Source: Diprion similis (taxonomy: Eukaryota > Arthropoda > Insecta > Hymenoptera > Diprionidae). Taken from it: a DNA stretch of 64,000 nucleotides. The stretch covers positions 6,384,001 through 6,448,000 of the forward strand of contig NC_060105.1 of the NCBI RefSeq assembly GCF_021155765.1, given 5' to 3'. The translations under genes were made by a program, and so were the position numbers. Of the stretch, positions 1 to 64,000 are shown in pieces (the first letter of the stretch is position 1; the number at the start of each line of letters is the position of its first letter). The notes under the pieces were generated by a model. It did not search any database. It was not told where the DNA came from and was given only the letters and a program-made list of their open reading frames with translations.

Positions 1-2
1 AA

Positions 3-1746
3 CAATACTACGTGAGTCCGCCGGCAGTTCATCATGAAAAATTCATACCGTCTGTCCAATATGACCCGAAAGACATGGACAACGAGGAGTACTTTACGCC
101 TGTGCGATACACCCAGAGTCCCAATATCGACGACTACCAATCGTCCTACTACCAGAGGCTCAGCTACCAGACGCCACGGCCAACGACATCCTCGTCGACT
201 CTGCGCGTCAACGAACATCAGCATCAACAGCGACCGCTTCAGTTGTACTTCACAACGCACAGACCAACCACGACGAAATTCACACCTGCTGGATCGTACG
301 CCGAGATCTTGGTGAGGAAGGAATCGCTGCCGAAACGACCCACTCAGAGACCGCTGTCCAAGCCTTACGTCAAGTACGACCAAGGGGAGACGATAAATTA
401 TTCTGGGGCTGAATTCGAACCTCAGCGATACGCCAGACCGCAGCCATTCAGACACCCGGAACAGGTTTCGGCACCTTTGCAGTCTTCTTCTTCTTTTCCA
501 TCTTTTTCTTCGTCTTCTCATCAGCTTGGTCAGAGACATCGAAATCCGTCGACACAGGCGAACCTGAACCACATAATACAAAGTCTACAGCTGACTAATC
601 AGCTTCCAGAGATGCTGAACGCGGATAATATCGACGAGAGTATTAAAACCCTTGTAGAAATACTCAGCCTGTTGAACAACGGAAGGAAGTACGAGCTGCC
701 GCACTCTCAGCAAAACTCAGGCTCCGTCTTGCCGGTTGTCGACTCATCTTCGAAGTACGTTCAGGAGTATCAAGACGAGTATCAAGACGCCTATCAAGGC
801 GCTCAGGCCAGGCCCAAACCCTCTGCGAAGAGGCCGTTCGAACCGACTCGAATCAGGCCAATTGTAGTTCAGGATAACACGAGGCCATCCAACGGACCTT
901 ATCACGTCAATGTGATTGACGTCATAGGGAGAAAATACTTACCGACAGTGTTGGCGGAGGATCAGAAAGAGGCTACTGGGCTCTCGGAGCGACCTGTAAT
1001 AGTTGAAACCACAACGTCGCAAGGGTATAAAATAGATGAAGAAACTCCGGAGGATCCTCCGATGGACGACAATGTCGCAGTGACGATCTTTCCTCTGACC
1101 ACCGAAGAACCTGCGGCACAAAATTATCCACCACCTGACGGAGCCTCGTCGCATGTCCAAAACTTTCCACCGACGCCACTGAAATACGGAGCAACCAGAG
1201 GTAAACCTAACGTCGATTACCCAGCATACGCTACGATACCAAAAACGGAATTCAGCTGCGCCACCCAACGGTATAAAGGCTTCTTCGGAGACCCTGACAC
1301 GGGGTGTCAAGTAAGTTGATTTTTTATACGATTCATTTTCACCGTGATCAGATTCACCCTACAGTGATTGGGAACTCATCGGCCTCCATTGTTTGTTTGT
1401 TTGTTAGGTCTGGCATTACTGCGACTTGAACGGTGGAATGTCCTCGTTCTTGTGTCCAAACGGTACGATCTTCAGTCAGGTAGCTTTGACTTGCGACTGG
1501 TGGTTCAACGTCAAGTGTGAGTCAACGGCACAGCTTTACGTACTCAACGAACGATTGTACAAGTACATACTTCCTGTGATGCCCAAGTTTCCCGAAGATT
1601 TTAGCGGGCCGGAGGTTGATCGGTACTTGGAATTGAAGTTTAAAGAAATGGAGGCAAAAATGAAAGAGAAGAAGCTTAGAAAACAACAGATGGACAAAAA
1701 TAAGACAAAGAACAGCACGCAGGTTGAAGACAATGTTAGGCAGTAA
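3..1746 (+). CDS. Cuticular/peritrophin-like protein with one C-terminal type-2 chitin-binding domain (3' part)
   Basis: This is the 3' part of a gene that continues past the left edge. Two exons are visible, 3-1310 and 1408-1746, joined in phase 0 (donor gtaagt, acceptor ttgttag). The first ~400 residues are low-complexity and rich in Pro, Gln, Tyr, Ser and Thr, as in secreted cuticle or matrix proteins. The last part holds a complete CBM14/ChtBD2 domain with six cysteines (SC, GC, YC, FLC, LTC, VKC) and the aromatic core GFFGDP...WHYC. The intron falls inside the domain, right after the second cysteine. A lysine/glutamate-rich tail of about 60 residues follows. One chitin-binding domain plus a long linker resembles the CPAP1 group of extracellular chitin-binding proteins. 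The signal peptide would lie outside the window. The exact CPAP1 member cannot be named from what is visible. Confidence 0.85.
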
Positions 1747-1982
1747 ATTGACGATTCGATAGAAAGTGATTTGATATTCCATTTTTCAATATTAATTTTC
1801 CTTTCCTAATAACCGGTAACAACTGACACTTCAACGAAACATTTTTATTTGTACTAGGAAATGATTCATTCCTGGATTTCAGTGAAATATTTTCGCCACT
1901 TCATTGTATGGAGGTGATGTACGGTGTTTTGTAAGAATTTTCTTCAATTCCTCTAGTCATAATAATTTTTATAAGTATGTGC

Positions 1983-1988
1983 AATAAA
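1983..1988 (+). terminator. Polyadenylation signal AATAAA of the chitin-binding protein gene
   Basis: A canonical AATAAA lies about 240 bases after the stop codon at 1744-1746. The stretch 1747-2450 is otherwise AT-rich 3' UTR or intergenic DNA with no open frame of note. Confidence 0.55.
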
Positions 1989-2450
1989 TATTTATACGAG
2001 ACTGTGTGACAAACCCATTATTACATATATTCGGTGCTATACATATCGTGTAGAAGAGAATTCTCAAGACTATAGATCGATTTTTATCATCGATGGGTAA
2101 GCAGGAAGTAAATTTGTCTTTTTCCCTTGCTGTCATTTTTTCCATAGAAACGGTATTTATGGTGATGGTTACTTAAATATTATATATACCTTTGTACTAA
2201 TCAAATTCAACGCTCGGAACAATGTTCACTTTAGATAGTGTTCAACTCAAGGAAAAACTCTTGTGGTAAACGCACAAGTACGCTGAACATATTTTGTTCT
2301 TACGAAAGACGAAAGAAACTATCGTCAAATTTTACAGTCAATCGGAGATATGAAGTAAAATGAGATTATAGTATTAAACTTATTCTACGAGAGTATCTAA
2401 ATGTTGTTTTTTTTTTAGTTTTGTTATATTATAATTATTGAATAAAAATA

Positions 2451-2456
2451 TTTATT
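2451..2456 (-). terminator. Possible polyadenylation signal of the TRIM-like gene
   Basis: AATAAA on the minus strand, 40 bases after the in-frame stop reached by reading through the 2580 donor. It would end a short TRIM isoform converging on the neighbouring plus-strand gene. Confidence 0.3.
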
Positions 2457-2495
2457 CATTTTTCTATACACCGTGCGCTGATTATTTGCACACAC

Positions 2496-4988
2496 TCATC
2501 CCTCGTATGTTGTTTGGTAATTAGTTGCAAATACAGAAAAGGACAAGTATATGTTGAAAATATGATTCATTTTTCTTACCTTTTCAGTCTGTCTCACCCG
2601 CAGCAACATCTCATTCAATTTCTCGACTGCATCTTCAAGCTGCGGTTTCAACTCCTGGTTCTATAAAAAATAAACGTATTTTATAAACTTAAATTTATAC
2701 GCATTGAGAGTTTTACCAAAAAAGTTTACCCAAATTGTTTTGTCAAGACTATCTAATTTGGTTAAAACTAATGAACGAATGAAATCAATTGGCGTTACTT
2801 CTCTAAACATATACCTTTTCAAGTGTTGAATATATTTTTATAATATAATATGAAAAATTATTTGTAAATGTTTTTTAGAAATTTGGAAAGATTTTTTTCT
2901 TTAATATTCACAATTCGATACACTCGAACTTACAACAGGTAACATAAAACAAAATGCAGTCAAATTGGAGATAATATATGAATAAAAAATAACAAACCTT
3001 CTCCAACTGAGTAACTATATTGTGATCTCGATGTGAGTGGAGCAGGCAGTGTGTGCAGGCTGATACGTCACATTTTTCACAATGGAATTGGACGGTTTCG
3101 TTGGGATGGACGTCACATTGATTTGATAGTAATTTCCAGAAGTCGTGACTGTCTTCCATCAAGGATACTTTCTGATGACTCTGCAGAGCTCTGCCATGAA
3201 TCTGTTTCAGTTAAGCAAGCATATCCGATTTCAAAACGTAATGCCAACCATCTTAAGCGAGGTCATATAATCAATAGTAGATTGAATTCTATATAAGGAA
3301 AGCGATTGAAAGAGAGAACAAGAAATTGATCCATAAGATTTTTCGAAACAAACCTTTGTGTAGCACGAGTTGCAGAAAAAAACGTTGCACTGCCGACATC
3401 GAAAATCTGCCTTGAGACCGCATTCTGAACAGTGCTCTTTAAAAACAAAAATAAATTACATCAAGCACACTCGTCAAAAAGCTAGTCAATGAAATACAAA
3501 AATAATTTTTTCTTAATCTTCAATATAAATGTGACTGGATTTCTCTATGTGGAACGTAAAGGAAAATGGACTCGACTCTGAGAAATTATTTATCAAACTC
3601 ACTCAAGTTTGTCTTAAATAAAATTAAATGTGAGTAAAGAGTAAAGTTAAAAATGTGTGTACATATGCTAGTGCAAAAATATCAACTCCACATCCTCAAC
3701 AAAGTTTACAAGAACCAGTTTGCATTGTGATATTCAGACTGAGGGTCGAATTTAAAAATCACATGATATTCACAGTGACTTGATAACTCAGTGTGAGGGT
3801 ATTCCAAACCTCAGAATTAACCAACGTCATCTGAGACTATATCACAACCAGAATAGATTATTGTTTGTTACATCAAATACTGTATTTACGGTTTCTCTGA
3901 GTTTTCTTCAATATTGCTAATTTCCACAATCAATTCAAAGCCTAGATGAGCCACAAGTCAAGCTGACTGCACGGCAAAATTTCATATTCTAATAATTCAT
4001 TGTTTCTTGAGCATGCCACGCACCTATATTTTCATTCAAACATTTTTTGTGTCGAGCCGCTGCCGATTGCTGAAAAGTAACATTCGGCTCCGCGCAAGTC
4101 AAGCCTGTGGATTGACTCGCAGTGATTAATCCTAAGGTATACAAGTTAGGTGAAAGATTGGCTTGCTCGTTGAGATTCGATTGAAAAATTGTGCCACAAA
4201 CTCCACACATCTTTGTCTTACAGGTCTTGACACATATCTCGCATATAACGTGTCCACATTGTAGCAGCAGCGGAGTCTTTCCGCGAAACTGATGCGATCC
4301 TGTAATAGAAAATTAAATAATAAAAGAACTGATACAAGATAAATTAAAAAAGGTAAAAATCAGGCAATCAATGCACTGTGTACTATCGCACAAGCGCTAA
4401 TCAGGTATATTTAAGAAATCAATGCGCACGACCCATGCCTCACGAAGCACCAGACGCAAAGCGAGAAATTGTGCTTTTCATCTTTGTCGTCTCGGCTGAA
4501 AGGCTGATACAAGGTGAAGAGGAAAAGACTGATATTGTACAAACTAGGTAAGCCTTAAAGATTGGTTGATGAGAATTGTTTAGGATAAATTGTCTTGCAG
4601 CCTGTGGAAGAAGGAAACAAAGAATAGCGAAATTTGCAACGAGATGCAACAAGCGTGGACGACGACAATGCGTCAACACGTGATCCTCGTGCAGGGTACG
4701 TCAAAAACTGCGGGTGAGATCAAAACGATGGATAAAGATAATCTGTTAGCAGGTCATGCTTTTCCGTTGCCCAGCAGTTAATCATCCTTCTTTCTCTGTA
4801 TCCGAAAATCTATGCCAAATCTGAAATCTTCTGTGTAAAGGATCGAAATCAAGCCGGCATGCAGGAACCATCCTCAAACGAAAACAATGAAATGAAAAGT
4901 GACTGTATGACTTACCTCGAAATGAGAAGGTGTGCTTGCAATTGGTACATGTCGAATATTTCAGCTTTGTCTGAAGAATCGAATGCAT
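2496..4988 (-). CDS. TRIM-like protein: RING finger, two B-boxes, coiled coil
   Basis: The exons on the minus strand are 4988-4916, 4299-4024, 3436-3354, 3201-2998 and 2660-2580, all with GT-AG borders and matching phases. The ATG at 4988 is chosen because the RING begins only 14 residues later (CTNC, then CGHVICEIC and CGVC). The third and fourth exons give two B-boxes: HCSEC...CRQC...CNSC...H, then CDVH...CEKC...CTHC...H. The 2660-2580 exon encodes an amphipathic helix (NQELKPQLEDAVEKLNEML...) that starts a coiled coil. This order is the RBCC/TRIM plan of E3 ubiquitin ligases. After 2580 there is a good donor (gtaaga), but reading on also works: a stop at 2498-2496 and an AATAAA (2456-2451) follow, giving 266 residues. 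If the donor is used, the gene continues left and the chitin-binding gene lies inside its intron. No C-terminal NHL or SPRY domain is seen, so orthology is left open. Confidence 0.75.
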
Positions 4989-7900
4989 TTTTATTCGCGA
5001 ATTGACACTTTGGAAAAAATGCGTTTACACGAGGTATAATAACCCATTCAAACACTTACACTCGTGGTTCTACATCGCCTCGCGCAACATCTAATGTTAG
5101 GGGTTACCGCACTCAACAGCTTACGGACGTATGTGCCGAAGCACTGCCTTCTGAATCCGGAACTTAAACTTTTCAAATACTTGTCCAGTTCACGGAAGCC
5201 GACGCACGATTGGAATGTTCCTAACTATACGGATACGCGGCACTTTTCGCCTTAAAGCGCACACTTCACACCGCTAACAATTGATGAATTCATGGAAGGC
5301 ATTGGCTGATGTTCGAATTCCAAACAGACCGGACAAACATGGCTGAAGTAAAATCAATAAATTGAAAGTCTGATCGTCTTTACCGACCGTTCCGACCGCA
5401 AGTAAAATCAATTATCTGATGGTGAGAGAATCTCAACGGTATTTCTGAACCATCTATTCGTTCTCCGCTTTCCACACATGTTTCTTCGAGAGAAGAATCG
5501 AAAGTACGTATTTTACAGGTATGGTATTTACCAAGCGCGGTGCCTCGTTCAAACACGACTTCGACGTCGCAAGTGTCGGTAAAGTAGATTTTTCCTGCTA
5601 TCAGAATCTCGCGTATCAAGAATTTAAATGGTATTTTCAAGGTGACAGTCTGCTAGAACTCGTTATAAAACCAAGTGAAAGATTTGCCGCGCTGCTCGCA
5701 CCAAAAATATTTTTACCTAAGGCTACTGATTTATTACTTTTTCCCGAAGAGACGCTGAATCTTTATCATAACTCGACGGGCTGATTCATGATGGGTAAAA
5801 ACCTCTAGAGGTGTAAAATACACGGATATGAACAGTCAAAAGGGTCGACATATGGCTTTCAAGTAAATATACCCCGGCATAATATAGCCACGTAGTAACT
5901 GCAGCATACATATGTTGGCAACTGACTTCGTTTGGAAAATAAAAGCTTACGTGTATTATAGTGTAGGTAGGGACAAACGGTAGATCTAACGGGACGGCAG
6001 TTCTCGATATTTTTTTATTTAGTAGTACACAGCTGGTACTAATCGTTTCTGCACTATCCACGCCCAGCCTCGTGTATAAGTGATCATTATGGAATTAGAA
6101 CCACACGCGTCGATTTGAATCTCGAGGGTCTTATACAATGGCAATTACTACGATATAAACATTTTGTATAAATGAAATAAGACTAGAATCTGCGTAGCCG
6201 ATGAGATTGCGAGGACCTTTACATTCACTAGTCCGAGAACCGGACGATATATAACATTTTTGTTTTTGTTTTCTTTTTTTTTCCGCGGAATCAAAACTGG
6301 TCGTCCCATGAACGCTTACCTCGCCTTCCATCGTTCCACGTTTCATATACAACGTATATGTACCCGTATATACATATTTAAATACTGTTATACGCTCCCT
6401 ATCATCCTGCGACCGTCCCGCACGTGTGTACGCGGTTCGCCGATTATACAGATGAGTCTAAAGTGCCCTGAAGTCAGGAACGAGAGCTTTGTATGCAAGA
6501 CTCGTTGAAATTCGACGCGTTGCTCCGGCCAACTACGCCGTCCACGTATCCGTCCGCCTAAATAATATAAATATCCTATAAATACCCGAGCCTGAAAGAG
6601 GTGTTGCGATATCGCGGGATCTGCACACGGTAAAATCCAGTGTGCCCGATCGCCTCGACGATAAGACTCGCGCGACTTCAGAGTTCAGCTTTAGCTGGAA
6701 CAACTATTTCCCGGCAACCATTACATTGGCACTCGAGCTGCGCAAATCGGGCTTTCAGCGATCCTCAGCGATCCTCAGCGACGCTACCCTGTAGGTCTAA
6801 CAACAAGCGTGGCAGCAGGAGCTTGGAGCCGTTATAATTCCACTTCACCACGGATCTCAGGAATATATGGCACGCATTATGCTATATTATCGCCGATTGC
6901 AATTGCGGCACAAGGTCTAGGTTGCCATCGTTACATGCGCATCGATGCATAACGTGCAGGTCCACGTCTACATGCAAGCACAATCTATAGCACTTGCATG
7001 CATTTTATTTCCGCGTCGTATACGCGTGCGTACAAAGGTGTGGATGCACGTCGGTGTATACCTATGTTCGCTCGAATTCGCGCACCTAGACGGTGACGTC
7101 CGTGTACGTCCTGCACACTGTTTTCACCGTTCAAGGTCGTGTGTGCCGAGCGCAAAGCCCGGATCCGCGCGGCCCTCCCTTCCTGCCTCCGACCCCCGCC
7201 CCCGCCAGCCATGCACGACTTGACTATCGGCCCTTACTGCATTTCGCTCTGCACAGTGCACTCTGCAGCATCGATTTATCCATAAAAATACCGTGCGCTT
7301 CAATCTATTATTTCCCTATCACTCCGACTCCCGCCTTCCTCCATCCGAGCTCTACGTCGATGCAACTGAACCTACTCAACAATTACCTATTTCCCATACC
7401 CGCGACTGCATGCAGATTATGATAGTTGATAACTGGGAGCACGCCATTTCCACCCTTTTTTTTATATAGAATACTGTATAATCAGTGGCAATAAATACCG
7501 CGTGATATTATCTAATTTCCTGCAGGTTCGACAAATTTCTATACCAAAATTGTACGATCGCCTCTCGACGGGTCTAAGGATTCTAGCTTAATATTTACCG
7601 ATGAATCGGCATCGGATGAATATAAAAGGAAGGGCTTGCTTGTGTAATTTGAGGAAACACGGCGAAGTTAGAGCCGCGCCAGATGTGGTTTGACTTTAAA
7701 AATAAACCTCGTCAATTTTTCATTTCACTAAGGCTGCAGTGCTGCAGGTTCATTGCGAACTGAACTCTCGAATGGAATGAATGCTTTTTTCTCCCCCTCA
7801 CTTATTTTTTCCATCGATCCAGATAGAAACGGTGCAAATGATAATAATAAAAAGGGTATGAACATATGCCTAGGAGTTTCTTGCAGGTACTTATGTACTA

Positions 7901-8050
7901 CACGAACGGGACTCGACAGGAAGCATAGATCGACGTACGAGAAGGACACATTGCGCTGTTTGAACAATTCGTGCTGCAGGAGTGACCCGACTCGGCGCGA
8001 CGTTTAGGTATAAAACAGAGTTTTCCACTGCACACTGAGTGTGTACGGGC
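4989..8050. other. Intergenic region upstream of the TRIM-like gene
   Basis: No convincing gene is seen in these 3 kb. A plus-strand ATG GCT GAA at 5339 followed by a donor-like gtaaaa, and an exon-like 60-base block 5519-5578 (acceptor ttttacag, donor gtaaag), could be the start of a divergent transcript, but no continuation was found. At 6757-6783 a short cagcgatcct unit is repeated. Around 7140-7210 there is a short GC-rich patch. Other open frames here are short, lack codon bias and resemble nothing known to me. Confidence 0.5.
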
Positions 8051-8718
8051 CATTCCACGCCAACTCTGTAAATGGTTGACAATGACATTTTTTAATTTCA
8101 CCAAGGATTTTTCCTGCGTTAGTACGACCCTTGAAAATATTTTTTTTTAACTATCGAATTTTCTTCAACCACTCGTCTTTACCCTATGATTTTTTAAATC
8201 CGTCTCAAAAACACCCAAATTGAATTTTATGAAACAAGAAGAAAAAAAAACATTTTTTTTCTGAATTGAAACATTTTCACATAACATTCAGAGTGGGACC
8301 TCGGTTTTGTCTATTTTTTAATCGTTTTTTCTATCTATACCTGTTAAAAATTGATCGTAAATTTTTGAAAAAAAATCTCGTGAGCGTATTTTAGAAGCAG
8401 GGAAACAACAAAAAAAATCAGTAATTAAATCGGAGATGCGGTATTTATTATCATAGTACCCTTTTAACGGGTACGTGAATAGAAAAAGAAAGATTGAAAA
8501 AAAAGTGGAAAAAAACGAGGTCCCACTCTGAATCTTACGTGAAAATGTTTCATTTCGAAAACCGTGTGTTTTCTCTTCTTTATAATATTTAAAAGAAATC
8601 AAGTTGGGTGCTTTTAAGATGGGTTTAAAGAATCATAGGGTAAAGAGGAGTGGTTAAAAAAATTTGAAAATTTTGAAAAAATCCTATGGTCAACCATTTA
8701 CTGAGTTGGCGTGGAATG
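8051..8718. mobile_element. Fold-back / MITE-like element with long imperfect inverted repeats
   Basis: The left end (cattccacgccaactc, 8051 on) reappears inverted at the right end (gagttggcgtggaatg, to 8718). The match is nearly perfect for about 30 bases. It resumes inside: the block around 8165-8220 (accactcgtctttaccctat...) pairs with 8595-8660, and the block 8265-8310 (cagagtgggacctcg) pairs with 8515-8560. Almost the whole 670 bases can therefore fold on itself, with a loop near 8330-8480. There is no coding capacity, which fits a non-autonomous DNA transposon relic. No clear target-site duplication could be seen at the ends, so the superfamily is not assigned. Confidence 0.75.
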
Positions 8719-11700
8719 CTCCATACGTAGGTATGATACATAATGTACCCATAGGAACAACGTGATGTGAGCGTACCTTCGCAGCCCAACGAACAATGCG
8801 CCGTGACGTAAGAGGGTCTGAAATTGCACGTTGCTGAATGTAGATGTAGAGTGGCAAATGTAGGACGCGAGGGAGTAGGAGAGCGGTTCAGTGGAGAAGA
8901 AATGGAATGAAGGAAAAGTGTGCGATCTGTAACAGTGGGTACATGCTTGTTTACATACCCACGTGTCTGTAACTATAGGTAGATAGTCACGTATTCTATT
9001 TATGTAGATAGGTATGTACCCGACACCGGGATTCTGCGGAGTTCAAATAAACTCACTGCACACCCCGTGAATCCAGAAACTAAAACGAACTACAACATCC
9101 ACAGTAGAAAGTAGAAACAGTAGAAATAAGTGAATTAGCTGTGCTGTATCAGGTGTACTTTATGTAGCTGCAATGACTTCCTGTTGCAAATGGACGTTTA
9201 GTATTAAGGGGGAAAAAATCAGAGACGCATCAGCTGCAGCGATTTTTCCTTTTTGCAAGGGTCGAAAAGAGTCAAGAGTTACTTATATCAGCCGCTAACA
9301 AAATTTGCACACCAAATTTAAGGAGCGTTCATTTTTCTGAGAAGACAATCTTGAGGTACAAATCCCGTGATAATCTTCCAGTAAGATAGAATACGAAATT
9401 AGGTCTTGAAAATCTTCGTCCTTGTACACGAGCCTCGAACCAAGTGGTCAATTATTTCCCCACCCGCAGCATTTGATCCTGGTGATTCTGGGAACGGTGG
9501 AAGGAAGAGGGAAATGGAAAGAGGATCCGCGCTTCTTGCACGAGGAACAGCGAAAGAGAGAGAAAGAGCGAGAGGGAGAGAGAGAGAGAGAGAGGAGGAG
9601 GAGGAGGAAAGAGGGAGACGCTCCTTTTCTCACGATACGTGTATCCACCTCCCTTCTCCTTGGCACCTATCGGAAGTCCTTGCCACGTTCCCACCTCCGC
9701 CGAACATCCACAAGTACATAGATATAACGAACTACATGTTGCTAATAGCTCCCGTGAGCTACCTGTCGCTCGGAGCTACCTCGACTCTTGGTTTCAAGCC
9801 CTGACTACAGTCGCTAACAGTAAGAGGAAACAATGGAAATCGGTGGAAACCGGATTGCAAAATAAACCTGGGTTACTTGGGGTAATAAATTGCTAGAATT
9901 TATTCTGTCTCCGATGTTACAAAGAAATAGAGAATGAACGGGAATTGATTCGCTTAGATTTCGCGACGAAATTCTACTGGGAAACAACCGCGACTTCTTA
10001 TCACTTCGGTATTATCTCATTGGTTTTTTCCATTCTATGTATTAGAGATTGAATTTTACAAGTCTGACAACTGGGACTATGATTTGGAATTTATCGTAGT
10101 GTAAAAGCTGCCGTGGAAAGGTCAATTGGTTGGGAACGGTAGAATTGATTTGTAATAGCTAATTCGAAATCGGAATCATTTACGTAACCACAACGAGCTA
10201 AAAATAGAAAAAATGCGACTATAAAAATGGCAAAATTTTTCGTTTATTAGCACATCGATAGGATTTTCGACTCGTTTTTTATCAGGGTTGAATTATTTAG
10301 ATGTAGAAAGTGTTGAGTAATAACTTTAAATCCGATATTATGTGAACATGAATTCATACGTTAGAAATTTAGTTAAACCTTTAGTTCAATACATTTCTAT
10401 TAGAATATGTATAAAATAAATATGAAGAGTATATATAATGTGAATTATAAATACAACAGAAAGTACATACGAGGTACATTCTCAAATTTCGATTTAGCGA
10501 GAGTTTTGACACTCGCACTTGCAATCAGCGATCAATACAATCATGGCCGAATGCAGAACACACGTGGCAATTTTCGGATTGCATTAGATTGAATCCGAAT
10601 TGCGGTTGTGTTTGCGAGAGAAAAATCTTAGAACGAGTTCGGTATATACCTACGAAATTACGCAAATAGAACGCAATAATCAAGCATGTCGTTATTATTA
10701 GTTTTTCTAAAAGCGGATAAGACTTTCAGCCGTGCATCGAATCTCTCCGAAAGGTAATCTGATTTAACACATTCATTCCCGGATTGAAATTCAAATTCAC
10801 GCCCTTTCATCCAGGTTTTCGAAAACAGCGTTGATCGGTTCGAGGCGGTAATATGACGTCACATGTTTCCACAGCGACAATTTCACACAGAACGCAATTG
10901 GCTGTGACATAACAATGGCGACAGTATCGAGCTCCCTGATTGGTCTAACTCGTGTGACGTAACTCGAGGTCAGTCCACCGTTCAAACCTTGCGCGAATCG
11001 GCTCATTTCAGCACCACATCATTTTCAGCACTTCAGTCTTTTACTTTATCTTTGAAGTCCCGTGATTTTAAAGTTATACACTTTGTTACAAGGCATGAAA
11101 AATTACTCTAATTACGGACTGATCGTTTCAATGACATGGTGCAGGTTGCCTTGTACGTCCGTCCATACGTACAATCGGTAGAAATTATCGAGTCGATGGG
11201 CTGTACTCAGCCAGGAGTGCTGCAGGTATACACAGATGTACGTGTACATGCATATATATTATATACATATATACCTGCACGTATTTGCAGAGTAGGAAAA
11301 TGTCAAAGGTAATGAATACCAGAGGAATTCGAGCTGCGGTAATTTTAACCGGGAATTAAATAGGTATTATACATTCCTGTATCCAGGCAAAGTGCCCATT
11401 CGAAATACTATGAAAAATATTTTCAACCGTTGTGCATCGTGATGGCGATGGTGGAAAAATATTTCTTTCCGCAAATTATGTCAAAAAAGTACTACTGTAA
11501 TCGGATGAGATCAATTCAATACTAGTTAAATACTGTTTTCCGTATCACCGATGGACATACATTATAGAGATAGGAAGTAAGCTTAGAGATATCCCAAATC
11601 ATCGCTAATAATTGGAAGCAAGGGATGCTGGGTCGTCCACGTTTATGTGCATGCATGTTTAAATCAGATACCATTACATTTCTAGCCGTCTAGACTTTGA

Positions 11701-14700
11701 CAAGTAAACACATTTTACTTGATTACCATATCAATCACTATATGCATACGTTTCCGGAAATGGAGGTAATAATATGATAACATCAACTTATACATTGAAC
11801 GTGGTTTTTCCGATTCTATGGAAAATGCATAGTCAAATAGTACTAAAAAACATAATTTTCTATGCTAAATCAAAGCTGTGGCGCCAAACATTCGGGCATG
11901 CAAAAATTTCTTAATTTTTTTTTTTTTTTTTTTTTTTGCATTTCCAGATAACTGAACTCGTGACTGAAAGGGTTAATGAATAGACTGTTTAAAAAAAATA
12001 ATTCCTGTACACTTTTCCCATCTTATTTGTTTATTTATGAAAATTTATGGTGTACCCAGTATGTCTGAGATTATTATCAAATTTCTTTAAATCTGTTCAG
12101 TAAAAACTTTCCAGGAAACGCGCTTGAATTGAATTATTGTTCCTCGATTCAAACAGAAGATCAAACGTCGCGTTTTCTTTACATTGCTCCGCTTGAAATT
12201 TTCTCCTCGAGATGAGCATCTTCATTAAAATTCTCTTATTACGAAGCTCAGTGGACAAAAATTCTCAAAAATTGCCTCGTAAGATTTTTCGTCGCGCCAA
12301 GTTACTTATACCTGCGTTGAGACAGAACGTTACACGTGTTAATCGAATACGTACTCGGAAAAATAAGAAACGAAACCTGATAAAAGCTGGTCGCAATAAT
12401 TTTTCCGAGTATTTGGGGAGATCGAGATTTCAGGAATATCAGAAATTTCCAGTAAACTTAGCAGCATCCGAGGCTTAGGTTTATATTATTGGGTATCGAT
12501 GTACGTATATTGACGAAATTCACCCGAACTATAAAATTTTCCATTAATATGTACGTTTGTAAAATTACTGAGAAATTATTCAAGGTTTCGGAGTAAGAAC
12601 TAAAACAAAATAAATATTTTTGTCGTCAACCCAGTAGCTCTGCCCAGGCAGTACCGCCCGCGGCAATTCGCAGCCCTAGAACTCTAAAGCGAGCTCTAAA
12701 GGTACCTAATCGATGTTGATCGTGAGCGTATATACACCTATGTACGTACGGCTCGTCAAAGTGATGAAACAGGTATACCTGCATTATTATGTGTACCAGC
12801 TTTAGCAAGCTAGGCTGTACGACATACGTGTGATGTAGATTTCACTCAATCAAGCAACAAATTAAAACCCTTTTTTTCCTCCCTCATAATTCTCTTTCAT
12901 ACTACTCGTATCTGCTCGCAAAGGGCAATCAGCGACGTAGTTCTATTAGGCAAATGATAGGGATAAAATTTTTATAAAATGGATGTGAAAATAAAAAAAG
13001 AAAATAAAATAAAAGAAAAAAGCAACATCCACCATTAAATTGGAAAGTGGATCCAAATATACCTGCACACGTCGGGCGGAGTACCGCAATTATTGGTACC
13101 GAGAAACGCATTGTAAACGTGAACATGACAGTATGTACCTCCTGTGCAATACATAGGTATATAACTCTCTCGAAGCGTGGCTGGAGAGCAACTGTTGCAG
13201 GATCAGCTTCGGTAGAAGTCTACCGATGTGGATGTGTACGACGAAGGATATGCACATAAATGATATATACAGGTGATCGCGGGGTTCGAATCCGTCCCTT
13301 TAATGCTTAGCGGTATTCAACCGGATGAATGCCTTGAAACGAATTTTCGGATTACGCCTGACCAGAGTTATAAAATGAATTTTCCTTTTCATGTTCGATA
13401 ATAATTGACAACCTGCAAAGAAATGGCGCTTGCTATGAAAATCGATGAAAATTTTGTGAAAAAACATGACTGCTCTCTGGGTAAAATGGTAAAATCGACA
13501 GTTGTTTGCAGAATATATAATAACAATATATCGTAGGACGTAGAATCTACACGTTTATGAAACATCAAAATTGTTCATTGAAAAAAGGAAATTCCGTTCT
13601 ATGATGCTCCGTTTAAAAGTTATCGTTGAATATAATATGTAATCAGTATATATATTGTAAACGAGTAATTTTATGTGATACATACAAACAGATGCCAGTG
13701 TGATGTTGTGTGCGTATGAGTAGAGGAGGGTGTGCGCGCAGCGTGACAGGTGAGAGATATAATATATAGTTACAGTAAGAAAGAGAGCTCACACACGCGC
13801 TATATTCTATCTAAAGACTAAAATGCAGTCCTGTAATGAGAATGATTGAATATAATTTGTTATTAAAACAAATAAACTTAAAAGATGTGTTAAATATTTA
13901 TTTCAACTATCCCAGCCTCAATATTGAACAATATGAATCAATAATAAACCTGATCTCAAACAGGAAAGTGCGTTTGAAGGGTTGCATATCGCGTAATGAT
14001 GGGCACGCTCACCCTTTTGCTAGACAACCTCTCCCCCCCTTCCGCGTGAACACGACGCGGCAAACAGAAAAAAAAAAAAAAAAAAAAAAAAATGACACCA
14101 TCGGATGCGCGAAGTGATGCGCGAGGCCCAAAATTTCATGATTTTAGGTTAGGGCGGCCGGCGTGTTGATCAGCTGCGCGCAGCGCGAGCGCCGCGAGCT
14201 TTTGCGGGAGATTCAAGCTTCACTTAGCCGGACACCTCGCAACGTCACGGGTAGCTCCAAGGCAACTACCAAGGCAACGGCGGCACCCAGGGCGTTGCGA
14301 GGGGTGTCTACCGTGCTATATGATGGTTTACAGGCGGCGCTAGATTTTCTGCCCGAGTTCAGATCGCAGGGCGTAAAGTGTAGGGATACATCTAGCGCAA
14401 TCCGTCCAGGGTCCGATTGTTGTTAGCGCCTTGGCGCGGCAGATCATTCCCATGGCACGTAATATTTTTTAAAAATATTCCAGGAACATGAGGGCTTTAG
14501 GAAAAAGTTTTTCAAGTTTTTTTTAACTATATATCTATGTAGCTACATCTGTATAAATGTATTTCAAACGATCTGGAATAATTGGAAAAATATTTTGTAT
14601 ATATCGTAAAATTTTCACAAATTTCGAGATATATTATTTATGGAATATTTGAATTGCGGCTAACTTTTGAAGCATTCGAAAAAAGTTGCAAACAAAAATG

Positions 14701-15545
14701 CATGTGTTAATTTTTATAAAATATCCGTAGGATTTTGGAATATTGGGAAAAGATTGTTTCCCACTTTTGAAATGTAAAAAAAAATTTATAGTGTAAAAAA
14801 TATTTCATATTCATAACATATTTCGAGCACGTTGATATAATTTCTATATTTCTGATATGTTGCAGAAATACTTCCGTTCCATCGACTAATACACAGTGCG
14901 ATCGACTTATCAAATGAGACATTCTTGAAATATATAACGCGCGGTGCTGGTAGGGGTTGGATCGTCCGGGTGGGCCGGAGGGTAGCGGCCGCGGTGGAGG
15001 TGGTGGACATAAAATCCTTCGCACATGCCTGGTGCATTCATTAGAGGGGATGTGCGACTGCAGCCAACACATCCCTGCATCATTCCGCGGCGTGCACTTC
15101 GTGCGCAACCCCGTCCGTCGCGTATCAACCGATATCCGGATATACTCTGCCCGACGCACCCTGCCGCCTTCCAGAGCTTGCAGTCACTCATTTTACTAAG
15201 TTTATCCGCAAGTGCATCACCATGTCTACGTGCACCGAATTTCAAATTTTATTCACGATCGTTATTGCATAGAGTCGAGGCTCATGATCGCCGCTGCATG
15301 AGCAGCCCCTAGTTTCCGAATTTCATGATTATATTGTTTATTTAAATGCGGTACGGGTCGGGGTTTATTCGAGTGATATAATCAATTAATAATCATAATA
15401 ACTAGTAATTGTTGCAGTAATGCCAATGACGTCGTTGTTTCAAAACACAAATATAAGTTATGGTAGCGATATCATAACAGGAACAACAATAACGCGATAA
15501 TAAGTTATATTAATATTTAGATGATGTAAAATTGTGAAAAGAACT
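8719..15545. other. Long non-coding region upstream of fruitless
   Basis: Nearly 7 kb without a supported gene. It holds a GA microsatellite (about 9555-9603), a T run near 11915-11937, a 25-base A run (14068-14092), and two GC-rich patches (about 14150-14440 and 14940-15190) that stand out from the AT-rich surroundings and could be promoters. Open frames within it are short or follow low-complexity DNA. Being just upstream of fruitless, it is a natural place for 5' UTR exons and promoters of that gene, but no exon can be fixed by sequence alone. Confidence 0.5.
10854..10960. promoter_or_regulatory. CRE/CCAAT cluster, candidate promoter or enhancer
   Basis: Within 107 bases there is a full palindromic CRE (TGACGTCA, 10854-10861), a half CRE (TGACGT, 10955-10960) and two inverted CCAAT boxes (ATTGG at 10897-10901 and 10939-10943). 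Such spacing is typical of CREB/NF-Y promoters. It may serve a distal fruitless transcript; no transcript evidence is available here. Confidence 0.35.
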
Positions 15546-15745
15546 CGAAGATATCAAAGTGCGAAATTTTTTATAAATAAATATTCTCTATGAGAACGAT
15601 TTCTTTTAGAATTAAAAAAAATTAAATCATCACCGAAGATTCAACGCTGAAGAGGCTTTCCACTACGACGACCAGGTTGCCGCCAATTTCAAGACCGGCG
15701 TTCATCATAAAAGGGTCGCGGCTTTAATCGGCCGCCAAAAATTTC

Positions 15746-16775
15746 ATGTCCATGAATTTGAGTAAACCAGGTAACAATGCGCTCTTTGCAAACGGCGTGC
15801 GTTGCTTACTTTATTATGCATATACATGTTTACATATATTACTTTTTCGATCAAATTTTGCGTCCGGGAACGCTGGACATCAATCAACGGTTTCTTTGAT
15901 CTGCAGTGCCAAAAGTATGCTTCTAATGAAACGAAAGAGAAGACTGAAAAAAAGGAAACATTTTCCTCGATTGTCCGATTTTGCAATTGACGTTTACGTC
16001 ATATTCATATGTTCACTGAATTTCTCCTATTTACGTAAATTTCAACATATCTACGTTATATGCAATTTGTATGTTTGATGGAATTTGTGTTTGCACATGC
16101 ATTTCGCAGTTGTTGCATTATTTTCACTGGGTTGTGATATCTTGATCAAAAGATATCGTTGATAAAAAAAAAAATTGATGTCAACCTGAATATTATTTTC
16201 AACAAGTCACGTTGGAAGATAATGAAAATACATTCAGCACAACGTCGTTATATCAATGAAAAAAGTAATTGAAAGTTATCCGATAATATTCCGTAATTTG
16301 ATTTAACGATACGTCATCACGGAAGATCAACAACGAAGATCATCAAGGAAGATCAGAAGATTATGTATTTGAAATTGAATGATTAATTTATTAATACCTG
16401 AAATTGTACGAATTGAAGTTAATATGAATACCGAGTACCCACGCTATTACAATTAAATCACTCTAAATCATTAATCCCACGTTCGAACGGTGGAAATACA
16501 ACGAGAAATGATGCCAGGATGTATTTGTCAAAGAATGAAAAGAAACAAGATACAAATCGATAATGTCTCGTAAAAAGTTTCACGACTCGTTGGCAAGCAT
16601 CGGGATGTCGCGTCAAATGCGGCGTTTGAATTTGAGCGCCCTTTCCGCTGGCTGGTTCGGCAGATGCACGAAGGTCAAAAGTATTTTAAAAATAAGGCCG
16701 TAGGCATTAGTAGATTGATATGGCAGTGGATGTTAAGGGTCGGGTGGCGTTGTAATGGCAAAAAGTTTGCGAAAG
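15746..16775 (+). other. fru: fru sex-regulated 5' exon (male donor 15770, female donor 16775)
   Basis: An ATG at 15746 opens a frame that reaches a donor (CCAG/gtaaca) after 15770 in phase 1. The acceptor at 17568 (gattgtag) leads 23 bases before the BTB-exon ATG, so the join restores frame and adds 16 residues (MSMNLSKP then GLGLEIDN) before MDQQ. If this donor is skipped, the frame runs on and stops at 16076-16078, while a near-perfect donor (AAAG/gtgagt) lies after 16775. Between the two donors sit the GAAGAT repeats. This is the layout of the Drosophila fru P1 exon: male donor first, Tra-responsive repeats, then female donor, with the female frame closed. The 5' end of the exon is not known. 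The model is inferred, since no transcripts were available. Confidence 0.6.
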
Positions 16776-19700
16776 GTGAGTAATTCTCCGTATATCAACA
16801 AACCTTCGATATTTCTTAATACACAACGGGAATCGTCTCTACCGTATACACGTATTCATAACAAAAATATCTTATCTGTCTACGGCGTATAGTTGAAAAC
16901 GACGATACGAATCGTAAATTTTTCGCGAATGAGCGTACCAGAAATGCACTGGCGACAATGGCGACCAAGCTTCGCGAATAGTGACATTGTCGAAAACATT
17001 TACTCCGAAATATACGAATTAACATATTTGTGGGTGGTGTATATTGCGACGCAATTTCCACTCTAACCTCGTCGATAGGCTGACTAGTGGCATTTGAAGG
17101 AATTCGCAATCGCGTACCGCGTAAACTCGAGGTCGAGTTGCAAAAATGTTTTTGACACGTGTAGTAATTTCCTGAACCCTGAAGGGTTTTACAGTTATAT
17201 TGCAATGTGGCACGTTTGCACAGTGTGGAAGAACTAGATATTGTGGAGTGAGTGGCTATCGAGTTTTTCTAGTTTTTAGTATTGATACTACAGAGTGCAA
17301 GGGTTGACTGGATAAGTCGCTTGGTTTTATCATTTTCCTCACTCCTGTTTTTACCACCAAAGACTCGGTACACATACTAAGTACATACATAAACCACATT
17401 CTTCCTTATTTTTCTTGGACTGTGGTTTTATTTTGTGTTGTTCTTCCTCTTTAAAGAAAAAGAAAAGAAAAAAAAACCATATATAATAATAATAATAAAA
17501 CAAAGAAAGAAAAAAAAAAAGACAACGAACCAGGCTAAGGAAGTTTAGCACAGTTAGTTTGATTGTAGGGTTGGGACTGGAGATAGACAACATGGACCAA
17601 CAGTATTGCCTCCGGTGGAACAACCATCCTGCCAACCTGACGGACGTGTTAAGCTCTTTACTCGCACGCGAAGCGCTCTGCGACGTTACATTGGCCTGCG
17701 TAGGCGAAACTTTCAAAGCCCACCAAACTATATTATCGGCGTGTAGTCCGTACTTCGAGAACATATTTCTACAGAACACTCATCCGCATCCGATAATATT
17801 TCTAAAGGATGTTAACGACACAGAGATGAAGGCTTTGCTGCACTTTATGTACAAGGGCGAAGTTAATGTTAGTCAACATTTGTTACCTATGTTCCTCAAG
17901 ACTGCGGAAGCTTTGCAAATTAGGGGACTCACTGATAATAGTGTAAATAACAAAACTGAAGAAAAAAGTCCATCGCCCGAACCCGAAACCCAGACCAGCA
18001 CGAGGCATACCGAATCGCCAAATCTTCAATCCCATCCAGAAAAAAGGAAAAGGAAAATTTCTACAAATTACGATGTCTCTCTCACCGGGCCTCCAAGCGA
18101 AAGATTTTTGTCTGATTCTCAAGTAAGTCAATGTTGATGACAATTTTCTTCCTACACATTTTAATTTTTCAACTTAGTATAAAACTGATCAAAGGTTAAA
18201 TTTTACTGCGTAGGAATTAATGGATTTCAGAGAAAACCTCTGAAGAAGGTTAATAATATCAAAAGTACTATATTTATTCTGCAAGAAAATTCATCTCAGG
18301 GATGATTCTCGTAACCTTGATATTTTTCTTAATTAGATAAATTTCTTAATTTGAGTACGAAGTAACAGACGTTCAATATTTGCAGTGAAAATTCCATATG
18401 CTTGTATTCGATTCTTCATTTTGGCTCATCGATCTTGTGCAAATATGATTGACACAGTTTTCAAATCATTGAGTCACGTACGATAAAATTATCTTCTTAA
18501 GTTTAATAAAAATAATACAACAAATGAAATTACTAATGAAATTTTCTAAAAATTGACCGGTTGTTGAAAATTATGTTCTTGAATTGATTTTGATTAAATA
18601 CCAAAATAATTGTCTAACCGAGCGGCATCAAATTAGTGCACGTATTTATGCTACATCTGGCTCGCATTCAACTTCTACTTTTTGTCACATCTTCTTGAAG
18701 CTTTAATCAAGAAAAAATAAAATTCAGATGAATGTAATCTTATGTAATTTTGAATTAGCTCATTATTCATGTCTTAGTACAACACTACAGATAAGATTAG
18801 TTTAAATATCATATTCACATGTGTGAAAGTGTACTCTCTTTCATATTATTTGACTGGTATATGGATTTGAAGTGAAAATTTTCATAAATTACCGTTATAT
18901 TTTCATCTCGATATTTGATAAGAAAGAATTGATTTGTTGAAAAACTACTTGCATTTGTCGAAACAAGATGAAATGTAAAGAACAAGCTGGAACGTTCGCG
19001 CCAAGTATATGTTAAAAGTAGGAATTTTAATATCTTTGCAAACTTCTTCAAACTTGCTGTCAAGTGTAAAAAAATTTGATTATTGTAGCAAGTTTTTCAA
19101 TTTCAGACATCGTCTCAATGTAGTTACAAATCAAGTCCCCCAGTAATTCCGAAATTAAATAATACACTGGGGAGTGATGTGGAGGATGGTGGAAGACCCA
19201 TCACTCCGTCGTCTCAGCCTCAGCCTCCTATAAAACAAGAAATTGACCACCACCTATCTGAATTTCCCGAAAACATCACCCTTCCCGTAAGTAATAATAT
19301 TTGTTTGTTGCATTTTTCATTACTATCGTCAGTAAGAAGGCGTATTTTGTTAGGAGCGCTACCAATGCTAACTATGATTTTATTGTCTTCCTCAAGACTG
19401 TAAATCTTTTCGAACAACTGACGATGTTCGAGCAGCTTGATATTCGAATTTCTTATAAATCGAAATTGTTTTTTCATTTTACCATTCTTCCTTGCTATGA
19501 ACTCAATAACTCATATTCAGCATTACAACGTATTATCATTAAAAAATATTGTTATACTTGATATAATAGTGCTTGGCACCTCAACTTTACAGCTGGATTT
19601 TCCTGCCATTGTTTCATGTATTCCATTGTGTGATACCTCAAACTTAAATCCAGCTCTGTCGCGTTGTTAAAATGATCAATCTCAATATTGAACAGGTTAT

Positions 19701-22700
19701 TTGATTTTTTAATAAACCTTTGGAGCAAGCATTTACATGTAACGTGCACGTCGGCACAAGTTTCCTGTTAGTGAATATCATTAACATAATTTTGCACTGA
19801 CATTCACCAGGTATTATAATAAATTCGTGCAATAATTCGTATTGCACAGTTACGGCGAAGAAACCTGAACACGGTTGCGTGAGATTCAGGTTGCAAAATT
19901 ATTATTCGTCATTTGTTAGATTTTCACCATATGATACAGCAAGTTCGTTCTTATTGACGAGCTTTTTCATTAAATTACACACTACGAATCGAATAATTTT
20001 GTTTATACTAGATCCAAGATCATGTAAAGTTTTGTTTTCAAAATTTTCTACATATTATAGATGAGCTAGTACCTCTTCTCCTTGCAAGAGTAAAGTTTAA
20101 AGCATTACCAAACGAATCTCTTAGAATTAAAGAGCAGTTGGGTAACCCTCCGCTTATTGACTCGCAATTTTTTAAAACCATTTTATTTGTCAACAATTTA
20201 CATTCAGCTCTTTTCCAACGCCATACAAATCCGTTTATATGGCCATTTTATGTAAGACTGAGAAAAGTACATTACATTAATTGATCGGTAAGTGAATCGA
20301 GAAGTGAAAATATGAGTATTCTAAAGCGAGTGCACTGACAGTGTATTCACAAATGTCCACTCTCTATTCAGATACTTTCTATAGATAGTAAATATTGTAA
20401 GTGCAATATATTATACTTAATCAATTACGAAAAATCTTAGCATTTTCATGGTAAAACTATTGCAGATGACCCAAGTATGTTGGATTAAGCGGTCGGGCTT
20501 ATTCGTATATCCTCTACACTGCAAGGAAATTATTATTACATTGAAACATCTAGACATAGATACGATTCTATGATTTTAGCTAATAGGAGATTCTTCATGG
20601 GTGCGCAGAACATAAATGTATGTTCAAATGTCACAATGTTACTCCAAGGAAAGAACTTATCTTTTAGACATGTACTTATAGTTTCGATTGCTTTTTTTTT
20701 TTTTTTTTCTAATCAATCTTCATCATTCTATTCAAGGTGCGTTGCTTGTTTTTTAAAAATACATGTTTTCGATACTGCTTCCTCAACAAAAATCAGTTGA
20801 TGCAAAAATAATCTGGCCGCTAATTGTTGATTATTTCCTTGGTCGAATAAAACATTTGAAGGAAGGGATATGTGGAGTTGAGAAAAGGAAACAAAAAAGA
20901 ACTTTTTTCTTTGGAAAAAAAAAAAAAATTTGAAATCATTAGATGTGTTTATTAAACACATGTCCTTTCCTTCTCTGTTGACAGACTAATGTGGCGCGGG
21001 AGGTTCAAAGTGATGGGAAGAGTGAAAAAACAATGGATGATCAGAACACGCAGGTTGATTCTAGCAATCGTAACTCTCTTCCAAAGCATGTCTCGCGCAA
21101 AACGGCCATCATGGCTGGAGGCTACCTTTCAGTCAGAGCGCCAGATGTCCTATTCAGTTACTACGGAGAGACAGACAAATTATGTATCACGGAAAATTGT
21201 GTATCACCCCATGAACAATCTTATGCGATTAAGTCTCATTACACGGTACAAGCTGAGCCTGGGCAATCTCATACTTTCGCTTCACAAGTTAGCCCAGTCA
21301 GCACTAAATCGCAGGATGATCTTAATTCTTTTATCAATGTTGGTTCGGATATCCTGCGACGGGAACTGTCAGCTCCTCAGTTAAGTCCAAGCGAATTGTT
21401 ATCTCGTTCTCATTTAGGGAAAAGAATAGGCAAATTCAGGCCAGGCTGGTTGGAAATGTTTAATTGGTTACGGTACGATGAGAAATCTCATATAATGTAT
21501 TGCAAGTATTGCAGAAAGTGGAGCGAAACTATTCCAGAAATTCGTACATCCTTCGCAGCTGGGAATGGAAATTTTAGGCTCGAGATAGTCAATCATCACG
21601 ACAAATGTAAAGCACATAATTTATGCATTGCTAAAGAGGCTGAATCAAAAAAATACTTTTATCGACACATGAAATAAGCAGCTGAATGTGTCAATGACAC
21701 AATTTTCCACATATCCATTAACATTCCTACCTGCAACACGAGCAGCTTCATTATGTTAAAAGGATATTATTTGTTATGTTGTGTGAAACGTATTTTTAAC
21801 ACATTTTTTTATGTAAACTCCTCTCAAAGACACACCGTTACTACATTATGTAGATATCATTATGAAATTGGTTGGATCTTCGTAATTTTACTGGAGCGTC
21901 CCCTGTAGCTAAAATATATTGTGATAATATTTTTCACGGTTGCAATGTGTAATCGAGCTTGACTTCTTGTACATTTAAATACTTTTTACTAGTATCTGAA
22001 CCAGAGTACATTGGTCAGTTCGATACATGTGCTCGAGCAATAGAAATAATTACTTGAATATTAAATCTACTTTTGGAGCATTTTCTAATATTAATTCCCA
22101 GTGTACAGTAAAAGTTACTGTGAATATTACGCAAAGGTGGTTATACCAAACACTTGCGGTGATTCCATGCTTCGCGTAAACCACCGAAGATCAATTCTCA
22201 TTCTAAATACCAATAGATCGTTTAATACGTATAATAATCATGAGACAATAAGAAATATTTTTATGTGGGCAGGTTATTAAAGTTGTTATTATATTCTTTG
22301 AATTGTTGAAATTATCGTTAATCTATAACAATGTCACGATTATGTTAATAATTAGTACGACATTTTTGTATACAAAAATTTAATTTCTTATTCATTACTA
22401 TTATTAGACAATATCATTATCAACATGTACTTATTGTTCACTGGATAAAAAACACTTTAATAATTGAATTATTATTATTATAATACAGATTTTCGGCAAC
22501 CAAAAGCAAGAATTTTTTTTTCTATCCACAGTAAATTTGCCATGTCTCATCAAAAGCATAATGCTGAATATAAGAAATGAGTATTATACATTGGCTGAAA
22601 AATGATTGGCATCAATTCCTCCATCGGCAAAGCTCGTTATACACAGTCCTAATAACGACAGTTGCAAGAAAATTGAAGCTGTTTATATACACTAAATAAT

Positions 22701-25700
22701 AACAGCTATTTTCGATGTAACACTAACTATGACACTAAATTGCCCCATTGTCATGCACAGGGACATCCTGTAAGTCTCTTAGGAGAGGATGGAGGGCCAA
22801 CCACAGGTACCCTCAGTGACGGCGTACCAGGAACAGAACCATCTGAACACCACAACCCACATGAAATGCTTGACGGACTTGATGGTAAGATCTGAACTCA
22901 TTAAAATGACATTTTAACACGATCTAACATATTTCCTACGCTGTTAATAAAAAGCAAATCCCTTTCTCAGAGACACTCAATGAGTAAAATATTTGATAAC
23001 ACACATTTTACTCGGTAGTAGTCGAATTAATATTACTCGAGTGAAATTGACAGAAACTCGTGTGTGCAACTTTGATGAAACGTTGTGAAAGAACTTTAGA
23101 ACGTTAGATTTTATGCTTTATTTATACCTATTATGAAATTTAACAACTCAATTGGCTCTCAAAAATCACATCTTATTTCTATAACGGCTTTCTCATATTG
23201 TGTTGATTATCTGATTTTTATCATGTCTATTTACTCTGACAGAATTTATATGTACAAGACTGGATTTTATTTGAATATTTGTTACATCTTTTATTCAGAA
23301 GTTGGCTGCGATGGGAAATATGTTGGATGAAAAGAAATCGTGGGAATACTGTGCATGCTTACTAAAATTAAACTTCCAAATAATATGATATAACGTAAAA
23401 GTATCCCTCGATTTCAAATGACGTGAGTAGCCAAATGTATATTATAGGATCCAGGTTATTATGTAAACTTTAGTATTGTGGTGATGGTATTGTGCATTTG
23501 CTGATTCAGTGTATTAGAATTATGCAAGTGTGTTATCATGACAGCACCTAACAATTTTCGTTTGTTGAAACTATAAGCAAATGGACCATACTTGCGAAAT
23601 TTCGATATAGCGTGTGGGTTGCTAAGTAAGTTTGATGATTCTGTTGATTACTGATGTGTCGAATACGAGTACGAGGTATTCTTCGAAGGTATCAAACCAC
23701 TCCAATTTCAAGCGTTCAAAGAGATCCGGCGCTATGGAAGGAGGCAAGCAAGAATATAACATGTTTACTAGACGTCTGTATCTCAAAGTTATACGTTTCT
23801 TTCTCATCGAAGGGTTATGTAAGTTTCTTCATATTTTGATAGGAAGCTTTCAAATAAATCTAAATATCAAGCTGATATAAAGAATTACAGTACTGTTGAT
23901 TATTACAACCGACAAACAATGGTTTTTTTTTTATATCTCACTTTGGTATTTAGGATTTTGAATCTACGAAAGTTGCGTCTGTCAGCATATGTCGATACAC
24001 ATACAATACTTCCTTGAATAGAATACTATCATTGACTATATTGTTGTTTGATGAAAATAACTTCTGGCGCTTGGTCGTAATCGGGACGTTGAAAATGTTG
24101 CGATGTGTTATAGATCCTTTGAAACAACCTCCTGTACCCGAAGACATACGAATGTGTGCGTGTCTATGCAGTAGGTTTGTGTGAGGTGTGCGTGAATGTA
24201 TGTATGCAGAGATCAATTGCTGACTTGATACTTCGGTATAAATTGGGGTTTCCGGTGCATGTCTGTATTCTACTCTCTTGCATTCCTTACCGTGTCTACA
24301 AAAAAGTACCTAGCGAACTCGACCATCATTCTCATATCTTATATGCTGTTCATTTGCTGTTGCATGGTGTTACCATTTGACACTGTCCATTTCAAGGATG
24401 AAATGCGTTTTTTAAAATGCGAGTGAAGAAAAAAAAAAGATAACAAAAGCCGAACGATACAAAAAAAAAATATATATATATATATTCACTGTCGTGATGC
24501 GTTTGCGTTCTATTTAGCAACAGTCTTGACAATTGTAGTGTGTGAAATAAGTAGAAGAGCCGAAGATGAAATGACGTCGTCAGTTGGCAATTTACGATGT
24601 TTGAGAAACGTAAGCATAAAAGTATTGCTATTTAGTATTCTTTTTTAATTTACCTTTACAAGTAGGTGTGTGCTTATATAATATATTTGCTAAAGTAGGT
24701 TCGGTATGTTGTTTCAATTGATTAAATGTATTTCTATACCTGAAAGAAATGATGATAATAATAATAAATAATTGTAGAGCCTGGACTTTGTTAGATTCAA
24801 TTGTAATGATATATTAAAGATTCAAAAGGGATCTTGTATTCCAGGATCGACAGGAACTAGCGAAAAAGAAAAGGACGTAAAATATGACAATTATAAAATA
24901 GACACACACCTTGGTTTGGAATGTTGTAAGATCTGTGGAAAAACTGTGGCCAACGTTAAAAAGCACATGAAATCACATTTCCCTGACAAATATCAGTGTC
25001 ACATATGTCTGATATCATTGACCAGATCCGACAATCTAAAGAGACATATTAAGCTGAAACATGGAATTCGAGAGGGAAATCATCCCTCGCCGTTCATGCC
25101 TTTGGATACGAAACATTTTTTAGGAAAAGATAACGCGGACTATCTCACCTAAATACAAGGCATCAATACCTAATCGCTAAAAGAAAAACAGAACGAAACA
25201 AAATAAAAATAATATATATATATATATATATTTATATATAATTTAAAAACTCACGTACACGATATTATATTCCCTTCCCAGAATCCAAAAGACCCTCCCC
25301 TCCCTCAGCCCCTCCCTCTCATAACTAATATATATTTGCCATTGTTGTAATTGCCATTTTAGTAATTTATTTAGGGAAACAGTATTATACAAAAAGGTTG
25401 TGAAAAACGTCGAAGACTGAATAAGAATTTAGAGTCATTAAGATTATGGCTCAATTAAGTCATTGTAACTAGTCTCAAGCCCATGGGCTAATTGTAAACA
25501 GGTTTTTAGGCTTTCTTGTGGTGCCTTTTAGTACAAGACTAATCAATATGTAATCTTTAATACATATAATTCATAACAGTACATACCTAGATAAATGCAT
25601 GTCTGATCAAGTACGTTCCGTCGCAAATCTTTTCTATTTAGATGGTCATTTTTACCCTCGCTTTTCTCTATTTACAGATTCGACATTTTTTACTCCTCCA

Positions 25701-28033
25701 AGCATTGAAAGTGTGCCGATATCGGATATAGAGAAAGTAAATGTGTCTGATTTTTATGAAAAACTACCACATACATATACGAGTAAATGTAAAATATGTG
25801 GGAGAGTCGTATCGAATCTACGGAATCATTATTTGACGCATAATCCAGGAAACTATGTCTGCCCAATGTGTGGCTGTCATAGGACAAGATTAGATAATCT
25901 AAAGGATCACATTAAACGTAAACATCCCAATATACAAATAGTTAGCAGCAACACATTTTTTGGCTGAATTAATTCTCACATATTCGAAAACATTTTTCAA
26001 AGATTATTACAAATTCGGAGAATTTTTCTGTGCAACACAAGTAATACATTTCCTCATTTGCTGTTCTGCAATCTTTCTGTATTTTTTTTCATTCTTATTA
26101 TACGCGAATACTAGGACATTGTCACACAACTATACGTTTGTCCTGAGCACCGCTATCTTTAAAACAATATTCATAGAATCCAAGAAAAATATTCGTGGTA
26201 TTTCGATATCACTGACAGGGATCGGAGAAAAATTTATACGATTAAAAAGTTAACTAGAAAGGTATTTCTTAACACTGACATTGGCAGAATGAACGTCGAA
26301 TCGTACTCACGAGACATAGGTCCTAGTATTCCTAATAATCCTAAAGTATGTTTTAATATTATAGATAATTAAGCTATGTGTGTGACTAAATTTAATTTAA
26401 GGAATATTAACGTTAATTGAGAATCGCTACTCGATAAGAAGGTCAAGGATATCCGATAAGTAAGTGAATGATTGATGGAAGTGAATGTGAGTGGTGAGAT
26501 TGTAAAGATTATGTGTTGCCAAGGGCTAAGGGGGATCTCTCCTTCTCTCTCTCTCTCTGTTCCAGTGTTGGCCAGTGATGTCTCACTGAAGAGAGAGGAG
26601 GGGATTTCCCCTCTAACTCAACCAACGGAGCTCCGGCTTTCCTGCTGGATGCCTCCTCCCTCGCGACCCCGGGATACATGGGTAATGAGAGGGCCAGAGG
26701 CAACTAACGGGTATAACATGTTCATTCCAATACCCGGTGAATCCAGTCCTCAATTATACAGCTGTCGGCAGTGCGGCAAATCAGTCAGTAATCGTTGGCA
26801 CCACATTCGATCCCATCAATCGCAGAATTGCCAGTGTCCATTTTGCAATACTGTATTCACTCGAAGTGACAATCTTAAGGCACACATTAGAAGTAAACAT
26901 TCGTCATTTATGTAGAATAAATAACTCGCACATTAATTATTTGACAAATTTTTCGCATAAAGCGTTATTCTAGCTTCATAAGTAATACAAGTATGTCCTT
27001 TATATCTTGATGCTTGTTTGCGTATTAACCAAAGGCGTATGCACTAATATCAGCCCATCTATAACACTGTTCTAGTGATCTTTACGCAACATATTAGGAA
27101 GTCACCAATTTCAATTATACTTTCTGTGCGGTTAAACGCTATTTCGCCCACCCTGAATGTAGATGAATACTTATACTTGGCGTCGATGAGCGTAGTCTTA
27201 CCAAATGCAAACTCATAGGTTCAAGTTAAGAAATCCCGCATTCAACAGGTACCTCTCTTGTCCCCCATTAACTTTCAGCTAGTATTTTTTCGAGGTTCTC
27301 ACATTTCAACCCATTATGTATGTTTTGTACATATTTCAATGGACATGAACTGAAAATAGTAAAAACGAGTTCGACACAGGGCAGCATATTTTTTTGCTAT
27401 TATGTGCACCTAATAGATCTAATATTATATTTCATGTAGGAGCTATTTCAATCTACAATGTAGTAGCTTGTATTCAACGAAAGAATCTCCATTACGTATT
27501 AATCATTATTGTACCCCTCATGTGCCATACAGATTACGTAGTCCGATAAGTATTTAACTCTTTGCTTTTGAAGCCGTAATTTATATTTAGCTATTAATGC
27601 TTAGATGATAGAATATTATAATGTAAATTGTAATATTTTTGTACTTGCTATTTGTGAAATAAATGATAATTTTACTTTATATAACAGGTATGTCTTTGTT
27701 GGTGGGGTGAAAGGTCGGGGATGGGAGGGGGCGGTAAAGGACGGAAGGGTTTGATAAAAACTGAATTACGTGTTCCCAACAGATAGTTATTACAAGCCGA
27801 TCTATCTGGTTTTAAATCAAATGAAATTAACAATCATCATTTTATAACAATGTAATCTCCCTTCTATCTTTCTATTCTATCTCTTCCCTATCTGTCGCTC
27901 TCACAAGTAATTACATGCAACTGACACTTCACGAAAATCTAATTAATCTAACAAACGGATCCTACTTTAACAAAGGTACTCTTATCGTTCCCAATTTTGT
28001 GTATATATATACCTATACATACATGTACGCGTG

Positions 28034-28072
<39 letters not shown>

Positions 28073-31000
28073 TTATGTATGTATATATGCATACATTTAT
28101 GTACATGAATATAAACTGTTACCATTCAAAATGATCGAGATGTCAACTACCGAGATTTAGTGTGCTGTCATGAATAATAAGTATTGCCTCAGGCTACGAT
28201 ACCACAAGTAATTAGTGGCTAAACTAACTTATGTATCAGGCGTACATTAATCAGGACAATTGATCTAGTTTAATTGACATTACATTTATGCGGCAGTGCT
28301 GGACATGTAAATTCATTGACATCATCGTTATTGCGAACGATTTTACATACTATTTTACATACTATTTTGTACAAGCCATGTTATTGCTATGTATATTATC
28401 CATAGATTTGAACGAGTTTCAATCTCCATGTTGACGATAATTTTTCCACAGTCGGACCATTGATGTCACATAGGGAATAATTTTAGAAAACTTTGTTGAA
28501 TGCAACAGTGTACTGTCGGTCGTTCTTTTGTCTGTACATATCTGTGTTGTTTTCCATTATAACATATCGTTAATGGAGAGGTAACAGTTGGCTCGTCAGC
28601 ATAAATGAGTAATAGACTAGATCAATGCAGTATAAGAAAAAACAGAAAATCTAGCGAGCATAGGTGGGGAAGGTGCAATTGAGTGACTTGTCTTGTGTTG
28701 ATGTTGCAGGTTCAAAAGCCTGGCACATGCGGCTGACGTTTGACCGGGTGCCAGGCGGCTGCAACCTTCACAGGTGCAAGCTGTGCGGCAAGGTGGTGAC
28801 GCACATCAGGAACCACTACCACGTCCACTTCCCTGGCAGGTTTGAGTGCCCTCTCTGTCGTGCCACGTATACTCGTAGTGACAATTTGCGCACACATTTT
28901 AAATTTAAACATCCCGAAGCGAGAAAGATTGATCTTAATGATTTCATGGCTGGTTCCTTGGCACTAGCTGCCAACAATGATACTATGAACACTCTTTCCT
29001 AGGCGCTCTAGAAGAAAAGAGTGTTTCATAATTTTGAACACCAAATCTATAGGTTCTACGCTTATAAAAAAAATAGTAAAAAAAAAAAAAAAACAAAATT
29101 AATTGTTGAGGTAAGATCTAAGGACAATGTATAGGACAAGGAGGGCAGCCTTAGTTTTGGTCCAAAAATCATGGCAATTGAAAACTATACATAATTGGGA
29201 GCAAATGTGGTGCCAATTCCTCCCTTAGTTGCTGCTGAGTAGCGTTGGCAAGTTGGCAGCCAGGAAATAAATTATTAATATTAAATAAAATAACGGAAAA
29301 TGATGAAAAAAAAATAATTATAAAAAATGAAGACGTATAAAGTAATTCATTCGATTTGCAGGGTGAGTCATCTAGTTGTTGAAAGTTTTTAGTTGAATTT
29401 CATATTAGATTATGAAACAATAATTTCCATTCAATAGCAATATTAAAAATACATATAATACACCCTAAATGTAAAGACGGAAAAAAAGAAATTACTAATC
29501 CACAACGAAAATTCTGTCCTACATGTCGCCAATTTTGATATGTATAAAAAAAAAAAAAAACGGAAAGAAAAAAAAATGAAAATAGTATAAAATAACAAAT
29601 ATGTCTGTTAAGAAAACTAATTCTTTTTTCTCTAATATGAACTTTGACTACAAAACGTTACTTGTTACAAAACACCTAAAGTCTATATAATGATAAAACT
29701 GCACACCGCAAACTATAATGCAGCAAATAGTGGAAATTATGAGACATTCCACGATTGGGACTTAAATCTGTAGGCAAGAAAAAAAAAATTATTATTATTG
29801 TATTGGATGATTTATAGTACTATATTTTATACTTTATATAATCTACTGTTATATTCTACATTGGTTGGAGATAGTAACATTAAAACACAATTTATCCAAG
29901 GGGTGGTTAGATATTCACAACATCATTGCACATTGATATTTAATTGGTTGAGGTGCAATCTTATTCTTCCCGTATTTTTCTTTTTTTTTTCTTTTTTTTT
30001 CACATCAAAACACGTATGATATAACGACCTATATTGTAACGATGACAAATACACAGTCAAATAGCTATTCAAAGGGCCACGTTGAAAATGGTATGTAACT
30101 ATGTATCTTACCTTCGGTGTGTTTCTCTTTGCTCATTTTTTTTTTTCTGTTTTCTTTCACGATTATTCTTTCATGTTCTCTAAAATAGCACTTTGCATAG
30201 TTATGGCTACACACATACCTATAATTTAATATATATCTAGAATATTAATATATTATGCAGATTATTAAGTATAATAATATATTGATAATTTATTTAATAT
30301 TGTTTTACTGTTTTATGATTTTATATATTCTATTACTGTTTGATGAGAGCATGTATACAGCTACACATATTAATTTATTAACAGTGAAGAAATGTCAAGG
30401 TGCACCGTAGGCCTACCCCTGGCAGACCAGCCGCTGGTTTTTTTTATTATTGTTTCAAAGATACGATCGAATACAAGGCTGTAGATGTTCTACAGTAGCT
30501 CATACTCCAGCTTACCAAATATTCGCCGGGTGTTTAGCTAAAATGAATTTATTATTATTGTTATTATATTATTTTTTTTCTGTTTTTTTTTCTCGGAATA
30601 ACGAAGAATTAACCACTTCTTCTGATCCATGTTGTTTGTTTGATATTTTTTCTCACGAGGAAAGAAAAACTAATAAGAAAAAACAATGATTATGTTTCAT
30701 ACTACATACATGTCACTAAGATTCTTTGTCAGCACTCGTTAGTGCTATCTGAAGTTCATAACTTTTTCTCAACAAAAAGTTACTTGAGATAGTTCGCTCG
30801 AACGATCCATAAGTCATTTTCCCGTAATGTTAACTTCAAAGGTTTAAATTCAAAAGAAATTGATGTTTTTCAAAATACTCGGCACAGATTTCACATAACA
30901 AACAGCTTGCACTATCGCAGGCTCCTTGGCTGTTATTGAAACTTCTTATTGATTAAAATTACTACTACATATAGGTATTTATATATTTACAACTGCGTGG

Positions 31001-34000
31001 TGTGGAGTGGAACATTGTGATATAATAGATTGGTGCTAACACCTTATTGAAATTGAGAAGAATTTAAAGAAATCGTGCAATATTGCGATAGTATGGAGCG
31101 AGGGGTTATTTCTCAATAACTATATTAAGTTTTCAATTGTCAAAGTAAAAAGAAAAAATACAAGAAAGAAACCGAGCAGAGGCTCGCCGAGTTCTTGAAA
31201 TTTGAAATTATTAGCGATTTGTGTACATAGGAAATGTGATACCACGACAGGGGGCGGGGGAAATGGGAAGGGGAACGTAAAGAAAGAGAGTATTACCTAG
31301 GTAGAAAGATGTTAAATAGTTAATGACGGATTAAAATTGAATTAACGCGAGACAAGCTACGATAGTGCGAAGAAAAGGAAACTATGGCTGTGCAAGAGAA
31401 CATTATGAGTGTAGTTAAATAGGATAGGTGTAACCTAGGGACTAGGCTTAGCTGATAGGATAAGGGTACGTTAATGTTTCATTTTAATGCGTAGACATCT
31501 TGTTGAGTGATAACACCTAGCTCCTTGTACATTATTATATTAAATAAAAAAAAAAAATACTATTATTAATATCTCTTTATATAATAATATATACAAATTA
31601 CAATTAATTATAATATATCTTCATATTATTATATATTATTATATATATACAATTATTATGTTATTTTCGGGGAAGTTGTATATCTCGCGTCTAGGACTAT
31701 TCCTCCACGCAAAAGAATTTTGATTGAAAATCTATTACTGCAATATCAGAACGAATTGTTTGATTTCTTCTGTGTTCAATGGAACATTTCTTAATCTGAA
31801 TTTTCATTTGCCCAGACCATATTTGCATTTTCTAATGCAGTTGCAGAAACGAATCTTTACTTGAATTTTTTTTACACTTCTTGTTTCCGTTCGTTTATTT
31901 ATGTCTTAAAATTACTCTGTCGCCTTCTACTGAAAATCGATGACAATTACAGTTACTTACCGGACACGTGCTGTATCGCAATTTGACAGCAACAGCGGCA
32001 CACTGTGGCACTACACATAACATAAACGAACTGCTGAAAGTTTAGAGCTACTATGCTACATTTATACTATTGTACCATACCCTAGTAAACATTACCCTTA
32101 AACCATTTATCAAATCTTTCATTACATATAACAGAATAACGAACGTCGTTTTACTATACATAAATCATTATATAACTTTGGCTCGAAACGTACAATAGGC
32201 ACATATTTCTGACCATGCAGATAAAATATATTAGACTAAGAATAACCGATTTTATTTAAAAAAAAAAATTATATATATATATGTATGTGTATATATATAT
32301 GTATGTATATATATATATATATATGTGTATGTAGATATATACACATGCATACATACATATATTATTATTATTATTCTAACATAATTCTTATGTTACATTA
32401 TACATTATACATTATACATTTTAATTATAATGTAGATAATATGGATGAAAAAAAATTAACCACATGTGCATTTAATGTATTTCTACTAATTTTTTGATTA
32501 AACATAATTGTGTGTTAACCGTTTGTTTTATTTTCCAGTTCTTGTAGATCTAATGCGTTTAAAATTGATCTCAAATTTTTTCTTATCAACAAATCGTTTA
32601 ATAGGTAGTGTAATTAATTAGGATTTAAATTGAGTTTTATCTATGTGATATTGTGGATTCAGACCCCGGACGATTTTGTAAAAGTATTGCTTGCAGGGCT
32701 GGGGAGAAGGGTGACTGGTTCGTATCTACGCGTTGCTGACCAAACGCAGTTGTTTCTCAAGCTCCCCAAGCCTAACACGGGTGCTCCCACCCTCTACGCC
32801 TGTACAACATGTGGCAAAACGGTTCGCAACAAGTGGCATCATAATCAGTTTCATAATCCAGTGCAGTTCCCTTGTCATATATGCAATAAAATTTACTCAA
32901 GAATAGATCATTTGAAATTGCATGTTAGGATGAAGCATTGAAACTGTATATTATTTATACTCTGGCGGTACCAAATAATACATTAAATGTTAGCATAGAC
33001 CTTCGAAGCATGGCTTGTCGTCTGACATTTTCTTCAAAGGTCTGTGTTGATATTTTTCTTCTCTAAATACCTTAAGTCTTCCATATCAATTTAGTTAGTA
33101 CTGAGTAGATTGGTGAGGATTGTTTATAAGTTTGTAATGATAAAAAATATCAATAAAAATCATCTAAAAGCGCCAAGACGGCTTTTGTGTGATTCATTTT
33201 TACAAAAGAACAACGCCATGCCATGATTTTTGTTCTTAGAAATGTGCCGTTTTGAAGAACATGCAAGTATGAATGGAATATGAGTATAGGTAATGACAAA
33301 TCTGATACACCCCTTATCCTGCTAATTGTATGAAAATTTCACACTGACTTTTCTATTGTTACAGAACTTAAAAACTGGAGGATATCTCAGATATTTGAGA
33401 GAGTGAGTAACTCAGACGAGAGGAGACGATGTTCCTTGTGTGGTAAGGTCGTTACTAACGTGCGAAACCATTACTACGTTCATTATCCAGGAAAATATGC
33501 CTGTCAGCTATGCCCAGCTGTTTATACGCGTAGCGACACTTTGCTGACACACACACGCGCCAAACATGCTCACGTCCAATAACGTCGGAAATACTTCCAG
33601 CTATATGAATTCAATTAAGCTAGCCAGGAACTTCTTTCCCAGCAGAGAATATATTTTTCTCCATTTTTATACTACCTCCTAACAATTAGCCTGAGAGTAA
33701 ATTAGGAAATACGAGTAGGGCTCCGAGTGAATATTACTTTATATTGAGATTAAAAAATTGTAAGGCAAGCTTGTATCAACTAACAGAAGTTCTAACGTTC
33801 ACAAGATGAATGTAAACGCAGGTTGTATACTGACTTGTGATTTAATTTATTCAATTGTATATAATTGTTTTAAAATATTTCGAATTAGATACTTTGTGAC
33901 GCATCAGAAAATAGTCGAACTCAGAATTGAATCATTCACTTATTATTCATAGTATTTCTGACACGTATTATCTATAGATATCTGTTACATATTATCAGTT

Positions 34001-35455
34001 ACGCGAAGTTTCATTTCTCGTTAGACTCCAATGCTTCAGGTGTAATAAAAATGTCCAACTACTGAACCTGCATTTCAATTGGTTTTGAAAACTCAGGCGT
34101 TTGGTGCTAAACGTAATTAACATAATTAAATCCCAGATTATTCTCCTTATGCCTGAGATAATAGAATGAAGAAAAATTACTCGAGAAAATTTTTTCCACT
34201 CTACAAGATGACTAATTTCGATTTTTGCTCCAGTAGTATATTGATATTGTAATAATTAATGTAAATTGTTCAATTGAATTGGTTTGGTATACCAAAGACT
34301 ATTTTATTCCAATTCAGCGATCATTATGAGTAGGGAACTAGCTGGGTAATGCCATTAGTATTGCATAATAGTAACATTTTTTACAATACAACATCTTCTT
34401 TCACAGTTGTGCGCGTTATGAAATAATATTGGACTGATAAAATTGTTAAGCTAGATTCTTTCTTAGTAGCAATAATATAATATAAACTTTTTTATCATAA
34501 GATGATTTGATACTATTAGTGTTACGCTATTAAGTTATTATATTCTCATTCCATGTTAATAATCCTCATTAAGTGGAATATAAATGTGTAGTGCACAGAT
34601 TGTGAAAGGAACATAGAGGCTCTAATGATATGTAATATATTTATATATATTCAAAAACATTCAAAAATAATATAAAGACTTCTTTGTAATAAAAATTGAT
34701 TTTTATTTTATTATCGACAGGAATTAGTAGAAAAGATGACGTGAGTGAAATCATTCTTCAGGGGTAAGATTCACAACCAACGCTTACTTCCATTTCTACA
34801 TTGAGTAAAATAAAAATTAACATTGAAAAATTGTATTCAAATAATTGAATAAATCGTCAATACTTGTTGGCATGTACCTATGGCTTCAGTGGTCTTCTTT
34901 TACGCTTACGATGTATAAAAATCGATGCTACAATTGTAAAATATGAATGACCGTGAAATTGAAACAATCAATTTGACTGAATGGTGTGTTCGGCAATGAT
35001 GTAAGTGAGATAAAACTGTGCATGGTGTAAAATGAGATGAGTTTTCTGAAATGTATATAATGTGTGTATGTGTGTGTGTGTGTGTATGTATAAATATTTT
35101 TCTTTTCCTATGATATGTGTATTCTGTGAGGTGAAATTTTTGACAGAGTAACATTACTCATAGATTAATGAACAAAAATACATTAGAAAGTTGGGGGTTT
35201 TCAGGTTCACTCCCAAGCATTGCGACTGGACTTACTTATCATGAGATGTTTGCTGTATCTGTGAGCAGTCCAACTCTCTGGCGTTGCAGAGCCTGCGGGA
35301 AACAGGTAACCAACCGATGGCATCATTTCCATATCCACACGGCTCAACGATCACTGTGCCCTTACTGTCCAGCCACATACAGCCGAATCGACACGTTACG
35401 CTCTCACATACGTACCAAGCACAGAGATCTTCTTTTCACAAAGGCGTTGATGTAA
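15746..35455 (+). CDS. fru: fruitless: BTB transcription factor with alternative C-terminal zinc-finger exons
   Basis: The gene is recognised from its BTB exon, whose opening ([13 protein letters not shown]) and core match insect Fru closely. Common coding exons are 17592-18122 and 19107-19286 (both ending in phase 0), then 22761-22884 (ending in phase 1). Alternative terminal exons follow: 20985-21677 (transposase-type domain) and seven C2H2 exons starting at 24845, 25678, 26566, 28710, 32697, 33365 and 35205. A 5' segment (15746-15770) can add a short N-terminal extension. Fru is a nuclear DNA-binding regulator; in Drosophila its male isoforms direct courtship circuitry and common isoforms serve general development. 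The 3' choice sets DNA binding and the 5' choice sets sex. The order BTB, linker, zinc fingers and the shared phase-1 junction match the known fru plan. Coordinates span the sex-regulated ATG to the last zinc-finger stop; several promoters are likely. Confidence 0.95.
16322..16361 (+). promoter_or_regulatory. Cluster of four GAAGAT elements, putative Tra/Fem-Tra2 splicing enhancer
   Basis: GAAGAT occurs at 16322, 16335, 16348 and 16356, spaced 8-13 bases apart. Further single copies lie upstream at 15547, 15635 and 16215. GAAGAW-type motifs are the reported hymenopteran Tra/Tra2 response elements in dsx, tra/fem and fru. The first copy also contains GATCAACA (16325-16332), matching the 3' eight bases of the dipteran 13-nt dsx/fru repeat. 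The cluster lies on the sense strand inside the presumed female-specific extension, about 415 bases before its donor. Confidence 0.65.
17569..18122 (+). CDS. fru: fru common exon encoding the BTB/POZ domain
   Basis: The ATG for the common protein is at 17592. The exon encodes 177 residues and ends in phase 0 at gtaagt. Residues ~1-115 form the BTB domain typical of the Ttk/Lola/Fru group: [31 protein letters not shown], then [24 protein letters not shown] and [19 protein letters not shown]. The rest is a charged Ser/Pro/Glu-rich linker with a basic KRKRK stretch that may act as a nuclear localisation signal. The acceptor at 17568 and the 23 in-frame bases before the ATG let an upstream exon add residues without shifting the frame. 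A purine/pyrimidine-rich 5' stretch (17400-17520) precedes it. BTB dimerisation and cofactor binding are known roles of this domain. Confidence 0.97.
19107..19286 (+). CDS. fru: fru linker exon
   Basis: A 180-base exon with acceptor atttcag and donor gtaagt, phase 0 on both sides, encoding 60 residues. It is rich in Ser, Pro and Gln, has an acidic patch (SDVEDGG) and contains IKQEI, a sumoylation-like psi-K-x-E site. It can be spliced either to the phase-0 transposase-type exon (20985) or to the phase-0 start of the next linker exon (22761). It is therefore the branch point between two kinds of Fru C terminus. Confidence 0.85.
20985..21677 (+). CDS. fru: fru alternative terminal exon with ZNF862/hAT-transposase-type zinc-binding domain
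   Basis: The acceptor (ctgttgacag) is followed by 230 open codons in phase 0, in frame with the linker exon ending at 19286, then a TAA. The first ~145 residues are a polar linker. The last ~80 residues carry a CxxC...HxxxxxH domain: [17 protein letters not shown], then [26 protein letters not shown] and CKAH. This W...W-L-x-Y-D, C-x2-C, NFR, H-x5-H pattern is known from ZNF862/KIAA1586-type proteins and hAT-family transposases, not from classical Fru C2H2 fingers. The resulting isoform would have about 467 residues (from MDQQ) and no C2H2 finger. No perfect AATAAA is seen just downstream, so use as a terminal exon rests on the frame, the acceptor and the stop. It could instead be a separate domesticated gene, but it lacks its own sensible ATG and promoter. 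Confidence 0.7.
22761..22884 (+). CDS. fru: fru common linker exon feeding all zinc-finger exons
   Basis: 124 bases, acceptor catgcacag, donor gtaaga. It starts in phase 0 and ends in phase 1. It encodes [12 protein letters not shown]... to ...HEMLDGLD, 41 codons plus one G. That G is completed by the first two bases of each of the seven C2H2 exons, giving G, D, V or E as the joining residue. It is the common splice hub of the locus. Confidence 0.85.
24845..25152 (+). CDS. fru: fru alternative zinc-finger exon 1
   Basis: Acceptor tgtattccag, phase 1, 101 residues plus stop. It has two fingers: [18 protein letters not shown] (C-x2-C-x9-H-x3-H) and [22 protein letters not shown] (C-x2-C-x12-H-x4-H). 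The recognition helix of the second finger is RSDNLKR. The C-terminal tail has about 30 residues. An AATAAA lies at 25202-25207, some 50 bases after the stop, followed by a TA microsatellite. Confidence 0.9.
25678..25967 (+). CDS. fru: fru alternative zinc-finger exon 2
   Basis: Acceptor ctatttacag, phase 1. A leader of ~38 residues precedes finger one ([18 protein letters not shown]) and finger two ([22 protein letters not shown]). The helix is RLDNLKD. An extra cysteine (CPMCGC) sits at the start of finger two. The tail is short (NTFFG, then TGA). Finger one belongs to the RNHY class shared with exons 4 and 6. Confidence 0.9.
26566..26915 (+). CDS. fru: fru alternative zinc-finger exon 3
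   Basis: The acceptor (ctgttccag) follows a long CT tract (about 26541-26559) that serves as its pyrimidine tract. Phase 1. A linker of ~65 residues precedes finger one ([18 protein letters not shown]) and finger two ([22 protein letters not shown]). The helix is RSDNLKA. Finger one is of the RWHH class shared with exons 5 and 7. The protein ends four residues after the last histidine. AATAAA sits at 26916-26921 and again at 27658-27663. Confidence 0.9.
28710..29002 (+). CDS. fru: fru alternative zinc-finger exon 4
   Basis: Acceptor gatgttgcag, phase 1, 97 residues. Finger one is [18 protein letters not shown] and finger two [22 protein letters not shown], linked by FPGRFE. The helix is RSDNLRT. 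The tail has ~30 residues. The first half of the exon is clearly more GC-rich than its flanks, consistent with coding constraint. AATAAA occurs at 29266-29271. Confidence 0.9.
32697..32941 (+). CDS. fru: fru alternative zinc-finger exon 5
   Basis: Acceptor attgcttgcag, phase 1, 81 residues. Finger one is [18 protein letters not shown] and finger two [22 protein letters not shown]. The helix is RIDHLKL, with Ile in place of the Ser seen in most other exons. The stop directly follows the last histidine. AATAAA lies at 33152-33157. It sits 3.7 kb after exon 4, beyond an AT-repeat-rich intron. Confidence 0.9.
33365..33582 (+). CDS. fru: fru alternative zinc-finger exon 6
   Basis: This exon has no internal start codon. 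Acceptor tattgttacag, phase 1, 72 residues, opening [11 protein letters not shown]. Finger one is [18 protein letters not shown] and finger two [22 protein letters not shown]. The helix is RSDTLLT. It ends five residues later (AHVQ, then TAA). It is the shortest zinc-finger exon. Finger one is of the RNHY class. Confidence 0.88.
35205..35455 (+). CDS. fru: fru alternative zinc-finger exon 7
   Basis: Acceptor gggttttcag, phase 1, 83 residues. Finger one is [18 protein letters not shown] and finger two [22 protein letters not shown]. The helix is RIDTLRS. The tail is [10 protein letters not shown]. It is preceded by a TG microsatellite (about 35058-35092). It is the most distal clear zinc-finger exon. 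Finger one is of the RWHH class. Confidence 0.9.
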
Positions 35456-35826
35456 AAATTAGTCTAAATAACATTCATTCTTACAAAAGTATATTGCTTA
35501 ATGGATTCTATGAAGGGGAGAAAACTGATGTAAAAAGTTTCCAATGTGAATTAATACACATGGTTTTCGATGCACAGGAAAAAGTATTTACTAAAGTTAC
35601 TCGTTTGACAAAGCCAACAAAATTAGAGGTGTAACGAACAATTATATTTGTATCAGGATTATGGCACACGATATCAGGGGAGACTGATATTTTCATGTGA
35701 TTAATTACCCCGTTACTGTTTTCCAATTCATACATGTGAACAAACCAAAACGAAAAAAAGTTAAAAAATACAAAAAAAATATACTTAATGATAATCATCT
35801 TGTCTAACATCTGTTGTCGTTCACAG

Positions 35827-35969
35827 AACTGATTGTTCCATATTGTTCAACTATTGGCTGTAAATCGCATGTGAAAAGATTCGATTCACCTAATCAACAG
35901 CCATCTACCACGCTCCGTATAGATGGTGTTGAGAATGACAGAATGTATTTCAATTATTTACAATCTTAA
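35827..35969 (+). CDS. Possible eighth fru terminal exon without a zinc finger
   Basis: After a pyrimidine-rich acceptor (gttgtcgttcacag) a frame in the required phase 1 stays open for 47 codons, encoding ELIVPYCSTIGCKSHV... to ...YFNYLQS, then TAA. Only two cysteines are present, and the fragment resembles no domain I know. It may equally be 3' UTR of exon 7 that is open by chance. Confidence 0.2.
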
Positions 35970-38350
35970 GAATTTTTATTTTTTCGCTGAGTACAAATTT
36001 AGGGCATCTCTTATAAACGAATTAAATTATACACTTCAACTGAACAATGAGGCAGATTTATTAGTCACTACTTGAATTATGAATAATAACCGATAGATTA
36101 AATGAAAAAAAATTGTTGTTACAAACACTGGACAAGTGCAATATTCCGTTTAACGAGTTTTAAATCAACGTTACAATAAGTGTTCGAAATTCTTGTTTTT
36201 ACATTATAATGTACAATAAGATTCCTGTCAAACATATGTACAATTGGACGGTATCATGCAACAACGAAGCCAGTTGACTCATCCTGATTTGAATGTAGTT
36301 TTGCTAGTGAGTTTTCGAACTTTTAACAATCGCGAAAATATTTAATACGTATGTTGAGGCAGAGATACAAGATGTTTGTAATTTATGAGCTTCTGTTTTC
36401 CCTCTGGGAAAATACGAAATTGAATATACAGCATTGCTTGAAATAATTGAAATAAGTACTTACAAATTACTGAATTATTACCTGGTACTCTCCAATTGGT
36501 ACTAAAAACAGGGATCAACTCAATATATTTTTAAGATGAAAATCCCAACTTAAATTACAGTTATCATAAGATACGCATATTGCTAAGAAAGCATTTTTGA
36601 ATGAACTTGTGAATTTAGTTTTATACTGTTACTGCATTTTTTAATCATTCAAATGACGGATTTTCTGTAAATAATGCTACGTGTAAAATTGATTGATTAT
36701 AATTTTGTTACAACAGTGCTTCTAACAATAAGGTCTGCACTGAAAATGGTTATCGTTGTAAATATATAGTTTTAGTGTAACTTTCGTGGAACTGATATAT
36801 TATTTGATCCATTCATTGTAAACTATAAATTCAATTCGCTCTGGTAAAAAAAGAAAGAAAAAAACGACTAAGCCCATCAACACTGAATAAAATTGAATCA
36901 GATACAATTAGGTGGATTGGTAGAGGTAGAGCTTTGAATTACCCATAGAGAATTGACAGTTTCCAATAGTGAAAATTCTAAACAAGAAGCAGTAGAATTT
37001 GTTAGAAATGAAAAAATTTTATGGATTGGTCACCACTGCTGTTCAATGAAAATTTCTTGGACAGAAATCAAAATAAAAAATCTTGGACAGTTTAAATGAT
37101 TTTTTTATGGTAATCTCAATGGTCATATTACATTACTCACTTGCAGTTGTAACATTGATAAAAGGAACATCATTCATACATGAAAGGACAGTTTATTATT
37201 TTTCCTTATGCAGCTGTGATTTCACTTGAATGAGTATCAGCATAAATGATACGTGTACTACTCTGTATTTCTGATTTGGAGTTACGTATTATTTTCTCAA
37301 AGTTTAGTAGGAAAATTTGTACAGTAACTTATTTTGACTCTATTATAATGTTCAATATTTATTTCAAACAGTATTAAGAAAATGTGATTTTTAATTAAAT
37401 TATACAGATTTAATTTACTTTCGGGCAATTTGAAATGATTTTATTTTAGTAAACGAACAATGAAAGCGAACTTCAACGAAGTCGTCACATTAATTAGTAT
37501 AATGGAATAAACATTATTTTTAAGTATACAGCATTAATTTTCAATTTTAGTGTTTTATCTTGACTTTCACTTTATATAATACTTTGCGAAAGAAACAATA
37601 TTGTTAATGAATTGAGAAATTTCATCAACAAAAAATTTGAAACGCAAATAGTGCTATTTGATGATTTTGAGATGGAAATTGAAAAAGAAAAAGAAAATAG
37701 TGAAAGAATTAATGTGATTACAATATAAAAGTGTTAAATATTGTCATGTTTTTCAATAGTATGTATAATAAAACTATCCCAGGGGCTGTGTGGAACGAGA
37801 AAAAAAATCGAACATTAGCAAAATACATTGTCCTAATTGCAAGCTCATCCTGTGTACGGTTGTAAATGAATGTTGTATGTTTACATAATTGTAACTCATT
37901 TGTATCATGTATTTTTGTGAACAGTATTGAAAGTGTTTTAACTCTACTGTTGTACAGTAATTCAATTTATATACCAGGATGTACCTATAATGTATATAGA
38001 TATATTTAATTAAAGTGAATATCAATTTGTGTACATTTGCCAGCTATTGACATTCACATTTACCCTTACAGTTAATAACACATCCCGCCTGCTGTCCAAT
38101 TGGTCATACAATACTGGATATGCTATTTAACTGCACATCCTGTAGATATTACCAAATTTCTATAATCTGAAACTGCTAACAGAAAGACATCATCAGTGAA
38201 TTCAAGTGTTTCACTCCCAAGTTCAGAATATCTCATGTCTGTTACGTCTGAAAAATTATTCTGATTCAGTCTTTTACAAGTAAATTACTGTGCGCCAATT
38301 CATCCTGAGTAGAATTTGACTTACTTTAGTGATTGATATAAATTATCACT
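35970..38350. other. Intergenic region between fru and the membrane-protein gene
   Basis: AT-rich DNA of 2.4 kb. I see no coding exon, tRNA or repeat array. Some of it may be the fru 3' UTR. Confidence 0.5.
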
Positions 38351-39490
38351 ATGTATGGAAACGAGTCTTCAGCAGTTGATGAAGATTGTTCTATTGGACC
38401 AATTTTGGCTACCCCGTCAAAAGTGGCAGAACGTCAAAAGCAACAACGTACTCTCGAATATCTATTAAAAATGAACAGACATAAGCGATCCGATAAGGTA
38501 AATGTAATGTAAAACAAATTTCTATTCAATAACGTAAACGAATGTCGAACTCTAATAAATTCCTCACATCTGTTGGATTTCTGAGCATAAGAACTAAGCA
38601 ATATAAATCATACTTTTATTACTGTTGCACAGGTCTCGCCTGAGGAACTTTTTGATACCGAAATTAATCAGGTATCTATAACAAATTCCGAAAATGATGT
38701 GATCTCCTCGAAAGTATTGAATACACTTTGTCAGGAACATGATAAGTCAGGTGATTGGAAAGACAATGAAGCTTGGAAAGGGCAAGGACAGGTGCAGCCA
38801 AAGGTGCCTTCTTGCAAAATAAGTACTGCTGACTGGAAATGCAAAAATTTATATAGCATGTCGAATTCACATCGTTACAGTGGTTGGAACATTGGTTATG
38901 CGGATGTAACAGGTGAAGATGTCAATTTTTTTCATTACTAGTAGAAATTTAAAACAATCATTTTTCCAGAAAGTCTACAAGAGGAATTAGCTAAAGATCG
39001 AGAGCAAAATCTGTTATTCAATATTCGCGACTATTTGGCTGGGTATCAAGAAACCCATGGCACTCCGCGAACAGAGTACTCCTTCGCTGCACTGATAAGT
39101 GTGATGGGTCAAACAACGGGCCGGGCTTTACTTGCTCTATTTTATATCATAGTCAACATTGCTCCAGTTGCTGAAGTAAATAAACATGATTGTCATTATA
39201 TTTTCTTCCTTAGTATCTTAACGACCAAACTCTTGCCTTGAAACCGATATAACTGAATGTATATATTTTTTCAATTCCAGGTCTTTTTGTATATCTTGCG
39301 TTTTGTTTTGGATAAAGTAATCAACATCATCTATACTCCAGACAAACAACAAATATGTGTCAAGTATTTAGTTCTTGGATTACAGCTGCTAACAATTTAT
39401 ATTTGTCTCATGTTCATATTTGGTTTCATTATCACTCCAATTATATACATGGTTGTCGAGATTTTAACGAAAATCATGTTGCTCAATTGA
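38351..39490 (+). CDS. Uncharacterised membrane protein with a C-terminal hydrophobic region
   Basis: Four exons, 38351-38497, 38633-38912, 38970-39175 and 39281-39490, with good GT-AG borders and matching phases (0, 1, 0), give 280 residues. I do not recognise the family. The N-terminal half is soluble and charged, with a basic patch (KMNRHKRSDK) and a Trp-containing stretch (GDWKDNEAWKGQG). Hydrophobic segments follow at about 193-220 (RALLALFYIIVNIAPVAE...) and 240-275 (YLVLGLQLLTIYICLMFIF and on). There is no signal peptide, so the N terminus is probably cytoplasmic with a hairpin or two membrane passes. It converges with chaoptin (40281). The ATG at 38351 is the first in frame and is followed at once by a codon-biased sequence. 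Confidence 0.75.
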
Positions 39491-40280
39491 ACTGGGATCA
39501 AATTTGGAGATTAGGAGCGTGGGGTGAAGTATGTGAAAAAACTGTAGATTTTTGGTGTTTTATTCATACCCCTTCAGGTTTTTTTTATTGTTATACATAT
39601 ATTTTGTGACAGTTTTATTAAGTATTTTGTTGATATACATTTACATATTTGTAATTATATGAAAAAAGAATACATCCATTGCGATATAATCTAATTGTAT
39701 GGAATATTAACTTTATTGCAATTGTATCAAAGTCGATGTATAATTCTACAAGTATCAACGCTGACGAAAAGAATTTGTGAATGTTATAATTTCTATTTCT
39801 GGAGTAATATTTTAAAACAATTATTTATTATGCCGGTAAGATTGTGCTGGAACGCTAATACTTAAAATATCTTGACGTTTTTTTTTCTTTTTTTTCATTT
39901 TTGTTTTTATAATATGTTTGACTACCGAGTAATATATATTTTACGCATTACCTCCAGATCATTTGGAGCGAAAATATAAGATAAAATCAAATCATTCGCC
40001 TGCTAATAAAAATTTGTTTAGTCCTATGCAATATCAATGTCTAGATCTAATTTTTACGCACGACATGTTTATTTTAGATCATTCTCATAACATACGAATG
40101 ATTCAATTTCACTGCCCAAAATGCTCTTTGTTGACTATTCGTACTTGGCATTGTTCGAATTTTTAAGTGGAAATGAATAATGGTTGTCATTGGTATGGGT
40201 CTGAAGTGTAGAGTGTTTCTAATACGAGTACTGTCTATCATGATATTAGTGCATAAAAATAATCTGTTAAAATTTCGAAT
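39491..40280. other. Intergenic region between convergent genes
   Basis: Contains the 3' UTRs of the membrane-protein gene (+) and chaoptin (-). AT-rich, with a T-rich run near 39878-39908. No coding exon seen. Confidence 0.5.
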
Positions 40281-43200
40281 TTAGAACACATTCATCATAA
40301 AAATTGAAAATACCACTACAGCATTAGTTAAAATTGGTGAATTAGCTGATCCCCAGCCACATTCGAGATCAGTTTTGAGTGCTTCCAAGAGGGAGATATT
40401 ATTTTTATTCAGGCAAAAAGTCTCACGAAGGTCGTCATCCCAACCATTATCCCAGCAATTATATTTGTCATCTTCGTCTGGTTCAGAAATATGATCAGTA
40501 TATGTGCCGCATTCATCTTCGTAATATTGCCTTTGCTTACGTTGCCACATCTCAATCCATCTGATAATAGCATTCAGTAAAGTGTAAATTGTATCGGGCA
40601 AGACAATGTAAAATTCATGTATTTTCTAATCACTCACCCAATTTCACAATCGCAATTCAGATAACTTCCAGATAATCTAAGCTTTGTGAGGAATGTTCTT
40701 CCTGGTATACCTGGCTTGTGGCCAGACGATGGGTTTCCGATCGATCCAATGTGATTATTACGTATATCAATTGATATGTTTCTTACACTCCCTGCATTAG
40801 TGAATAATTCACGAGGGACCATTTTGACGCTTGTATTACGTAGGGTAAAATGTAGTTGTGAGTTTCGAATACCCTGAAAAAAAATTAGGCTATTGCACAA
40901 TGAATAAAAGAAAAAAAAATTAATAGCAACAGAAATAGTATGATGGCTACAAATGACAGGACTATATTACTCGATCAATATGAGACACTCACCTGAAGTA
41001 TATCCTTGTGTATCGATGTTAGAGCTCTGCCACTAAAAGTCATATTGTACAGCTTGGCCGGGAATGTGCCTTTCATTTCCTTCTCCAAGTTAATGTCGTG
41101 ATCAACCTAGAATTCCAAAAGTATACCTTTACTGTTTTATATCTATAATTAAAATTACTTTTTGTAATCAGTTTTAGTTATTTATTCATTATTACAAGCT
41201 CTGTATTATAGTATTGTTGCTCACCTCAACATGTAAACTCCGAAGACCATGATTGTAGTTTAATATGTTAGGCAAATTAAAATTCTTCACCTTCTTAAAC
41301 ACTGTTATGTGTAAGTTACGAAGTTTGGATGCTTTACACAATGCACCTGCCTACAAAAAATAAATTCAGTTGTGAATGTAGATTTGGTAAGATTCGCTGC
41401 ATTGTTTGGCTTGAAATAAATAACGAACTTACTTCAAACACATCGAGAGGTAGTCTTCGTATTTCAAGCTCTTCAAGGCTATCAGCGAGACCCAAAAAAC
41501 TTGTATTCGTAACGCTAGTGATAGGATTTCCAGCAAGATTTAGAGACCTAAGCTCAGGAAGTGTGTGGGTTATTAGTGGGACAGTAGACAGTTCGTTGTA
41601 ACTAAGATCCAAGTGGCGGAGCGACGTCATGTTGGCAGCCATATCTGACTGTATAGATGAAAGTTTATTATGTGCCAAATACAGTGTCCTCAAACGACGA
41701 AGCGGCAGCTCTGGAACCTGAGCATCATTGATTATATTCACAGCACCTAATCTAGTCTTCAAGACACACCACAAGCAATTACCTATTTAATATAATAATT
41801 TTAGGACTTTTTCTGAGAACACTAAATAAAAAACGAAGATTTTTAAACAAAACTCAAAATTAGTGGAAGGAATAACAGCAATTTTGTAATATCTTTGCTT
41901 GTGGATGCTGGAACACTTCATATTCCTGTAAGCAATCAACATCTGTAAAATGATGTAGTCCTGAACTTACCATGTACAGGGACATGTTACTAAGTCCAAG
42001 GGTCAATAATGTGTCTTCTAAGCCATGAAAACTTTTACCATGAGATTCCAAAATTATTTCTTTATTATGACTCAGATCGAGATAAGACAGCATGGCCAAT
42101 TCTGAAAATACTCCATCATCAAGCCTAACGAGCCTGTTGTATGATAAATCCAACCAAGTCATGTCCTGCGAATATTAAACAAAATGTCTAAACACAGCAA
42201 ATTGGCATGACTAATGTCGTGATAGATATTTCACTTACCCTAAATCTGAATATAGCATCAGTATTGTGCAATCCAGCTAATACGTTCCATGACGTATCGA
42301 GTTTTGACAAGGATGCAGCAGCAGACGGAGACATACTCTTCATTGGGAGTCGCATGAATTGATTGTGAGACAAATCTAAACTCTCTAGGTTTCCTTCGGT
42401 GAATAAATTATCTGGCAGTGCTCGCAATTTGTTGTGTGACAAATCTACGATACGTAATTTCTTTAGGGATCGAAACGACTCCACAGGAATTTCAGTGATA
42501 TCATTCCAAGCCATCAGTAGAATCTAAATAAGATATGTTGCGGAATTATTTTATCACGTCATAAAACATCTCTATTTGATTGACAAATATTGGTGAATTT
42601 TACATTGAGTGGACTTTATTAGAAAAGAGTTACTTCAGATATATTTCTTTGCATTCCAAACCTGCAGGTTTCTTGTATTTTTGAAGCAGTCGAAGTTTAT
42701 GTCCATCAAGTCATTAAAATTTAAATCCAACCATTGAAGATGTGGCATATTTCCAAAGACATGCTGAGTAATGTTCAGTAATTTGTTATGACTCAGGTAT
42801 AGATGAGTGAGTGAAAATTCAACGGGTCTGAAATAGTACCTCATTATGTCAGAGATGTTGTTGTGACTCAAATCGAGAACTTTTATGTTCGATTGTATAA
42901 TACCTCCGACTGCGAAAAAAAGCACGATTTTGATTTCATGGGTATGTAATTATTCTTTCATACATAATTATACTTACTATTACTATGTGGTGCGAAAGTC
43001 GTACTGTTGATCCACAGTTTTTGAATTTTATTGTGGCTAGCGTTCACTTTGAATGACGATAGCGTCCCTACCTGATCAAAAGACATGAAGTCTAGTTCAT
43101 GTAACTGATTGTAAGCCAAATCCATTAATTCAAGATCAGGCAAATTCTGAGAAAAAGAGAAATCTTATTACGGACAACATTTACAATGAAAATTATTGAT

Positions 43201-45685
43201 GAATCTAATATCACAAATAGAATACCTGAAATGCTTCATCTGTTATATCCTTAATTTTATTACCCCGAAGATTGATGTATTTCAATCGGTTCATATTCAT
43301 GAATGCTCGTCGTTCGATTCTATCAATGACATTGTCTTGTAAATTCAGAATTGTCAGGGAAGGTAGATCTACAAAGCTGTTACTGCCGATGTACTTGATT
43401 TCATTGAACGCCAAGTTTATTTCATCAAGGATAGAATGAATGTCACCCTGAAAAAAAGGAACTGCAAGTTTACCCAACTGAGAGAAATCACTATTCAGTC
43501 ACAAACTACATTAACAATCCGAAAGATTTTCTAATGATGAAAATTGGTCTTTGAAGTTTTAAATAGTTTTTAAAAATAATAATTTTTTCTTTTACCTGAA
43601 ATGTACCCTTTTGTACGCTTTCGATTTTATTATCTTGCAAATCAATACGTCGGATTCTTTTCAAGAAATGAAAAGCTGTTTCAGGCATGTTTTGTATTTT
43701 ATTATTACTGAAATCAAGGTACTGCAGGTTCGTCAAAGATTTCAGTGGGTTGGCTGGAAGATTTGTAACCGACGAAGAGAGGCCACGCGAAATTTGAAGC
43801 GTTAAAAGCGAATGCCCTACCTGTGAAAATAAAACGATACATTGTGAAGGAAACCACATGAGTTGGTGGTTTGAATGAATGTTTTTACCCACTTCGGCGA
43901 ATGCGTCATCTTCAATAGTCGAAATTGAGTTTTCCGAAAAATCGAGATATTTGATTCCTCGGACATGCTTAAACGCATGATTTTTGATTGTATCCAAATT
44001 ACTTTGAATTATTCTGAGCTCCTTTAAATCCATTCCAAAGTCTAAAAAGTCTTCTGGTGACAGTGTAGATTTAGGCATTCGGGACAAAGATATGAAGCGT
44101 AGATTTCTCATTTCCTTCATGCTTTGTAAAGATATAATGCGATTTTTCTTCCCACTTAAATCCAAGTTGTATAATGAGTATTGAAAGTCGTTGAAATCTT
44201 CTCCTGAGAGACAGATGAGAATTAATTGTTAAAGATTCAGTAACATTTTGAATAAAGTTTGAAAGGATATTGGATCTTACCTTGCGTGAGAGCATCAACT
44301 TTGTTTTCCCTGAACAAAAAGGTTCTCAGATAGTCAAAATCTCTGAACAAGTGAACAGGAAGTTCCGTAATGTTGTTTCCAGTTAAATCAAGTAATTCTA
44401 AAGATGATTCTAAGCCCATAAAGACAGGACTTGATACCTCCATCAGATCACAATCGCCTAAGTAGAGTTCACGCATTTTTGAATCTTTGAATGCTCCTTC
44501 CTATAAGATGTAAGAAAGAATTAAGAAAAACTAAATCATATATAACAAATTATTTCATAAGTGAAAAGAATATATACCTGTATGATAGTGAGTGGATTAC
44601 CGTCAAGGTACGTTTTGTTAACTCTACGAAAATGCTGAAATGCGTCTGGTAGAAGGATATTAATTTGATTGTAATCTAAACGTAGTTCATCCAAAGACAT
44701 TTGCATCCCACGAATCTCATTTTCAATCTGTGGATTTAACATTCTCGATATTCTATTGTGACTAAGATCCAAGTATCGCAAGTGTTTTAAGGTAGAGAGC
44801 TGTGCATACGGCACATTATTCAGTTGATTATCATTCAAATAAAGGTGTGTGAGAAAATCAATTCCATCTCTGAACACCGTCGCATCAATTTCTAACAGGC
44901 TGTTTCCATGAAGATCTAAAACTTCTAAGGCCGACAGGCCACTGAATGCATTCGCTGGAAGTCTGTCCACGAAATTTTTGCCAAGCCTAAGGGTTTGAAG
45001 CGACGTGTTGAGACCTCGCCAATTATCAGGTGTTATTTCAGATATTCGATTGCCTACAAAATTAGATAATATTTGATAATCTTGGGAAATTAGGAAATTA
45101 ATTATGCTAGTTAATTTAATGCCAAACGTTTCACTTATTGGAATTATATGAATTGTGACTGATTACCTGTTAAATCCAGAAGTCGTAATCTTTGCAAATG
45201 TCTAAAAGATCTACTAGGTACATGAATTAGGTGATTATACGGCAACTCTAACTCCCATAAAGATCTCTCAAGTCCCAAAAATGCATCATCTGGTATATCT
45301 GACAAAAGGTTGTGCTTGATCTGAAGTTTGTAAAGACCTGAAATATGAATAAACCGTAATGAAACTATAATATCTTGCTGGAATAATATCTTCAATACTA
45401 GTTGGGTTACACTGATTTTGTATACATACCCGTATGAATTAAAAATTGTGGCTGCAAAAAGTGCAATCCATTATTTTCTAGTTTGAGTATAAATACTTTT
45501 GAAGAGTTAATGGGCTGAGGGATTCGAGGCATCGGCACGTTGTGACAAGATACAATGCCTAGATCAGGAATGGCTTTGGAACAGGTGCAGAGCGGGTTGA
45601 AAAAACACGGCGGATATTGCACCTGGATTTCATGCATTCTGACCATCGCAGACCAGAACATCAAAACTAGTGTAACGATCAGCAT
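40281..45685 (-). CDS. chp: Chaoptin, leucine-rich-repeat photoreceptor adhesion protein
   Basis: Sixteen coding exons on the minus strand: 45685-45430, 45337-45167, 45053-44578, 44500-44281, 44203-43893, 43820-43596, 43447-43226, 43146-42978, 42909-42662, 42523-42239, 42165-41971, 41717-41433, 41350-41225, 41106-40993, 40873-40638 and 40560-40281. Phases agree throughout and give 1272 residues, close to Drosophila Chaoptin (about 1300). The start is the Met of a signal peptide (MLIVTLVLMFWSAMV). A cysteine cap (PPCFFNPLCTC) follows, then dozens of LRRs (LxxLDLSxNxI), a C-terminal LRR cap (LNCDCEIGWIEMWQR) and a hydrophobic tail (ILTNAVVVFSIFMMNVF) preceded by small residues, as needed for a GPI anchor. 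Chaoptin is a homophilic adhesion protein of photoreceptor microvilli. An upstream acceptor at 45719 suggests a separate 5' UTR exon. Confidence 0.95.
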
Positions 45686-45718
45686 GATATAGCCGAGTTT
45701 CACAAACGTTCCCAAATT

Positions 45719-46915
45719 CTGGAAAAACATACCTATAATGATTAGAATGGCTATGCAATTTACGTAATGATTTTCAACTCTCAAGTAACTCAAGCTATTA
45801 AGTGAAATCGATTATTAACAAACTTTTGTTTGTACAATCCGGTTTATTTCTCTTCAAAATTTTTACACAATTTATTTTAATCCTGGGCTACATATATTAA
45901 TATTCCAGTTATTGGACTTTTATTACTGTATAATTGTATTACTGCGCAGTATAATTATGCACTTGGACTTGGTGAACAATTATCAAAACTTCTGACAAGT
46001 ATGAAATTACCATTCTTTATGTACACTGTAGTTGGGATAGAAGAGGGACGACTGACTCTGGAACAAACTGGAATGTGGGCCATTGGAGAATGTTTCACTT
46101 ACAGGGCTTGAGGATTAGGAGCAGTTTTTGTGCTTCCCTTTACACGATTAGAACCGTGATGTCAAGCTAATGTGAGTAATACACCATTACGACCGATATC
46201 AAATCAGCTAATTCGAGTCACATTCATTATATTTCAATACGCAGATGCATTTGAGAAAATAGTTTACAAAATATTATTCATAAAAATGGATGACCAACTA
46301 CTTTACTTAAAAGAAATCCTCAGAGTGAAAAGAAAAAGTAAATTCACCTCTGAATGGCACATTGGAATCAGGTTTTAAAGACTGGTACAAATAGCTGAGA
46401 GCACTGATCCCATTTCTACGTACCACATAAGCCCGGGGTAAGCTCAAGGCTTTACATACCCCAATAATTGTATTCCTAACACAAACTTGCCCTACAAACA
46501 TGACCCAGATATTTGCCTACATTCTTTCAATGAAATTTTTTGAAAATTCCTCAAGCCGTGTACTAAGCACATGAAGTTTTAGAGAGTATAATGCACAGCT
46601 CTGGCAAAACTTTTTCGACTTATTTTACTGAGACAGTTTTAAATAATTTGTACAGGTAAGTAATGGGTGGAGCTGGAATTAATTTCACTAAAATATTTTA
46701 TTTTACTTATTGATACTACAGCATACATATGACTAAGCAGTTGAATTTAATTGTACAATTAGTAAAGAGAAACGTTAAATTAAATTAACATTTCCGTCCT
46801 TATAAAGTAAATGAGAAACACGTAGTGGTGTTACATTAACATGGTTTTCAACGTTTTTCCTTATCAAAAATGTTTCCAATCATGAGTCGGGTATGACGAA
46901 TGAAATATTTACTGT
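45719..46915. other. Intergenic region upstream of chaoptin
   Basis: About 1.2 kb between the chaoptin 5' end and the MED4 stop. It probably holds chaoptin 5' UTR and promoter sequence. No convincing coding exon is seen. Confidence 0.45.
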
Positions 46916-48282
46916 TCATTGGGAATCACTCGAGGAGCTGCTGGATGAATCTGTCGACATTACTTCAACGTCTTCCGTTTCTTGTTTATGAGTATTCATT
47001 GCTACACTGCCTTGTCCACCTACGGACATGTGGATCTCTCCTGATGGGTGCCAGGCAAATTGGTTTGCCTGAGATACTGGAGGCTCTGAAATGATTTATC
47101 TGGAGTTACTTACAAGAAATCGCTGTGATGATTTTGAGTAAATGAACTTTCTTTTTGATTGACAATTGTTCTCCAGCATGTTTTCAAAAATAATTGCGAT
47201 ATTATTTTGATAAGACTAACAAGTAGCAAACAATATATTGGATAACTTCTCCAATTTGTTTTGGAATCGATTCTCAAAGAAGAGTAGTGATAGATCGAAT
47301 AAGCTTGTAATGTATTCTCACCACCTGCTGGATGTCCAGCTCGATGCAATTCGGCTGGAATGCCCGGATGAGATCCGATCATTTGCCCATTGAGTGGAAG
47401 GTCGCTGAGTCGCCCCAGGACGCCCAGCCTCATCTCAATATCTAAGAGACATGAAATAATTATCATATACTAAGAGAAAGGGAAATGATATCGCTGTGAA
47501 ATATTTCAAAAGTTATTTGACTCGAGCAAAGAATAAACTACAAAAGTGTAAGATTGATAATTTGATGAGCAAGAAAAATGATTCTGTGTAAAGTTTAATA
47601 CTTGAAATATATGTTTCGTAAATTATTGCGTATATGTCTTATTCACCTGTTGGATATGGTCGGCGTGGATCCCCTTGCTGCCACGTTAATGGAGCACAAA
47701 CTGCATTAGATGCACTAATCCGATGAGCAAATTTAATGAGTTCTTCAGAAGGAACAGGCCTCTTATTGGCCCGAGATATAGACTGGAGTTTTTGTTTGGC
47801 CTGGTATATAGCAGTGGCAAGTATTTGCTCAGCTTCTTTCAGCTGACGTTGTAATTGTTGAATATCTTGATCCTGCCTCTCGACCTCTGCCTTTAATGAA
47901 TCCATTTTCTGATTTATTTTTGCCTGTTCCGATGCCAGTTTCAAAGTCGAATTTAGCTCATTGTCTTTGGCAACTAATAACTCTGTCAGTTGAGCGTGCT
48001 CGCTGCTGGATAGTTTCAAATGCTTCTGCGCTATCGTATTCTCGATTAGCTCTCTGTGGAAAATAAAAAAGACGTATGAATTTCGAGGTCTGTTGATAAT
48101 TACAATAACGTCGAGCGTACTCTATGTTTTAGTTTCATTTTTTCGACCATTTTATTCGACAAATCTTCACATACGAAATTTTGGGATCTTTCTAACACTA
48201 GTAAAAATACTTACTTGGCTATTAACTCCATGTCATCAACAAGAGATAATAATACTTCACGTGTGCTGCGATTTGATGCCAT
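46916..48282 (-). CDS. MED4: Mediator complex subunit 4
   Basis: Four exons, 48282-48215, 48053-47647, 47441-47322 and 47085-46916, phases 2, 1, 1, give 254 residues, the usual size for insect MED4. The first exon encodes NRSTREVLLSLVDDMELIAKELIE. A long coiled coil follows (MDSLKAEVERQDQDIQQLQRQL). Then comes the family signature ISASNAVCAPLTWQQGDPRRPYPTG, the part of MED4 that packs in the Mediator middle module, and IEMRLGVLGRL. The C terminus is acidic and serine-rich. MED4 binds MED7, MED9 and others and helps couple activators to RNA polymerase II. It shares a 380-base divergent promoter with the SAC3D1-like gene. Confidence 0.95.
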
Positions 48283-48661
48283 TTTACACGTTTATATCGT
48301 TCCAGTTTTCGTACACAATACAATTTGTTACTTTCCAGTCATTGTTTATCTTTATACCCGCTACTCGCTGTTGTTACGTTTTGGAAACGTAACCTAAATC
48401 GAATACGCACATTCAACAGCGAGTGGCATCGAGCAGGTACATACATACATACATACAGCATACATACTTATCGCTGCTAGTATTGAATCGTAGCGTAGGT
48501 CACGTGAGTGGTCACGTGATAAAGCTACATCGTACCGCCAGCCAGCCGACCACTCCATTCGTGTGATTGTTCCCGGTTGAAAGTCGAAACGTCAGTTTAG
48601 TTCGTGTAAAATCATTGATCGTTTCTTCTTGTTTAACTAGAGCACGTATTACTTAACAGTG
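48283..48661. promoter_or_regulatory. Bidirectional promoter of MED4 and the SAC3D1-like gene
   Basis: The 379 bases between the two start codons carry two TCACGTGA palindromes at 48500-48507 and 48512-48519, exactly 12 bases apart. These are the E-box form preferred by Usf/Max/Mitf-type bHLH-zipper factors. An ACAT microsatellite lies at about 48437-48470. The region is more GC-rich than its surroundings. Confidence 0.6.
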
Positions 48662-50303
48662 ATGACTGACTTTATAGTTGGGACGTGTTTATTTATGTGC
48701 CCGGAGAAAGAGAGATGGATGTAAGTTGTGTGTATATCTGAAAATTTTAATCCGGTACCAAATCCGTTATAGGACCACAGGGAAACCTCACTTGAGTTAT
48801 CCTCATTAATATATCGATAAAAATTTGTTGCTATTTTCACTGATTCTTACTCAGGAGGGAGAGAGAGGGCTTACTGCATGCCTTCGAAGTTGACGAGAAA
48901 ACAAAACATCTAAAACGACCAAAAGCAGATCCTTCAAAGACTGTAAAATGCTTTAGTCGACCTGCAGCAGGGCAGCTCATGCCAGATACAAGTGAACTTC
49001 GACCGGCTTCTGTTCTATTATCGACTATCAGATATTTGTTCACCAAGTAAGCTATCGCATGAGCATTTTTATGAATTCATAGCTTGCACATGCTGTATAA
49101 CAAATTATTTTTACAGTATTGTTACGCGAGTCGATTATGACTGGGTAATGATTTATGATTTTGTATTTGATCGACTGAGAGCTATTAGACAGGAAGTTGT
49201 TATTCAAAGAATACGAGGACCTCAAAGTGTTCAAATCCTAGAGCCAATTGTTCGATTTCATGTTTTCGCAGGCCAAAGGTAAAGAGACGAATATGTTCTT
49301 GCCAATTGATTGTAATAAAATCAGTTTTCAGACTATGTGAAAAAAACATATCTCTATTTGATCCGAAGATAAATAGTCAGCACCTTATAGAGTGTCTTAA
49401 ACAACTGCTCGTACTTTATGATGAACTTGAAGGACAATCCCTGATGTATAATCCTAATTTTGAAGAAAATATCGAAAGACTTTCAATAGGTAATAACCGA
49501 TCTCAAATGGAAGCTTTGTACGTGCTGTTGCATCTCGGCAATTCCTCGGCTCTTGAAAGAGGTATATCGCTTCCTCATAAGTACAGGTAAATTACAAGAC
49601 TGCTATTACTAAGATGATACAATGCTGTTTCTGCATTACATCGAACTATTACACGTGTAGAAGCAAGAACGTGAAACTGGCCATGAAGATATCCTTTGCG
49701 TGGTTCTTGAAAAATTATGTCCGAACCTTAAGAGTGATACAAAAACTTCCACCGCTGTTAAGATTAGCTGTTCTAAGTAATTTGCGGCTTTTGAGGAGGT
49801 ACTTGTGCTCCAGTACTTAATGAGATTGCAAATCGTGCCAAATAGGTCAGGTTAATATAATCTGTTTTTAGGGAGACATTTCAAATAATGAGTGCAGCAT
49901 ACAACAGCAAGCTCTTAACATTCCCTGGTCTAAAATTACAAGAAATATTGATGTACAGAGATGTTGAGAAACTTTCAGCAGATTGTAAACTATTCAACTT
50001 GTCGTTTGCATATGAAAATGTACAATTTGAGGCAATGAAATTTAACAAGGAAGTGTTGTTGGTAAGTCTCGAAGGAAGAATTTGTAAAGACCAATCGCAC
50101 TAACCCTGATAATATTGCACAGTTTTTTGACCGCTCACTTACTTTATGATTACAATTGTTAATTACCATATAGTTGTATTAGTTGTATTAATCATTTTCA
50201 GGCGAACCCAGATACGTATTTTACTCTTCAAACATTTGAAAAATATCTACCTACAATTCTATTACAAGATGATGATGCAATAAACGACGATAGTTACTCG
50301 TGA
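48662..50303 (+). CDS. SAC3/GANP-domain protein, SAC3D1-like
   Basis: Seven exons, 48662-48720, 48855-49046, 49117-49278, 49332-49586, 49661-49798, 49872-50061 and 50202-50303, with consistent phases (mostly 2), give 365 residues. The start is fixed by the family N terminus: TCLFMCPEKER then EREGLLHAFE. The conserved SAC3 core follows: KCFSRPAAG, LRPASVLLSTIRYL, the helical YDFVFDRLRAIRQEVVIQRI, and the TPR-like MEALYVLLHLGN. The protein is short and lacks the FG or MCM3AP extensions of full GANP, so it matches the SAC3D1 (SHD1) type, linked to centrosomes and mRNA-export-related complexes. The C terminus is acidic (DDDAINDDSYS). It is transcribed divergently from MED4. Confidence 0.88.
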
Positions 50304-51177
50304 TTAAAAGGTATGTTCAAGTAGAATTATACATGCCTAGAAGATTATTTTAACTTCAATTACGACCTTGTATTCGAATAAAAAATTTCAATTCCTAATG
50401 ATCTAATCCAGGAATTACTTTGTGAATTATTCTCATAATCACACTGCTGATCTTGAATGAAATTAAGTGCAAATTATTGATATAGTTTGTGTTCAATGCA
50501 TTATGTTACAAACAATATATCATCAGTAAGCTACCTTAAATTACGATAGGGTTGGTCGATAATTAAACAGATGACAAAACACGTGGTCTTGGGTGCAATA
50601 TTTTTTATTGTAACTTGTTAATACGAATACATGATAAATTGTGATGTTAAACACATTAAAACAACCAGTACCCATAAAATGTAGTTTTTTTTTTTTTTTT
50701 TTTTTGTAATATTGCAAAATTTGCATATGCGTAAAAGTAAGTGAGTGCCTTATATTTGTACATCTAATTTTTTTTTGATCATGTATAATCTTAAATGTTG
50801 CACGAATATGATTTTGAATAATTGATTGATAAAACTAGGTATTAATTTATAGGTAATAAATGTGGCATGTATAGTGTTATACAGACAAGCAATTTATTGC
50901 TTTTAATGTGCCAAAATTTTGTGTTTTTACTGAGATTTTATACTGTGTTAGTAATATTCTCGGATAATCATTTAATGTTATTTGAACCATAATTAACTCA
51001 TAAACCCGTTTGTTAAAACTAAATCATGGCAAGTCACATTTATATTTTTATATATATATATATATATATACATATATGTGTATACACATATATGTATGAT
51101 TTTTTTCAATATTCTCCTTCCAGAAATTTGGATAACTCACACGTGTTTTTATGACGTATTGTCCACTAATGAGACTT
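50304..51177. other. Intergenic region between convergent SAC3D1-like and bZIP genes
   Basis: AT-rich 3' flanks of both genes, including a T run (about 50687-50705) and a TA microsatellite (about 51045-51090). No coding exon seen. Confidence 0.5.
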
Positions 51178-53938
51178 CTAGGATTCCTTCTTCAATGCAA
51201 GTTGCAGCAACGTTTTCCGCATGGCTATTACTAGTCTTTCCAATTCTTTTGCTTTCATTTTCAAAATTGCGTTAGCTTTTTCCAAATCGTTTGCTTTCTT
51301 CATCATTTCTGCTTCTTTGACTTTTTTGTTGATTCTAGACTTTCTCGAAGCTTTGTTATTTTTTTCGCGTAATTCTCTGTAGCTATAATCTGATGTCTGT
51401 GAATCTGAGTCGCTGTCTGTGTAATTTCCACTTTCTTGATCTACATCTTTAGATATCCTTCGTTTTTTTATTGGCGGTTTTGTAGCTTTTAAACTAATCT
51501 TGAGTGGTGGTACAACAGGTTCAGTTTTTGCTTTGACTTGAACGGATTTATTTTCCTTGCTCGACTTGCGTTTGTTAGTATTCACAACTTGCGATGGCTC
51601 GACAATTTCTAATGTGGTGGTTTTTGATTTGTTCATGAGTGATTGTCCGCTTTCCTAAAGTAACAAACAAAAAGTAAAAGCAATAAGTGTACAGTTCATT
51701 TTAGACACAAATGATATTATTGAATGTAATAAAGCCAAAATATCGAAACATTATAGTTTGCAATGATAATAGGTATAATGAAAATAACTTACTTCGCAAA
51801 CATATGACAACAGATCGAATGATTCGAATTCAAGATCTGTTGTTAATAAACCATCTGCCAGTAATTGCGTTTCTTGTTCTTGAACAGTGGAATTAGCAGA
51901 AGTTGATTGATAACTGTCTAAGGTTGTAGGATCATAGTTAGATTGATTAATGTTTACTAAATCGTTGCGTGAAAAGTCGTTAACATTTGTGGTGATTGGA
52001 AACCAGTTATCGAAGTTTTCTCCTATCATTTGAAAGCTTGAATCTGGTATGCTTTTGTTTATATTTGGGATAAACTTTGTACTAGTTGCAGCTTGCTGTT
52101 CATCTGTATTCGTTGCTGGCGTCAGATCCATCCAAACATTGGATATGTCCATTGTGGTATTAAATTGGTCTTGCCCTAAGGGCTGGGACCGTTCGAAGGA
52201 CATCCCTATAGATTCGATGTTATTTTCTACAGTCCAGCTGTCACCTATTCCCGTGCTTTCTCCAAATTCTGATTTTATATTAGATAAATTGTAGTAATTA
52301 TCTTTCACACCTGCAATGAAAGACGCAGACTGTGATTATCTTCATCTTATTTCTTCTATTGTCGCTTAATTAATCAATGAGGAATATCGTCAACTGACCT
52401 GAAATCTTCGTCGTAATATCTTCACCTGTAGGATAATCGCGTTGTCCTTGCGGAGAACGTGATATATTGGACCGGCTTATACTTTGCGGGTCCACGCACC
52501 AATCTCTTAGGTCCTGAAATTCTTCTCTCCAAAACGAGGGGGTAGAAACCATGGGAGTACTGCCTTTGGAATTTTTTAGGAGGGGCCAGGGTTCGAGTAG
52601 CAATTCTGATTCCATCACTGGGCTCAGTAATGGATAAGTTTCCTGTTTCAAACATGAATTTTCCATCTTTTCCAAGGAGCATCGGGATTTCTTTACTCCG
52701 CTGGATATCACGCCACGAATAGCAGGTGGTTTCTTTAGCAACGAATTCCATTGTTGTGGTAACTAAAAGTATTCAAATTGCAAATATTTATTAAAACCGT
52801 AGTTACTTGATGTGAAAGTAATTTCCCTATAATTTTTAAAATATTTTTTTATACTTTCCAATCTGACCGCAATAATTTTGGATTACCAATCAAATGAAAC
52901 TGTTCAATATGACCAAACACATTTTACTTAAAAGTATTTATATTATAAACAGGTTTTATATTTTACTTCTCTACTTTTTACTAGACGTAACACATGTAAC
53001 CAACGGTTGAAAAAATTTATAATATTATTCATAGAATTGGAAAATAATATTATCACGAACTCTGACATTCCATTAATGGTTATGCTAACTGTTTCTGCAA
53101 GAACTTACTGAAAATTCACCTGCTTCCTCTAATGAAATGTTGCTGCCTTCTAGTTGCTCGCGAATAGGAGGGATTCTGAAAGCCTGTAATAATACATATT
53201 TCTAGATGATTATCAACGTATTTCTTATCTCATCTCGTGATACAACCGAAGTAAAAACTTGGTTTTTTAGTAGAAATGTAGAACCTACTTCCGTTAACGG
53301 TATAATAAGAATGATTCATCACTGTACGTAAATGCTAATTCGGAATATTATACAAGGTACCAACCACGCCCTGTCATTAAAAACCTATTACAACCATAAA
53401 CGGCTTATATAATCCTTCGATAGAAAAATACTATGACAAATGTTATACGGACGTAAGAACGTGGTTAGTATATATGTATTCTGGTATATACATCTCGGTA
53501 TGTTAAATAGATATAATAGAAAAAAATTAGATAAAACAATAAAACAGTTATTTCTAAATATTTCAGCAAGAAATCTGTAGTTGATTAGTCATGTACGAGG
53601 AAGCGTTATGTAACAACATAACGTTCCAATTATGTTAAATATCTTACAATATGGTAAAGAATTAACATTACTTACCCTCCTTTGTGATGGGAAATTCTTA
53701 GTTACAGCCTTGTAACAGGGCTTACAGGCTCTGTCGCGGAGATTGGATAAGAGATTGCCGTTTTTTTAACTATTTTATCACAACTTTCGGCTTCACGGCC
53801 GGTCGAATTTTCTCCTCTCACCGTTACTGAAAACGATGATGACACCGTGCGGACCGAAGGCCTTCGTATCAAATACACCACGTCACGAGGCTCCAAAGCC
53901 TTTTGATATCTTCTATTTATCTCTTGCGTCAGATTCAA
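51178..53938 (-). CDS. bZIP transcription factor of unassigned family
   Basis: The well-supported coding exons are 53183-53109, 52762-52399, 52310-51793 and 51654-51178, with matching phases. The C-terminal exon holds a lysine-rich region, an acidic serine stretch (YTDSDSDSQTSDYS) and a bZIP: basic part RELREKNNKASRKSRINKK, then a zipper with leucines at heptad spacing (LEKANAILKMKAKELERLVIAM). The middle part is Ser/Thr/Asn/Gln-rich and acidic, like an activation domain. The N terminus is unsure: the exon ending at 53726 with donor CCT/gtaagc opens at ATG 53938 and joins in frame (548 residues in all), but a stronger-looking donor after 53676 has no ATG in frame, which would move the start to 52664. 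I do not recognise the orthologue. A nuclear DNA-binding dimer is inferred from the bZIP. Confidence 0.75.
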
Positions 53939-54775
53939 CCAATCGGTTACGACGTGAGGTCATTTTTAGCAAATCAGTGCATCGGCATTGAACTTTGGCT
54001 GTAACAACCAATAAAAATCTGAAATTTAAGGAATAAACTTAAGAACAGACCAATCATGTGCCAGCTAATTGTCAAGTCTTTTCATATATCTTGACTTACA
54101 ATTTAGAATGTATCTTCCATAACTCCATATCGAAGATCGAACACCAGATGGAAGCATAGTTTGAGGGGAGCACTACGTTTGGTATCGCTTATTTATGCTG
54201 TAATTTGGCTGGTATTGATATAATGATGCATGAAAATCAAAAGATGGTACTTTAACATTAATTTCAATTCACCCTATGTTATCTGTAACTTTGATTTCCT
54301 ACAAATATGTTAAACTGTGTGAAAACTCGCCGCCAGGAAGAGCCGATACTAGCGGTACCTAGTGGTAAATTAACAGACGAAATCGACTATTTATAACGTC
54401 CCTCGTCTTCCTCATGGACATGTCTTCCTCCTGAGTTATTCAATGACGGGTCGCGGAGACGAAGGTTTCAGGAACACATGACCAAAACTGATAGATTTAG
54501 GAAAGCTCGGAAATTATCCAATCGAGAAGTTGTAGGTGAATTCAAAAGAAATACGTTTCCATGTACGCCATGCAGAGCAGCTTTTGTAAGCAGCAGCGTT
54601 GACTGCCAGTAGTAACGGTGAAATGTGTGCTCGCTGCTTCAACGAATCGCATTAATATATAAATGTTAAAGAAATTGTTCGATATTTTATACTGTTGACA
54701 GTTATTTTAAAAGATATATTCTATTACTTAACAATATTGTTTTAATTTTATTCTTCTGACCAAGACCAGAAAAAA
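53939..54775. promoter_or_regulatory. Divergent promoter region of the bZIP gene and fascetto
   Basis: Three CCAAT boxes in one orientation (ccaat at about 53938, 54008 and 54050) and a TTACGACGTGAGGTCA stretch lie just upstream of the bZIP 5' end, as in NF-Y-type divergent promoters. The stretch 54400-54560 has an open, arginine-rich frame of about 60 codons, not assigned to a gene. The duplicated block starts at about 54605. Confidence 0.5.
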
Positions 54776-55733
54776 ATGGAAGATTCTCCACTTTGGTAAG
54801 TACAGTTCGTTATCGTCTTTACCAGCCAATTTTGACACGGGCACGATGTTGTCGTTGAGACGATTCAGAACTTCTGAAATGCATTAATTAAGATTCAACC
54901 GTCATGATAAATATTTCGAAAATACGTCTGCGCCCGAAAAAGGCCGAGACCGCTGCATCAGACAAACTTTAGACAGTTTCAAGGAGTTGGACGCTGTAGT
55001 TGCCTGTGTGATGGCTGGTTTAATTCTCGTGAAAAAACCCACACAACTGAAACGAGAAAATATTACCTCGATCTATTCATTTTTACCAGAATACGTTCTT
55101 AATTTGGTATATGGGCTAAGGTGCCCATAACTGGTTGAAGGAAAAAAAAATGCGTTGTTAACGTCATGCGAATTTGAAGGGTCTTGTGTCACGACTGTCA
55201 CGACTCTTTGCCGATTAATGTTTGCAGACCCTAGAGGTGTTGGCCGTGACGCCGCAATCAAAATAGGATCACAATGACGGGATTAGTTGGAATGTTGTCA
55301 TCTAAGAACAAATTATTTTTTGTAGTCTGTTTTTATTCTCATATCGTAGCATGGTAATTCTTCTACCATGTATGGGCATTGCGTTTGATGGACCAAGGTA
55401 AAATGAATGTGAAACAGCTTTGGTTTCGATATATTAGTCGGGGTGTTTCGCTTGGAAATGTAAAAAACGAACACATAATTGATAAGTAAACTCATGTGAA
55501 ACCTTTCTTTTGCAAACTAAGGTACTTTATACAAAAGTAAAATAAAATGCAGTCAATTTCGATAAATATTGTGGTTGAGACTGATTGTTAGGAATTCTGT
55601 AACTTCAATTTAGCTAATTTAGATTATTTGGTTTGCATAATGTCGCCGAAAACTTGTTTTATTCAAAAATGTTACTGTTCATCATTCCTTTGGGATCGTC
55701 ATCATTTTAAATCCTTTTAAACGTAGTTACAAT
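54605..55733 (+). repeat. Copy 1 of a duplicated block containing fascetto exon 1
   Basis: This block recurs at 62864-64000 in the same orientation, with scattered substitutions and small indels. It holds the 5' flank, exon 1 and the first 940 bases of intron 1 of fascetto. Matching ends at the window edge for copy 2, so the true length is unknown. Confidence 0.92.
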
Positions 55734-58700
55734 TTTGGTCAAGTTGGATGATTTCTTGCAATAAATGAGTAATCAATCAATCAATCAATAAACAATCTTG
55801 TAATAGGTAAATTAAAAATAACCAAAGTAAACATTGATCTTATAAATCTTGGCTAAACTTGATCTCGATGAAATTGGGTGGTTCATATTTGATAACACAA
55901 AAAGTGAATGAGCAAAAGCAAATTATCCACACTGAAAAAAGTTTGAATTTAAAAAAATGGAGTGGCAGTTTTTATAGAAATACAAACTTAAGCACTGAAA
56001 TTTCTTCATCGCAACATAGTCAAGTAGTCGAAGTTTTACTTCTCACTGATTCTCGTGCAACGCGCTCATATTAAAATTCTACTGCAATTTTGTAATAAAT
56101 TTTCTTGGTTAATCACGAATTGATCATATATTTGTGTTGGTTTTTTCAAACTAAAAGTAGTTGAAGCCATTTTATGTGTTATTGATTATTTTTTACCACA
56201 ACATTGAGGTGCTACTTATGTTTTCAGGGAACCAGTGGCACAAAAGATCTCTGACTCGATTAGGGATTTTATGGGTAAGGTCGCAAACATTTGGGATGAG
56301 ATAGGTTCTCCTCTTGAAACTAAGGAAATTCACTTGAAGCAAGTCTTCGAACATTTTGAGGTAATACTTTACGGCTTAACGTGCCTACCACCCACTGCCC
56401 CGGAATATAGTTAGTTTACTCGTAACTTACATTCAAAATGATGTTTCATATTGCTTATATTTTTGGTTATTAATTTATGCAGCTGGAAAAAAGTATAGTT
56501 CAAAGTATAGTTTTAAGTGTTGGTTCTAATTTTTAATGGGCGGATCATACAACAGGATCTCCAAAGTGCCATGCTTGCTGAAATGGAAGAACGAAGAGCA
56601 CTGCTGGCAAAGGAAGTTGATCAACTGATGAATGAGGCAATTACCCTCCAAAAGGTTTGATTATTCAGTATTGTACATTTATTTTCGTTTTATTGTAGAT
56701 TTATCAATCGTTTTATCAACAATAGCTTTATATTGACTACAGTCATTTAATTATACCAAATTTGAATTACCATTCACTTTCGAACTCTGCTGATTTTCCT
56801 CGATCCCTTAAGAAACTGCATAGTTGTATTGATTAGTTTTCACCATTTTGACATCCGCCCTATTGTAGGATCTGCAAATTGAAGTCAAAGTTGATGGATA
56901 TGAAAACTTATCGCTATATGAAATAAGAACAAAGATTGATCATCACCTACAAAGGTTACGGTCGGTTAAACAACAGAGGTTAAACTCCACCGAGGAACTT
57001 CTGAAAAAGGTTGGTTGAAGTTGAAATTCATGATAAAAAATTGAAAACCCGTCATTTACTCGCTGACGATTAGGTCTTCAGGTGTTGGATGAATTTACAT
57101 TTAATGTAAATTGTTACGTACTCAGCCCTTCTTCACACTCACCAGTCATTCTTCGTCCCACTTATCAATGATATTCTCCATTTCATCTGACTACACTATC
57201 TCCTCTCGTTCCCAGAACCCTGACTATTCACCCTGCTTTTCTGCAGTGACTCTCGCTTCGCTCTCGACTCGCTACTTCACTTCTGATCCACGTCTTGAAC
57301 TGTACCCATCGAATAAAAACCTATAAACAGAATCGTCAAATCCTCACTACATTCCTGGTTACTACAATAGTGTAAAAGCGAAGTAGAACCAAAACGGTTA
57401 TTCCTTACCGCTCGGGAATAACCGACGAGCAAGTCGTTACAAAATAATTTATGACATTGTTAATAATTCATTTTCAGGAACTAGATATTTGCAAAGCTCT
57501 TGGATCCGAACCTATAGGAATGATGGCGAAAATCCCGAGTGAAACTGAACTAAAGAGTTTCAAATTATACGTGGACAAGATTGAAGCTGAAAAGGTGAAC
57601 GTTGTATACGATATTTTAGCCATGGTCATTTCAGTAATATTTGTCTCTAGTTTGTTACATAATCGTTCGATTTGATGTCAAAAATATTTTTAAACTCCTT
57701 AGCTTCCCGAAATTTGTACTTTTTTTCTTATTTGGTTTTGTTCACTCCTCATCTTTCAATCGTAGACGCGCATGGAAGAGACGTTCAAGGATGCCCAAAG
57801 CGGAATAATCGCGATAATGGATGAACTACGTCTTACACCTGAAAACAGTTTTGAAAGCCAAGTATATAATCGCGGAAATTTTATTTACAACACCGTGAAT
57901 ATCGCGAAATTAAGAGATTTCTATGATAATTTGAAGAAAAAGCTCTTCAATGCAAAGCAAGAGGCAGCGGAAAAGCGAGAGCAGTTGAAAGATTTATGGA
58001 AATATCTAGAGGATCCGACTGAAAACTGTCAAGAATTTCTGGATAGACATAAGGGATATTCTCTCGTTACTTTGAAAGCTGTGAGTTTCTCTTTCAGATT
58101 TGAATCAGCATCACTTTAGTGTTACCTGTCGTTAAGTATTGTGTCTAGCCAATTTTTTGTGAAATTTCAGTTTGATGATGAAATCAAAAGATGCAAACAG
58201 AAAAGGAGTGAGAATGTTGCAAAGTATGTAGTAAACCTACGCTCCCAAATTGAAGCATTGTGGAATCAATGTCAAATTGGCGACGAGGAACGTCGAGCTT
58301 TCAAGCCCTTGATATATCAAACTTTTACGGAGGACTTGCTAATCCTTCATGAACTTGAGGTCGAGACGTTGCGCAAATACTACGAAGATAACAGGTATTA
58401 TTTTTCTCAATTTTTGTACTATATGCCGTATAAGAAGAAGGTCTGCCGTTAATAAGTAATGGTGGTTTTTGTAGAGCAATATTTGAACTTCTGGAAGAAC
58501 GAGATAACATGTGGCAGCAAATTGAGAATCTGGAACAGCGTGCGAATGATCCCAATCGTTATCAAAATAGAGGTGGTCAACTCCTTGCAGAAGAAAAAGA
58601 GCGTAAAGTTATTCAAAAGGTATTTATATCAGAAGTAAATTTGATGCATTAAATATCAATTCTGAAGACTAAATGTTTTGTACTGGTAACTTTGCACTAG

Positions 58701-59912
58701 ATTGAACAAAAGCAAGCGATAGATTACGTCGTTTTTCGTTCTTGCTGTTTTCATATTTGTGACCAGCCTTGCAATAATATCATCTATCTGCGATGATAAT
58801 ATTGTAGTGTGATATTTTAATGAATTAAAAAAGTGCTCAGTCGGATTTATGTATCAATTTTTATGCATTCAGAAACTGCCGAAGATAGAGAAAGAATTGG
58901 AAGGTTTGCTTGAAGATTACCAATCGAAAAATGGAAAACCTTTTACCACACACGGAGTACCATTGGCCGAAACGTTGAAAAGATCTTGGGCAGAATACAT
59001 AGCAGCTAAACAAACTATGATTACAGCCAGGGTAAGCAAGCTAGTATATGCCCATAATTCTTTTAAGAAAGCGCGATTGTGGTAGCATATACATGGAAAA
59101 GTTTTCTTGAACACATTCATTTTTATTAATCAAAATCGGGGTTATTACTTATTTATGTAAATATTGTAAAATATGCTTGGAATGAAATTTTCAGAAGCAG
59201 GCAAAAGATCACCCTACAACCATAAAAAAAACACCTTTGAGCGTTTCTAAACGCACACCGTCCGCAATGAGTATACGGCGTCCATCTCCTGCGAATTCCA
59301 CACAGAGGAAACAGCAGAGTGATCTGACACCTTCCAATCCCTCACGAAAAAGAGGTCATCGAAGTAGCGAATCAAAGAAAATGACAGTCAGCGCATCGAA
59401 AATTAAACGAGGAAGGGTGAGAGAGATTTATTTTATATAGTTTGCATCTACAAACAATCCTGCATCTCTGCGTTTTCAATCTGGATAAAAAGAAATAATC
59501 CAGCATTTTACATATTTCTAATTTTCAGGTTTCAAGAAGAATATTCACTCGCGGAGATAAGAGTATACTAAACGATAACGAAAATCGTACGATTAGTCAA
59601 ATAGCTTCCTCTTCGAGTGCGAGTATGTCGGGATACGATGAATTTCAGGGCCATTTAATGGATAAAGAAGAGTTGCGTAGCTCAATTTTGCCCCGAACAG
59701 TACTGAAAACTTCAAATCTTCAAGCGAGTACTTCTACTCGAATTAAAACCCCAATGAAGCCAACTAGAAAACACGTCAAGACACTCAGCACACCGCGGAG
59801 AGCTTCGCCCAATATTTTACCGTCCACTCCGCGCTCGGCATCGCGGAGTCCAAAAACAACGACGACCTCACGCCTCGCCCCCGCTCCGGGCACTTTACCT
59901 TTCATTTTCTGA
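54776..59912 (+). CDS. feo: Fascetto/PRC1, Ase1/MAP65-family microtubule crosslinker
   Basis: Eleven exons (54776-54795, 56228-56360, 56556-56654, 56869-57009, 57478-57594, 57766-58080, 58171-58394, 58475-58619, 58873-59031, 59195-59416, 59529-59912) give 652 residues with consistent phases. The N-terminal half is coiled coil with family blocks such as MVNIWDEIG-like VANIWDEIGSPLE and EERRALLAKEVDQL. The spectrin-like, microtubule-binding region (exons 6-8) has LKDLWKYLEDP, IEALWNQCQIGDEER and LLEERDNMWQQIENLE, then RGGQLLAEEKERK. The C terminus is a basic, Ser/Pro-rich tail with many S/T-P sites, typical for Cdk regulation. PRC1 bundles antiparallel microtubules at the spindle midzone and is needed for cytokinesis. 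The first exon has only 20 coding bases (MEDSPL and part of W), so the start depends on a tiny exon. That exon lies inside the duplicated block. Confidence 0.93.
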
Positions 59913-62863
59913 TTTTCTGGACATTTTTAATTTATTAACCAAGAAAGTATAATATTTATGACCTGCGTACAAAAATTTAATTCCGATTTCGCATATCGGA
60001 TTTGCGGAAAAGTATATGACTTCTATTTTTGATCAGTCTAGCGTCTAGAAAAAACATTGTTTTGTTTGAAAACCTGCTTTTGTAAATTTTTGAGATATCT
60101 TCAGGTATTCTGACTAAGGAAGCAAAAACAGGATCTTGGTAAAATGACGGACTGTCAGTCTGTTGTACTTTCTGTCAGTGGGACTCAATGATCTCCAAAT
60201 CGGAATTGCAAACTTGTTTTGATTACTCACGTTACATTTGTGGAGGTATTTTTTCTAGTTAAGCCGAAAATCGTCTTCAATCAATCATCCGTCAGCATCA
60301 ATTGTCTATTTATTATATCGGATTAGTTATTTCCCACTGTAAGTACTATATAAAGAACAAAATGGCGATTAGATGATTTCGATTCCTGAACGATCCATAT
60401 CACTGTTGAAAACTGAGAGAGAATTTTATTACTGTGAGCGTAGCTAATTGTAGATACATAAGTGTATGTGCATTACTTGATATAACAGATAGAATTAGCA
60501 GCAAGTTATTTCCTTTTCTAATCTCTATATAAGATATAATGTTTATTTCAAACGTGTATAATGACGGTACTTGATAGTTTTTCGTTTGGTAAGCCATTAA
60601 CAATAAAGTACCGGAAATATATTGCAAAACTCTTCGAGATTATTGTTTTCGTTCAGTGCGGTCGAGTAATTGAACTTGAAGACCTGTAAGGTCAGTACGA
60701 GTTTATATTTTCCATGAACATGGCATTCTACACCGAATGCAACGTTGGTAAATACTAGAATGGCTCACGGTATTTAATTGTCGAGTGGTCAGTGTCGAGC
60801 CTGCAGCGCGACGACGAGCATATCGGTTTGAATCATTCATTTATTCCTCCGTTGTGTTAATCTAGTAGATTTCGGTCTGCCGATCATTCTAGAGTCGAGT
60901 CAAGCGTTTTTTTTCGGATTACCGACGCGCGCGTGTTAATTTCCGCAGGCTGTGCGAAATCTCAACCAACTCACTTTTCATCGAAAGCTAAGTATTTGAC
61001 CGATTCACCGGTTTTCCGTAGTCTGGTCAGCAACATTGCCGACTCCCGATGGTTAAAATGGTTGTGTGTGATTGGAAGTAATTGAATATCTAACAATTGC
61101 ATAGTATTGAATACCCAAAGTGTATCGTTTATACAGTCCAATGGTGGTAATTGATCGTTCAGCGAGCAGCAGCGCGAGGTAACTATCTGTATGTTATTCT
61201 TTGCTTCTCTTTGTGTTTGAAACTTAGCGGTGTTGTAATTTGATTGATACATGAGTAATTTATTCGATTATGTCCATTTATATTATTAACAAATATATTT
61301 ATTTGTAAACGTACCCTTTCATTATCAATATCATTTTAAAAATGAGTATTTTCAAGAGCAAGTCTCTGATTCTTATTTGGGTTTCCATGAATACTCCAAC
61401 AAGTGGTGACGAAACAAATTCTATCTACGGTAACGGTCTACAGAATAGAATGAAAAAATTGAGAACCACAATTTTCAACCTATTGCTGGTGATATAGTAA
61501 CGTCGGAATCTTATCTTAGACAAGGTCAATGATTTGTTGAAAGTAGAAGACTCTTGAAGCTTCCGAAAGGTCTTACGACATTTTCTGTATCCTTTTTAGA
61601 CAGAGATATCGTAATTCAAAGACTGCACGTGTCCAAACTTTTTGCATCGACCTTTGACGCATTCATTCGAGCGATAAACTGTTGAGCATGAAACCATCCG
61701 TATGTAATTGGCGATAATTGATGAGAATTCGATTATAAATAATCCGGAAAAACCATCTCTAGGTAATATCAGTCTTTAGTTTTTTATGTCCAATTTAAAA
61801 TTGTAATTAATTTATATGACGTTTCAAAAAAGTTTTATGAGTGAAAAGAGGGATTGACAAACATTAAATTACGTTCGATTGCTTTACTCTACTTCGGCAA
61901 AACCTTATATATTTGAATACTATTTATCATTGTCACCATTTGTCTGTGCATGCTTGGATTGCATGTTCCAGCAATTGGATTGATGCTATAATTTTTTCTC
62001 TCTCAGACTTTCAACATGTAACTAGCAATTGTCTACCGAATTGGTCAATGACTGATTTTCATTAACTTTTATTCGTAATAATTTATCAATTTCACTTATT
62101 CGAAAAAATATTTACAAGTAGTATTTTTGTGCAGAATGGTCTGCGTTTTCCACTGCAAATAAATTATATTTTTGAAAAACCACGTAAATCTAGCGTAAGT
62201 TAAAAAATTAGTTTTATACGTCCGCTGCATCTTCGTCCGCAATGAAGTTATTAGCCTTGACTGAAGACTATATATTCAGTCAACGGTATGGGTTATGTAA
62301 TAAACATATGTACACAAATTACATGAGGTACATATAGGAACAATCATTTATTTTTATCCTTTGATTAACTTCATCGACTCATTCTCCCATTATTTGCATC
62401 AAGAAAAGGTTTCTAACTCTATTCCTTTTAAACCGGGTGTATGTTTATTGTGCATCTACTTGGATAATATTATTTTTATCGTTCCGATGGAGTTGGATTA
62501 TCATTGCTGAATTTGGCTCAAATGAATTTGCGTAGATGAAAAGCATGCGGCGTCCATACGGGGTTACATTAAAATTTCAGTGCGTTCTCTCTTTGGTTCG
62601 TCCTTCCATAGGCATAATAATATTCGACTCGGCATTGTCTGGGTACATACTCTATATTATCTTAGGTACACGCGGTGAGCGATGGTAACATCAGTTCTTG
62701 TCACCTTTGCGTACCCACCGCCTACCGACTTGAGTTTGCTTGAGTTGCGGGTGCAGGGTAGACGCAGAGGGCGCCGCTTGACGATGAATTTTAGAGATCA
62801 GAGTTCATAATCGGTTACGAAAAGTCCCATAAGGCTATCAGTCTTTATATATCCTCAGTCAAC
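59913..62863. other. Intergenic region downstream of fascetto
   Basis: Nearly 3 kb of AT-rich DNA with no supported exon. Short GC-richer patches near 60780-60960 and 62660-62800 interrupt it. The second lies directly upstream of the duplicated block and could act as a promoter for it. Confidence 0.45.
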
Positions 62864-64000
62864 ACCAGTCGTAACGGCGAAATGTGTGCTCGCTGCTTCA
62901 ACAAATCGTATTAATATATAAATTTTAAAGAAATTGCTCGATATTTTATACTGTTGACAGTTATTTTAAAAGATATATTCTATAACTTAATAATATTGTT
63001 TCAATTTTATTCTTCTGACCAAGACCAGAAAAAAACGGAAGATTCTCCACTTTGGTAAGTACAGTTCGTTATCGTCTTTACCAGCCAGTTTTTACACGGG
63101 CACGATATGTTGTCGTTGAGACGATTCAGAACTTCTGAAATGCATTAATTAAGATTCAACCGTCATGATAAATATTTCGAAAATACGTCTGCACCCGAAA
63201 AAGGCCGAGACCGCTGCATCAGACAAACTTTAGACAGTTTCAAGGAGTTGGACGCTGTAGTTGCCTGTGTGATGGCTGGTTTGATTCTCGTGAAAAAAAC
63301 CCACACAATTGAAACGAGAAACTATTACCTCGATCTATTCATTTTTATCAGATTACGTTCTTAATTTGGTATATGGGCTGAGGTGCCCATAACTGGTTGA
63401 AGGAAAAAAAAATGCGTTGTTAACGTCATGCGAATTTGAGGGGTCTTGTGTCACGACTGTCACGACTCTTTGCCGATTAATGTTTGCAGACCCTAGAGGT
63501 GTTGGCCGTGACGCCGCAATCAAAATAGGACCACAATGACGGGATTAGTTGGAATGTTGTCATCTAAGACCAAGTTATTTTTTGTAGTGTGTTTTGATTC
63601 TCATATCGTAGCATGGTAATTCTTCTACCATGTATGGGCATTGCGTTTGATGGACCAAGGTAAAATGAATGTGAAACAGCTTTGGTTTCGATATATTAGT
63701 CGGGGTGTAGCTTGGAAATGTAAAAAACGAACACATAATTGATAAGTAAACTCATGTGAAACCTTTCTTTTGCAAACTAAGGTACTTTATACAAAAGTAG
63801 AATAAAATGCAGTCAATTTCGATAAATATTGTGGTTGAGACTCATTGCCGATTATTAGGAATCCTGTAACTTCAATTTAGCTAATTTAGATTATTTGGTT
63901 TGCATAATGTCGCCGAAAACTTGTTTTACTCAAAAATGTTACTGTTCGACATTCCTTTGGGATTGTCATCATTTTAAATCCTTTTAAACGTAGTTACAAT
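62864..64000 (+). repeat. Copy 2 of the fascetto 5' block, running off the right edge
   Basis: Direct repeat of 54605-55733, offset by about 8.26 kb. The long stretch from aaatgtgtgctcgctgcttc through the exon-1 donor and deep into intron 1 aligns almost base for base. The sequence left of 62864 is unrelated to that left of 54605, which places the duplication breakpoint here. Confidence 0.92.
63035..63054 (+). pseudogene. Duplicated fascetto exon 1 with start codon changed to ACG
   Basis: In copy 2 the exon-1 start reads ACG GAA GAT TCT CCA in place of ATG GAA GAT TCT CCA. The remaining bases and the donor (tttg/gtaagt) are intact. If a full second gene lies beyond the edge, it would need another start. 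Otherwise this is a broken exon. Confidence 0.75.

Follow-up and report, generated by a model that had tools for sequence, protein, structure and literature searches.

Bertossa 2009 and Verhulst 2010 are reportedly the primary papers behind the hymenopteran response element for Tra/Fem. A Tra/Fem motif has been proposed for Hymenoptera, with occurrences described in tra, dsx, and fru of Nasonia and fem, dsx, and fru of Apis (PMC3045327), and the consensus of the NvdsxRE element is given as (T/G)GAAGAT(T/A) (via PMC3045327 and PMC10057164). In Csd immunoprecipitation, parts of fem RNA that carry GAAGAU sites are enriched, and the authors of that work consider that the binding of Csd may not by itself be what drives splicing in females (PMC10057164). 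In the honeybee, fem RNAi partly moves fruP1 to its male form, and the female part of the transcript consists of exon 3, which is retained and for which a product of 34 residues is predicted (PMC12722765). In Diptera, housefly fru has an extended S exon as well as a female exon that is separate from it (PMC3632534), and in mosquitoes an f exon is joined to the short m exon in female fru transcripts (PMC7806257). The female donors of fru are stronger than the male donors in Drosophila and Aedes, the Anopheles female donor is suboptimal, and flies have P2–P4 located between P1 and the BTB exon (PMC3572092).

Here we describe a GAAGAT array at the fru locus of Diprion similis, found in a 64,000-nucleotide stretch of DNA that was analyzed as a whole (the window). 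We consider it likely that this array is an exonic splicing enhancer of the Tra(Fem)/Tra2 type in a female-specific stretch of the fru P1 transcript, and it could lie in female-specific RNA under an extended-exon or a separate-exon layout alike.

Table 1. Features of the fru locus discussed in the text, in window coordinates
Feature	Position	Strand	Basis or remark
Upstream GAAGAT	15547..15552	+	before the predicted P1 start-codon exon
Upstream GAAGAT	15635..15640	+	just 5' of possible acceptor 15676
Putative P1 start codon with the 3' end of its exon (MNLSKP plus one base)	15752..15770	+	honeybee fruP1 start-codon site homology
Candidate male-type donor CAG/GTAACA	15771..15776	+	rank 73 of 3587 GT sites
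Expected female-specific RNA interval	15771..16775	+	layout inferred from published fru genes
Single GAAGAT between array and candidate donor 15771	16215..16220	+	sole (T/G)GAAGAT(T/A) fit among seven
GAAGAT array (4 copies)	16322..16361	+	copies start at 16322, 16335, 16348, 16356
Candidate female donor AAG/GTGAGT	16776..16781	+	rank 2 of 3587 GT sites; 415 bases 3' of array
fru BTB coding part (MDQQYC...)	17592..18122	+	ATG 17592, donor 18123
fru C2H2 zinc-finger exons, four, alternative	24778-25149, 25554-25964, 26472-26912, 28664-28999	+	domain matches

The fruitless locus and its predicted P1 start

Judged from its domains, the locus is fruitless: a Fru-type BTB exon is followed on the same strand by alternative C2H2 exons. 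The open reading frame from ATG 17592 contains a BTB domain (E 8.3e-25), which over 117 columns is 81% identical to Drosophila Fru, while identity to Lola, Ttk, and Broad is 51-54% (approximate fly sequences). The earlier note had named the gene fru and had placed the array upstream of the BTB exon, and both statements hold, given the BTB identity, the four C2H2 exons downstream, and the position of the array 5' of the BTB start codon. The array is in the sense orientation, on the + strand. A pattern search for relatives of the fru BTB sequence had none of its 7 stretches confirmed in the viral_contigs set and none of 38 in the genome_contigs set. Within the locus, the open stretch 20982-21674 gives a Pfam match (PF25431, E 5.4e-10) to a zinc finger of the C17orf113 type; it may be one more alternative exon of fru or else an insertion unrelated to the gene. 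Among the neighboring coding stretches, one of each kind being scanned, leucine-rich repeats at 40281-45811 and a bZIP domain at 51178-52335 are found on the − strand, a MAP65/ASE1 family match at 57766-58452 on the + strand, and a chitin-binding CBM_14 domain at 1408-1746 on the + strand, 5' of fru.

The P1 start codon is suggested by a comparison with honeybee fru, for which a guide is located 22 bp after the P1 start codon (PMC12722765). The reverse complement of this guide with its PAM agrees with window positions 15767-15782 at all but one of 15 specified bases, in a comparison that uses the first 13 guide bases (over the full guide 13/20 match, and the last 7 do not). The guide cut would fall 21 bases from ATG 15752, fitting the published distance. 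At one mismatch, ~0.005 matches are expected with uniform bases; at up to three mismatches the site is the sole match in the window, yet 26 of 100 shuffles gave at least one. The second honeybee guide, 232 bp further on, has no window match at up to three mismatches, and a literature text search for MNLSKP returned no match. We regard 15752-15770 as a putative homologue of the honeybee fruP1 start-codon site; the exon carrying it perhaps begins at 15676.

The GAAGAT array in the window and in the genome

The earlier note had reported four GAAGAT copies in 40 bases and three more within the preceding 780, and all seven are present at these places on the + strand. The core of the hymenopteran element is clustered in sense (4 in 40 bases, 7 in 815 bases), and no GAAGAT occurs on the − strand of 15301-16775. 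Over the whole window and both strands, GAAGAT is mildly enriched (57 copies versus 44 ± 6 in shuffles, 4/100 of which reach 57), and the unusual part is the clustering: at least four non-overlapping copies within 40 bases are reached by 8 of 4081 + strand hexamers, of which all but GAAGAT are AT-rich or simple-repeat words, and Markov simulations (order 2, 4, and 5; 5 Mb each, one strand) never produced three GAAGAT in 40 bases. An isolated copy and the first array copy also have a flank in common, ATCAC[C/G]GAAGAT (15629-15645 and 16316-16332), which reads ATCACC at 15635 and ATCACG in the array and may be the mark of an element longer than the hexamer. As to RNA openness, the array 40-mer exceeds the greater part of the interval, yet equal openness is found in 20% of 40-mers, and no signal emerges.

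The copies do not, however, amount to independent events, because three of them belong to a tandem repeat with a 13-nt unit (16322-16355, 2.6 copies), with the fourth (16356) outside its register. If the five GAAGAT in 15771-16775 are taken as independent, the Poisson P is ~1e-4; if the array is taken as one event, there are 2 copies versus 0.45 expected (P ~0.07). What had been described as far exceeding chance is thus rare as a cluster and overstated as a count. The array could instead be a chance noncoding minisatellite of 13 nt, in which a unit that happened to hold GAAGAT was duplicated without any binding function. We think this unlikely. In its favor are the tandem repeat, the flanks that depart from the published consensus, the weak enrichment when the array is counted once, and the window's other short tandem repeats with comparable scores (25 rows). 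Against it, the unit holds, in sense, the very hexamer proposed for fru regulation, the fourth copy does not keep the register and the fifth (16215) is separate, and among runs of this type in the genome list none packs four copies as tightly.

That list comes from scans of the 269-Mb assembly (60 contigs), with the reversed pattern as control. A search for three GAAGAT spaced by gaps of 0-15 gives 122 places versus 59 in the control, and among the 100 matches listed of these 122, many are GAAGATGAAGAT runs resembling acidic coding sequence. Because runs like GAAGATGAAGATGAAGAT, acidic coding by appearance, are frequent in the genome, the statement on compactness is valid for GAAGATH only, in which each core is followed by A, C, or T (H). 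For this pattern, triples with gaps of 0-30 are found at 63 places versus 29 in the control; by eye, 24 of the 63 are assigned to a single family of dispersed repeats, and the remaining 39 reduce to 28 loci when merged at 1 kb (30 when merging overlaps only). Four GAAGATH in 41 bases occur at fru alone among the 63 places, the most compact such run, followed by spans of 54 and 56 bases that are each T- or AT-rich. In addition, GAAGATCA pairs within 30 bases occur at 13 places versus 4 in the control, 2 of the 13 being inside the fru array. The chance that one of the 28 loci falls in sense within 15752-17568 is ~1e-4, for a place picked after seeing the array. Among 20 other cluster loci, chosen from the 100 listed of 122, none had an open frame over the cluster that was tra- or dsx-like by eye.

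Two other origins were considered and ruled out. The array is not an acidic coding repeat, as 15771-16775 is closed in all three + frames (12-20 stops in each). Nor is it a dispersed repeat, as the search, within its sensitivity, shows 15600-17591 to be single copy, save for an A-rich part (~17438-17520) with matches at four other places. The dispersed family of 24 places mentioned above carries three GAAGAT in ~56 bases, for example at C2:275115-275170 and C14:190768-190823.

Candidate splice sites and a predicted female-specific enhancer

Splice sites were ranked with a rough PWM built on approximate frequencies, not with MaxEnt. Candidate donors flank the array, the male one at 15771 and the female one, the strongest donor nearby, at 16776, and the interval between these donors is expected to be female-specific RNA, either as a whole, with 16776 as an alternative donor, or in part, as a cassette with candidate acceptors at 15907 or 16110. 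From ATG 15752, the frame ends after 108 residues if 15771-16775 is kept, after 12 with the cassette from 15907, and after 23 with that from 16110. When 15770 is spliced to 17569, the same frame opens into the BTB domain. The acceptor at 17569 is in frame and scores poorly, and that at 17457 scores better and is out of frame, giving a 36-residue frame and then a stop, so the male junction and the start of the BTB exon are uncertain.

Under the reading that we favor, Tra (Fem) and Tra2 would bind the GAAGAU repeats in females, and the bound repeats would promote use of the sequence ending at donor 16776; because of the stop codons between the P1 start codon and the BTB exon, no FruM would be made. 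In males, where Tra/Fem is absent, the stretch would be skipped and ATG 15752 joined in frame to the BTB exon, yielding FruM. We infer that 15771 and 16776 are sex-specific sites in use and that the stretch is female-specific RNA. Arguing for an enhancer are the genome-wide rarity of the array, the identity of the gene, and the match to the honeybee start-codon site; the strength of donor 16776 relative to 15771, as in the fru genes of Drosophila and Aedes (PMC3572092); the closed frames of 15771-16775 together with the in-frame male junction to 17569; and, from published work, the GAAGAT clusters of Nasonia and Apis fru (PMC3045327), the effect of fem RNAi (PMC12722765), and the Csd immunoprecipitation (PMC10057164). 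Counted against it are the lack of any consensus fit among the four array copies, the tandem repeat, the missing triple at dsx, the failure to find tra/fem, the weak acceptor 17569, and the caution of the PMC10057164 authors about whether Csd binding by itself drives splicing in females.

Donor 16776 also bears on a different layout, in which the array lies upstream of or inside the first exon of a later promoter (P2/P3), 16776 is the non-sex-specific donor of that exon, and GAAGAT is an ordinary purine-rich enhancer or inert. The position would suit such an exon, with just 816 bases separating 16776 from the BTB start codon, a 67-codon open stretch that terminates at this donor, and P2-P4 of flies between P1 and the BTB exon (PMC3572092). 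We nevertheless find this layout quite improbable: no start site is evident on reading the sequence, and donor 16776 scores 12.3 and the runner-up in the stretch from the array to the BTB exon 6.7 (17248), so that an array-bearing female exon most simply uses 16776. That the repeats bind Tra in female P1 RNA and act on translation instead of splicing is barely credible, for although donor 16776 seems strong enough unaided, early stops already remove FruM in females and fem RNAi alters the splicing of honeybee fruP1 (PMC12722765).

Relation to known response elements

As a predicted splicing enhancer, the array probably belongs to a kind that has already been described. The earlier note had assigned it to the GAAGAW type of Tra/Fem element, which stands insofar as clustered GAAGAT is the published motif, reported in Nasonia and Apis fru (PMC3045327), but not for the full 8-nt consensus: (T/G)GAAGAT(T/A) fits 0/4 array copies, 1/7 copies in 15547-16361, and 19/57 in the window. 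The array probably works like the hymenopteran response element, as a variant with divergent flanks and not a strict member, and from its letters and position we judge it to be real, well placed, and probably functional.

A second suggestion, that one array copy may bridge to the dipteran element, finds no support and is rejected. The dipteran 13-nt dsxRE/fruRE, TC(T/A)(T/A)CAATCAACA, has no exact copy in the window, and sites with up to three mismatches number 121 versus 126 expected, with no enrichment. The array 13-mer ending in GATCAACA agrees at 8 of 13 dipteran positions, which 1567 of 63988 + strand positions equal or better.

In the same genome, dsx was assigned through its DM and dimer domains and extends over at least C13:2535084-2557557. 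The genome-wide GAAGATH scan (gaps 0-30) found no tight triple at this gene. The 1000 bases from the dsx dimer exon on (C13:2557401-2558400) hold one sense GAAGAT (positions 480-485), which is apparently intronic and is followed by C, as in the fru array. A dsx female exon was searched for and not found, and tra/fem was not found in the assembly, with models that had no match in any control genome either. One might speculate that the element shifted in this lineage to a GAAGATC type with 13-nt spacing and was tandem-amplified in fru and not in dsx, that fru would be a privileged Tra/Fem target, and that the 13-nt period would be the footprint of one Tra-Tra2-SR unit, of the same length as the unrelated dipteran repeat; we hold this extension to be doubtful.

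The known picture of sex-specific fru splicing would be unchanged even if the array were confirmed. Confirmation would provide a compact target for RNA recognition by Tra/Fem and Tra2 outside flies, where the site has so far been a proposed motif, and the candidate male start, female donor, and array, all within ~1.0 kb, fit one minigene.

Compared with the fru female exon of Diptera (Drosophila, housefly), the predicted arrangement is alike in having repeats in female-specific fru RNA before a stronger female donor, with the same proposed job, and unlike in that the array sequence differs from the dipteran repeats. Compared with NvdsxRE, the flanks diverge and a 13-nt register is present; the GAAGAT core, its clustering, its sense orientation, and its place in the expected female-specific part of fru agree. 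Compared with the honeybee switch between fruP1 exon 2 and female exon 3 (PMC12722765), the putative female stretch here could either be a cassette or extend the start-codon exon, and the last 7 of 20 guide bases are unmatched, whereas the start-codon site matches in sequence and a predicted female stretch with early stops likewise precedes the BTB exon.
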